Shown: positions 1-64,000 of the stretch, one piece after another
How the letters are laid out: each line of letters begins with the position of its first letter
Numbering within the stretch: position 1 is the stretch's first letter
DNA from: Plotosus lineatus
Lineage: Eukaryota; Chordata; Actinopteri; Siluriformes; Plotosidae
Direction: 5' to 3'
Assembly: GCA_024760905.1 (NCBI GenBank)
Contig: CM045734.1
Span: forward strand, 37,821,064 to 37,885,063
DNA length: 64,000 bases
Notes under the pieces: model-generated
The model's input: the letters and a program-made list of their open reading frames with translations, nothing else
Told to the model about the DNA's origin: nothing
Database searches by the model: none
Position numbers and translations under genes: made by a program

Positions 1-414
1 TACCTCATGTATTACAGTATACGTACTGGTTTTAGGAGTTATGTAAAACTTCCAATTTTGTTTTCATGCATCTATTGACACGAGTGCATTGACATGTTCT
101 ATCGAGTGCATTGATATGTTCTATCGATATGCTAGCAGGGTTAAAGACCATGTGTCAAGATAAAACTTATCTGTATAACATACTATACATCAGTAGAAAT
201 ATCATATAATCGTGAAGTCGTCGTAAAGTCGTCAATTCAGTCTTTTTAACTAATGAGTAAGAAAGTCTGTACGTACTTTTATGATCACCAACTCTTGTAT
301 TTTTGTATTTTCAAGATCATCAACTATACCTAAGATTCAGGCTCCTGAGTGACACAGTGCTTGAATCTTGGTTAGTGCATGAAGCCATTCCCATTCAGGA
401 TATGCAAACGTTTA
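1..414. other. AT-rich sequence with no recognised gene
   Basis: I see no open frame of note, splice-bounded coding block or recognisable repeat here. It ends at the left target-site duplication of the first RTE LINE copy. Confidence 0.5.
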
Positions 415-433
415 TTTAATAAACATACACATT

Positions 434-2070
434 CTTCTCCTTTCGGCTTTTCCCTTCAGGGGTTGCCACAGTGAATCATCTGCCTCCATCTCACCCTATC
501 TTTTGCATCTTCTCTTCATCTTCCCAGCACACTTCTGTCATCAGTCAATACATCTCCCTCTCTGTCGTTAATCATTCTAACTTGCTGTACGTCCTTCCCA
601 TCTCCATTTCTCTGCTGGCCCAGCCTGTATAAATCATTTTCTCCCTCTTTACTTTCCAACCGAGCATACAAGTCATCATATGCCCTCTGTTTGGCCTTTG
701 ACACCGCTACCTTTGCCTTATGCTGTGTCTCCCTGTACTCCTGTTTACTCTCTTCGGTCCTCTCAATGTCGCACTTCTTCTTAGCTAACCTGTTCCTTTG
801 TACACACTCCTGCACTTCCTCATTCCACCACCAAGTCTCCTTATCTACTTTCCTTCCAGATGACACACCAAGTACTCTCTTACCGGTCTCCCTGATCACA
901 TTAGCTGTAGTTGTCCAGTCATCTGGAAGCACTTCCTGACCACTCAAAGCCTATTTCAACTACACCTTGAAGACAACCTGACACTCTTCCTTGTTTCAGC
1001 TGCCGCCACTTTGTCTTCTGCTCTGCCTTTGCGTTCTTCACCTTCCTCCCCATCAGCGTCATCCTGCATACCACCATCTTATGCTGTTTGGCAACACTCT
1101 CACTCACTACTACTTTGCAGTCACTGACTTCCTTCAATTACATCGCCTGCACAATATGTAGTCTACCTGTGTGCTCCTACTTTTATAAATCACCCTATGC
1201 TCCTGTCTCTTCTGGAAGAAAGTATTTACCACAGCCATTTCCATTCTTTTTGCAAAATCTACCAACATCTGTCCTTTTGTGTTCCTGTCCTGAATACCAA
1301 ACCTGCCCATCACTTCCTCGTCCCCTCTGTTTCCTGCAGCAACTGTTCCATTGAAGTCTGCCCCAATGACCACTCTTTCACCTCTGGGGGTACTCTGCAT
1401 CACTTCATCTAAGTCACTCCAGAATCTCTCCTTCTCTTCTAGCTCACATGCTGCCTGTGGGCATAAGCACTAACAACACTGAACATCACGCCTTCAAATT
1501 GTAACTTGAGACTCATCACTCTGTCTGACACTTTTCAATTCTAGAACATTCCTGACAAACTCTTCCTTCAAGATGACTCCTCCTTCATTTCTCTTCCCAT
1601 CCACACCATGATAAAACAGCTTAAACCCTGCTCCTAAGCTTCTAGCTTTGCTACCTTTCCACCTGGTCTCCTGAACACACAGTATGTCCACCTTCCTCCT
1701 CTGCATCATGTCAGCCAGCTCTCTACCTTTTTCTTTCATGGTTCCAACATTCAAAGTCCCTACTTTCAGTCCTAGACTCATGCCTTTCCTCTTCTCTCTC
1801 TGCTTCCGGACACATCTCCCGCCTTTCCTTCTTTGATGTCTTCGATCAACAGTAGTCCAATTTCCTCCAGCACCCTGTTGGTTGACAGCGACAGCACTGA
1901 TGGCGGTTGTTGTTGATCCAGTTTGAAATTTGTATTTAAGGTTTGCATTTTGTATTCTGGCAAAAAATTTTCGCCGGATGCCCTTTCTGATGCAACCCTC
2001 TGCATTTATCTGGGCTTTGGACCAGTGTGAGGGAGAGACACTGGTTTGTGTGCCCACCCCCCACGGCTGC
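434..2070 (-). mobile_element. RTE/BovB-like LINE, copy 1, internally deleted
   Basis: A non-LTR retrotransposon read on the minus strand. A 19-bp target-site duplication, TTTAATAAAYATACACATT, lies at 415-433 and 2071-2089 with one mismatch, so the insertion ends are known. The 5' half encodes an apurinic-like endonuclease: 'VGTLNVGTM', then 'DILCVQETRWKG', then 'VIGADFNG'. A linker region follows. The reading frame is broken into at least three pieces (about 1494-2057, 1134-1403 and 516-947). At about 530 the coding sequence jumps straight to the 3' tail, which contains GTCGCCACAG-like sequence read in reverse. The whole reverse transcriptase is therefore missing. The copy is dead but has kept its 5' end. 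Confidence 0.88.
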
Positions 2071-2393
2071 TTTAATAAATATACACATTAACTCGGATAA
2101 AAAGAAAATCCGCTTTCTGATCAGCAGCTGCACCTGGATTCTTTTTTTTTTTTTTTTTTTGGGTGGGTGATGACCAGTCTCAAAACCTTGGAAAATGCTT
2201 TTGTAAAGATTTTTTTAAACAGGCCTGCCGTTCTATTTATGGGTTTCCGATGACATCATGCACCTCGTATAATTCTTGTGCCTGCCATCCAGCCGAATGT
2301 TTTGAACTATAAACGAACAGCAGCTATTGTACATAAATGTGTGGTATGAGGCTGTACAAACTGTGCCAGTCCTGTCAAAAATAGAGGCCCTAT

Positions 2394-2951
2394 TACAGTG
2401 CTTCTATGTAGGGGGGGATGCCGGGGGGGGGCGCGTATGACCCTGGGGAACATTGCTTTTCTGGAATTTGGATTGCATTTCCACTCCACTTGTTGGTAGT
2501 GGCACTCTCAGTGTCGCAATATGGTGTAATGTTTTTTTGCACAAGCAAACGATATGAAGTGCAGTAAACAACCCCTCAAGAAACAACACCGAAAAATTTC
2601 TAACCGAAACGACGAGAAATGTGGAGCGAGATGGAGATATTGAGACATAAATAAGTTGAATGAGTTTAAAGAAGGATGTTTTTTCATTTCAGGGACATTG
2701 GTGCACTTTAAGTCTTTTTAATTGCAGATTAAAAAATTATGTTAATGAAGTTTTTCTTTATTGTAAGTTGAACTATATTTATTTCTTTTTTTGGTTTTAA
2801 TGTTAATGAAGATGCAATGTTATGCAGAGGTGTACTAATAACAATTTTATAGACAAATAATACTATTTGTAGTCACTTGCAGGGCAGTGTGGGGGGATTT
2901 TAAGTGTTATTTTTGTTCTGGGGGGGCACAGAAAAAATTGAGAAGTTCCAA
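2394..2951. mobile_element. hAT-type MITE of about 560 bp, family member A
   Basis: The ends read CAGTGCTTCTATG and, in reverse, GAGAAGTTCC. These are degraded forms of the CAGTGCTTCTCAA termini seen intact in the copy at 45910-46467. The interior shares long similarity with that copy and with 54998-55602: 'ggtgcactttaa', 'tttttctttattgtaagttg' and 'aataatactattt'. No transposase is present. It is probably a non-autonomous hAT element. Confidence 0.7.
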
Positions 2952-2959
2952 TTAATGCC

Positions 2960-3325
2960 AAATAATGTTCATTCATTTTCTGAACCACTTAATCCTAATT
3001 AGGGTCACACGGAGGTTGGTGCCCATCTCAGCCAACTCTGGGAAAGGGAAGAGTATGCCCTGGACAGCTCGCCAGGCCATCGCATGGCAGACACATGCTA
3101 ACGGCTATGCAGCCTACTCTTGTCGAAAGTCAGCAATGTTTTTTTTTTTTTTTATTTTTTTTTTTTTTTATATGCCTCACACCATAGACAGTGAGTGACA
3201 TGGCCAGCCTTTGATAACCCAGTTAGCAGCATTGGGGGGGACAGTGACAACCTGTGGAGAGGGGCTTGAACCCCCAATCTTGGGATCAGTGATCCAGCAC
3301 CTTACCACCAGGCCACCACTGCTCA
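2960..3325 (-). mobile_element. Composite tRNA-derived SINE variant
   Basis: In reverse orientation it has a tRNA-like head ending at 'ggccaccactg', a body containing the 'catagacagtgag' segment, and a different tail, 'ttctgaaccacttaatcc'. The same variant tail recurs near 24470, 31400 and 41330. The body is shared with the main SINE family of this window. Confidence 0.65.
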
Positions 3326-3725
3326 CCAAATAATGTCACCTTGTGAATAAGAATGAAGAGCGTGATTATTTTTTTTATTTTTTAACTACAACAAATACCA
3401 GTAGCACCAACATTTCCACAAAATGCTTTACTTTTATTTTTAATCGCATTTCTAGCTTCATTTAACTGTCTAAAATGGATTCAGACCTAGATCTTCCAGC
3501 CATTTGTTGACTGTGATATCCATTCTCCAAATAAATGGCGAAGAAAACTGACACTAATAAAATCTTCAGAAATAAAGCATTGAATATGGATGACCTCAGT
3601 GGATTCTGTCAGCAGACACTTGAAGTGTATACAACACTTTTGTTGGGGGGGCCTGAGGTATCAGTCACTTTAAGTTTTTGCACAAGTTTGATTTTTGGTA
3701 CCAGGTTGAAGCTTATGGTCTAAGT

Positions 3726-4264
3726 CAGTGTTTCCCATCCTTTTTGGGCCAAGGCACACCTTTTACATTAGAAAAATCACGAGGCACACCACAGAACAAA
3801 AATGATACTGCCCTCTAGCAGAGCAGCACTGTTACTACACGCTAAGTCTGTCTTCCTTTCGGCTTTTTCCCTTTTACTCGGGAGTCGCCACAGCGAATCA
3901 TCTGATTCGCACGGTTGATTTTGGCAGAGGTTTTTACGTCAGATGCCCTTCCTGTCACAACCCTTTTTAGCAAGGGACAGAAACACGCTGACGACTTTGC
4001 AGCTACTCTTTACGAAAGTCAGCAATGGTTCTTCTACATGCCTCTCACCATAGACAGTGAGAGACATGGCCCGCCTTTGATAACCCAGTTAGCTGCACTG
4101 GGGGGGGACAGTGACAACCTTGTGGCGAGTGGGACTTGAACCCCCAACCTTTGGATCAGTGATCCAGCGCCCTATACCGCTAGTGAAATTGGTTAATCTT
4201 CCGCGGCACACCTGATTTCTCACGGCACACTAATGTGCCGCGGAACAGGGGTTGGGAAACACTG
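3726..4264. mobile_element. hAT non-autonomous element with exact 8-bp TSD
   Basis: It begins CAGTGTTTCCCATCC and ends GGTTGGGAAACACTG. It is flanked by the exact duplication GTCTAAGT at 3718-3725 and 4265-4272. Eight-bp duplications and CAG...CTG termini are hallmarks of hAT elements. It sits inside the left TIR of the larger transposon and is itself interrupted by a SINE at about 3852-4185. Confidence 0.9.
3852..4185 (-). mobile_element. Composite tRNA/RTE-tailed SINE
   Basis: In reverse orientation it runs from a tRNA-like head (B-box-like 'gttcaagtccc' near 4135) through 'catagacagtgagagacatgg' to a tail of CGAATCATCTG plus 'gagtcgccacagcgaatc' and 'ctttcggc'. It is a member of the main SINE family of the window, nested within the hAT element. 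Confidence 0.8.
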
Positions 4265-4683
4265 GTCTAAGTAACAATTTTCGTCCGAGTGGACAAAGAT
4301 CACATGAAGTCTTCATACATTCCCGCCATTTTCCAAGATGGCCTCCATCAAAATCTAATAACGTCAATATCCCGGAAACTATTCAACTGAGAAACATGAA
4401 TTTGGTGTTTATACCTAGGTTTTCATAGTCAAGGAATCCGATAAAACCATTTCTGACTCCATCAGAGTATTCATTTGTGCCGATATGGTAAATTGCACAA
4501 CAAACATTATACAATGTAGCAGAATTATGCATGTTAACAATTGAACACATCCTAACATAAATTCTATAAAATAACATGAATATAAACCAAACAGTCTATT
4601 TTCATTGTTCTTAATGATATTTCATTCATTAGGTAAGTGCAACTAAAAAAATCATTACGCATTCTCACTACAATCATGGTCAT

Positions 4684-6199
4684 TTAATTAGGACATTTGC
4701 ACTTGCATAAGCGTGAGCACTTCAAGTCAGACATTTTGCACTTGCATGACGAGCAGGGTTTTGTGCACGCGTCCATTTCGGGGTGAAGCCCTCTCAACAT
4801 CACCAGAAAACTATCTTCTCCAAAGAGTTCAGGAAAGGTCCATTGCATTTTCTTGGCAATATCAAAGAGTGGCTGGTCCACTACCATGATTGGGATATGC
4901 TGTCAGTTGAGGAACTCGGTTGTTTTCTTGACCAGGTACATTCCATGTCGAGTCATTTTTGGTGTAACTGCTTTGTCACGGAATAGTGGTGACATGGCTT
5001 CAATATATTTCTCTATTGATCCCACAGCATCTGATCGAGAAGCATGATATTCCGACCACATAATTAGACGATCAGTTTCACTTTCAAAAACCATTTGCAT
5101 ATTTTCCCGCACCGTTTTCATCCAGGCCTTTTCATGTTATTCCTCCATGTCAAATGACACCATGGACTGTGGCTGCAGGTCTTTCACAGGAGGTTGGGTG
5201 ACAAGATTCCGGCTCATAGGTGGAACAAATGTGTACAGAGGAGGCAGAATTGATCCCTTGATTGACGCTGGTCAATGGAAGTTGATTTCTATAGGTTATT
5301 GGTCCAGCCCTGGGTTTTCTACTGACGGAAACTGAAACATGGAGATACCTGTTCCATGGAAAGAGGATGTGGCTGTTCTGGATGTTGGATTGTGATCTCG
5401 ATTGTCAAGTGCTGCAACCGTAAAAGTCTTATGATGCAGGTTGCTAGGACAGATTATATCAGCATTGGCAGGTGCACTTTCAGCAGTAGCTTGTGCTTAG
5501 CTAATTTCAATGGTAAGCACTCTCTTATGACACGCTAAGGCAACTGATGCTACTGATGTCGCAGTTCTATCTTGTTTCTTGCTCCTTGTTTGGAAATGCA
5601 GTTGTAAGGCCAAATACACTGCAAGAGGAGACGCACATCTCCAGTTTGCAGGAAGAGAAGTGATGTTCAACATGGTCAGTTGACTCGTGACGAGAACTGC
5701 CCTGGAATTGTCTTCCATAGAAGATGATTTCGGACCATGAAGCATCAATTTCTTGACTGACGAATTGTAGTAACTCATTTTCTACTGTGATTTCAGTGTC
5801 TTGGGTGACTTGACCTTGTTTTGTGCTCATTAGCATTTCATTATGCCAACGGTTGAATTTAGTGTAACAATTTCGATGGTACTTAGCTTCAATAGCTACC
5901 AGATCTCCTTCTGCAAGTCATGCTACAATGCAATCCTCTCCCAATGAAACATCTTTTTCATGGATGTCCTCGATGAATGAAACTTTTTGGAATGAATGGT
6001 CATCTTTACTCATTGTTTCATTACAGAAGAGACATAAATTTTGATTAGTTTCTGTGCTAGATATTCTTGGTCGTTTTCGTAGAAGTTGAATGTTTCTAGA
6101 TTGAATAGTTTCCAAGATATGGACGTTATTAGATTTTGATGGTGGCCATCTTTGGAAAATGGTGGGAATATATGAAAACTCCATGTGATCTTTGTCCAC
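4684..6199 (-). pseudogene. Broken transposon gene with CxxC/HxxxxC and Cys-rich tail
   Basis: Minus-strand fragments in shifting frames, from N- to C-terminus. A C-x-x-C motif in 'LCLFCNETMSKDD' (about 6035) is followed by 'EGDLVAIEAKYHRNCYTKF' (about 5850-5910). Further on are 'MTRHGMYLVKKTTEFLN' (about 4905-4955), 'VVDQPLFDIAKKMQWTFPE' and 'FGEDSFLVMLRGLHPEM' (about 4790-4890). The end is a Cys-rich tail with repeated C-K-C (4684-4760). I recognise this layout from uncharacterised multi-copy predicted proteins in fish and invertebrates, without an agreed function. The join from 'GLHPEM' to the Cys-rich tail is probably an internal deletion. Stops and frame changes make it non-functional. 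Confidence 0.62.
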
Positions 6200-6237
6200 T
6201 CAGACCAAATTTGTTACTTATACCCTAAGCTTCAACC

Positions 6238-6560
6238 CTAGGTGGGGCCGGTGGTGTAGTGGTTAGGGTGCTGTGCTCATGATCGGGAGGTTGTGAGTTC
6301 GAATCCCACTGAGACCCTCACTATGCCAAGACCCCTGGGCAAGGTCTCAACCACAAGTGTGCCTCTGTTCACCCAGCAGTATAAATGGGTACCAGTAAAA
6401 ATATACTGGGAAGGTAACCTGCGCTGGACTAGCGTCCCATCCAGGGGGAGTTCAACTCCTGGTTGCTTCATGCTACAGAAACCAGGGATAAGCACTGGAC
6501 TGATGAGCCACTAGGCTCGGGTGTAACCCCCCCCCCAAAAAAAAAAAAAAAACAAAACCC
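6238..6560 (+). mobile_element. tRNA-derived SINE with A-tail
   Basis: The head 'ggtggtgtagtggttagggt' looks like an A box, and 'gagttcgaatccc' is a good B box. The element ends in a C-run and a long A-run. An 11-bp duplication, AAGCTTCAACC, flanks it at 6227-6237 and 6561-6571. This is a different family from the RTE-tailed SINEs. It interrupts the right TIR of the 3.6-6.6 kb transposon. Confidence 0.85.
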
Positions 6561-6757
6561 AAGCTTCAACCTAATACCAAAAACTAAACTACTGCAAAAA
6601 CTTGAAGTGAAAATGAAAATTTGCTCATGGTGGGAACCCCACTATTTACAGGGAGTTGGAGAGTTGAGACTTTATTTAAACTTCTTTAAACCAGAAAAGA
6701 CTTTTATTATCGATGTTACAAATAATAAAACTAAAATTACAGTACACAACCACCTTC

Positions 6758-7086
6758 TTCTCCTTTCGGCTTTTTCTTTTTTCCCCAAGGGTCGCCACAG
6801 CGAATCATCCGATTTGCATTTTTGATTTGGTAGAAGTTTTTATGTCGGATGCCCTTCCTGACACAACCATTTAGCAAAGGGCAGAAACATGCTGATGGCT
6901 ATGCAGCTACTCTTTACAAAAGTCAGCAATGGTTCTTTTAAGTACCTCTCATCATAGACAGTGAGAGACATGGCCATTTAAATACCTCTCATCATAGACA
7001 GTGACAACCTTGTGGAGAGTGGGACTCGAACCCCCAACCTTAGGATTAGTGATCCAGTGCCCTTTACCACCAGGCCACCACTGCGC
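6758..7086 (-). mobile_element. Composite tRNA/RTE-tailed SINE
   Basis: Reverse-oriented member of the main SINE family: the tail 'cctttcggctttttc' is on the left and the tRNA-like head with 'gactcgaacccccaacctta' on the right. Part of the body is disturbed around 6930-6990, where the 'catagacagtgag' segment is partly duplicated. Confidence 0.8.
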
Positions 7087-7161
7087 TAAAACTAGAATTA
7101 TACAATAAGATATGACAATAGAAAACCAAAACCATACTTCTTTTACTTTCGGCTGCTCCCT

Positions 7162-7934
7162 TCAGGGGTCGCCACAGCAAATCATCCGCCTCCATCTCAC
7201 CCTGTCCTCTGCATCTTCTTTTCTGACTCCAACGACCTTCATGTCTTCCTTCACCACATCCATAAATTTCTTCTTTAGTCTTCCTCGAGGCCTTCTGCCT
7301 GGTTGTTCCAACCTCAGCATCCTACTGCCAATATACTCACTATCCCTCCTCTGTACATGTCCAAACCATCTCAATCTAGCCTCTCTGACTTTGTCTCCAA
7401 AACATCTTACATGGGCTGTCCCTCTGATGTACTCATTTCTGATCCTATCCATCCTCGTTACTCCCAGAGAGAACCTCAACAATTTCATCTCCACTACCTC
7501 CAGCTCTGCCTCCTGCCTTTTCCTCAGCGCCACTGTTTCTAAGCCATACAACATCGCTGGCCTCACCACCGTCTTGTACACGTTTCCCTTCATTCTTACT
7601 GACACTCTCCTATCGCACATCACACCAGATACTTTTCTCCAATCATTCCAGCCTGCCTGCACACGCTTCTTCACCTCTTTTCCACACTCTCCATTGCTCT
7701 GGATTGTTGAGCCTAAGTACTTAAAATCCTCCACCTTCGTTATCTCTGCTCCCTGTAACATCACCGTTCCTCCTGGGTCCTTCTTATTCACACACATGTA
7801 TTCTGATTTTCTGAGGCTAACCTTCATTCCTCTCCTTTCCAGGGCATACCTCCACCTCTCTAGATTTTCCTGCACTTGTTCTCTGCTCTCACTACAGATC
7901 ACAATGTCATCTGCAAACATCATAGTCCATGGAG
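7162..7934 (-). pseudogene. RTE LINE reverse transcriptase, C-terminal half
   Basis: Encodes the F-A-D-D catalytic box ('MMFADDIVICSE'), then 'EDFKYLGSTIQSNGE', then 'PAMLYGLETVAL', and the thumb/C-terminal region 'RLRWFGHVQRRDSEYI'. The end is rich in Arg. It was cut from its N-terminal part by the nested insertion beginning at 7935. The frame is open over the whole stretch, so this half is better preserved than the rest. Confidence 0.88.
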
Positions 7935-9107
7935 ATATCAATTACCCAAACTTAAATCAAAGAGACATCCTATATACCAACTAGCATTTTCCTTTTAAAT
8001 AAGTAGCCTCCACCTTTAGTCTCTTTTATATTGTTACATTTTGCACCACTGTTTTTATCTGTTGCGTTATCTAATTTAAAAACTCAGTTTTATGTCTTAA
8101 GTCGTTACATGTCCGTTTAACTTACAGTATTCTTTAAAGTACAGTGATACCTCTGCTCACGAACATAATTGGTTCCCAGAAAGTGTTTGTGAGGCGAAAA
8201 GTTCGTCTTCCGAACATTTATTTCCCATAAGAAACCATTAAAATGAGAATAATCCGTTCCCAGGTCCCCATAAAACACAATTTTCTACTAAATAAGCCTT
8301 AAAACTACACAAAAATATACCTTATTTTATGTATAATAAATGTCTATTGTATTGTAATTAAAGAAATAAACTGTACTGTATAATAAAGTCGTTTTATTTA
8401 CCCTTGTGATGGTAGTTGATGGCTTAATGGAATTGAGTGGGAGGGAGGGAGGGAGGGACTTACTGTTTGGAAAGAGTGTTTGGAAACACGCATAGCCACA
8501 CACGCACCCTTAATAGCTTCCTTGTTCTTAAGGATGGTGGTAGACTTAGCGTACTGGTACTGGGACGCTGAGTCACACAAACGCACACCTCGTTCGTGTT
8601 TTTCAATGATCTCCGCCTGTGGTGGGGTCTTTTTCGGTCCCATAATAGCAAAAGTACACTCAATATGGTCCAAAATGTCTATCAAACACAAACCACTTCC
8701 GCATTCAAAGAAAGGGGTGTGACGAACTGTGACGCCGTGAGCGTGCGTCAGCTTCTCGTGGCCGCCACCGTGGCGCTGTTCGACCGCGTGGTTTGATTCG
8801 GCCGCCGAAAACTAGTTCGTCAGCAGAGACAATATGCTCGCAAATTTAATGTTCTTGAGGCGAAAAGTTCGTGAGCTTAAGCGTTCGTCAGCGGAGGTTT
8901 TACTGTATTTTTAAATTTTATTTTTGAAATTTTAGTGCTAGTTTCTTACATTGCACCTTAAGATATTTAATATTTAATGTTATATATGTATTATGTCTTC
9001 ATGTTTGTAATATGTTCTTATGTATGTATGTTTTATGGAGCCTGTGTACGTGCAAGACAAATTCCCTCCTCGGGCAATAAAGTATTGTCATTGTCATTGT
9101 CATTGTC
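7935..9107 (+). mobile_element. 5'-truncated LINE 3' end inserted in RTE copy 2
   Basis: The segment ends in 'gggcaataaagtattgtc' followed by reiterated 'attgtc', which is typical of the 3' tails of L2/CR1-like fish LINEs. It replaces nothing in the host LINE: the coding sequence resumes on the other side. It is itself interrupted by a TA-flanked Tigger-type element at 8142-8905. The clade assignment is inferred from the tail only. Confidence 0.62.
8142..8905 (-). mobile_element. Tigger-type non-autonomous element, copy 1
   Basis: The TIRs are CAGTGATACCTCTGCTCACG and, in reverse, CAGTAAAACCTCCGCTGACG, with TA on both sides (8140-8141 and 8906-8907). The interior still encodes the first part of a Tigger transposase on the minus strand ('[20 protein letters not shown]', about 8450-8653). 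This then runs into a GGGA repeat, and the rest of the transposase is gone. A second copy lies in reverse orientation at 46497-47279. Confidence 0.85.
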
Positions 9108-9626
9108 GAGATTCTTGTCTCACCTCGTCTGTCAGTCTGTCCATCACCATAGCAAACAAGAAGGGGCTCAGAGCTGACCCTTGATGCAGTCCCACCTCCA
9201 CCATGAATTCGTCGGTCACACCGACAGCACACCTCACCACTGTCTTACATCTCTCATACATGTCCTGCACCACTCTAACATACTTCTCTGCCACTCCAGA
9301 CTTCCTCATGCAATACCACAGTTCTTCTCTCAGCACCCTGTCATATGCTTTTTCCAGATCCACAGAGGCACAATGCAGCTCCCTCTGTACTTCTCTATTA
9401 ACATCCTCAAAGCAAACATTGCATCTGTGGTGCTCTTTCTTGGCATGAAACCAAACTGTTGTTCACAAATGCTGACCTCTGCCCTTAGTCTAGCTTCCAC
9501 TATTCTTTCCCATAACTTCATCGTATGGCTCATCAACTTTATCCCTCTGTAGTTGCCGCAACTCTGCACGTCTCCCTTGTTCTTAAAAATGGGCACCAGC
9601 ACACTTCTCCTCCGGCATCTGCTCAC
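9108..9626 (-). pseudogene. RTE LINE reverse transcriptase, central part
   Basis: Frames at 9330-9626 and 9100-9363 encode 'VLVPIFKNKGDVQSCGNYRG', 'FGFMPRKSTTDAMFALR', 'LEKAYDRV' and 'GLHQGSALSPFLFAMVMDRL'. These are the template-grip and palm motifs of RTE-clade reverse transcriptases. A frame change near 9350 separates the two pieces. Confidence 0.85.
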
Positions 9627-10455
9627 TCTCGAGGACCTTGTTGAATGTTCTTGTCAGAAAATCTACTGCTACCTCTCCAAGACACTTCCATACATCCACA
9701 GGTATATCATCAGGACCAACTGCTTTTCCATTCTTCATCCTCTTCAATGCCCTTCTCACTTCACCCTTACTGATCTTTGCTACATCCTGCTCCTCAATGG
9801 TCACCTCTTCTACTCTTTTCTCTCTCTCATTTTCCTCATTCATCAGCTCTTCGAAGTACTCTTTCCATCTACCCAGCACACTTCTGTCATCAGTCAATAC
9901 AGTTCCCTCTCTGTCCTTTATCAATCTAACTTGCTGCACGTCCTTCTCATCTCTATTTCTCTGCTGTGCCAACCTGTATAGATCATTTTCTCCCTCTTTA
10001 CTGTCCAACCTATCATACAAGTCATCATATGCCCTCTGTTTGGCCTTAGCCACTGCTACTTTCGCCTTACGCTGTGTCTCCCTGTACTCCTGTTTACTCT
10101 CTTCGGTCCTCTCTGTGTCCCACTTTTTCTTAGCTAACCTCTTCCTTTGTACACACTCCTGCACTTCCTCATTCCACCACCAAGTTTCCTTATCTACTTT
10201 CCTTCCAGAGGACACACCAAGTACTCTCCTACCTGTGTCCCTGATCACATTTGCTGTGGTTGTCCAGTCATTTGGAAGCAGTTCCTGGCCACCCAAAGCC
10301 TGTTTCAACTCCTCTTTGAAGATAACACGACCCTCTTCTTTTTTCAACTTCCACCACTTTGTCTTCTGCTCTGCCTTTGCCTTCTTCACCTTCCTCACCA
10401 TCAGCGTCATCCTGCACACCACCATCCTATGCTGTTTGGCAACGCTCTCACCCAC
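9583..10455 (-). pseudogene. RTE LINE linker between endonuclease and reverse transcriptase
   Basis: A 290-residue open frame, rich in Lys, Arg and Glu. It contains 'ETWWWNEEVQECVQRKRLAK', 'AKAKQRAYDDLYDRLDSKEG' and 'RRALKRMKNGKAVGPDDIPV', the conserved entry to the reverse transcriptase. The homologous segment in copy 1 lies at 516-947. Confidence 0.85.
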
Positions 10456-10461
10456 TACTAC

Positions 10462-11266
10462 TTAGCAGTCACTGACTTCCTTCAAATTACATCGCCTACA
10501 CAAGATGTAGTCTACCTGTGTGCTCCTACCTCCACTTTTATAAATCACCCTATGCTCCTGTTTCTTCTGGAAGAAAGTATTCACCACAGCCATTTCCATC
10601 CTTTTTGCAAAATCTATCAACATCTGTCCTTCTGCGTTCCTGTCCTGGATACCAAACCTGCCCATCACTTCCTCGTCCCCTCTGTTGCCTGCACCAACAT
10701 GTCCATTGAAGTCTGCACCAATGACCACTCTTTCACCTCTGGGGGTACTCTACATGACTTCATCTAAGTCACTCCAAAATCTCTCCTTCTCTTCTAGCTC
10801 ACATCCTGCCTGTAGGGCATAAGCACTAACAACATTGAGCATTACACCTTCAATTTCTAACTTGAGACTCATCACTCTGTCTGACACTCTTTTCATTTCT
10901 AGAACATTCCTGACAAACCCCTCCTTCAAGATGACTCCTACTCCATTTCTCTTCCCATCCACACCATGATAAAATAGCTTAAACCCTGCTCCTAAGCTTT
11001 TAGCTTTTCTACCTTTCCACCTGGTCTCCTGAACACACAGTATGTCCACCTTTCTCCTCTGCATCATGTCAGCCAGCTCTCTACCTTTTCCTGCCATAGT
11101 TCCAACATTCAAAGTCCCCACTCTCAGTCCTAGACTCATGCCTTTCCTCTTCTCTCTCTGCCTACGGACACGCCTCCCACCTCTCCTTCTTTGACGTCTT
11201 CGACCAACAGTAGTCCAATTTCCATCAGCACCCTGTTGATTGACAGCACTGATGGCGGTCGTTGTT
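10462..11266 (-). pseudogene. RTE LINE endonuclease domain
   Basis: Two frames (10750-11283 and 10462-10728) together encode an exonuclease-endonuclease-phosphatase fold domain. Recognisable pieces are 'VGTLNVGTMAGKGRELADMM', 'KVDILCVQETRWKGRKAKS', 'VVSAYALQAG' and 'VIGADFNGHVGAGNRGDEEV'. The frame breaks between about 10728 and 10750. Confidence 0.87.
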
Positions 11267-11281
11267 AAACCAAAACCATAC

Positions 11282-12206
11282 AAACACGCAAAAAAGTCAG
11301 AATTTCAGCTTTCGTTTACAAAATAGTTACAACTAATTATAAATATCTGGATTAAACAACTTCGAATTTGGAACCTTTTAGTTTGATTCCACACATTTTG
11401 AATGATCAAAAATGGTAACATTTATGATGAACAGCTATTTCTTTTTGACTAGGTGTATGCCATATGATTGATTGTTTATACAACGATTTTACAGCTTGTC
11501 CACTTTTGGTCTGAGCCTTGCTTTTCACCTTTGTAAACAGCATTTGCTGTCAAAAAGGATAAACCAACATAATGACAAGCAAGCTTTTTATGGTGGGAAA
11601 TCAAACCATTTTGAAAAGAAGAAAATATAGTAAGAATCTACCTTCTCAGGTTTTTCTCCAACCAAAACATAACACCTATCTTTTAGATGAACAAGAACTA
11701 CTCATGGATTATATGGTGAGATGGGCATGGATAGGGTTGCAACCAAAGTCATCAGTGAGACAGGAACACTGATAGTGACAACTGATTTCGACATTAGTCA
11801 TGTTTCAGACATTTCTGTGCATATACCTTGTGAGCAAGATGAATTTGTAGTTTTACTTTCATTTCAGTTTGTATTTTTAGTGCAGTTTTGGGCTAAACAC
11901 TCTCTAACAAGTGAGCAGAAACTGGTTTTGGTTTACTGTTTGAAAACATGCAGCCAGAAAGACCCTAAAGGCTTATTATAAAGATCTGCTATGTCATACT
12001 GTTACTTTATTGTTTTTTTTTGTACCCAAACCTGATTTAACATAGTCTCCAGTAGAGGAACTAATTCTGTTTATCGTTTGGAAATTGAGATCTTTTGACA
12101 CCTTCAGGAGCAGCAAAGCCAGGTGTAATCTGATACCTTCCTCTATCTCATAACTGCACTCTATTCTTCAACATTCAGTGAAAATATCAATTAGGTTTCT
12201 TTTCAG
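11282..12206. other. Upstream region of the FAM169-family gene
   Basis: No repeat or convincing coding block is visible. The first coding exon starts directly behind a splice acceptor (TTCTTTTCAG), so at least one 5'-untranslated exon and the promoter lie upstream, here or further left. I could not place them. Confidence 0.45.
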
Positions 12207-12207
12207 G

Positions 12208-14701
12208 ATGGAGTACCCAGTGGATATATTGGCCGAAGTGGATCCTGAATCCCTGGAGCAGTCAGCGAAAGACTATATGTCTAAACTTCTCTTCAGAAAT
12301 CCAGAAATACATGAATACCTCAAGATACGTGGCTCCAAGAATGTAAGACTGGTCTGCTGTTTTAAGAAATAACTATTTAAAATTATTATTTTCGATGATG
12401 TCTAAACTCGCTACAATTGTCACATGACGGCTGATGTCTTCTTGGAAAAGAACCTTGGTAGAATATTGCATGTGACCTGATAAAGTGCATGACATTGTTT
12501 TGTGCCACACTGCTTACAAGATAGTTTGAAAAGTGTATCGCAGATTTCTTGTTCATGGGGGAAAAAAATATAAACATTCAAATCGACAGGGAAATTTATA
12601 TTCCTCCAATTCACTAGGTGGTGAGAAAATGCTATTTTCATGCATTTTCTACTTTCAGAGACCTTTTTACATTTGTCATTGGTAAATATTTTATTGGACA
12701 TAGATAATACTATCGATAACTTATTCAAAGTGAATCAAGATGGTAACCAGTCTTTATAAGTAAACTACACTGCAACATTAATTCAGTTTATTGATTATCA
12801 ATTATTTTCTTTTTTTTTTTAATGTCATGTTATAGCTAGAAATTGGCCTCTGTAATGTGAGTTTTGTCCCCCTCTATGGAGTTAATATTAAACAGAAGAT
12901 CCTCGCATTGTTTTCACCTGAAGACCGTTTTAAAGGTAATATGCATATGCTAAATTAACAATCTAATTTTTACATTGATTATATATTGGATTAATGACAA
13001 TGTATTGTTCACGGTATTAGCTGTTGGGCTTTACCTGCTGGACCAGTGGTGGTCAGCTGAAGAGATTCTTAAAACTGCAGACTCCTCACGAAGCGGACTG
13101 ATTGAGGTTGCAGCTACAGTATTTACTGCTAGTTTGCAATACAAATAGTCAGTTACTAAAAAACAAGTCCAATATTGAAGGTTTTTTTTTTTTTCTTTTT
13201 CACCTCAGGTCAGAACCCCTGGAGAGAGAATAGTTCTATATGTTCTGAACAGAATTATCTACAGAACAAAGGAGAGGGACAGCAATGATGTGCCCTTTCT
13301 TTGTCATAAAGAAGACGAACTTGCCAAGATCTTCTGGAAAAATGGCGAGGCCATTGGCTTTTACTCGGTCAAACCTGAAGGTATGATCTCTCTATCCAAG
13401 TTCACAAGTGTAAATGAAGGGAGAAATTAATGAGTAGAGTTTATTGATAAGGCCAATTTGAGACATATTTGAGTATATTTGATATATTGTAATCGACTTC
13501 TCTTTGCCTTGATGTGTACTCGTACTCGCATTCGCTACTGTATACTTTAGTGTAGTTCAGCGTACAGTGTCCTGGTTGGCAAACCATCACAAAACACAAA
13601 ACTGAAATGCTATGATGTGCACTTTTCAATTCATTCAGAATATCTGGACTAATAAATGATTTGATTTCCACCATGATAATAAATGTGAAATTGCATTTAT
13701 CAAGTAATATGAGGTAAGCAAGAGCTTTTCATCAGTGGGAAAAAGTTGCATCATGACAGTGTAAGTGTACTGAAGCCCAGAACAATGTGTGCACAAGCCA
13801 TCAGGGGGAGGAACACTTATACCCTGGCACAGGACAAGGCAACCCTACGTAATGTAATCAACCCTGAAACTTTCCTCCACTCAGGTTGAATGAAACAGAA
13901 TGTTATAAATCAGAGTTGTTCAGTACTACATATATCAACTTTTCAAATCACAGATGTTTTCTTATAGACTTGAAGAAAAGTTTGTGTGAATTTATTGTTT
14001 AGATAAAAGCTTGGTGGGAAAGAGAACTGCCAGTGATTATTCGGTTAGTTGGTTCGGAACAACCATTTAATAAAAAAGAAATTTGGACTAATTTTGGAGA
14101 GGCTACCAGTTATTTCTATTTTTTACAACATATGTTAGGAACCCGTTAAATACATTAATATTTTTCAAGGCAACCACAGAATTATATTCCATGTTTCCTC
14201 CTCCCCTGATTAATAGGTGAACTATGCAGTAGCTTCCTGACCCAGCATTATCAGCTTCCTGTTATGGATACCATATTTATCCGTAAACATTACCGTGGCA
14301 GGGGATATGGTCTTCAAATGCTGGAGGACTTTGTTGACAGTTTCAGAAAAGATTTCATGGGTTTGAAATATCCACTTTCACCAGCTATGTACAGAGGTAT
14401 TATTATAAACCAATAAAATTTCATTTCCATGCATGACGGTGGTTTTTCTATACTGTAGTCTAATACTCTATTTTGTCTATACTTCATTTTCTAAAGTACA
14501 TATACTAAACTTCTTATAGTTTGCAAAAAGTATCTGAGCCTTCATCCAGAAAATACAGAGCTGCTATTGGAAATTGAGGGTGTTGGAAGCCCGTTTCAGA
14601 GAACTCAGATAGCAAAAAGACTACAAGTAATGGAACTAAAAGGTAAAGCCGATATTACAATCCAGGTTTAAAAGCTAGGAAGTTGCAATTTTGTGTAATT
14701 C

Positions 14702-14742
<41 letters not shown>

Positions 14743-17700
14743 AGGAAATCACCAAGTCGTGGAGAAGTTGAATTTTGATACAGAAGACAGTGATGTTCAG
14801 ATGGAAGTTGGTATTGCACAACTACAGAAGACTATGGAGTACACAGAAGTGGTATGTAAATTATTTCTATATAAATACTAGATATAACTTCATTATAAAA
14901 TATTATATTATCATTACTATGCTGTATAGCATTTTGCATAAATATCATACTGTAAAAGTATTACTTAGGGTGTTGGGAAATAACTCCAATATTTTTGCCT
15001 CTACGTTATAGGAGGAGATAGTCCAGATTAATATAAGAAAAGGCAAGTATTTTATGCAAAGTAAATTCCATGAAAGTTGTTTTGTTTCTAGTTACCTTTT
15101 CTCTTCAACTTGATAAAAACAGGGCCGGTGCTACCATTATCTAGACTAGGCAGCTTCCCAAGACACAGGCTAAAGGAAAGCACAGCTTGTGTTTGTCATA
15201 TTATTGAATCTGTAATCAGTTTAATCAATTTTATTCTGATCTTATTTCATGTGTTTGGAGTTCAAGTGATGATGGCTTGTACAAGAATGGGGGGTGGGAG
15301 GTTCAAAACAGGATCTCACACACTGCCTTGCATCATCCCTGAATAGAAATATAGGATGATGTAAGAGCAGAAAGACCCTTGTTTTTGGAGATGAACCTCT
15401 CCTTTTATGTCATGTTTAAAAAGCCACGTGATCTACATAAGTGCCAGAATTTTACCATATTTTAATTGCTGTGCAGCATACAGAATGTGGTTGTAAGTGA
15501 AGGCTGTTAGGAAATGTTGCATCAGGCTTCTGCTCACGTATGTAGGTTTTTGAGTAAGTGTGACTTTGATTGTAGCATAGTAAATCTGGTAGTATTGGAG
15601 ACCTGAGAATGGCCAGATTTCTTTGCAGAGCATGTGCCCCAGTAGGCTGTCAATCTGTCGTGCCCTAGTAAAATTTCACTTTCAATTTTTAACGAGTTTC
15701 TCTATTTAGTAATGGATTAGATTGATATTAAAGTAAAAAATTTTTGATTTTCTTTTATAAGCTTCAATGTCAAATAAAAACTTTTTAGCCCAAAATACAA
15801 GCTGTGGCATGCACCTTCCTTGCAGCCCCAGCTCATATACTGCAGCACACACACACAACTGTTTGAGTCAATGCACCCCAGCTCACATGAAGTAATCCAG
15901 GGATTGGTGTTCAGAACAAGATTCAGAATTGAAGCTTGATACTGACTCGAAAGCACACTTCAGAAATGCAGTGGGCACGAAACAAAAATATGTAAATTCT
16001 TTAAGACTTTAATGTGCCTAGGCAGAGTACATGCCCAGAGGGCATACTCCATCTCCCTGAGATCTGGCTGTCATCTTTTTTTTTTTTTTGAGGTGGGGGG
16101 TGGGGGAGTGGTCTTCACCGCCATATAATTACTGTATTTTAGTATGAGCTAGATACAGTAAATTGACTATCCATATCATGGATGTTTAGTACACTAGTCC
16201 ACGATATGAAGTCCACAGCCCTCTAACTGCTGTTTTCTACTGATAGAACCATATTCAAGACGTATTTAAATTAATGTAGAATATTAAATAAATTGAAAGG
16301 CGACGCAGTTTTACAGGCAATACTGGTCAACAGAACTTATTTTTAAGATATTTTGTTCATCTTAATGAAGATTATTGTGTAAACACATCACTATGGAGAC
16401 ATGAAAGTGGTTATAAGTTAGCAATTCAACCACCATAAATGCCAAACATACTCTTCCACAATCACATTTGTATGTATTGTTGTATTTTATTATTATTTTT
16501 ATTTTATTACCAATGCATTCGTTTGTATTCTAGCCATCACCACAGATGTGCAGGACACACCAGTGACAACCCGTGCCAGAAGCAGAAATCTGAAGCAAAT
16601 AAATTTGGGAATAGGCTCGGAAGAGACAGCTGAGAAAATAATCAGGTTACTTTTCAACATTAACATGCGCCAGTCTTGTCTAGTAACTGAGGCTTACCTT
16701 TCATATCCGCACAATAGGAATGCTTAGTTTAATTTAACTGTTTATGATTTTTAAAATGTGTGTGTTGCAGGGTAGAAGGCATTGAGCCTGATGTTCAGTG
16801 TACAGAACATGACCCAGGGCATGAGGATGGAAAAGATTTTTTAAATTTAAACGAGTCTGAACTCAAGGTATGTATAAATAATAATTTTATGGGGAAATTT
16901 AAATACAGGTAAATATAAGTCTTCTAATTTTGGTGTGCCTGGAACACACTGAATGAAAACTACCAAGTTGTGCTAGATATTTGGGAATTATTATGCATGA
17001 ATTCACATAGCCACCAAGTTACTGTAATGGGCCATTTCATGTTGTTTTGATTTGTGTTTTCTGCTTATATTCAATCGCTGACCTGGTAAAGACAAAAAGG
17101 ACAGAGAAGCTCAATTAGGGGCGTCTTGTGAAAAATCTACAACAAACTTAAAATAAAGTGTATACTATAGGTAAAGTCTTGGGTTCAAACCCAATGCCCG
17201 GTGAGGGGGTTTCTGTGTGTAGTTACCATGTGCTTGAGTGGGTTTCCTCTTCGTGCTTACCCTGCCTTTGCCTGGAGTCAGCTGGATTGAGTGCCAGCCT
17301 CCCCGTGCCCCGAATAAAGAATAAAGCAGTCCATAATATAAGATAACAACATGAAAATGTGGCATTAAAATATTTCATTGTTTCCTTTTGCCTTATTTTA
17401 AAGTGTAATATATTGCGGTGTGAGCTATGAGATGTCTCATTCAGCCAGTAGTTTTCCGGGAAATGCCAAATCTGTATCCAAATTCTCATTGATATGTACC
17501 TGTGGCTAAAAACCCGAGCAGTTTGTACTGGCATTTCTGTGAGTACAACCGTCAGAAGTTTCCCTGTCAGTTTGCTTGAGATGATTGACAATCACTAGAA
17601 TGGAAGCTGGTAATTATTTGTTTAAGATTACACTGTTTTACTATCTAAAAGAGCGCTTCCAAATATGTAGATACTGTATCATCACACATGTGAATAACCT

Positions 17701-20700
17701 GAAAAATCACATTCTGTGTGTTAACATTGTGCTTAACCATGTATCTACACATGGTTGTGAAGTAAGACAGAATTTAAAAATATTATCTATTAACAATAGT
17801 TGTTTTTTTTTTACAGGACACAATGGACATGATGACACAGGGTGTGACTCCTCCCATATCAGCAATTTCCCATCACTATGAAGAACAAACAAAAATCCCC
17901 CCTGTACCTACTGATGAGTCAGAAAAAGAACGTGTGGTGGAAATATCTCCCTTCATGGTAATCCAAACCCTAAAGAGCAAGGAGGATGCAGATATTGAAA
18001 CTGAAAAGATGCTAGAAAAAGCTGTAGAGGTCAAGGACATTACAGGTGATGTTGAGATCGTATTTTTAGATGGGAGAAAAACCTCTGAAAAAATTGTACA
18101 GGCACAACAACAACAAAAGGATGTGGAAGAAGTCCCTATCAATGAAGATACAGTAGACATGAGAAGAATATTAGCGGTTGAAAGTATTGTTGACACAGAA
18201 CAAAGAGAAATACATAAAGAGGAGGCTGGAAATCTCAAGGTGACTTCAGTAGAAAGTGAGCAGGTGACCAAGAAGGACACATTGGATGAGACTGGCATAG
18301 TTCAGGATTGTTTATCTGAAGAAGACAAGGAAACTGAAGATGAAGAATCAAGGTCTGATAATGAAAAAGAAAAAGTCAGTACAATAATTCAACAAGAGGA
18401 AAATTTAAACATGGTGTACAGGTCCGCCTCACAAGAAAAACATGTCAAACGAAAATCAAACTACCAAACTCCATTACAGCATTCTAAAAGACTTCATGAT
18501 CAGGCTGGCGACCATGATCAGGAAAGCAAACTGACCGAAAGGGTTCTCAGAAGTTCTTCTAAGAAAACGCTCAGCAATGTAGACACAACACAAACCAACT
18601 ATATTAAGCAACAGGAGGAAATCAAACAGGTAGAAGATGACTGTATAGGAAAAGAATTAAACCAGAGAGATTCTCAGGTTGAACTTGGGAAAAAAGAACA
18701 TGTTGAGGGTATCACTGAAAATGAGAGTGTGGAACAGAAAGTTGAGTCAGTGAACATCAACACCGAAGTCGATAGTGAAAATCTGATTGCAAATCTGAAA
18801 GATAATGAAAAAGAAGCACATATTGAAAAGGACTGCTTAGATCAACATACAGCTGACCAGAACTTTATGGAATTGAGGACCAAAATGGAAACTAGTGCAC
18901 AGGATGAAAATAAGATGGATAACAAGTTACAGAATGAAGAACAAGAAAAAGTGATTGAAGTAGAAAAAGTTGGAAAGACAACTGAAGCCAATGAGGACAT
19001 CAGATTTGTAGATATTAGTAATACTGAAGCCTCTGAGATAATGATTGATAGAAAAGCATTGGAACCATCTACCGCAGAACATGTTGAAGAAGAGGAAGAG
19101 GAACGAGGCTCAGAACCTACATTAGCAGATGATGACAACAACACAGAAGCCGTTTTGAAACAACAAAAAGCTGCTGTTGTCGATTCCACTGAAAGTCAGC
19201 AAGTAGTAGAAATGATAGACAATGACAATATTGAAAAAGGAGAAGTAAGACATGATGTGATGGAAATTGTTCAAGATGTATCACAGGATGAAGATCAATT
19301 TCCAGAATCAACTATTACAGATGAAAACCCTACAGGTGAGGTTCAAGAAGAAGAATCTATGGAAGAACCTTACCCGATTCAAAGTGAGGAACCAAAAAGG
19401 AATGATTGTATGCCAAGTTATGATTATAACACTGGTAAGACAAATAAGGATGATGATGATGATGATGATAAAATAGTAGTTGTTGATGTTCATGAAGACG
19501 TAAATACAGCTGAAATAGAGGCTGAAGGAAAATCAATGGAACAAACTGGTTCGGAACTCGTAGAAGAGCAAAAGGAAGAAGCAGTGCATACTGTTCAGCA
19601 CACTAAAGAAACAGTATCAACTTTGAAACTACAAAAGGGTGATCTTGAGAATTTAGACAATGATTCCGCGGTACAGACATATGCCAGCAAAGATGCTGAG
19701 GAAACATCACAGCCAGAAAGTAATGATGATGGCGCGAACACAGAAGAATTAAACCAGAAGCTTGTGCCTATTGAAAAAACTAAAAATTTGGAAATGACAG
19801 AAAATGGAAAAGTGGAAATTATGAACAAAATTGAAAATAATGGCATTGAACAATCAGAAGAAACAATGGAAACTACAGGGAGAGTTATGTCAACTGATAT
19901 AGACAAGGATTCAGAGTTGATTACAGATGAGAACAAGATGAATGAGTTTGAAGATGAGAAGGTAGTGAAAGAGCCAATGACTATTCATAACACGCCAAAT
20001 GAGGACATGAAAAACAAAGATAGAATTGATTCATGTGAAGATGATGAAGGGCTGAAACCAAATGATCAGATTGACCTGTCTGAAGAGGATGAAGAAAAGA
20101 GAAATGATGTAACACCATTACGGCGTTCTAGAAGACTGAAGCATCAAGCTGCAGAAAAGACAGAAGTTATCAGGAGTGCCACCAAAGCAGCTAAAACTTC
20201 TTCTAAGTCTAAAGCCATAAAGGAGCAAGCGAAAACTAACCAAGCCGTAGATGATCCTGAAGTTGCGAAGATGCAGGACGTTGTGGAGTTACATATTGGA
20301 ACTGGTGTGGGAGAGAAAATCGAGTCAGCAAGCAGCACTACTGACAACTGGGGTGAAAACTTGATTTCAGCTTTACCTGAAGATGTTGAGAAAGGTATAA
20401 ATGTTGATGTGGAACACGTAGAAGAAAGAAGAACTGATTATCAAGACCTCATAGAAGTAGAGGAAAAAATGGAAGATAAGATTAATATTGAGGTGGAAGA
20501 AAAAACATCAGAACTGCCTACTGCTGAAGCTATTGAAGAGCAAGAGGAAGAAACAATCACCGATATGGTCACAAAAGGTGTCAAGGCCACTGAAGAAACC
20601 ACATCAGTTTTGAAATTGACAGAAGCGACCGTCATGCCAGTGGATATTAATAGAGTTACCCTAATACATGATACCGATGCCGAGGGAACCTCACAGCATC

Positions 20701-23700
20701 AGAAGGAGGAAGAACTGGAAGTTCATAAGTCAAAAGGTCCTGGTCCAGATCCTCAGTCTGAACTAACTGAACAAAAGGAGGTGGAGGATATGACCAAAAA
20801 TGAAAACACAGAAGAAATAGATGAAAAGCTAGAGCGTGCAAAAGATGCACTGAATGATGAAGACAGAGTTCCAGGGTCAGCAGTTACTAATAAAGAAAAC
20901 ATGGAAGAGGTTCAGAAAGAGACCAACACTGTTCAGGACATACCAGGTGTAGAATTAAACAGTCGAGCTGACATTGAATCAGATCAAGCTGATGAAGATG
21001 AGGAACCAGATGTTCCAATTGAACTAGATGGGGCAAGCTTAAAAACTCTAAGACACTCTAGAAGGCTCCAGGATGAGGGTGGAGAAAGTGAACTAATAAA
21101 AAGAGGTCTCAGGCGTTCAAGAAGACTGAGAAACAAAGGCACTCCACAAAGAGTGCCTGATGCTGATGACCACAAAAATATTAAGAGCGGATGCACATCA
21201 CATGGAAATAAAATGGAAGAAAATATAAAGGGAGTTGATCCTACAGAACAAGATGAGATGGCACAAGAGGATATACTCCATGGAAAAGCTGAACAAATCT
21301 GCCCACCTGTAGAGAAATCAGTTGTAGATGTCAAGAATTCTGAGGTTGCAAAAGAAGTTGAAAATGAAGTGCAAGAAGAGGGAACACTCATAGAAATGGT
21401 GCAAGGAGGGTATAATCAGAATGTGATAGAAACCACATTAGAAGAAGCTTTTGTTGTCCTTGTTGATGTCAAAAACGTTCTTCCAAATCTAATACGTGAC
21501 GATAGTTCTAACATGGAGGAGATGGGTCACGAGATTGAAATGAGTCAAGCAGCGGTACCTGAAGAGTTAACCGAAGAATTTCAGACTGATGATGTAGAAG
21601 AAAAGCAGACCGAGACAGTAAATCCCACTGAAGCGGTTCCCATGGGACTAAATACATTGGCAAAGGATACAGCTGAGGAACAGGACAATGCAGCATTGAA
21701 TAATTTAAAAAATGAGACAACTAATAGCAGTATGCTTGAGGAAGAACCATACAATGATGAAACTAAGGTGGAGGAAGGATCCAAAACAGGACAGGTCACC
21801 CAGAAAGATCCAGTTTTAACCCAAGATTCAGTCCTTAAATGTTCAGGGGCAACCAAACACGTGCGGGATATCTCAGATCTTCATAATACTGAACTTGTAA
21901 AGGATAATATTTCTGTTGAGGAAACGAAAAAAGAACTGGCCATAGAATTGATACCAGAAGAAGACCAGAAGGATGCAGCTGAGTCCGTTTCCATGTTAAA
22001 GCTCCATGAAGCTGCTGTTGTGCTTGTGGATTTCCAAAGACAGGCAGCTAAAAATGAGACCAATTTAAATGAAATGACACAATCACTGGAAGTAGGGGTG
22101 CAAACAGGGGCTAATGCTGCAAATGAAGAGAAGGCATCGGCTGAGATGCATGGAACAGACCCTTTGTCAGAACAAAAAGAAGAAGTGGAACTGGGTGCAG
22201 ATAATGAACAAGACATTCTTGTGGAAAAGGTATTGAAAGATGATTTGAAAGATGTAGAAGCCAGAGCTAAATCTGAGAGTACAGTGCCTGTTCAAGGTGA
22301 CATTGCCCAGAAAATCACTCAAGATGAAGATATTCCAATTTACTCAAGCAGGAATCTCAGACGTAGGACTCTACCTGTGAAGGCTACACCAGAAAAGTCA
22401 AGACTTCTCCAAAATATTTCCACAGAAACAGAGGCAGATGAGGAGGCCTCAGACAAAGAAGCTGAAAAAGCATTTTCAAGACATCTCCGACAAAGAACAA
22501 TAACACCAGGAGGAAAAGCTAAATGCCTCACACATACACATTTGGCAGAGCTGGAAATGGAGGCACATGGTAATCAAGTTCATCATGAAATAGAAGCAGT
22601 GCAAAGCACTGAAGAGGCCAAAACTGCTGTGGAAGACCGGCATGAGACCAGCGGTGAGGAAATACCTGCTGTTTCTGAGCTGGCAATACAAGACCAGCAC
22701 CAAGATGAAAATGCACCAGGAAGTGATGCAGGAAAAGTAGAGGAAGCGACTAATAATGGAAAAGATATGGTAAAAGAAGCTGTTGATCATAAGGAGGTTG
22801 AAACAGCAAAAATGTATTTTTTCAGAGAAGGTGATCCACGAGATGAGAGTAAAGAGAAAGAAGTATTTGATGAGATGGAACAAGCACAAGAGAGAAGTGA
22901 AAATTCCAGTCAAGAAAATGACCAACAGTATAATGCTGTGGAGGAAACACTGCTTGAAAAGTCATTTGAAAATGAGTTTCCTAAAACAATGGAAGAACAT
23001 CTTGATGATAAAGTTGGCTCTGTGAATATGTTGATTACAAAAGCAGTTCCCTGTCATTCAGAAGAGGACATATGTATTGAAAGAAGAGTATTAAGAAAAC
23101 GAAAAATAACTTCCGAAGCCACACCTTTAAGGAGATCCAAACGGCTCCGGAAACAAAATCAAGATGAAAATGTTGGACAGGCAATTGTGTGGCCAAACAC
23201 CGAAGATTCTACACCTATAGAGGCAACAGAGACCAGTACAGCTGATGTGAATTCACCTGCAGAAAATAAAACCACTGATGAAGGAAAAGATCAAAAAATA
23301 GATGGTACTGATACTGTGGATGATGGCATCTCCCATAAAGAAGAGGACATGGAAAATGCAAAAGGTGAAGAAACTTCTGGGAATTTAAATAATAGCCAAG
23401 AAAAAACAATGACCGATGATGTGAGTAAAAAGGTCGAGTTGAGTGAGGTTTTCAATGTTTTAGGAGAAGATACTGACGCTAAGCTTTTTGAACAAGAAGA
23501 AAATGGTGAGGAGCACCAGGAAGAACAAGTAGTAGCAGAAGAGAGAAGGGAGTCTGAAAACAATGCCTTGAAAGCTGATAAAGTAACTGATGAATCCCAA
23601 CAATCAGAAGATATTCACCTAGAGTCAGAGCAGAGTGAAAAAAGTGATGAGGAAATCACTGAAGCCAGTCTAAATGCAGGTGAAACTTTCACCTTGGAGC

Positions 23701-24044
23701 TGGACGAGGAGCTTGATAGTGGTGATGCAGAGACTAGCCAAGTGGTTGAGGACAACAAAGTTTCATTTCAAGAAAATAAGAAGGAAATCACAAATGTAGA
23801 GTCGGAAGCAATGACAAAATGCATCCATCAAGGCAGGAAATCAGCAACAGCTTCAAGGAAATCAACGAGGAGAAGCATGAGATTGCTACTGGATATTCAG
23901 AGTGAATTGGAAGATAACCCAGAAGCAGAAGAAGTAAAAAAGGTGTTTGAGGACAACAACGAGAAACATCAACAAAAAAGAAAAGCCATCAAGGAGCTAA
24001 CTCCTCGCCGATCTAAACGGCTTGCAAGAGCAAAAATAGTGTAA
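12208..24044 (+). CDS. fam169a: FAM169-family protein (soluble lamin-associated protein relative), giant C-terminal exon
   Basis: Coding exons: 12208-12342, 12836-12935, 13021-13106, 13209-13380, 14217-14396, 14520-14642, 14745-14851, 15012-15042, 16534-16645, 16771-16867 and 17817-24044. All phases join, giving about 2456 residues. The N-terminal ~230 residues match FAM169A as I recall it: 'MEYPVDILAE', 'FVPLYG', 'YLLDQWWSAEEI', 'ERIVLYVLNRIIYR', 'GEAIGFYSVKP' and 'YRGRGYGLQMLEDFVDSF'. The last, R191-G-R-G-Y-G196, resembles the acetyl-CoA loop of GNAT folds, but activity is not shown. Human FAM169A is about 670 residues and lamina/nucleus-associated. Here the last exon alone encodes 2075 Glu-rich residues with repeated R-R-S-x-R-L motifs. 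Intron 8 appears to use a GC donor (AAAAG/GCAAGT). Paralogue assignment (A or B) is uncertain. Confidence 0.87.
17158..17340 (+). mobile_element. tRNA-derived SINE fragment in a FAM169 intron
   Basis: It contains 'gggttcaaacccaatgcccg', 'gtgggtttcctcttcgtgct' and 'tgagtgccagcctccc'. These are parts of the common fish SINE type also seen at 25075 and 32540. The head is degraded. Confidence 0.5.
17817..24044 (+). other. 6.2-kb terminal coding exon of the FAM169-family gene
   Basis: A single open exon following the acceptor TTTTTTTTTACAG and ending with TAA. It encodes a low-complexity, acidic (Glu/Asp/Val/Thr-rich) chain, probably disordered. Basic motifs recur at about 18469, 20112, 21046, 21108, 22354, 22482, 23088, 23860 and 24000 (for example 'TPLRRSRRLK', 'LRHSRRLQ', 'LRRSRRLRNKG', 'TPLRRSKRLRKQ' and 'TPRRSKRLARAK'). 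The last sits at the extreme C-terminus. A second degenerate repeat, (S/T)-x-LKL-x-x-A-x-V, recurs near 19616, 20607 and 21994. A seven-Asp run is at about 19450. Long minus-strand open frames opposite this exon are composition shadows. Confidence 0.9.
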
Positions 24045-24062
24045 AAAATGTTACTTTTGCTG

Positions 24063-24068
24063 AATAAA
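24063..24068 (+). terminator. Polyadenylation signal AATAAA of the FAM169-family gene
   Basis: AATAAA lies 18 bases after the stop codon, which implies an extremely short 3' untranslated region if it is used. ATTAAA also occurs at about 24127. Confidence 0.6.
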
Positions 24069-24173
24069 AGAGGAAAATGAGCATGTTACATAGAGGGCTG
24101 CTTTTACAAATTCTCGCATTTTTCCCATTAAAATTTAATTTAAAAAGCATTTTGTAAACCCTAGTTCAAAACT

Positions 24174-24365
24174 GGGCCACGGTGGTGTAGTGGTTAGCAC
24201 GTCCGCCTCACAGCAAGAAGGCCTGGGTTCGTGTAGCTAACGACCTGGAGAGGGATGGGCACTGCCAGGCCAAAATCAGCCCAAGTCTCGCCATGAAGTC
24301 GCCCCAACGACATCCCCGTATGTTAAGGGATAAGTGAAGTTCAAAACTGCAGACAACAAACAAAC
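24174..24365 (+). mobile_element. tRNA-derived SINE with 'cctggagagggatg' tail
   Basis: The head is 'ggccacggtggtgtagtggt', with B-box-like 'gcctgggttcg'. The tail is 'gacctggagagggatgggca', then 'cgccccaacgacatccc' and 'gttaagggataagtga'. The same tail recurs at 27272-27366, fused to a different body. Confidence 0.75.
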
Positions 24366-24459
24366 AAATCCACAAAATAGATATCTATCTGTGAGTTTTC
24401 AAACTATAACTTCACATATCACTTTTTGTGACCATGCTCCTTTTCCCCCATGAACTCTT

Positions 24460-24595
24460 CATTCATTAATTTTTCTGAACTGCTTAATCCTAATTAGGGT
24501 TGTGGGGAGGCTGGTGCCCATCTCAGCCTACTCCAGGCGAGGGCAGGATACACCCTGGACAGCCCACCAGGCCATTGCAAAGCTAAAGAACTCTT
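24460..24595. mobile_element. SINE-tail fragment
   Basis: Contains 'ctgcttaatcctaattaggg' and 'gctggtgcccatctcagcc', the variant tail also present near 2985, 31380 and 41330. No head is present. Confidence 0.55.
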
Positions 24596-25074
24596 CATAT
24601 ATTTTAGAAACTGTCATGTTGAATTGTCCAGTTGAAGTCGGAAGCTAACTTACACGCATCGTGGATGAACGACATGGCAGTGTTTGTCAAACATTCAATA
24701 CTTCTTTGAATTATTTTTCTCAGGCAGAATGATTGCGCTGCATGTATCTTTAATGGAATCGGATCTGCTAATTTTTGGTCAAATTCCACACACTAAGTTT
24801 CACCTTTTACCAGACTTCCAGTTGGGTATTTCACCACTTTTTCAATAAAAAGTTGGTTTTCTTGAATGGAAATATATTTTCATTATGATTGAACTCAGGA
24901 CTTTTGTGAGGACCATTCTAAAAGGTTAATGTTAGCCTCCTGTATCGATTCCACAACCAGCAATGATAGATGTTTGTAAAGTAGTTTTCCTTTAAGAACA
25001 CCAGAGTGCTTTCTAGTTTCTGATATTTTTAGATTATGATGATGATCTTGGAATTTGAGGTTGTTCAGAAATGG

Positions 25075-25320
25075 CACAGGTAGCACAGTGGTGTAGCGGA
25101 TGGCACGTCCACCTCACAACAAGAAGGTACTGAGTCCCAGGCCGGGCGAGGGTGTTTTGGTATGGAGTTTACATGTCCACCTTTTTCCTTGGAAGGTTTC
25201 CTCCCACGGTCCAAATACCATACATGCATATTAGGCTAACTGGATGGGCCATATTGCCTTTGACCCTGATAGGATGGAGCAGTTTGGCAAGCAATAAGTG
25301 AGTATAAAAAGTTCCTAGGG
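25075..25320 (+). mobile_element. tRNA-derived SINE
   Basis: The head is 'tagcacagtggtgtagcgga', followed by 'tatggagtttacatgtcca' and 'tttcctcccacggtccaaa', and it ends in a fish-typical tail. Related copies are at 32540-32740 (plus) and 33240-33395 (minus). Confidence 0.65.
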
Positions 25321-25596
25321 ACAGTACCAACTTGTGTAAGTCTAAGACTCCCTGTCTCAGAAATGAGTTTTATTGTACTATGTGACTTCTCACACAATAG
25401 TATTCAATTCGTAATATTCTGTTTACTTTTTTAATGATGCTTTTATTACTATCACTAAAAATCAACATTTTGAGAGATTAAAAGTCTATCTTTTTATGCA
25501 CTTCATATGGATCTACATATAGCCATATTTTTCTATACTGTTTTTCTATACATATTTTTCTATACTGTTTCATGAATGTTGACCTTCACATGCGGT

Positions 25597-25629
<33 letters not shown>

Positions 25630-26519
25630 CCCTCTGTATTGTATACAAAACCATTATATAAGTACAGTATATAGTTTTTCCATGTTCATTAGTTTTGGAT
25701 TTGAATAGTTGCTTTCAAGGTGTAAGGTACTGTAGTATATCATCTTTTCTATAATGGTCGTATAGATATGGCCATGATTCACTGAAATAGTTATTAGAAA
25801 ATGCCTCTCTTCTGTCCTAACTGTAAAATCTACTGCAGGTAACTAGTGTTTGGAGATACTTCACACTTCAGGATCTCGGAGTAAGCTCTGTGATGATGTT
25901 GTACCCATTTTACTGTGAAACACCTCTTTAACCATTATATACATATTTTTTTTTGCTTTGTTTTTTCATTTTGTCATCTGGATTTTGGATCTCTTCTGCA
26001 CCATTAAACAATGTTCTTTAATTGTTGCAGTTTATTTGTCTTGTCTGTCGTCTTGGACGCAAGATTATCCACAAACCTTGTCACCCATGTTTCCACTTGA
26101 TGGAACTTTTGGTTAATGAAGTAACTATTGCTTTTTGGAGCAGATATGGAGTCTTGTTCATTTTTATTAAAGCAGGATTACGATCCAGTAAATGGCAATA
26201 CAGTTCGGTTTAAGGTGCTATTAAAAGTTATAAAACTGTTCCTGTTAACAATAAAATCGTGTGATGGCTCCACTCCAAGTGGGTGTTATTCTTGCCATGC
26301 TTTAAATTGCAAAAAAAAAAAGTGTTCCAAAAAGATTGCAGTTTATTTACACGTACTAAAATTCTGAATTTGTTTAAAAAAGTGCCATTACTTTCAGCTA
26401 TTTGTTTAGTTTGGAAGGGACAGAACTTGCTGTATTGAATAGTCTACCTTGGGAACTATTCAGTGGCATTCACCTTGTGTTTGGTGAATTGTTGTTAATT
26501 ATACTGTACTATGGCCCTT

Positions 26520-26868
26520 ATACTTCCATGTCTTCCTTTTGGCTTTTTCCCTTTTTTTTTTTACTCGGAGTTGCCACAGCGAATCATCTGATTGGCACGT
26601 TTGATTTGGCAGAGGTTTTTACGTCAGATGCCCTTCCTGTCACAACCCTTTATAGTAAGGGACAGAAACACGCTGACGACTTTGCAGCTACTCTTTACGA
26701 AAGTCAGCAATGGTTCTTTTACATGCCTTTCACCATAGACAGTGAGAGACATGGCCCGCCTTTGATAACCCAGTTAGCTGCACTGGGGGGGGGGGGGGGA
26801 CTTGAACCCCCAACCTTTGGATCAGCGATCCGGTGCCCTATACCACTAGACCACCACTGCCCCCAGTG
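26520..26868 (-). mobile_element. Composite tRNA/RTE-tailed SINE
   Basis: Reverse-oriented member of the main family. The RTE-type tail is at 26535-26650, the 'catagacagtgagagacatgg' segment at about 26733, and the tRNA-like head at 26800-26866. A G-run replaces part of the 'gtcactgtccccc' segment. Confidence 0.82.
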
Positions 26869-27124
26869 AACCTTATACTTCCATACCGTCCATATATTAC
26901 TGACAGCAGTCACCTAATCAGGGATGACCCTTGACTTATTTCAGAAAGCATACAGCAAGGAATAATTCAATGATGTGTATGGGGTTTTGAGTAATGTGGG
27001 CCTTCAAAAGAGGAAGAATATCACTGGTGGATGACAAAAGGTCATTGAGATCCGACGATCCTAATGTGTAACATGCTAATTTTTTCTCTGTTGCTGATTC
27101 CCGGGGTATGTTTTCTCTTTTGAT

Positions 27125-27366
27125 GCCAATAGAAAAATCATCCCCGACTGCAGCTAACTGGGTTATCAAAGGCAGGCCATGTCTCTCACTGTCTATGGTG
27201 AGAGGCATGTAAAAGAACCATTGCTGACTTTTGTAAAGAGTAGATTGCAAAGCCGTCAGCATGTTTCTATGACCTGGAGAGGGATGTGCTCTGCCAGGCC
27301 AAATCAGCCCAAGTCCTCACCATGAAGGCGCCCCAACGCCATCCTTGGATGTTAAGGGATGAGTGA
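27125..27366 (+). mobile_element. Chimeric SINE: RTE-tailed body joined to another SINE tail
   Basis: The left part (27140-27265) is the body of the main SINE family ('tatcaaaggcaggccatgtc', 'gcaaagccgtcagcatgtt'). At about 27270 it switches to 'gacctggagagggatgtgct' and the tail of the 24174-24365 family. The switch lies exactly where the two families differ, which suggests a template switch or a recombinant subfamily. Confidence 0.6.
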
Positions 27367-27399
27367 ACAAGAAGAAAAAATCATAAATGGATATGTGCA

Positions 27400-29100
27400 G
27401 GTTGTCACAAAAGCAGTTGATATTATGTTATGCCTCTGGCCTATGAATTTGTAACAGAAAGAGTAATGGAACTTTTTTGTTTGAATTATGTTTTTGATAA
27501 AAACAGCCAATATAGTAATACAATAAGTTAACACAGTCTGCATTCAATGGTACTAGTAACCCTGTGGGATAAGGTGTGGAGGAGCAAAATTCTAATAACT
27601 CAGCAAGTATATCTGGGCATCTAAAGGGGTTGCGATCGCAGATTTGGCCATCATCGAAAGTCGCCGATTTTTCCTTGACCGAGATCTGCACTCTCCATGT
27701 GCCTTCCGAGTTTATGTGCATTTACTGTACCTTTTTTCCCTGTAATAAATAAAATCTGAAAATTATGAGTTAATATTGGTCATTGGTTAGTTGTGCAAAT
27801 TCAATCTTATAATGGCCCCTCTCTGAACAGCTTGCCAGACTGACCATCACAGAGCCAATACACGCTGAGAATGTATTGGGCATCTCGGTTCCAGTGAAGG
27901 CAAACTATAATTCTACAAAATACAGACATTCCACACAGTTGTGGGCTTCTATGTTGTAGTAACAGTTTAGAGAATAACCTCATATGGTTGTGCACAAACT
28001 TTAGACCATCTTTTTTATATTTACATATCAATGAGTATAGTTATATCAAAAGTATTCTATATTAAAAAAATAATCTATGCATGATGTCCAATGCAGCACA
28101 GTTTGGAGAATAACACACACTAAACCAAAATGAGTTCCACATGTTTCCATAGCTGGAGGACAAAATAAAGACTATAAATTCCTAACAGCTGTGGTAGTGT
28201 GTTGTGTTTAATAACGTAGCCTTCATTATCACACAAATGTTGAAGTAAGTATGTTATTAACAGTTAAAAAAAAAATAGCATTTTGAGTTTACAGTAGACA
28301 GAATTTAAATGAACATTCTACTTCAAATTGTTTCCCCATCCTCTGACCTTATAATTTCCCAATCGCTTTAATATCCTGTGAACATGTCAGTTCTATCTCA
28401 GCCATACTGTTTTGATAATCTTTGTTTACACATCTGTTATGTAATGTTCTCCAGAATGATTGGCACTATAAAAATATTTTTAATGAAAATAAGGGATTTT
28501 TTTTTATTTTTAAAAAAAAAACAACAAAAACATGTCAGTGGCCCCTGGGAAATTAACTTATTCTCGGTGAGTTTATTGTGCTTAAATTGTGTACTTTAAA
28601 ATTGCATTTAAAAAGTGACCATCCATGACTTCCTGTTTCAGTGGAGTTTAAATATGTGTTGACGCCCCAATCCTGCTATTCATCAACAGGGGGAAGATCT
28701 TACAATGCACAAATATAACAATACTAATACACTGAAGCATTTAAACGCCATTCAGGAAAAAATGCAATTATTAGTTCATTATATCTCCCATTGGACATGC
28801 CTGCCTGGTAGGAAACATTCCTTTGTGCTGCTTTGTGCTGCTTGTACAAACACACACACACACACACACACACACATACTTTAGGCCATCAAAGTATGGC
28901 TCTTGTCAAATTTGTGAATCTTGCAAATTTCCCCCTAGGATTAATAAAGTATCTGTCTATCGATCAAATGAATGAACTGAGATACTCATGTCTGTTTATT
29001 TTTTGTCTTTCACTTCAACATGACTGTTCTGCTTAATGTCAGTTGCCATTGCAACAATATTATCAATGCTATTCCTTTTAAAATTATTGGTAATCAATTG
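27400..29100. other. Intergenic stretch without a recognised gene
   Basis: Apart from a (CA)n tract at 28849-28876 I see no clear repeat. A minus-strand open frame at 27560-27721 has a protein-like composition ('FDDGQICDRNPFRCPDILAE'), but no splice-bounded structure or family match was recognised. Confidence 0.4.
28849..28876. repeat. (CA)n microsatellite
   Basis: An uninterrupted CA dinucleotide run of about 14 units. Confidence 0.9.
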
Positions 29101-29106
29101 GTATTA

Positions 29107-30359
29107 GTCCTCAAAAAATTAGCATATTGTGATAAAGTTCATTATTTTCTGTAATGTACTGATAAAAATTAAACTTTCATATATTTTAGATTCATTGCAC
29201 ACCAACTGAAATATTTCAGGTCTTTTATTGTTTTAATACTGACGATTTTGGCATACAGCTCATGAAAACCCAAAATCTCAAAAAATTAGCATATCATGAA
29301 AAGGTAGTCTAAACGAGCTATTAACCTAATCATCTGAATCAACCAATTAACTCTAAACACCTGCAAAAGATTCCTGAGGCTTTTAAAAACTCCCAGCCTG
29401 GTTCATTACTCAAAACCGCAATCATGGGTAAGACTGCCGACCTGACTGCTGTCCAGAAGGCCATCATTGACACCCTCAAGCAAGAGGGTAAGACACCGAA
29501 AGAAATCTCTGAGCAAATAGGCTGTTCCCAGAGTGCTGTATCAAGGCATCTCAGTGGGACGTCTGTGGGAAGGGGCACAAAACACTGCACAACCAAAAGA
29601 GGTGACCGGATCCTGAGGAAGATTTTGGAGAAGGGCCGATTCCAGACCTTGGGGGACCTGTGGAAGCAGTGGACTGAGTCTGGAGTAGAAACCTCCAGAG
29701 CCACCGTGCACAGGCGTGTGCAGGAAACGGGCTATAGGTGCTGTATTCCTCATGTCAAGCCACTTTTGAAGCAGAAGCCTGTTTTTCAGCACGACCTGGC
29801 ACCTGCTCACAGTGCCAAAACCACTGCTAAATAGTTTACTGACCATGGTATTACTGGGCTCAATTGGCCTGCCAACTCTCCTGACCTGAACCCCATAGAG
29901 AATCTGTGGGATATTGTGAAGAGAAAGTTGAGAGACACCAGACCCAACACTGTGGATGAGCTTAAGGCCGGCATCCTGGGCCTCCGTAACACCTCAGCAG
30001 TGCCACAGGCTGATTGCCTCCATGCCACGCCGCATTGAAGCAGTCATTTCTGCAAAAGGATTCCCGACCAAGTATTGAGTGCATAACTGAACATAATTAT
30101 TTGAAGGTTGACTTTTTTTTGTATTAAAAACACTTTTTTTTTTTTTTTTTTTAATTGGTCAGAAGAAATATGCAAATTTTTTGAGCTAGGGATTTTTGGT
30201 TTTTCTTTACTTTTTTTTTAACCAATATTAAAACGATAAAAGGCTTGAACTACTTCAGTTGTGTGTAATGAATCTAAAATATATGAAAGTCTAATGTTTA
30301 TCAGTACATTACAGAAAGTAATGAACTTTGTCACAATATGCTAATTTTTTTAGAAGGGC
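29107..30359 (+). mobile_element. Tc1/mariner transposon, copy 1
   Basis: Flanked by TA (29105-29106 and 30360-30361). The inverted ends share 'aaaaaattagcatattgtga'-type sequence at the termini, repeated about 170 bp inward ('caaaaaattagcatatcatg'), which is an IR/DR arrangement. The element is about 1.25 kb and encodes a broken transposase. Confidence 0.92.
29424..30050 (+). pseudogene. Tc1 transposase with internal deletion
   Basis: The N-terminal helix-turn-helix region ('MGKTADLTAVQKAIID', 'SEQIGCSQSAVSRHLSG') is followed by the second helix region to 'HVKPLLKQK'. It then jumps directly to 'PVFQHDLAPAHSAKTTAK', so the segment carrying the first catalytic Asp is deleted. A stop follows 'KTTAK' at 29832. 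The final Asp/Glu region 'SPDLNPIENLWDIVKRKLRD' is still readable downstream. Confidence 0.88.
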
Positions 30360-30868
30360 TAGTGTGTGTATATATACAGGGATACGTCGTGCTTAAATTA
30401 ATGTGGCTTCAGTGCATTGTGTGTTTTTTTTTTTGGTTGTTGTTGTTTGTTTTTTTTTTTAAATATTAATTGAATTAAAGAATAGGGGGAAAAGTTAAGG
30501 AAAATGCCACAAAACAAGGCCAATTATTCAAAAGAGCCCCAAACAAATAAAAACAACCCAAAACCCCCCATCAAAACTACTTACATTTTTATGTGAGGTG
30601 CGCATCTAAATGCTGCCTGTGTGTGTATTTATTTTATTTACATCGTCTGTATGATATATATACACACACACACATCTCCCAGGTCCGTATTAGACAGGTC
30701 ATGAAAATAAATAAATGTCATGGAAACCTTTGAAACAACAATCAAAATATGGTATACACCTTTCTTCACATTCTTTTTGGATTGCTGTTTATTGGTTTGG
30801 GTGGTAAGATGTTGTTCTTAGAATGTCTGCCTCAAAACCATCAGGCTAATTGGATGTTCCAGATTGCC

Positions 30869-30906
<38 letters not shown>

Positions 30907-31264
30907 TAGTAGTGTGTGTATGTTGGCCTTGTGAAGGATCGGTGAGCTGTTCAGAGTACACCCTTGTCTCTGCCCTGAGTCAGCTGTCTCCAGCCTCCCT
31001 ACTATCCTTGTAGGATTAAGCAGGTTGGCAAATGAATGAATTAATGAATATTTTTAGGTTGCAACCACAATTCTGTCATATTTATTAAGTACTGTACTTA
31101 AGATTAGGATTCTGGAGCATATCACTGGAGGGATTACTGAGTGCAAAGAAAGAATACACACTGGATAAATCACCATGTGCACGCACAGGCCAGCATGCTT
31201 TTGAGACATTGAAGTATTTATTGAACCAAAGACTGTGAAGAGGCAGCACCCCCACCCCACCCCA

Positions 31265-31440
31265 CCCCACCCCAATGTCTCTCACTGTCTGTGGTGAGAG
31301 GCATGTAAAGGAACCATTGTTGAATTTTGTCAAGGGTGGGCTGCATTGCTGTCGGTGCACAGAGTTTTCCCTCGCACAGAGTTGGCTGAGATGGGCACCA
31401 GCCCCCACGACCCTAATTAGGATTAAGTGGTTCAGAAAAT
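31265..31440 (+). mobile_element. SINE fragment with variant tail
   Basis: Carries the main-family body ('gtctctcactgtctgtggtg') and ends with the variant tail 'cgaccctaattaggattaag', followed by 'gaaaatgaatgaa'. Adjacent to it is a CCCCA run at 31248-31274. Confidence 0.6.
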
Positions 31441-31649
31441 GAATGAAAGACTGTGGCGAGCTCTGTAAGACTGAAATTCTACCATCTGAACTATCATATC
31501 TTTTATTCTACTTCTCACTTCAGATCAAAATTGTCATATTTTACTCAGGAACCATGAGTTCTTTCGCACATAACTGTAAATACTGTAATGCTTTGGATTA
31601 TTAGTTGTAGACCAACAAAAGATCAAACTGCTGGATTCATCTTAACAGG

Positions 31650-31732
31650 AGAACAACCGTCACCACTGTATAAATGGAGACTTTTATTTTGATATCGCCC
31701 GCAGTGAAAACCGGAAGTCAGGATTTCATTTG
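31650..31732 (+). promoter_or_regulatory. pomt1: Probable pomt1 5'-untranslated exon and promoter
   Basis: A good donor (CATTTG/GTGAGTAC) at 31732/31733 precedes the first coding exon, which itself begins at an acceptor (TTTTGCAG). The sequence ACCGGAAGT at 31710-31718 matches the ETS/GABP consensus, common in promoters of widely expressed genes. The transcription start is inferred. Confidence 0.5.
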
Positions 31733-31908
31733 GTGAGTACGTTACTCTGTAGTTTACCTGTTTATTTATTCTTTGAGCCCCACAAAAACTTACAGATATG
31801 GAACTTTATTAAGGTTGTACAAATTTTGCACGCTTGTTTTTAATCGTCAGAATGTGTACAAATTTTATTTATTAACCGAGTTATAGCGCTCATTCAGTAT
31901 TTTGCAGG

Positions 31909-34900
31909 ATGCAGGCTGTTAAAGTACCAATAACTGTGAAAGTGGACATCAATGTACTGCTGGTTGCAGTCACAGCTTTTGGCTTCATAACCAGACTGTA
32001 CGGTATTCAGTTTCCCCGGGCTGTGGTGTGAGTATTCTATTACAACACAGAATCATGTACCATGGCTTTTTGTGTGCACACATCTCATACGTTTGTGTGT
32101 ACTACAGCTTTGACGAAGTTTATTATGGACAGTTTGTGTCTCTGTACATGAAGAGGGTGTTTTTCATCGATGAGAGTGGACCACCTTTTGGACACATGAT
32201 CCTGGCACTAGGAGGTGAGAACCATTTCTCTTCTGATCAATGTAAACAACTCTCAGTGAGTTGATGTGGGTGTGTGTGAGAACAGTGGTAAACATTACTA
32301 TGTGGAGGACAGGGTGTCCACCCTCTAGAGTCAGGGTTAGGAATTTTTGATCAGCTGTATTTATATATAATATTGACAGTGTTTAATCATTTATTTAAGA
32401 AAAAGAAACATTTTGCATTCACATTCATTCATTTTCTGACACAATTAATTTTAATTTGGGTCACAGGGAGGCTTGCACAAACTTTACCCTGTTTGCATTT
32501 TCAATAATAATTTACATATATCTATTTTGCTGACTGCTGATCTGATAAAGGGTGGTGTCATAGTGGGTTGCTGGTCTGCCTCAGCACAGGAAGGTCCTGG
32601 GTTCGAGTCCTGGATTTGGCCATTTCTGTGTGGAGTTTGTATTTTCTATTTGTGCTTGCCTGGGTTTCCTCCCTCAGTCCATTGACGTGACAGTAGTAGG
32701 ATTTAAGCTGTTTGGTAGATCTAAGGACTGATGCATATAAGCAAACAAGGGCAGTGGTTGCCTGGTGGTAAAAGACGCTGGATCACTGATCCTTGGGTTG
32801 ACGGTTTGAGTCCCACTTGCCACAAGGTTGTCACTGTCCCCCCAGTGCAGCTAACTGGGTTCGCAAAGGCCGGCCATGTCTCTCACTGTCTATGGTGAGA
32901 GGTTCATGTAAAAGAACCATTGCTGACTTTTGTCAAGGGTAGGCTGCATAGCCGTCAGCGTGTTTCTGCCCCTTGCTGAAGGGTTGTGTCAGGAAGGGCA
33001 TCCGATGTAAAAACCTATCAAACATGCGAATCATCAATGTGACCTCCATGAAAACGGAGGCAGATGATTCGCTGTGGTGACCCCGAAAGGGAACAGCCGA
33101 AAGGAAAAGATGCATAGAAGCAAACAGCTTGGATCGTTCAGGATATTTTTCACATTCAACAAATCGACATAAACATGAGTTTCTCAGTTTACTTTATTTA
33201 AATCTACTTATTTGATGTTAGCCCAAAGGTAATTACTTGTTACCTAGGTGACATGTGGGAGGAAACTAGAGTATCTGGTGGAGACCCATTCATGCTCCAC
33301 ACGGAAACACCCTCCCCGAGCCTGGGACTCGAACCCAGGATCTCCTTGCTGTGAGGCAAATGTGCTAACCACTACACCAATATACCATCCTTGATCGTAA
33401 GCTTATATACACTGATTTATTACATGCTAGAGTGTCTCTCCTTACAGGTTATCTAGGAGGATTTGATGGAAATTTTGTGTGGAACAGAATTGGAGCAGGT
33501 AAATATTAAATTATGTGTATTTTTCTTTGGATTTTTTGCTTTGATGAAATGAGCAAAGGAAACCTGTTAATACAATGAAGTGAATGTTGGAAATTGGCAC
33601 AGATTATTTTCAATAGACGTAATTCTGATATCAATATGTAATACAGGGATCCCTCACTTTCCGTGGTTAATTTAGACCGAGATCCCCACGCGGCCATTGA
33701 AATCCGCGAAGTAGTATTCCCCCCCCCCCCCCCACGCCCAATGACTGACGTATACGTACATGTATATGTGTATATAACATCAGTATATACATATTCCATG
33801 CTATGAATGCTTATACAGACACTCCCTGACTTGCGTTCATCCGTTTTACGTTTTTTCGATTTTACTTTTTTTTTTTTTTTTTTTTTTAAACAAAAAAATT
33901 TAAGACGTACCTACGTAGTACGCTGACGCAATGACGCTGCATTCATTGTTTACGAACTACAGACTGAGTGTATATATATATCTCAGTTATATATCGTGTT
34001 ACCCTTGTGCTAAGATGTTGTTTCTGTGATCTTTGCGTTTACACTGTTTTGTGGACTTTTGTAACCCTAAGCAAATATGGTTGGTCAGAAGTGTAAGGCT
34101 ACTAGCATGGGTGCAAGGCTCATACACAGAGATGAATTAACTATCTGCTCAGATCGGCACAATCTACCATGAATACTCAGTTAAGCAAAGAGAGTTGTAA
34201 AATGAATGAAAACCCGAATGCACAAATTACGGAACAATTACAGATATTTATTATCTTTTAGCAGAATCCTAAGAGTGTATACTTATTTTTATATTAATAT
34301 TCATTAGGATTTGTACTTGTTCTTTGTATGCATCTCTTGAATCAAGTTTACTTACTTACTTACACAAAAGAAAGAACTCTCCGCTTTGCTGGGATTCACA
34401 TCAGTGCAGGCTGTGTTCTAAACGAGTTCAAAGGCACCCTTTTGCACTTGACAGACCGGAAGTCTGTATAACCCTCAGCAAGTACACTACTTTTGCAAGT
34501 ACACTACTTTCGGTATTGAGCTCCTCACATATTTTAAGCGTTGATTGGCTGTTTAAAAGCTTCATGTAAAGTAACTCGGTATAAATAAGTGACTTATTTG
34601 AAATTAATGTTGATATTATTTGATATTATTTTACAATGTTATTTATGTTACAATGTTTATAATAATTGATTTAGGGGTGTTTTTTATGAGATACAGTAAT
34701 GGTATTTATGGCTGTATAGTACAGTATGAGCGTCATACGTCACTGTAACAACTTACGTTCACTTTCAACTTGCGTTCGGCCGTCCGGAACCAATTAAAAA
34801 CCTAAGTCAAGGAGCGTCTGTAATAACAATTAACCATTTAAAAAATAACATGAGATGTAAATAAAATATACACACACATACAGATGGTATTCCATGAGAA

Positions 34901-37900
34901 GACGACACACATACATACATGCGCATGCACACGTGCAGATGCCGTGCACACACACGTGCTTTTTTGTTTTGTTTGTTTAGGGTTGTTTTTTTTGTTTTTT
35001 TGCATAACTGGCCTTGTTTTTGTGACATTTTCCTTAACCTTTTCCCCCTATTCTTCCTTAATTTCTTTATTTTTTAATTCGATGAATATTTATAAAAAAA
35101 CGCGATGCACTGAAGCCACGTGAATTGAAGTGCGAAGTAGCAAGAGATCCCTCTATTTTATTTATATGTACAAATATAAATATACCCGTAATTTTTTTCT
35201 TTCCCAAACTCTTACTACAATTTTGGAAGTACGGGATTGCCTAGAGCAGGGGTCCTCAACCACCGGGCCGCAGACCGGTACCGGTTCGTGGCTCAATTGG
35301 TACCGGGCTGCAGAAGAAATAATTAACTATTTTTGTTTTATTTATTATCTAAATCTGAACGATCTCTTTTTTTTTATATAAATCTTTTATTTTGAAAAAT
35401 GACCGGATTCTCTCGGCTACATGTCAGTCATTTGAGAGCTAAAATGTGACCCGCAAGGGGACGGCACATGAACAGAGGCAATTTGGATATGTTTCAAACA
35501 ATAGTGGGGATTTTGGGTGAGACTGAGCCTTCATTCTCCCCGCTGGTGCACCATCACCTGTGTTTTTTTTTTTGTTTGGTTGGTTTTTTTTTTGTTTTTT
35601 TTTGTTTTGTTTGTTTGTTTTGTTTTGGTTTTAAGAAAAGTTCAAGCTCTACTTCCCAACCAACTTTATTTCAGTTTTTGAACAATAATATTCATGGAGT
35701 GATTTATTATTATTAATAATAATAATAGTAATCCTTCCTTCCTTCCTTTTGGCTTTTTCCCTTTCTCGGGAGTCGCCACAGCGAATCATCTGATTCGCAC
35801 ATTTGATTTGGCATAGGTTTTTACGTCGGATGCCCTTCCTGTCACAACCCTTTAGCAAGGGACAGAAACACACTGACGGCTTTGCAGTTACTGTTTACGA
35901 AAGTCAGCAATGGTTCTTTTACATGCCTCTCACCATAGACGGTGACAGACATGGCCCACCTTTGATAACCCAATTAGCTGCACTGGGGGGACAGTGACAA
36001 CCCTGTGGGGACTCGAACCCCCAATCTTAGGATCAGCAATCCTGCGCCCTATCCATTACACCAATAATCATAATAATAACAACAATAAGAATCATAACAA
36101 TAATGTATACAAATAAATAAATTATATTTACAATATAAACTATCTAAGACCCCCCCCCCCCCCCCCATGGTGATAAAAAGGTTGGGGATCACTGGTCTAG
36201 AGCATCTCTATATGGTTTATCTTTACAATTTTCTTCAATGGAACCAAGACACCCGAAACTTTTATTCCAGTTTACCTTGATGGACTTTGCAAGTGTTCTG
36301 CTTTTTAAAATTTTCCACTTCTTTTTCTTCCACTCCTTGGTTTGTGTTTAGGACACATTATGTGCTTTGGTACAGAATGTATTTAGCCATAAAATTAACT
36401 CCATCAGGACAAAATATATTCTTCCACCAATTAATTTAGGCTACATCTCTCTTTTTGTTTGTTCTTGTTCTGTTTATTAAAGAATACTCCAGTAATGTTC
36501 CTGTTTGGAGCCTCCGAATGATACCTGCTTTGGCCGGGTCGTTTTCTGTAACCCTTGCCTACCTCCTGGTTGTGGAGTTGGGGTATTCTCATTTCACTGC
36601 ACTTGGAGCTTCCATGCTGCTCATTCTTGGTAAATTTTCTTTTCAGTTTTCTTTTACCATAAGTTAAGTTTAAATTACCATTACCAACTTAACTTTAAAA
36701 CAAATGTTTAACAGAGAACTCCTTGATCGTACAGTCTCGCTTCATGCTCCTGGAGTCAGTGCTTATCTTTTTCTTGCTGCTTGCTGTTGTGACTTACCTG
36801 CGGTTCCACAATGCACCAAACAGGTACATATAACTGGTCCGAAGCCATTTGGACTGAGACTGTCACTCAATACTACAGTAATTTGCCATGAGTATGTAAT
36901 CCAAAGCTTAGTTTTGTTTTTCAGTTCCTTCAGCAGGTGGTTGTGGCTCATCATCTCTGGAGCCAGTTGTACGTTTGCTGTGGGGTCAGTAAAGAATTCA
37001 AATACACCAATAGGGTTTTTTAGTTTCGCTTTTACTGTGCACTGGATTGTCATTTAAATTTAGGCTTCTATAATTAATTATAATTTCTCAGTTTCATTTA
37101 TCATAGGGATGGATGATATTTATTATCTCTCTCATCAGAATGCTAGACTCTGATTGGTTAATAAAGGTATTCAGATGTCTGTTATATGTCCTAACAGACT
37201 TTTTGCTGAGTCCAAAAGACAAAAGCATGATGTTCGCAGAAACAGTAAAATTATTTTTAATCAATATTTATAACTATCTCTGTAATAAATGGTAATAGGT
37301 ACAGTGAGCCACTCTTTATTGCAAAATAAACCTTGTACAATAATGCAGGACCCCATAATTTTTTGTAATCTCTTATTTTTTTCTGTGATTATCCCCCTGT
37401 AGGCTTAATGCACAATATCCATTATCAATTGTGGTGTACAATGTTCTGATAAATTATATTTAAAAAATTCCTGGTATGGTTAGGCTGTTTATAAAAATCT
37501 AAACAATTTTCATTTGTATGGAATTTTGTGTAGTACCCCCCATCCCTCCCAGTTGTTTTCAGTGTTGTAACACAGTAAAGTTTTTGGCTGGCATTCAGTG
37601 GAATCTCCAAACTTGTTTTTTATTTCAAAACAACAACAAAAAACACTACTTTGTTGCCAGTTTATATACATTTAGGCCATCCAAAGTGATCGCGTACACA
37701 CACTTGAAGTAGTGGGCTGCTACACACATTGGGAGTGCCCGGAGAGCAGTTGGGGGTTCGGTGCCTTGCTCAAGGGCATTTCAGCAGAAGGTGCATCTCA
37801 CTCCCCCACACCATACATTTTTCTGCTGATTTCGGTCCCAAAGCCGCTTCTTTAACCATTAGGTATGGCTGCTTTCCAAATGTCAGATATACAGGGTCAT

Positions 37901-40900
37901 TCAGTCATAAGGTTTATAAATCGTATGTTTCAGTAGACACATCTGAAAATAGAGCAGACATGAATTGGTGCATGTAAATGTAAAAATGTGAGGTCTATGC
38001 TATGTATGTCCTGTAACTCCTGACTGTGCTTGTACTGTACTTAGCTGCGTATCGAAGTGTAATCATTGCATCAATACCTTGAAGATATTAAGATAAAAAT
38101 ACTAATCTGAATTCTTTTCTCAGTGTTAAGTATATGGGTCTCTTCACCTACTTGCTAATACTCTGTCTGGCTGTGGTTCACACATGGCGTGTCATCGGGG
38201 ATAAAACATTAAGCAATGTGAGATTATGGAGATTTTTATTTCTAAATTAACCCACTGATACAAGCTGAGCTCTGATTCAATGGACTCACCATCGGATCTC
38301 CTCATTTTCCACAGGGGAAAGTGTTCCTACAGGTGGTGGCTCGATTCTTGTCCCTCGTGGTACTTCCTGTGTTCCTGTATTTGGGATTTTTCTACATACA
38401 TCTTTCTCTACTGCACCGCAGCGGGCCACATGACCAGCTGATGAGCAGTGCTTTTCAAGCCAGTTTAGAGGTACTGCACACACTGAGACGGATTTCAACA
38501 CAGGGAGGAACTTATTCACTCAATGATTTTCAAGAGAGTTTGGGAGTAATCCAGGGTGCCCAGCGCTGTTCCTGGTGTGCTAACATCCTAAAGATTTTAA
38601 CTTCAACCCATGGAGAATAAAAGTCTGCAGAACGAATGAAATTAGCTAGCAAGTCATCCTGCTGGTGACCTGATAAATCCAATGGGCAATCAAGATGTAC
38701 TGGTGGTGACCAATAAAAGTGAAGGAGGACCAGTAAATTCATAATTTCACAAGTCAAGTTGGCATGCAAGTTATTTTTCGTAAATTCCACCTGTGGTTGG
38801 ATGGTCAAGTGGGCATAATTAGAGTGGATTCCAGTATTCCATTCATAATTTTTTAGACCACCTTTACCCTTCACTATAGTGTGTAATCACCATGACCATA
38901 TTCTCGAATCAGTTGTTCAAGTCGAAGTTCAGCAACATTATGAAGTGAAATCATCTAATGACTCAAATGTATTGAATAACCAGGTTATCCTATCAATGGA
39001 CCTTTTCTATATAACTGGGGCTCAAGCAGTGAAAGAGCGGTTCAGGGAGCATGAAATCATTTTCACACTTTATCTGGCACCACAGAGTCCAGACCTTAAC
39101 CTTACAGAAAGTTATTGGGATGTGCTGGAGAAGCCTTTGTGGAGTGGTTCAAGTTTCCCATCATCAATTACAGATGTCAGTTAAGATGAGTAAATGGGGC
39201 AGTGGTGGCCTGGTGGTATCGGGTGCTGTATCGCTAACCCTAAGGTTGGGGGTTCGAGTCCCACTCTCCACGAAGTTGTCACTGTCCCCCAGTGCAGCTA
39301 ACTGGGTTATCAAAGGCCGGCCATGTCTCTCGCTGTTTATGGTGAGAGGCATGTGAAAGCACCATTGCTGACTTTCGTAAAGAGTAGGCTGCATAGCCGA
39401 TAGCGTGTTTCTGTCCCTTGCTAAAGGTTTTGTCAGGAAGGGCATCCGACGTAAAAACCTATGTCAAATCAAACATGCGAATCTGCTGTGGCGACCCCTG
39501 GAAAAAAAAAGGAAGGAGCCGAAAAGAAAAGAAGAAGAGTGTACGATGAGTAAATATTGCTGAAGTTTGTCAAAACGATGCAATGGTGATTGCACACTGT
39601 AATCGACGCTAAAAGCAGTCCAACAAAATATTAGAACTTTTTGGGCTGAGCAGTGTGTGTTGTCATCATCTTCCTCCACTTAAATCCAGGCTATGTGTTG
39701 AGATTAGTCTGATTATATCTAGTCGGTATCTTTCAGCCTCACACACCAGATCAGGCTCCTTCCCTGCCAGAGAGGTGTCATTCCATGTCACAAGAGTGAC
39801 AATCAGTAGCTGAGGATCAAGCCGACAGAACCCATGACTTCGGCTGCCATTCAACTCGCACTGCACCCGACTCCTATAGACCCTCCCACAGGTGGTGGGG
39901 CCATGGGAGAGTGGACTCATGTCACCTTTTCGGGCTGGGCGCGGCCAGGCTCCATGGGTGGAAGCCCAACCACTAGGCACTCGCCTTCAAGTCCCTCCTC
40001 CAGGCCTGGCTCCGGGGGACCCTGGTGGATCATGTCCAGGCAAGGAAACCCGTGTCCTTTTTAAGTTTCTTCTTCTGGACCTTCACTTAGGACCTGTTGC
40101 CTGTTTGCCTTGGGTGACCCTACCAGGGGCATAATGCTGCCGACAACATAGCTTCTAGGATCATTAGGACACGAAAACCCTCCACCATGATAAGGTGGTG
40201 ATTCAGAGAGTGTATATTACTGTTTATATAATACTTTTCTACATATTTGGGGTATTAGGTTTACCTGTGGTCTGCCTGCTCTTATGGGAATAAGCTATCT
40301 CGAGTACAAACAAAGGCATTTCATGTTGAAGCAGACAAGCTGGAATATTCATTATACATTGCTTATCAATTCCAGACACTGGGGGAAACATCTGCCACAA
40401 AATTCTGAATTGTATAAGCAATGCACAGCTGTGTGGTTACTTTGGTCAGATGAAGTACTCCAATAAAATCTGAATGCAACATCATAACTAACTCCTGGAT
40501 TTATTATTAATAATTCTGTAATGAATAGGGTGGCCTGTCCAGGATCACTCAGGGTCAGCCTCTGGAGGTGGTATTCGGTTCTCAGGTGACTCTTCGGAGT
40601 GTATCCAGCAAACCTGTTCCATGTTGGCTTCATTCTCACAAGGCCAACTATCCAATCAGGTCAGACATCTCTAATTTTCTACATTAAATATTACCCCTAT
40701 ACTGATTAGCACTACTCAGCATTACATGCAGCAAAGCTTTTTCCTGTCTACCTCTGATCAGATATGAGAATGGGCGTGGCAGCTCACACCAGCAGCAGGT
40801 GACGTGCTATCCTTTCAAAGACGTCAACAACTGGTGGATTATCAAAGATCCAAGAAAGTATGCAGAACTTCCAACTCTCCAAACATTTCTGCATGTCTCC

Positions 40901-43900
40901 ATACTGCAGGTTTTGAGTTTTTTTGTAATTGAAGGATTCTTATTGATCTTCTAGACAGAGTCTTGTGGTGAGCAGTCCACCCAAGGTTGTAAGACATGGC
41001 GATGTAATACAGCTGCTGCATGGCATGACCTCACGGTTCCTTAACACGTAACTAAACTCTGTCCTTATCCTAAATAAAAAGTTTCAGGCAGGCAATCTGC
41101 AAAAAATAATTAGAAAATAATTTATTCATAGGCATGATGTTGCAGCTCCCATGAGCCCTCACTCTCAAGAAGTGTCTGGCTACATTGACTTCAATGTATC
41201 CATGCCAGCTCAGAATCTGTGGAGAGTGGTGAGTAAACTAAATTCTTATATTTATGTTAATGGCATTTGGCAGTCAGCCTTATCTAGAGTGCTTAACTTT
41301 CTAAGTGCCTTACTAATTCATTCATTTTCTGAACCGCTTAATCTCCGAACTCTGAACCGCTTAAACCCGCTTAGGGTCGCGGGAAGGCTGGCACTCATCT
41401 CAGCCGACTCTGGCACCCATCTCAGCTTGCCAGCCCATCGCAGGCCAGAAATATGCTGACGGCTATGGAGCCTATTCTTGAAGAAAGTTCGCAATGGTTC
41501 TTTTACATGCCTCTCACCATATACAGTGAGAGACATGACCAGCCTTTGATAACCCAGTTAGCCGCACTAGGGGGATAGTGACAACCCGTTGAGAATGGGG
41601 CTTGAACCCCCAATCTTGGGATCAGTGTTCCAGCACCTTACCACCTGGCCACCACTGCCCCTGAGTGCCTTACATTTTATTGCAACTGAGCAATTGAGAG
41701 TTCAGGGTCTTGATCAGGAGACCAACAATGGCAGCTTGGTGACACTGGGGATCCCTTTTATATTAGCAACCCAGATTAAAAGTCAGGCACATAAACCTTT
41801 ATTAGACATAATTAAAAGGGCTGTTCGAAATATTTTGAAGTGTTTCTAGATCTATGACTGGTGTGGCCCACCTGCGGCTTCTGAACTGCATGTGGCTGTT
41901 TGTCTAGTTTCATGCGGCTCTTATGTTCATATCAAAGTTTGTGTTTTTTTTAATGTGCGTGTTTGCTTCGCTTGAGTTCAATATGGTATTATTGTCAAAT
42001 GCTTGTGTGTGCGAAATGAAAATGCTACGACGCTTCCCAGTATGATCGAGATCATTTCAGTAAACAATTTGTGTCAAATTTTCTCTTAAAATGGCAGTAA
42101 AAAAATGCACAGCAAAATGAAAATATGAAGATGAACAAAAGACATTTTAAACAGAGTGGCAGAGGTTTTTTTTTGTTGTTCTTGAATGTAATGGAAAGAC
42201 ATTCTGCCTTACATGTCAGGCATCATTGGCACATTTCAAAACTTCAAATCTTCAGCGCCACTTCAGCTCACTGTATGGTAACTATGAACAGGAATTTCCA
42301 AAAGGGACTGAACTTTGCAAGTACAAGTTGTTCCCTTTGAAAAGTCAGCCAGGAAAGCAGATACAGTTTTTCCAAAAATGTACGAAGCGCTCGGGGACCG
42401 TTACGCTTGCATCATATCAACTGGGTTTGAACATTACACAGCCCAAAATGCCATACAGTGAAGGAGAGTTCGTTATAAAATCCCTCAATGACGTTGTTGA
42501 AATCTTGTCTCCTGAAAACTACAAACTAAAACGCGTAGTATCGGACGTCTAACTGTCCCGCCACACTGTTGAACACAGAATATTGGACATTAACACTGTT
42601 ATTAAATCACAGTTGCACTCTGATCTTCAAAGATGAATTTTATCAAGTGTGTGAATTTACAATAAATCTAGCTGAGCAGAGGTGTGTGTGTGCATGAGTG
42701 TGCGTGCGTGAGAGAGAGAGAGAGAGAAAGAGATGGGTGATGTTCGTGTGTGCCCATCTGTATGATGTGGCTGTTTTCAGTAACACACTAAAAAATGTGG
42801 CTCTTGGTCTCTGACTGGCTAGCCACCTCTGATCTATGATAATCATATCATTTTACACATACCTTCCTGTACACATAACGAGCAATAATGCATTTCATAA
42901 GGTCTGTCTAGTTTCATCAATTTGACCAATTCAGACATTAAATAAGTTCCTCCCCCTGTGATAAGAAACCCTTTTTTAAGCAGGGATCCCAGATCTTCAC
43001 TATTTAGCAGAATTCCACTATTTTTTTTATTTTTTTATTATTATTATTATTTTTAATAAATTTATGCAATAAATACAGTGTAAGACTGTGTACTAGTGCA
43101 GAGTAAATGTTGTGACATTTTCAATGACAGTCGTCGACTTACGACCTATGCGAGTTACGTCTGATCGACTTTACGACCGCAACCGTCGTGAAGCATGATT
43201 CATGGCAGTGCAGTGCGAGTGTTGCGTACGACAGTTGTTTGCGCTGCCGGCAGCGCCAGCATCTTAAAAGGCCAAACAGGAGACGATGCAGCTTCACTTT
43301 CTAACTGCTCAGAGCTCAGAGCAATCTATTCATCTACTTTCAATGCCACGTCATTGTGGCGCGAAGCGGAGAGCCTTTCCGTGTGTGGGCGGGTCCGATA
43401 CCTTGAAACTCTAATTTTATTGGACTCGCATGCTGCAGTGTTTGTGACAGGAAGCGTGTCCCAAGTTTTGGCAATCAGCTGCTCTGTGGGTTGAAGTTTT
43501 TCCATGTTTGTCCATTTGTGTTTGCTTGCCAGCTGTGCTTGGCTTCATGGAAATGAGCTGATAAAAACGAGGGAAATTTATCTCTTTACTCAAAAACAAC
43601 ATGCGCAGTCTGTGGCTGTTGTTATAATCTAAAAAAATGAGAGTTTGAAGGTATCGGACCCACCCAAACACTGGAGTACAGAAAGGATTGGCTCTGAAAA
43701 TAGATGTATAGATTTAAATGCGTGAGATTTATTCATCTATTTTTGTTTTTCTGGATGGCTTTTTTGTATTTTTATTTAAATGACAGTGAAATTGTGTATT
43801 CGTTATTCTGTTAGGAAAGGCCACCTGAATTATGAGAGCCAGATACAGTCATCAAAACAGCCACATCTGGCTCGCGAGCCATAGGTTCCCGACCCCTGAT

Positions 43901-46900
43901 CTTATGATGTATAGGTACAGTATTTACATTTGCGGATTACATAGTGTGCTTCAGTAAAAGTTTTTCGTAACGTAATCATTTGAAATATATGGAATCAGAA
44001 ACTTCGGACCAGTGCCCCCCCCCCCCCATTAGTCCATGAAACCGAGGCATGAGTGTATTTGGATGGAAAGTCGACATACGACCAGATCGCTTTACGACCG
44101 GTCTGTCGGAACCAAAAGCGGTCGTAAGTCGACGACTGTCTGTATAGTGTTATACTATGAACATACTAACTTGTAGCAGGTATGCTCACTAGTTGAACAT
44201 AAATGTTTGCTGTGATATGTCATGTGTTATGTGATCATTCTACAAATTAGTTAATAATTATGTTACACATGAATGACGAGCCATAGGGCTATACTACTTG
44301 AATCATGTGTGTTTGTCTACACTGAAATAACCTTTTTAGTATTTTTTTTACATTATTTAAGCTGTTTTGTTTAGTGTTTATGCATGTTACAAAACAATGA
44401 TTAACTTGTTTGCATGATTTTTTTGCATGACATGCTCTGCCCCTGTACCCCGCAAGGGGCCCTGCGGTCCCCTTGACTCCCAGCTGAAATATTTCATGTC
44501 CTCTATTTGTAAACCTGTTTCCTTTTATTTTTTTCTAAACCTCACTGGGATCCCTGTTTATGGCAAGTGAAGGGTATGACTTGACAATGCATTTTAATTG
44601 TAATTTTCTCACATGCTGAACAGGGCTGCTATAATCCAAATAACTAGAAATGCATTCTTATCATAAAACAATAGCCCTTATGTGGTCAACAAGACACTTA
44701 TCATCATCATCATCATCATCATGGTTTTACTGAAGTTGATTCTTGTGACATGGAAATCCGGTAATAGATCAAGTTGACCTCTTTACAAAGTTAGCGGGCC
44801 TATCCATAGGTATATGTAACAAACAATCCTGTGCTTCATTTGAAGTATCTTACTTTTTACATAACCATGTGCATTTTTCCTAAGGCCCCTGTGACCTTGA
44901 CATTATATCAACGTAACCCAGTTTCAATAGACTTCAATATCTTGATTCTAAGTATAAGAGCCATGGATTGGAAACCGATCCGTCAAAAAAATGCACCCTC
45001 TAGAGTTTTAATGGGCATTTTGATTAACCTCTTTGACCTTGAAAAATAGATCAATGTGACCCAGGTTCGATTAAGCTGGTTGAGGGTGTCATAGGAACCA
45101 TTTAACATAAATATAAAATAAAATCTGTACAGGATAAGCACTGCTAGTGTTGACAAGAAGTCAGGCAGTGGATGCAGACACGCCATGAAAACGGTGTCCC
45201 CTACACTTCACTGGGAATACTACTAACACTACTACTACTAATAATAATAATAGTAGTAATAATAAATTTAAAATAAATAAATAATAATATTAATAGTGAG
45301 CATTATATTGAATCTATCTGTTTCTCCAGGACATTTCCAACCGTGAATCCGACCGAGACGTGTGGAAGACTATTCTGTCAGAGGTGCGACTAATCCATGT
45401 CAACACTTCTGCTGTGCTCAAGGTTGGCCTTTGAGTCATTTTAAAATTTATTTTCGTACATTTTAAAATGGCGTAACTCAGAGCAAAAGAGAAACAGATT
45501 ATGTGACAAGTTCTGTTTTGTCTCCTATATAGCTGAGCGGAATATCTCTTCCAGAGTGGGGCTTTCATCAGCTGGAGGTGGTGGGTGATAAGATCTATAA
45601 AGGCTACCAACAGAGCAGTGTGTGGAACGTTGAAGAACATCGCTATGGCAGAAGTAAGAGAAAGTTTTACTTCAAATTAGTATAGATTTCAGTCATCTGT
45701 ATTCATATGTGACAAGCCACGCCTACTGGTGTACCCTCAGGTGTTGTGGTATGAAAACACGTGATCTGCCAATTATTTACACCAGAGTAGATTTTATTGT
45801 CGCCTATAATTTTGATTACGCATGTTTTATATATATATATATACACTTACACATGCATGAGGGGGAAAAAAGAGGTTCTCTCTCTCTCTCTGTGTACATG
45901 CACATACACCAGTGCTTCTCAATTATTTTCTGTGATGCCCCCCTCTGGGAAGAAAAAAACATACACACGCCCTGCAAGCAACTATAAATAGTATTATTTG
46001 TCTATAAAATTATTAATACACCGCTGCACAGCATTTGTATCTTTATTAACATTAAGTTTTTCTTTATTGTAAGTTGAACTATATCTTTCTTTTTTGTTTT
46101 TAATTAACATTGTTTTTAATCTGTAACAGAAAAGATTTAAAGTGCACCAACGTGCCTGAAATTAAAAAATACATCCTTATTTAAACTCCTTCAACTTAAT
46201 CTCTTAATATCTTCATCTCTCTCCACCTTTCTCTTCGTTCCTGTTTGAAATTTTTCCGTGTTGTTTCTTGAGGGGTTGTTTACTGTACTTCATATCGTTT
46301 TCTCGTGTGAAAAACCGCTACACCATAGCGCGACAATGAGTGCCACTGCCAACTACTGGAGCAGCGGTGCAATTACACTTAATTCTTGTACACTATTCCA
46401 TAAAAGCAAGTTCCCTGGGGTCATACCCCCCCCCCATCATTTTGAGGGAACTATTTGAGAAGCACTGACATACATGCACACACACACACACACATACAGT
46501 AAAACCTCCGCTGATGAACGCTTAAGATCACGAACTTTTCGCCTCAAGAACATTAAATTTGCGAGCATATAGTCTCTGCTGACGAACTAGTTTTCGGCGG
46601 ACGAATCAAACCACGCGGTCGAACAACGCCACGGTGGCGGCCACGAGAAGCTGGCCTGCGCTCACGGCGTCACAGTTAAATCACCCCTTTCTTTGAGTGC
46701 GGAAGTGGTTTGTGTTTGATAGACATTTTGGACCATATTGAGTGTACTTTTGCTATTATGGGACCGAAAAAGACCCCACCACAGGCGGAGATCATTGAAA
46801 AACACGAACGAGGTGTGCGTTTGTGTGACTCAGCGTCCCAGTAGCAGTACGCGAAGTCTACCATTGCTCCCATCCTTAAGAACAAGGAAGCTATTAAGGG

Positions 46901-49900
46901 TGCGTGTGTGGCTAAGGGTGTTTCCAAACAGTAGGCGTTTCCAAACACTCATTCCAAACAGTAAGTCCCTCCCTCCCTCCTCCTCCCACTCCATTCCATC
47001 AAGCCATCAACTACCATCACAAAGGTAAATAAAACGACTTTATTATACAGTACAGTTTATTTCTTTAATTACAATAGAACATTTATTATACATAAAATAA
47101 GGTATATTTTTGTGTAGTTTTAAGGCTTATTTAGTAGAAAATTATGTTTTATGGGGACCTGGGAACGGATTATTCTCATTTTAATGGTTTCTTATGGGAA
47201 ATAAATGTTCGGAAGACGAACTTTTCGCCTTACACACACTTTCTGGGAACCAATTATGTTCTTGAGCTGAGGTATCACTATATATATATAATATATAGAC
47301 AGAGATAGCTAGAAAAAAATATTATGAGCATTATTTTTTTTTATTCCATATACTAATAATATTCATAATATATTCCATCTCTCATAATTCATATCAATGA
47401 TCAATATGCCAAATAAAAATATAGACCTGTATGCCTGTGTGCTCTGAACTGTTCGGGTGGGCTTTCTAAAACATCAAATGACCAGAGTACCTCCTAGTGA
47501 TATCTGTAGTTGTAATCCCTCACTTTCCACGGTTAATGGGGACCAAGACCCCCCTCGACCACCGATTTCTGCGAAGTAGGATCGACTCCCCTGACTGACG
47601 TATATGTGTATATAATATCATTAAATACATATTCAAGGCTATAAATGCTTATAATAACAAACATTCAAAAATAATGTATAAGATGTAAATAAAATGTTAA
47701 AACACACAGATGCGCACCTCACATTAAAATGTAAGTAGTTTTGTTGGGTTGTATTTTGTTTTTTGTTTGTTTGGGGTTTTGTGGCGTTTTCCTTATTTTC
47801 CCTTAAAATTAATGCGATGCACTGAAGCCTCAGAAACTGAAGCACGAAGTAGTGAGGGATCACTGTACTTTAAAACACATTTTCAGTCCATTCTGATTCT
47901 ACTAGCGAATGTGTCCCTGATAGCATTGTCTTCATATGTATTCATTAATTCCCCAAATTGGTAAATCCTGCTCGTGTCTTGGTGGTCTGGAGCCTACCTC
48001 GGCCAACTCTGGAAGAATCTTGGGTACATCCTGAATGGTTTGCTGGTCCATCGTGAGGTCAACACACACACACACAGCTGATTAGCTTAATGTACACGTC
48101 TTCAGACTGACTGAGGCACCTGGAATACCTGCAGGAAAAAAACGCAAGCTCAAGGAGAACATGCAAACACCAGAAATGCCCTCACAGAGCTGCAGTATGC
48201 ATAGTACTTTGGAAAAAAATGAAGAGACTTTTTAATTGATGGCTATTAAAAGTGGTATTTAACTCTTTCAGTGTTGTACATCGATTGTCCAACTAGGTAG
48301 AACCAGCTTGTTGAGGTAAAAGGTCAGAGGAGACGTCTGGACTGATTCAAGTTGACAGTGTTGTGTTCTGGACACAGGTCAGGAACAGCGGGAGAGAGAA
48401 CTTGAACTCAAGTCCCCCATCCATGTTGACTTCAGCAGAAACCTCACATTTATGGCTAAATTTATGGAACTGCAGGTACCTATGAAGTCGACATTATTTT
48501 TTTTACGAGTCTGAATTGCTTAAAATATCTTTGTATGTTGCTTGTGTCAGTGGAAGATGCTTACTGTAAGAAATGAAGAATCAGAACACAAGTACAGCTC
48601 CTTACCCCTGGAGTGGATCACCATGGATACCAATATCGCATACTGGCTTCATCCATCAAATAATGTATGTTCTTTATGCATGTCTCCATATGGTATAATA
48701 CATTTACAAACTGTGATATATATTTAGAAGGATAATACACAGTAATAACTATTGTGAAGTAATTCTTGACAGGAGGCTCTGGACTGTGATGTTGGGGGAT
48801 GGTGATCTTGGCTCACCATGAAGTGGGGTCGTCATCATTATCATCTTCCTCTGCTTATTCCATGGTTGGGTCTTGGGGGCAGCAACCTAAGCAGTGAGGT
48901 CCAGACGTCCCTCTGCCCAGCCACTTCCTCCAGCTCTTCCGGAGGGAAACTGAGGAGTTCCCAGACCAACTGAGAGACACAATTTCTATAGTGTGTTGTA
49001 GGTCAACCCTGGGGTCTCTTCCTGGATGGACGTGAACAAAACACCACACCAAGGAGGTGTTCGGGAGGCATTCTAAGCAGATGCCTGAGCCACCTCAAAT
49101 GTCTCTTCTCAACACAGGGGAAGGAGCAGTTCTACTCCAAGCTCTTTCCAAATGGCTGAGCTTCTCGCCCTACCTGTAATGGAGAGCCCTGCCACCCAGT
49201 GAAGGAAACTCATTTCAGCTGCTTGTAACCGCGGTATTGTTCTTTCGGTCACTACCTAAAGCTCATGACCATAGGTGAGGGTTGTAATGTAGATCGACTG
49301 GGAAATTGAGAGCTTTACTTTGCGGCTTAGCTCCCTCTTCACCACGACAGAAGCAATCCACCTGTCGATCTCCCATGCCATCCTTCCCTTACTGCACTTG
49401 GCTGCAAAACGCTCCAAGGATTGATGAAGACAAAAGGACAATATCATCTGCAAAAAGCAGAGATGAGATCCAATGGCCACCAAACCTGAACCCCTCAATG
49501 CTGTGACTGTGCCGATAAATTATGTACAGAATCCGTGACAAAAGACAGCCTTGCCGGACTCCAACCCTCACCAGAAATGAATTCGACCTGATGTTACCAA
49601 TGCGGGCCGAGCTCAGGCTACGGTGATGAGACGTTTGGCCTGCTGGTACCTGTCTGCTGTCTCTAGAGTCCCACAGGCCAATAAGATCCGATTGGCCTCC
49701 TTTTCCAGCTGGATGGCCCCCCCATCACCTTAAGTGTCCACCACTGGGTTCAGAGTTTACCACCACAACAGGCACCAATGACCTTTCGGCCACAGCTATG
49801 GACTGCTGCCTCAATAGTGAAGGCAGGAAACATGGGCTATTCGGATTCCATGTCACCCGCCTCCTTCGGGGTGTGGTCTGCCGGAGGTGGGAGTTAAAGG

Positions 49901-52900
49901 CCCCTCTGACAGGAGACTCTTCCAAATGTTCCCAGGAGACCCTAACTACACGCTTGGGCCTAGCAGGTCTGGAGGGTGGCCTCCCATACCATCGGAGCCA
50001 GCTCACCACCAGGTTGTGATCGGTTGACAGCTGCACCCCTCTCTTCAACTGAGTGTCCAGAACATGCAGCTACAAGTCTGACATGACTACAAAGTTGATC
50101 ATCGAACTGCGGCCAAGGGTGTCCGAGTGCCAAGTGCACTTATGGACACCCTTATGTTCAAACATGATGCTCGTGATGGACAAACCATGACGAGCACAAA
50201 AGTCCAACAAGAAAACACCATTTTGGTTCAGACTGGAGGCCGTACCTACTGATCACACACTTCCAGGTCACACTATTTTTCCCACATGGGCGTTGAAGTC
50301 TCCCAGGACAACGAATGAGTCCCCGGGGATAGTTCTCCAACACACTCCCTAGGGACTCCAAGCAGGGTGGGTACTCTGAACTGCCATTTGCTGCGTAACC
50401 ACAAACAACAGTCAGGACCGAAGGCGGAGGGAAGATACCCTTTCGTCAACCGGGGAGAACCCAATGTGTGGGCACCGAGACACTGGCTCGGCACCTCTCC
50501 CCATCAGCAACCTCAGAATGGAATAAGGTACATCCCTCTCGAGATCGGTGGTGCCAGAGCCCAAGCTGTGTGTTGAGGTGAGTCTGACCATATCTAGCCG
50601 GTATCTCTAAACCTCACAAACCAGCTCAGGCTCCTTCCCCGAAAGAGGGGGTGACTTTCCATGTCCCAAGAGTCAGAATCAGTTAGCTGAGGATCGGGCA
50701 GACAGAACCCATGCCTTCGGTTGCTACCCAACTCACACTGCACTCGACCCCTATAGCCCATCCCACAGGTGGTGGGTCCATGGGAGGGTGAACCCATGTC
50801 TCTTTTTCGGGCTGGGCCTGGCCGGGCCCCATGGACAGAAGCCTGACCACCCAGGTGCTCGCCTTTGAGCCCCTCCTCCAGGCCAGGCTCCATGGGGGAC
50901 CCCAGTGACCTGTGTCCAGTCAAGGGAAACGGTGTCTTTTTAAGTTTCTCCATAGGGGTCATTGAACTGTACTTCTTCTGGACCTTCATTGAGAACCTGT
51001 TTTCCTTGGGTGACCCTACCATAGGCATAATGCCACCAACAGCATAGCTCCTAGGATCATTAGGACACGCAAACCCCTCCACCACGATAAGGTGGCAATT
51101 CAAGAAGAGGATGAACTGGGTGTGTTTTGCAATAATAACTGGTTCAATGTGCATTATCCTGCTTATTATGTGGCTACTTCATGGATTTCATCACTTCTGT
51201 TAATGAAACGCTCCACAGCTGTGGTCTGTTTTTCTTGGTCAAGTATAAAAAAATTAAAAAATACTGAAAACCTTAATTGACCAATCAGAATTGAGTATGC
51301 AAATGAAACATCTAATAAATTGTGTTAAATACAAAATCCATCTCTTTTTGTTTCCTTTAGGCCCAAATTCACTTGATCGGAAACACAGTTACCTGGTCAT
51401 TTGCAAACCTTGCACTTTTTGTTTACATAATCCTGTTTTTAACTTATCTACTGAGACGGCGGCGGAAAATAGAGGACATCCCTGAAGGTATGTGGTTGGC
51501 TTCTTAAATTAAAACTCCTGACCAGAATTTTCAGGTGAAAATAGTGATTCTGTTTATATTAATTTGGCAACTTGGGAAAAAAAAAAAACATCCCTAAAAT
51601 AACCACTTTATATTTTTGTCCCATGTCCGTTAGCATTGATGTTTGCCCCCCCCCCCCTTTTTTTTCCTCCCATCATTATATATGTTGCAGTATATATGCA
51701 GTTACAGTATTTCCTTTGATTACACACCAAAACACTATTATTAGGAACACCACACAAATACTTCGTATGCCCTCGTAAAGAACTGACTGATTGGAATATT
51801 ACAAAATACATTTACATGCTATGAATAATACTTTGAGAGTCTGACTATTAATGCGTGTTTACTGATTTTCATTTGTGAAGAATATTTTGTGTATCTCTTG
51901 TTCATATGCAAAGGGAGAGTTGCATATGGTTTTTATGTTAAATAAATATCCACTATAGAAATCATGGTGCAGGTTTTTTTTTTTTTTTTTTTTTGGAGAA
52001 CTGTTACGGCAAAGTTCTGCAGCCTCCCAAGTGGCATATTGACAATATGCATTGATATTGGTCCGCAAGTTCGAATCCAGGTTAATGCCACAGCCGTCCA
52101 TAACCGAAATGTCGGCTGAGCTAATTGGTGTACGCTCACTTCTGTCACTCACAGCAATCGTCAGCCAATTATGGGCCTCTGTGAGCTCATTCATATGAGC
52201 AGGCAGTGTGATAGACAGTCCCCAAAATATGCATGGGCTGCAGTTTGTAGAAAGACTCAGATGGTTAGCAGTGTATTCGCCAGAGGAGGTGTGTACATGC
52301 CTTCGCCCCTTCCTGGTCGGTGGTGATTGTGTGATGGGGAAGTTAATACCTGATGGTTGGGCATTGGACATGTCTAAATTATGGAGAAAACGGGGGGGGG
52401 GGGGTTCCTATGGTACATCCATCCCATTAACTGATAGCAGAAGTGATAATCTGCATCTGCCCCAACTTCGACCTGAATTACACTTTGTTTTGCTCACACT
52501 TAGCCTCTTGGGAGCAGTTGGTGCTGGCGGGTGTTGTCTGCTCTGGAGGATGGGCCGTCAATTACCTGCCTTTCTTTCTGATGGACAAGACACTGTTTCT
52601 GTATCATTATCTCCCAGCCCTCACTTTCAAAATTCTACAGATCCCTGTTGTTGTGGAACACCTATGCACTCACACTCTGAGGTAAAACTAGAGAGAAATT
52701 TTATCTTCATCATCTCATTTTTCTTCCACAGCTACATGTGTAGATACTGCTCTTTTTCTCACCCCAGATCCCCTGCATATCAGAAGGCATTCGGTGGAAT
52801 AGTCCTCGCAGCATCGTGCATGGTGTATATTTGCTATCATACCTTCAGTCCCCTGACATACGGCCAGCCAGAGCTCACCTCGGAGCAGCTGAATACACTG

Positions 52901-52942
52901 CGATGGAGAGAAAGTTGGGATATACTCCTTCATAAACGCTGA
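31909..52942 (+). CDS. pomt1: Protein O-mannosyltransferase 1
   Basis: POMT1 transfers mannose from dolichyl-phosphate mannose to Ser/Thr (for example of alpha-dystroglycan) in the ER membrane, together with POMT2. Exons: 31909-32027, 32108-32214, 33448-33498, 36483-36629, 36715-36823, 36925-36984, 38124-38217, 38315-38470, 40529-40659, 40762-40857, 40955-41047, 41132-41228, 45330-45422, 45533-45653, 48378-48475, 48551-48664, 51361-51487, 52504-52681 and 52768-52942. Phases close to 721 residues (human about 725-747). The N-terminal PMT domain (about residues 25-280) holds 'FDEVYYGQ', with the Asp-Glu pair (42-43) of the family active site. Next come '[20 protein letters not shown]' and 'QSRFMLLES'. 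The MIR region (about 282-490) holds '[17 protein letters not shown]' and 'KDVNNWWI'. The C-terminal membrane region includes '[20 protein letters not shown]'. All expected exons are present and open. Confidence 0.96.
32540..32745 (+). mobile_element. tRNA-derived SINE in pomt1 intron 2
   Basis: Contains 'ggtcctgggttcgagtcctg' (B box), 'ttctgtgtggagtttgtat' and 'tgcctgggtttcctccctc'. It is the same family as 25075-25320. Confidence 0.6.
32748..33108 (+). mobile_element. Composite tRNA/RTE-tailed SINE, near full length
   Basis: Flanked by an 18-bp duplication, GATGCATAKAAGCAAACA, at 32730-32747 and 33109-33126 (one mismatch). The order is: tRNA-like head ('ggcagtggttgcctggtggt', B-box-like 'ggtttgagtcc'), the 'gtctctcactgtctatggtg' body, 'aggaagggcatccgatgtaa', and a tail of 'gaggcagatgattcgctgtg' plus 'cagccgaaagg'. 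The tail is the 3' end of the resident RTE LINE. Confidence 0.9.
33240..33395 (-). mobile_element. tRNA-derived SINE, reverse orientation
   Basis: The reverse complement carries 'ggttcgagtcccaggctcgg' and a head 'tagtggttagcaca', matching the 25075 family. Confidence 0.6.
33644..35153. mobile_element. Tigger-type MITE interrupted by a second DNA element
   Basis: The left end is CAGGGATCCCTCACTTTCC, preceded by TA. The right end is a reversed 'gaagtagcaagagatccctc'. Without the nested element at 33816-34820 it closely matches the shorter copy at 47510-47865. A run of 16 C lies at about 33719-33734. Confidence 0.8.
33816..34820. mobile_element. Nested TA-flanked DNA transposon
   Basis: The TIRs are CAGACACTCCCTGACTTGCG and, in reverse, CAGACGCTCCTTGACTTAGG. 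TA flanks both sides (33814-33815 and 34821-34822). The related MITE at 47510-47865 lacks it and reads 'atgcttataataaca' across the site, so the TA is a true target duplication. No transposase motif is visible, and the ends look like Tigger/pogo derivatives. Confidence 0.87.
35247..36194. mobile_element. hAT MITE with 8-bp target duplication
   Basis: The left end is CAGGGGTCCTCAACCACCGG and the right end reads GGTTGGGGATCACTG. The flanks are GCCTAGAG (35239-35246) and GTCTAGAG (36195-36202), one mismatch apart. The 'ccgggccgcagaccggtacc' start is a common vertebrate hAT terminus. A SINE is inserted at about 35738-36062. Confidence 0.88.
35738..36062 (-). mobile_element. Composite tRNA/RTE-tailed SINE nested in hAT
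   Basis: Reverse-oriented main-family SINE: tail 'ccttttggctttttcccttt' and 'gagtcgccacagcgaatcat' on the left, body 'catagacggtgacagacatg', and a head ending at about 36062. It lies within the hAT MITE. Confidence 0.82.
37715..37870. mobile_element. Degraded fish SINE-like repeat
   Basis: Contains 'ggttcggtgccttgctcaag' and 'gggcatttcagcagaaggtg', typical of a dispersed fish repeat. Related text occurs at 61020-61090 ('gtaccctaagcaaggcacct'). Confidence 0.45.
38880..39182 (+). pseudogene. Tc1-like transposase C-terminal fragment
   Basis: Encodes '[13 protein letters not shown]', then '[20 protein letters not shown]'. This is the region of the last catalytic residue of a Tc1-type transposase (usual form SPDLNPIENLWD, here altered). 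Both ends are lost. It lies in pomt1 intron 8. Confidence 0.65.
39196..39544 (+). mobile_element. Composite tRNA/RTE-tailed SINE with exact TSD
   Basis: Flanked by GATGAGTAAAT at 39185-39195 and 39545-39555. It has head 'ggcagtggtggcctggtggt', B box 'gggttcgagtccc', body, 'aggaagggcatccgacgtaa' and tail 'ctgtggcgacccctgg', then 'gagccgaaaagaaaagaaga'. It is among the least degraded copies. Confidence 0.9.
39655..40200 (-). mobile_element. LINE 5' fragment (second LINE family)
   Basis: Matches the 5' part of the LINE at 48830-51105. The reversed start 'caccttatcatggtggaggg' and 'cccatggagcctggccgcgc' segments are shared. It is truncated towards its 3' side. Confidence 0.7.
41318..41665 (-). 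mobile_element. Composite SINE variant in pomt1 intron 12
   Basis: The reverse orientation carries the head at the right ('ggccaccactgcccc'), the body 'catatacagtgagagacatg' and the variant tail 'ttcattttctgaaccgctta' at the left. Confidence 0.7.
42080..42640 (+). pseudogene. hAT (Charlie/GTF2IRD2-like) transposase N-terminal fragment
   Basis: Frame-shifted pieces encode '[16 protein letters not shown]', then '[20 protein letters not shown]', '[13 protein letters not shown]', '[20 protein letters not shown]', and after a stop '[10 protein letters not shown]'. This is the zinc-finger-to-core entry of the hAT transposase from which the GTF2IRD2 C-terminus derives, as I recall it. The catalytic core is absent. 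Confidence 0.75.
42690..42732. repeat. GT/GA-rich simple repeat
   Basis: 'tgtgtgtgtgc' and 'gtgcgtgcgtg' run into a (GA)n tract within the hAT element. Confidence 0.8.
43122..44142. mobile_element. Tigger/pogo-like MITE with a second palindrome inside
   Basis: The ends share GACAGTCGTCGACTTACGACC-type sequence in inverted orientation (43126-43146 and about 44120-44140). TA follows on the right, while the left TA is not evident. Inside, GGTCCGATACCTTGAAACTC (about 43391) is inverted at 43635-43665. Near 43860-43900 lies 'ctggctcgcgagccatag', which resembles a hAT right end. Confidence 0.72.
44699..44722. repeat. (ATC)n microsatellite
   Basis: About eight TCA/ATC units in pomt1 intron 12. Confidence 0.85.
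45910..46467. mobile_element. hAT-type MITE of about 560 bp, family member B
   Basis: The ends CAGTGCTTCTCAATTATT and, reversed, CAGTGCTTCTCAAATAG give a clear hAT terminus. The flanks ACATACAC (45902-45909) and ACATACAT (46468-46475) form an 8-bp duplication with one mismatch. It is oriented opposite to the copies at 2394 and 54998. Confidence 0.86.
46497..47279 (+). mobile_element. Tigger-type non-autonomous element, copy 2
   Basis: The left TIR is CAGTAAAACCTCCGCTGATG, preceded by TA. The right end reads GAGGTATCACTA. The interior matches the element at 8142-8905 in reverse. The transposase start '[20 protein letters not shown]' is again readable, here on the plus strand from about 46758. 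Confidence 0.85.
47510..47865. mobile_element. Tigger-type MITE, short uninterrupted copy
   Basis: The left end 'gtaatccctcactttccacg' and the right end 'agtagtgagggatcactg' are inverted. It matches the outer parts of 33644-35153 and shows the empty site of the element nested there. Confidence 0.82.
47955..48205. mobile_element. Degraded fish SINE-like repeat
   Basis: Contains 'ctggagcctacctcggccaa', a short CA run and 'aaggagaacatgcaaacacc', typical tail segments of fish dispersed repeats. No head was identified. Confidence 0.5.
48830..51105 (-). mobile_element. LINE of a second family, internally deleted
   Basis: The 5' end lies near 51105 ('caccttatcgtggtggaggg' in reverse). The 3' end lies near 48840, with a TCATCATTATCATC tail. 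Pieces read on the minus strand: a Pro/Gly-rich leader (50594-51000), endonuclease traces (50273-50494, '[15 protein letters not shown]'; 49725-50048, '[13 protein letters not shown]'), reverse transcriptase '[17 protein letters not shown]' and '[20 protein letters not shown]' (49389-49571), '[15 protein letters not shown]' (49256-49400), and a C-terminal zone. Frameshifts and deletions make it dead. The clade is not assigned. Confidence 0.78.
52000..52390. mobile_element. tRNA-headed repeat in pomt1 intron 17
   Basis: The B-box-like 'gcaagttcgaatccaggtta' is followed by 'aaccgaaatgtcggctgag' and a body ending in 'ggaagttaatacctgatggt'. It probably is another SINE family. Only one copy is seen in this window. 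Confidence 0.5.
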
Positions 52943-53055
52943 TCCCTGGACATCTCCTCCCTGAACACTGAAGTTTACTCAAGAATACATGACACTACTG
53001 ACAAAAGAACAGTAGAGAGCATGATGGGGTCAAGTCATGATTTTATTAGAATGTA

Positions 53056-54257
53056 CAGTTGTGTTCAAAATTATAGCAGTAAGCAATAACTAACCTGATC
53101 AATCACTGTTTTTAGTAGAAATTCTATTTGGAAGATAGCTTACTCGCGGGTGTGGTAGAGTAGTAGAATCCAACAGACCCAAAAGTCATAACTTGCATGC
53201 TGCTGATTCTATGTAATTGGTTCACTAATTTGAAAGGGGTGTGTTCAAAACAATACGAATGTGGAGTTTAATTAGTGAGGTCGTTCATTCTTTGCCCTTT
53301 ATTTAAAGAAGGATGGCAGAAAATGTACATGCTGGTTATAGAGCAGGGGTGCTCAATATGTCGATCGTGATCTACCAGTTAAACCAGGGTTACAATTTGA
53401 CAAAGCGCACATTAACTGGTCTAAAGAGAAATGGTGCAAAAGTTTGTGGACTTATAAAAGTAAGATTGGTATTTTTGGTCCTAGTGGCCGGAGACAGTTT
53501 GTCAGAGGAGCCCCAAACACTGAATTCAAGCTACAATACCTGTGAAGACAGTGAAGCCTGGTGGCGCAAGCATCATGATATGGGGATGTTTCATACCAGG
53601 GATCATAGATCAGTGTGAAATACATGACGAGGTCATGCTGCCTTATACTGAGAGGAAATGCTCTTGAAATGGGTATTCCAATAAACAACAACCCCAAACA
53701 CACCAGTAAACGGACCACATCTTGGTTCCAGACCAATAAGATTGATGCTATGGCGCGGCCGGCCCGATCCTTGGACTTTAATCCAATAGAAAACTTGTGG
53801 GGTGACATCATAAATGCAGTTTCTGAGGCAAAGCCCAGAAATACAGAAGAACTCTAGAATGTAGCCCAATCATCCTCGGCTGGAAAACTTGCTCACAGGT
53901 GCCAGAAGTTGGTCCACCCCATGCAACGCAGTTGGACAGCAGTTCTCATAAACAGTGATTATACAGCTAAATATTAGTTCAGTGATTCAAAGAAAAACAA
54001 AATCTTACAACATTTCAGTTTATACACTGAATGTTTGAGTTTGTAAAGAAGAAAGCAGATGCTGCTAGTTTTTTTGAACAGGTTAATATTTACTTCAATT
54101 TCTTTAAAGGAATAACACAAATTTGATATTTTTCTTCATGTTTTTATTTGTAATAGAATGATTACTGATCAGTGTGTATGGAAAAAAAGCTATTACTGTA
54201 TAAGGATTTTGAGCTTTATTCACTCTTCTAAACACACTGCTATTTTGGACACAGCTG
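53056..54257 (+). mobile_element. Tc1-like transposon of a second family
   Basis: The ends CAGTTGTGTTCAAAATTATA and, in reverse, CAGCTGTGTCCAAAATAG are flanked by TA (53054-53055 and 54258-54259). The interior has plus-strand remnants of a transposase ('SVKYMTRSCCLIL' region, 'GPILGL', about 53540-53860) with many stops, and it lacks the N-terminus. It lies 113 bp past the pomt1 stop codon. Confidence 0.85.
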
Positions 54258-54587
54258 TATTTAAAATGCTTTATATAAATTTAAGCACAAGATGTATGAA
54301 CAGTATCCAGGGTCCTGGAATCTAATGTGCCTAAAATATCGTAGGACTTTAGAAGAGCTGCTAAATCAGAAAATTGTATTCTATAAGTATGTCGTGTTTT
54401 GTATTGAATTTGTGTAACCTACAGTAACCTAGCTAACGATAGCACTGTGAATTAATCCTGTTTATATAGCAAAAGAAACCAGTACTCTTTCACTGTTATT
54501 TCGCTGTGAGATAATCTCAAGAATTTTACTGCTGTGATGTTTCATTAATATTTGTACAACTCTAATCAACAATACTTGAATATAGAA

Positions 54588-54618
54588 AGTGTGTGTGTGT
54601 GAGTGTGTGTGTGTGTGG
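54588..54618. repeat. (TG)n microsatellite
   Basis: 'gtgtgtgtgtgagtgtgtgt' and its continuation. Confidence 0.85.
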
Positions 54619-54639
54619 TTTTTTAATATAGTCACAGTC

Positions 54640-54778
54640 TTTCTGTCTTCCTTTCAGCTTTTCCCCTTTTACTCGGGAGTCGCCACAGCGAATCATCTGA
54701 TTCGCACGTTTGATTTGGCAGAGGTTTTTTACGTCGGATGCCCTTCCTGTCACAACCCTTTTATAGTAAGGGACAGAA
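54640..54778 (-). mobile_element. Truncated composite SINE (tail half only)
   Basis: Holds the RTE-type tail ('gagtcgccacagcgaatcat', 'cgtcggatgcccttcctgtc') and stops at 'agtaagggacagaag'. The body and tRNA head are missing. Confidence 0.8.
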
Positions 54779-54997
54779 GTTTGATTTATTTCTTCTCAAG
54801 TGACGATACATTTAAAAGAATGCCTCACTGCAGTGGTTCATACCTTCACAAATGTGCCAGTGTTTCAGTTCAAACAAATAAATACATGTTTCATAAATAA
54901 AAATGTTTTGAAGATAATTCTAACTCACCAATTATTCCCTCTCTTGGCTCATACAAAAAAATGATATATCACTGTCTATGGTGTGAAGCATGTAAAA

Positions 54998-55602
54998 GAA
55001 CCATCCTAGGGGGTGGAGAGCACGTATGACCCTGGGAAACATGCTTTTCTGGAATAGTGTACGAATATTGAGTGTAATTGCACCTCCACTCCAGTAGTTG
55101 GCAGTGGTGCTCTCATTGTCACACTATGGTGTAGCAGTTTTTCGCACAAGCAAACAATATAAAGTGCAATAAACAAACCATCAAGAAACAACATTGAAAA
55201 CTTTCTAACAGGAACGAAGAGAAAGGTGGAGAGAGCCGGAGATATTAAGACATGAATAAGTATGTATTTTTTTAATGTCAGGCACATTGGTGCACTTTAA
55301 ATCTTTTCTGTTACAGTTTAAAAAACAATGTTAATGAAGTTTTTCTTTATTGTAAGTTGAACTATATTGCTTTGTTTTTTGTTTTTAATGTTCATAAAGA
55401 TACAATATTATGCAGAGGTGTACTAATAATTCTATAGACAAATAATACTATTTACTATTTATAAATAGTAAATAGTATTATTTGTCTATAAAATTATTAA
55501 TACAGCTGTGCATTTCGCTCGGGAGGCGGTGGGGTGTGTGTGTGTGTGAAATGTGTTTTTCTTTCTAGAGGAGATGCCACAGAAAATAATTGAGAAGCAC
55601 TG
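54998..55602. mobile_element. hAT-type MITE, family member C
   Basis: The right end 'aataattgagaagcactg' and the interior match copies A and B. The left end is truncated at 'ggggtggagagcacgtatga'. A 25-bp palindromic stretch, 'aaatagtattatttg'-type, lies at 55440-55500. Confidence 0.75.
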
Positions 55603-55617
55603 GTATAGGTAGATATA

Positions 55618-56691
55618 CAGTCGGCCTCCTTCTTACGAAAACCCCTGAATATGAAAAATTCAGTGTATAAAAAACATTTTCCTAAATTTTTGTCCTCTAT
55701 ATACGAAACAACTTCTTATCAAACGCGCCATTAAGATGCGCCATTCAAACAATGCGTGAGTTGCTCTCTCATTGGCTATCTCCCAACATCCTGCCCCGCT
55801 GGCCTCCCATTGGCCAGGAGGGAGATGAATTTCCAGAGTACTGTACCTATAATGCTTGTTTGTCACACGCGTAAAGGAGAGATGTACTGTTGGTTCATGA
55901 ATTTTTTTGAAAGTGCTCATTGCACAGCTTATTTTTCGGTTTTTAAGTTGTTTAATTCAGTAAATGTTTAATAAATGTGGTGTGCTCCGCCGAATGTGGG
56001 CAAAACGCGGCTCATCCGGACCTCCGATCTCTCAGCAAACAGGTGAATGTTGAGTACCAAACAAGTATTCAAAGCGCACTTACCTGCTTGACAGATCGGA
56101 GGTCCGGATGAGCCACGCCCCATCTCAAAAGCTCTGACACCGCCCGCATTCAGCAGAGCGCGCCACAAATTGGCAGCGCCCACATCCCGCGGAGTGCACT
56201 ACGGAGCACGCCACAAATGTGCTGAGTGGGCGGCGGCGCGACTGACACCAGAGCCCCCAAGACGGGGTGCGGCTCATCTGGACTTCAGATCTTTCAAGCA
56301 AACAAGTGAATATTGAGTACTAAACAAGTGTTCAAAGCACACTTGCCTGCTTGACAGATCGAAGGTCCAGACAAGCCGCGTTCTGCCCCAAAAGCTCTGG
56401 AGTTGGCCGCGACACCGCCCGCACTTGGCGGAGCGCGTCACAGATGTTTAATAATGTTTAATATTGTTTGGATAATAAAAAAATTGGTTAATAAAAATGT
56501 TTAATAATGGTTTAATTAATAAATATGTTAATAAAATGTTTAAATGTACTTTTATCATTTTTAAAGGGTTTATGGGGTAGTCTTGGGACGAATCACGTGT
56601 TTTACATGTAAAATGCACCTCTAATTACGAAAACTCCAGGCTACGAATAAGGTTCTGGAACGGATTAATTTCGTAAGAAGGGGGCCGACTG
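55618..56691. mobile_element. TA-flanked DNA element with a duplicated inverted-repeat module
   Basis: The TIRs CAGTCGGCCTCCTTCTTACG and, reversed, CAGTCGGCCCCCTTCTTACG are flanked by TA (55616-55617 and 56692-56693). Inside, a module starting CTCATCCGGACCTCCGATCT and ending with its inverse (56013-56110) recurs at about 56270-56385 with substitutions. No transposase is visible. Confidence 0.85.
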
Positions 56692-56829
56692 TACTGTTAC
56701 ATTTCCTTTAAAAGGTTTAAAAACTGATTGCAAGGCAAAGCCTGCTGTATCATAGGCTAATCGCATCTGGGTCCAGGCTAAGATATTTTTCAGTGTATGT
56801 ACCCTTTGATAAACCTATCAGTGCGCACG

Positions 56830-56830
<1 letters not shown>

Positions 56831-56870
<40 letters not shown>

Positions 56871-56871
56871 A
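56831..56871. repeat. (TC)n microsatellite
   Basis: A nearly pure TC dinucleotide tract of about 40 bp. Confidence 0.9.
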
Positions 56872-57540
56872 AATCTATTTTTATTTTTTTAACTTTAACT
56901 GAAACATTTAACTAGCCTTGAATCAGTGACGTTTGCTCTTTGAGTCGTACAGTCACTCTTAATATGACTTATGACTGCTTATGAAAAAAAAACCAAAAAA
57001 AACTCAGAGGTAAAGGCAGCAGATGTGTGAATAGAGAGAGGAAGCTAAAAATCATTTTGAATGTAATTGAGAGCCTTTAATATAAAGCCAATCAAATGCA
57101 ATGTTCCTTTATATTTTTTACAATTAATTAATGTTTTTGACAATTGTTGCTGTTCTGTACAAACAATGGATTTGAATTGAAGTTATGACTAGTGAGTAGA
57201 CATTCGGCTTTGGTTGAAACACTTTGACTATATTTAAAATATTGCATTTAGACTTGGAATGGCAGCCATTTTTACACATTTTCTCCATTTGGACAGGTCC
57301 AGAAAGGAACTGGACAAACTTCGGACCTGTGATACCCACTATTTTTCTTGTAAACTGACCTGATCCCATCTAACCTACAAGACAGTCTATGCATCACTAT
57401 TACTCACTGTGTAACTGTATATAGAAGTTATTATAAAAAGACATCTCCGATCAGAAAGATGTTCTTGTTTCTGAGGTGGGGTAGTGCTTTGTACATTCCA
57501 ATATCATTTCTACAATAGACTGTCCACTACTCCCTCCTAA

Positions 57541-60500
57541 TCATTCAGAATTGAGTGTAGACAGTGTCTTTAGTTCACCTCTCCAGTATTCTTGCCAATG
57601 GAACAACTCTGTCTCTTGCTCCTGCTTGGACTTTTCCACACACCCAAACTCCCCCATGATCCTCTGCTCATAACTCTGGTTTTAAACAGACACATGTGTT
57701 CAACACAGTTTAAGGCTTGAAAAAGAATTCCTATTAACATAAGAATTAAAGGTACTGGCTGTATACCTGATGCAGTGAATTTCGGACTTCTATGACCTTA
57801 AGCTGTGCCGCTGTGGTTTTAGCTGTAGTTATAGTGGCGGTCCTGCGATTCTGCTGCTTGATTTGTGAACCATCAATAGTTCCAAAGTATCTAATTCCTG
57901 ACCACGTTCTGTAAATGGGGAAAGCAACAAAAGACTCAGTACTATCGTCCATGCAGCAGAGACTTCATTTGTTACTTATACAAGATCTTTATCAGTCTGA
58001 ACCTGCTCCCTGGTACAGGTCTCTTCTCACACTCTTCCTGTGAAGAATCTGCTTGTGTTTGCTGAACGAATTTTATGATGTTTTCCCATTTGGGTTCTAC
58101 CGCTGTAAAGCAAAAGAGATTCATCAGATTACTGATCGGCAGTATCTGTCTAAAACACCCCAAGCTTTTTTCACAGAACACTTACGTCCACCTTGGATTT
58201 CGTCAACGGTCAGGATGTTGTCCAATTGTAAGAGTAACTTCTCTGTCATTGTGCCAAGTGCGGTCACAAACGCATCTGCATTCTTCTTAATACAGGCCTG
58301 TTAGGATGAAAGGAAAATTCAGCACAACATTCAAAAACAACAACGTGATAGTTCTGAGTATTTAGTGACCATGAAGTGTATGACCTGGAGTTCCAGTCTA
58401 TTATTTTCAATAGCCTCCCTTTGTTCTTCCTGGCGCTGATTCTCAGCTATGATCAACCTGTTCAGTTCTTCTTCACAAGCCGGGTGGCCGAGATAGAGAT
58501 ACAGCTGACTACTGTGTTCTGTCTGAGGACAGGGTTTAAACAAACTATTAAAATACTTTTAGAGCATGAAAACTACACAAAGAAATGTCCTCACCGGGCA
58601 TGGGACAGAAACACTGGACTTTTTTGTAAGGTGTAAAGTGAAATTGCTAACCACTCGTCGTTGCTGCCTTATTAAAACATGCAAATGCCAAAAATGCAAA
58701 TACAGAGTGTATATCTCCAGTAATGTAGTGCAATCTTCAAACTTTTCAACCAGGCTTTATTGGTACATGATGTAGAATTATCATGCTGTCATGTGGACTG
58801 TTCCACAGCTATGGTGATGGACAGGCTGACAGACGAGGTTAGACAAGAATCTCCATGTACTATGATGTTTGCAGATGACATTGTGATCTGTAGTGAGAGC
58901 AGAGAACAAGTGCAGGAAAATCTAGAGAGGTGGAGGTATGCCCTGGAAAGGAGGATTTTAAGTACTTAGGGTCAACAATCCAGAGCAATGGAGAGTGTGG
59001 AAAAGAGGTGGAGAAGCGTGTGCAGGTTGGTTGGAATGGTTGGAGAAAAGTGTCCGGTGTGATGTGTGATAGGAAGGTATCGGAAAAAATGAAAGGAAAA
59101 GTGTACAAGACGGTGTTGAGGCCAGCGATGTTGTATGGGTTAGAAACAGTGGCCCTGGGGAAAAGACAGGAGGCAGAGCTGGAGGTAGCAGAGATGAAAA
59201 TGTTGAGGTTCTCTTTGGTTGTAACGAGGATGGATAGAATTAGGAATGAGCACATCAGAGGGACAGCACATGTAAGACGTTTTGGAGACAAAGTCAGAGA
59301 GGCTAGATTGAGATGGTTTGGACATGTACAGAGAAGGGACAGTGAGTGAGTATATTGGGAGTAGGATGCTGAGGTTGGAACTACCAGGCAGAAGGCCTAG
59401 AGGAAGACCAAAGAGAAGATGCATGGATGTGGTGAAGCAGGACATGAAGGTAGCTGGTATAAGGAGAAGAAGATGCAAAGGATAGGGTGAGATGGAGGCA
59501 GATGATTCGCTGTGGCGACTCCTGAAGGGAAAAGCCGAAAGAAAAAGATGTGGACTGTTCCACAGTTATTTTTAAGCCCTGTATTTTTTTATCTCCTGGT
59601 GCATTGTGGGTGATTTCCACTAGAGTGTAATGTTAAAAACTCCTTCAAAAACCTTCCTTGATCTGATTTCTGAACATGGCCAAATTTTTAATAGTTCATC
59701 ATCAGCCCAAGACCCACATTTAATGAACGTTTCATGGAAATCTGTCCATTAGTTTGAGTTGAGCTGGTCACAAACAAACACAGACCGGTGGAGGTAACAA
59801 TACAATGGTACAGTCAGAAATTCCACTCACCTTCTTTTGTTCACTTTGCTGCCAAGTCTGTTCAAACTGTAGCCGAACAAGTGCCAAACTCTGACTCAAA
59901 CACTCCGAGTGATGATTACTCAGCTTTGTTAAAAGAGTTTCGGGCATCTTATGAACAATCCCTTCAGTGGTCTTTAGCTGCTGACAAAACTCTAAAGACC
60001 AAATAAAAACAGTAACAGTTTTACAGCACATTTTCATTACGAGTCCCTCTATCCATTATCTATACCGTTTATCCTTTAGTGTCAAGGGGGAAGCTGGTGT
60101 CAATCCCAGCTTACTTTGGGCAAGAAGTGGAACACCTGATTTTATTCATCGTACAGTATTTATCATTACCAGCTTAATGCAAAGACACAGAGAATCATTC
60201 ACACTCTTATTCACACCAGTGGGAAATGTGGAGCTGCCAAATGACAATGTGCATGTCTTTCAATTGTGAAACTTGTGAAATTTGTCAATTTGACAATTGT
60301 GAAACTTGAACAACTGCCGTAAACACCTACAAGCACAGAAAGACCAGACAGACCCCAAGGGTTTTTGGCCAAGATTTGAATCCCAAACCAGCCCCACTCT
60401 GAGGGAACAGAGATAACCACCATATTGCCCTTGATTTTTCTTACTATGATAAAAATTTATTTATAAGCATATGAATTAAAATGATAATTTTATACAATAT

Positions 60501-63274
60501 ATTAATTTCTGGAAATTACAGAAATTATTACTGTGTCAAATTATATTCAACAACAAAAAAAAGACTACATAACAAATGTAAAATACTTAATATAGAGTTA
60601 ACCCTACATTTATTTGCCATTTCACACAGTGTTTCAGCAGCTGGATATACTTGAAGGGTGAACATTATCTTTAAAATACATAATGCATAGGACATTTATC
60701 ACTTGCTAGTGCTACTTTGTTTAATAGAAGGTAGGAAATGTGCTCTTCCCACCATGGGGTTATGGCACTCTTGAGCACAAAATCCCTATTTCCAAACAGC
60801 TAATAATGGGTGTACAGAAAAATTGGAAATAAAAAAACTTTACTGGCTTAACAGCTAATATGAGATAAATATTACGAGAGAAATTACTCGACATGAGACA
60901 GGCTACCATGCCCTAAAGATTTTAGAACCAGATTTGGTACCAAAAGGTCTCTGGGTTTGATTCCCAATCTAGCAAAATAATGCATGGTGGCAATGGGGTG
61001 AGAAGCACCACCCCCTTCATCAAACTTCCTTGCTGATGTACCCTAAGCAAGGCACCTCAGCCCCAGCTACTCTCTGGGTGCTGCAATGTGGCTGTCCACT
61101 GCAGTGTACGTGTACATATCTTCAGCTTCCTCGGCTTAATCTGGAGTCAGGTTGCGGGGGCAGCAGCCTAAGCAATTTGATCCAGACATCTTTCTCCCCA
61201 GCCACTTCATCCAGCTCTTCCGGGGTGACACCGAGGCATTCCCAGACCAGCGGAGAGACATAATCCATGCCATGTGTTCTAGGTTGACCCCGGATTCTTG
61301 GACATGCCAGAAACACCAAACCAGGGAGGTATTCTAACAGGATTCCTGAGCCACCTCAACTGGCTCCTCTCAATCTGGCAGAGCAGCAGTTCTAGTCCGA
61401 GCTCCCCCCTGATAGCTGACCTTCTCACCTTATCTCGAAGAGAAAGCCCCGCCACCCAGGGAAGGAAGCTCATTTCAGCCGCTTGTATCCGTGATCTTGT
61501 TCTTTCTGTCACTACCCAAAACTTGTGACCATAGGTGAAGGTAGGAATGTACAGGTCCTTCTCAAAAAATTAGCATATTGTGATGAAGTTCATTATTTTC
61601 TGTAATGTACTGATAAACATGAGACTTTCAAAAATTTTAGATTCATTACACACAACTGATGTAGTTCAAGCCTTTTATTGTTTTAATATTGATAATTTTG
61701 GCAAAAAAGTAAAGAAAAACCAAAAATCCCTATCTCAAAAAATTAGCATATTTCATCTGACCAATAAAAAAGTGCTTTGAATACAAAAAAAGCCAACCTT
61801 CAAATAATTATGTTCAGTTATGCACTCAATACTTGGTCGGGAATCCTTCTGCAGACATGACTGCTTCAATGCGGCGTGGCATGGAGGCAATCAGCCTGTG
61901 GCACTGCTGAGGTGTTACGGAGGCCAGGATGCTTCGATAGCGGCCTTAAGCTCATCCACAGTGTTGGGTCTGGTGTCTCTCAACTTTCTCTTCACAAGAT
62001 CCCACAGATTCTCTATGGGCTTCAGGTCAGGAGAGTTGGCAGGTCAATTGAGCACAGTAATACCATGGTCAGTAAACCATTTAGCAGTGGTTTTGGCACT
62101 GTGAGCAGCTGCCAGGTCGTGCTGAAAAATGAAATCTTCATCTCCATAAAGCTTTTCAGCAGATGGAAGCATGAAGTGCTCCAAAATCTGATAGCTAGCT
62201 GCATTGACCCTGCACTTGATAAAACACAGTGGACCAACTCTAGCAGCTGACATGGCACCCCAGACCATCACTGACTGTGGGTACTTGACACTGGACTTCA
62301 GGCATTTTCGCATTTCCTTCTCCCCAGTCTTCCTCCAGACTCTGGCACCTTGATTTCCGAATGACATGCAAAATTTGCTTTTATCTAAAAAATAGTACTT
62401 TGGACCACTGAACAACAGTCCAGTGCTGCTTCTCTGTAGCCCAGGTCAGGCGCTTCTATCGTTGTTTCTGGTTTAAAAGTGGCTTGACCTAGGGAATGCG
62501 GCACCTGTAGCCCAGTCCACTGCTTCCACTGGTCCCCCAAGGTCTGGAATTGGCCCTTCTCCACAATCTTCCTCAGGGTCCGGTCACCTCTTCTGGTTGT
62601 GCAGCGTTTTCTGCCACACTTTTTCCTTCCCACAGACGTCCCACTGAGGTGCCTTGATACAGCACTCTGGGAACAGCCTATTCGCTCAGAGATTTCTTTC
62701 TGTGTCTTACCCTCTTGCTTGAGGGTGTCAATGATGGTCTTCTGGACAGCAGTCAGGTCGGCAGTCTTGCCCATGATTGTGGTTTTGAGTAATGAACCAG
62801 GCTGAGAGTGTTTAAAAGCCTCAGGAATCTTTTGCAGGTGTTTAGAGTTAATTGGTTGATTCAGATGATTAGGTTAATAGCTCGTTTAGACTACCTTTTC
62901 ATGATATGCTAATTTTTTGAGATAGAAATTTTGGGTTTTCATGAGCTGTATGCCAAAATCATCAGTATTAAAACAATAAAAGACCTGAAATATTTCAGTT
63001 GGTGTGCAATGAAAAAATGTGTGCAGTAAAGAAATAGCTGGGCAGTGATCAGTTAAGAATACAGTCTAGATGATTATACGAAGATAAAAGCTTGACTTTG
63101 TTTCTTAGCATTTGAAAAGGAGAAGCTACCTTGTACACAAGCATGGTGGTACTCATGGGATTGCTTCTGGCAGACAAGGAGTCTCTTGTTTAAGTCCTCA
63201 GCACACAGCTCAAAAGATTTCTGTATATACTGAGGACGGCTGACCACGCGGCGCTTCTTTTTCCTGTAAAAGTC
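57541..63274 (-). CDS. ccdc180: CCDC180-like coiled-coil protein, C-terminal part (gene runs off right edge)
   Basis: Minus-strand exons in transcript order: 63274-63130, 59991-59831, 58522-58385, 58297-58186, 58102-57976, 57908-57767 and 57675-57541 (stop TGA). Each has AG/GT boundaries and phases agree, giving 319 C-terminal residues. Recognisable parts: 'FYRKKKRRVVSRPQYIQKSF', 'CAEDLNKRLLVCQKQSHEYH', 'LYLGHPACEEELNRLIIAEN', 'ADAFVTALGTMTEKLLLQLD', 'ATITTAKTTAAQLKVIEVR' and 'SYEQRIMGEFGCVEKSKQEQ'. The order and motifs resemble the DUF4456 end of CCDC180 as I remember it; function is poorly known. The donor of the fifth exon is ambiguous: 57976 or 57982, both in frame. The 5' exons lie beyond 64000. 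It converges on pomt1. Confidence 0.7.
58809..59547 (+). mobile_element. RTE/BovB-like LINE, copy 3, 5'-truncated
   Basis: Flanked by the exact 18-bp duplication ATGTGGACTGTTCCACAG at 58791-58808 and 59548-59565. It encodes 'MVMDRLTDEVRQES', 'MMFADDIVICSESREQVQEN', 'EDFKYLGSTIQSNGE', 'PAMLYGLETVALGKRQEAE' and 'RLRWFGHVQRRDSE'. A deletion after 'RRYALERR'-type sequence at 58955 removes about 35 residues relative to copy 2. The 3' tail 'gaggcagatgattcgctgtg' is complete. It lies in a ccdc180 intron, opposite in strand to the gene. Confidence 0.9.
60130..60435. mobile_element. Degraded fish dispersed repeat
   Basis: Contains 'cattcacactcttattcaca', 'acacctacaagcacagaaag' and 'gatttgaatcccaaaccagc', typical of fish non-LTR/SINE tails. 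The ends are unclear. Confidence 0.5.
60940..61115. mobile_element. Degraded SINE-like repeat
   Basis: Contains 'tctctgggtttgattcccaa' (B-box-like), 'gtaccctaagcaaggcacct' and 'tctgggtgctgcaatgtgg', the dispersed repeat type also seen at 37715-37870. Confidence 0.45.
61118..61550 (-). mobile_element. LINE 3' fragment (same family as 48830-51105)
   Basis: On the minus strand it encodes '[20 protein letters not shown]', 'AGLSLRDKVRRSAIRGELGL' and 'PEELDEVAGEKDVWIKLLRL', the C-terminal part of the LINE polyprotein. Its 3' end lies near 61120. The right border abuts the Tc1 copy at 61553. Confidence 0.8.
61553..63015 (-). mobile_element. Tc1/mariner transposon, copy 2, right end truncated
   Basis: The left terminus is CAGGTCCTTCTCAAAAAATT, after TA. 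The right side stops at 'gttggtgtgcaatg' without the terminal ~90 bp present in copy 1. The internal repeat 'ttttcatgatatgctaat' is present. It is the same family as 29107-30359, in reverse orientation. Confidence 0.88.
61850..62774 (-). pseudogene. Tc1 transposase, frameshifted but nearly full length
   Basis: The N-terminus 'MGKTADLTAVQKTIIDTLKQ' and paired helix region run to about 62510. After a frame break come 'KYYFLDKSKFCMSFGNQ' (first catalytic Asp region), 'SVMVWGAMSAARVGPL', 'FIFQHDLAAAHSAKTTAKW' (second Asp), and in another frame the 'ENLWDLVKRKLRDT' (Glu) region. A stop after 'ITVLN' and the frameshifts make it inactive. Confidence 0.86.
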
Positions 63275-63482
63275 CTGAAAGTGAAGCAAATTAATCTGAT
63301 TATTATAAATATTGTACCGAATTTCGTCACAACACTGTGAGTGCTTGGGAGAGAGTGGGGTATATCTTACAATCATATGTACTAATAATTATTATAAAAT
63401 AAAATATATAACTGATTAATGTATTTAATAAGTGTTATAGATTTTTATAACTGAAAACAGTTCATGACAACATAATAGAATA

Positions 63483-64000
63483 CAGTAATCCCTCGCTACT
63501 TCGCGGTTCCTACTTTGTGTCCCCGCAAAATTGTGGGATTTTCCATCGGGAAATTAAAAAAATTAAAGAAAATTCAAAATTCATGTGCACTTCAGCACTA
63601 TATGTACAGTCATATGCTACCCAACATTTTCTGTTCTCCTTCTTGACTTGAGTGTTCTCTGATTGGCTCAGGCCGTGAATCCAGCAAGCTGATTGGTCGA
63701 GATTATGTTTCCCAGCATCCAACAAATCCTTTGTGTTCTATGGGAAACACCGCATTTTTAGTTCATCTACGCTACGTACCAGCAGTTCTCCAGCCCCGCG
63801 CCTAAGTTTTTCTCTCTTTGTGCTTGTAAGTAGTGTTGTGTATTACGCTAAGGTCTTGAAAATAGCCCAAAAATGCCCAGGAAGGTCATCTAGTGAACTG
63901 AAAAAAGAAAAGGAAAATGATGACAGTTAGTGAGAAAATTACGCTTCTAGATTTATTAAAAGAAGGGCAAAGATTTGCATCTGTGGCTCGCCATTATGGC
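63483..64000 (+). mobile_element. Tigger/pogo transposon, 5' part, runs off window
   Basis: Starts CAGTAATCCCTCGCTACTTC after TA. The first transposase residues are readable from about 63900: a basic stretch KKKRK, then 'MMTVSEKITLLDLLKEGQRF' and 'ASVARHYG', the start of the CENP-B-like DNA-binding domain. An upstream start in another frame ends early, so this copy may be frameshifted. Confidence 0.75.

Follow-up and report, generated by a model that had tools for sequence, protein, structure and literature searches.

What is the giant tail of this FAM169 protein made of? Comparison across the family indicates that it consists of acidic spacers and multiplied copies of the basic box with which an ordinary FAM169A protein ends (e.g., gar PPVVDRRVLRRKAKTARGPAKKRSKT; family consensus RVLRRRTK...ATPKRKSKRL). 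That the single C-terminal box of the family has been multiplied in this way appears to be new; in the openly accessible literature searched, no description of a long FAM169 tail or of the box was found. The gene lies in a 64,000-nucleotide stretch of Plotosus lineatus DNA, which we call the window, and its product is predicted to combine a GNAT-fold head of ~265 residues with a disordered tail of ~2,190 residues, encoded mostly by one exon. The initial annotation had described the tail as acidic and suggested that it might form a long disordered scaffold at the nuclear lamina. Acidic it is (pI 4.4, 25% Asp+Glu, net charge -0.13 per residue, with 36 aromatic residues among 2,075), and 78 of 79 windows of 100 amino acids are predicted to be unfolded by the charge-hydropathy rule; what had been overlooked is that the tail also repeats the family's C-terminal basic box.

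A box profile trained in a first round on 19 short-tailed proteins found 142 copies with scores of at least 0 bits, distributed over 48 of the 53 long tails, and the controls gave none in reversed tails, one in shuffled tails, and none in tails shuffled within 40-residue blocks. Retrained for two rounds on its matches, the profile found 563 copies at 2 bits in 102 tails (15 in reversed and 3 in locally shuffled sequences); since the retrained profile had already seen many of the sequences, the first-round test is the cleaner of the two. Likewise, the second-half pattern [RK][RKH]S.R[LIMV] (RRSxRL-type) occurs 164 times in the 53 long tails versus 1.07 times expected from shuffles, and it is absent from 12 of them. 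The strongest box positions are R (86%), L (89%), and R (91%), followed by R (73%), S (67%), T (63%), and P (61%), and a third of the boxes contain a CDK-type [ST]Px[KR] site. An alignment of the box (18 typed rows, three of them inexact) gave 0 matches to PDB sequences at E 10, and Pfam assigned no family to the tail of the window protein even at E-values as high as 1.

Is the long frame truly the last exon of a FAM169 gene? The phases of all 11 coding exons (Table 1) join without a stop, AG acceptors precede exons 2-11, and GT donors follow exons 1-10, except that a GC donor (15042/15043) stands just after the 31-bp exon 8. Exons 1-10 encode 381 FAM169A-like residues, which with the 2,075 residues of exon 11 give a protein of 2,456 residues and ~278 kDa. 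A single 6.2-kb exon with a clean acceptor and an in-phase splice, a stop followed by AATAAA, and a tail of roughly 2,075 residues had all been read from this DNA before, and each of these readings holds: the acceptor AG (17815-17816) is preceded by a T run, its phase 0 fits exon 10, and the 6,228 bp of exon 11 comprise exactly 2,075 codons and a TAA at 24042-24044, with the polyadenylation signal beyond it. The frame is open from stop to stop over 2,088 codons (17778-24044, forward strand), the probability of 2,075 open codons arising by chance is ~10^-66 from base composition, the remaining two forward frames contain 139 and 269 stops, and a codon-position GC contrast persists along the exon. 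An internal ATG could start this frame, and one might therefore imagine an intronless neighbor with its own promoter that annotation has fused to FAM169A. We consider this highly improbable and disfavor it, because the acceptor and phase fit exon 10, the head and a matching tail occur in one protein in catfish relatives found by both parts, and the "DTM" border is kept in relatives. Open frames of 1,518-1,961 amino acids containing the tail or much of it are present on four other contigs (5.9-10.2 kb), and in one of these the frame extends back into ...FWQ/DTMETL, comparable to ...FLQ/DTMDMM at the intron/exon border of the window gene (the slash marks the border).

Table 1. Coding exons, basic boxes, and polyadenylation signal of the window gene.
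Feature	Position	Strand	Basis
Coding exon 1, start ATG at 12208	12208..12342	+	exon model; first pointed to by tblastn
Coding exon 2	12836..12935	+	exon model
Coding exon 3	13021..13106	+	exon model
Coding exon 4, GNAT-like region begins	13209..13380	+	exon model
Coding exon 5, with acetyl-CoA-type loop RGRGYG	14217..14396	+	exon model
Coding exon 6	14520..14642	+	exon model
Coding exon 7	14745..14851	+	exon model
Coding exon 8, 31 bp, GC donor	15012..15042	+	exon model
Coding exon 9, VTTRARSRNLK segment	16534..16645	+	exon model, tblastn
Coding exon 10	16771..16867	+	exon model
Coding exon 11, acidic tail of 2,075 residues and stop	17817..24044	+	open frame, acceptor, phase
Basic box SKLTERVLRSSSKK (protein 618-631)	18525..18566	+	profile 3.8 bits; overlaps second most conserved tail 12-mer
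Basic box DVTPLRRSRRLKHQ (protein 1145-1158), with TPLR	20106..20147	+	profile 4.2 bits
Basic box TEVIRSATKAAKTSSKSKAI (protein 1163-1182)	20160..20219	+	profile 5.3 bits
Half box RHSRRL (protein 1460-1465)	21051..21068	+	pattern
Basic box ELIKRGLRRSRRLRNKGTPQR (protein 1473-1493)	21090..21152	+	profile 2.8 bits
Basic box YSSRNLRRRTLPVKATPE (protein 1890-1907)	22341..22394	+	profile 13.1 bits
Basic box FSRHLRQRTIT (protein 1934-1944)	22473..22505	+	profile 2.1 bits
Full basic box IERRVLRKRKITSEATPLRRSKRLRKQNQ (protein 2135-2163)	23076..23162	+	profile 34.3 bits
Half box RRSMRL (protein 2399-2404)	23868..23885	+	pattern
C-terminal half box LTPRRSKRLARA (protein 2442-2453)	23997..24032	+	tail's most conserved 12-mer; not a profile match
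AATAAA polyadenylation signal, 18 bases past stop	24063..24068	+	read from sequence

The head places the protein in the FAM169A family, as first proposed, with E-values down to 2.4e-174 and identities up to 74%. A search for relatives of ordinary length, in which residues 1-381 were the scored part, returned 852 matches, and the named ones among the 120 listed mostly carry the name soluble lamin-associated protein of 75 kDa (SLAP75) or fam169. Pfam assigns the window head to acetyltransferase families only. The loop RGRGYG fits the GNAT RxxGxG loop; in 63 aligned relatives its R and last G never vary, at least 90% keep the G after R, and fewer than 90% keep the middle G. A GNAT-like fold is seen in the structure predicted from a second, deeper alignment for the Scleropages protein P0057, not for the window protein itself; an earlier model reached a mean pLDDT of only 59 and gave no meaningful Foldseek matches, and Foldseek with the second model found nothing at E 0.001 or below, the best matches being HAT1 complexes at 2.0e-3. 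The window gene shares with FAM169A/SLAP75 the head, the GNAT-like fold, the exon-9 segment, and the basic box, but its tail is ~4 times longer than those examined in non-teleosts (406-587 residues) and the box is multiplied. Human FAM169A we take to be about 670 residues long, and the Latimeria relative has 673.

The names given to fish relatives are less informative. A search for long proteins returned 98 FAM169 relatives of 1,157-3,562 amino acids, those with named species all being from fishes; 14 are called FAM169 or SLAP, 18 trichohyalin or trichohyalin-like, and 12 titin, titin-like, or titin homolog, and the remainder bear further names or none. Trichohyalin, titin, rootletin, CENP-E, midasin, and AKAP12 resemble the tail in charge-rich composition, which is the probable reason for the naming and explains the misleading labels, but the relatives so named have a FAM169 head. 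For the window protein we reject trichohyalin, titin, and the like as its identity, given its FAM169 head and a tail in which Pfam finds no such domain. Trichohyalin-like fish genes named in two papers could not be tied to this gene from the passages accessible to us, and the names fam169aa and fam169ab appear in two papers, as single table entries in the accessible passages.

Where in the family did the long tail arise? A search with the tail alone returned 12 proteins, eight from catfishes and four from contigs, and because all of the named matches are catfish proteins we take the window gene as siluriform fam169aa, one of the two teleost copies of FAM169A. Its head groups within the catfish aa proteins (13 rows, SH-aLRT 97; 4 rows, 100/97), a Neoarius row having been excluded from the trees for low head coverage. 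In a tree of 105 heads, the tails of sharks, rays, coelacanth, sturgeon, paddlefish, and gar measure 406-587 residues and those of the fam169ab clade 398-696, and long tails occur in two clades, one ostariophysan and the other esocoid-percomorph, with single long-tail proteins besides in Anguilla (943), Arapaima (1,120), and Denticeps (1,526). Short models are present in both long-tail clades as well (e.g., Pimephales 346, Danio 138 and 815, Salarias 242, Acanthochromis 285, Sphaeramia 387, Pempheris 506). When 65 aa-like rows, a set named only after the tree had been seen, were kept together, the best tree lay 9.0 log units above that of the free search (p-AU 0.67). In a 60-row tree, Arapaima joins the clupeocephalan aa rows (91/54), and Anguilla and Aldrovandia fall near the base without resolved positions. 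Long tails are common to catfishes, a characin, cyprinoids, pikes, and percomorphs, and they are shorter in an eel, Denticeps, and Arapaima. No salmonid was seen among the 98 long relatives, though Esox, Umbra, and Dallia are present.

Box number follows the same branches. We labeled 219 of 223 proteins by branch, from the tree for those named by hand and from the best head match for the rest, with basal short-tailed teleosts as their own group, and counted boxes in the 211 with tails of at least 200 residues. There is one box in each of 14 non-teleost proteins, and there are two in nine of ten basal short-tailed teleosts (none in the other). The fam169ab proteins have the same head family and an acidic tail, but their tails are short (247-702 residues in 77 proteins) and contain two boxes in 74 of the 77, one in one, and none in two. 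On the aa branch, the 110 proteins have 0-18 boxes; tails of at least 900 residues, reaching 3,268, occur in 97 of them, and these contain 2-18 boxes. Among the 13 shorter tails, one comes from a Pimephales protein that is also modeled in a long form, and one (Perca flavescens) belongs to a protein named partial. The initial annotation supposed that the tail had expanded in this lineage. Comparison of tail length across fishes, which it had suggested, speaks against that supposition: long tails are spread over many groups of the fam169aa branch and the window lacks recent duplication, so we reject a lineage-specific expansion, and the long tail appears to be an old teleost feature of that branch. 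This account of the anatomy and evolution of the tail is well supported.

The surroundings of the gene offer further observations. Zebrafish has the gene order gcnt4a - fam169aa - zgc:194398 - pomt1 in a table of PMC9210284. In the window, one pomt1-like exon lies at 52721-52939 on the forward strand (PMT_4TMC C-terminal region, E 5e-7, under the curated cut-off); it had 0 matches to PDB sequences at E 0.01, a crude motif scan for further POMT1 exons gave only this exon and chance matches, and tblastn found no GCNT4 match in the window. Two database proteins, P0001 and P0156, join a GCNT4-type domain to a FAM169 head, probably through read-through annotation of neighbors. Fragmented LINE-type retroelements that retain parts of reverse transcriptase and endonuclease lie at 7165-11304 and 519-2087 (reverse strand), Tc1-type transposase-like fragments at 29325-29831 (forward; HTH_Tnp_Tc3_2 match) and 62388-62873 (reverse; similar helix-turn-helix start), and a near-threshold Rfam tRNA match (30.4 versus 29 bits), possibly a tRNA-derived SINE, at 26787-26860 (reverse).

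How did the tail grow? Internal duplication had been suggested for the window gene, and this suggestion fares differently in the relatives and in the window. In relatives, sequence repeats indicate that the tail still grows through duplications inside it: gapless self-matches over 80 residues reach at least 50% identity in 46 of 97 long aa tails and at least 95% in 16 of 97, at offsets of 334-741 residues that differ by species (e.g., Pimephales 741, Salminus 514, Amphiprion 527). When the tails of nine relatives and of the window protein were each compared with themselves by BLASTP, no off-diagonal match appeared, but this comparison was blind, because direct scanning shows repeats of 95-100% identity over 80 residues in Pimephales, Salminus, and Culter. 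In the window there are only old, eroded repeats. The best gapless 80-residue self-match has an identity of 0.26 versus 0.225 in one shuffle, the best gapped self-match scores 111 versus 78-91 in five shuffles, and DNA repeats are short (18-49 nt, 71-94% alike); from these weak matches and short repeats we conclude that the duplications here are old. Erosion also marks the boxes of the window gene: seven score at least 2 bits, three of them less than 4 bits, the best is that at residues 2135-2163, and the very C-terminus retains the second half of the box only.

Repeats of this kind, with offsets that differ between species, together with the wide variation in aa tail length, would also be expected if an unconstrained disordered last-exon tail grew by slippage and unequal exchange, the boxes being passengers and the length functionless. 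Consistent with such a neutral ratchet, mean identity to nine catfish proteins falls from 76% over residues 1-275 to 48% in the tail (88% of tail positions filled), and percomorph boxes show no clear excess of conservation over the remaining tail (636/5000), the residues in them that mainly stand out being Arg, Lys, Pro, and Leu. However, boxes exceed random tail segments in conservation in catfishes (1/5000) and cyprinoids (25/5000), the most conserved 12-mer of the tail is the C-terminal half box, more than 2,000 codons have stayed open, and most aa-branch tails are long while fam169ab stays at two boxes. We therefore regard purely neutral growth as possible but unlikely.

Might the mature mRNA lack most of the tail, through skipping or cutting, so that short isoforms are the main product? 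Two zebrafish aa-branch proteins, P0020 and P0035, are short (408 and 1,085 residues), the shorter joining residue 298 to residue 976 of the longer and thereby skipping 677 tail residues, and a Pimephales protein of 625 residues departs from the long one at about residue 604. Long models in many species and conservation of the catfish tail throughout its length count against this possibility, to which we give little credence. In Pimephales, the isoforms P0138 and P0139 differ by one stretch of ~355 residues of repeated tail, and tail copy number may vary within species or by splicing.

What could a multiplied box do? For the function of the tail we infer from sequence the following model. Each box would bind, with low affinity, a polyanion or partner located at the nuclear periphery, the candidates being DNA, the nucleosome, RNA, or the lamina or nuclear-envelope site of SLAP, whose mammalian form associates with lamins and the nuclear envelope (PMC10958201). 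Multiple boxes per chain would then create a multivalent tether that keeps the acetyltransferase-like head at the nuclear periphery, and the [ST]Px[KR] sites within boxes would allow mitotic CDK to attenuate or reset the charge blocks, as is described for Ki-67. Taken as a whole, we propose that fam169aa, with its GNAT head and box-repeat tail, is probably a multivalent nuclear tether; the alternatives weighed here are neither mutually exclusive nor fully exclusive of this explanation. For example, the consensus RRRTK...TPKRKSKRL resembles a bipartite import signal, and the single FAM169A box could be a nuclear-localization signal whose copies add import strength alone. One import signal is usually enough for nuclear import, yet 2-18 copies are kept, and the most informative positions lie in RxLR, which the bipartite consensus lacks; import as the sole role of the boxes strikes us as rather improbable.

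Ki-67 (MKI67) carries an FHA domain and Ki-67 concatemer repeats, and Pfam found no Ki-67 domain in the head or tail of the window protein. The two share a long disordered chain with charge blocks, and fam169aa has CDK-type sites in its sequence, but it has a GNAT head instead. In the sections of Yamazaki 2022 (PMC9106583) available to us, Ki-67 is a long disordered nuclear protein whose charge blocks undergo mitotic phosphorylation. We suggest, as a distinctly speculative extension, that one of the FAM169A copies left by the teleost genome duplication had its sole conserved tail motif multiplied up to 18-fold. The product would be a CDK-tunable multivalent tether to chromatin or lamina with an acetyltransferase head, in effect an enzyme on a string, which would act on the surface of the nucleus or chromosomes as a Ki-67-type charge-block polymer unrelated to Ki-67 itself.

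Finally, the contrast between the copies is clean: one box in the ordinary protein, two in fam169ab, and 2-18 in long-tailed fam169aa. Evolution has multiplied one part of a nuclear-envelope protein on which little work exists, and this part, the box, is its likely working motif, a role that could be tested in mammals, where the box is present as a single copy.
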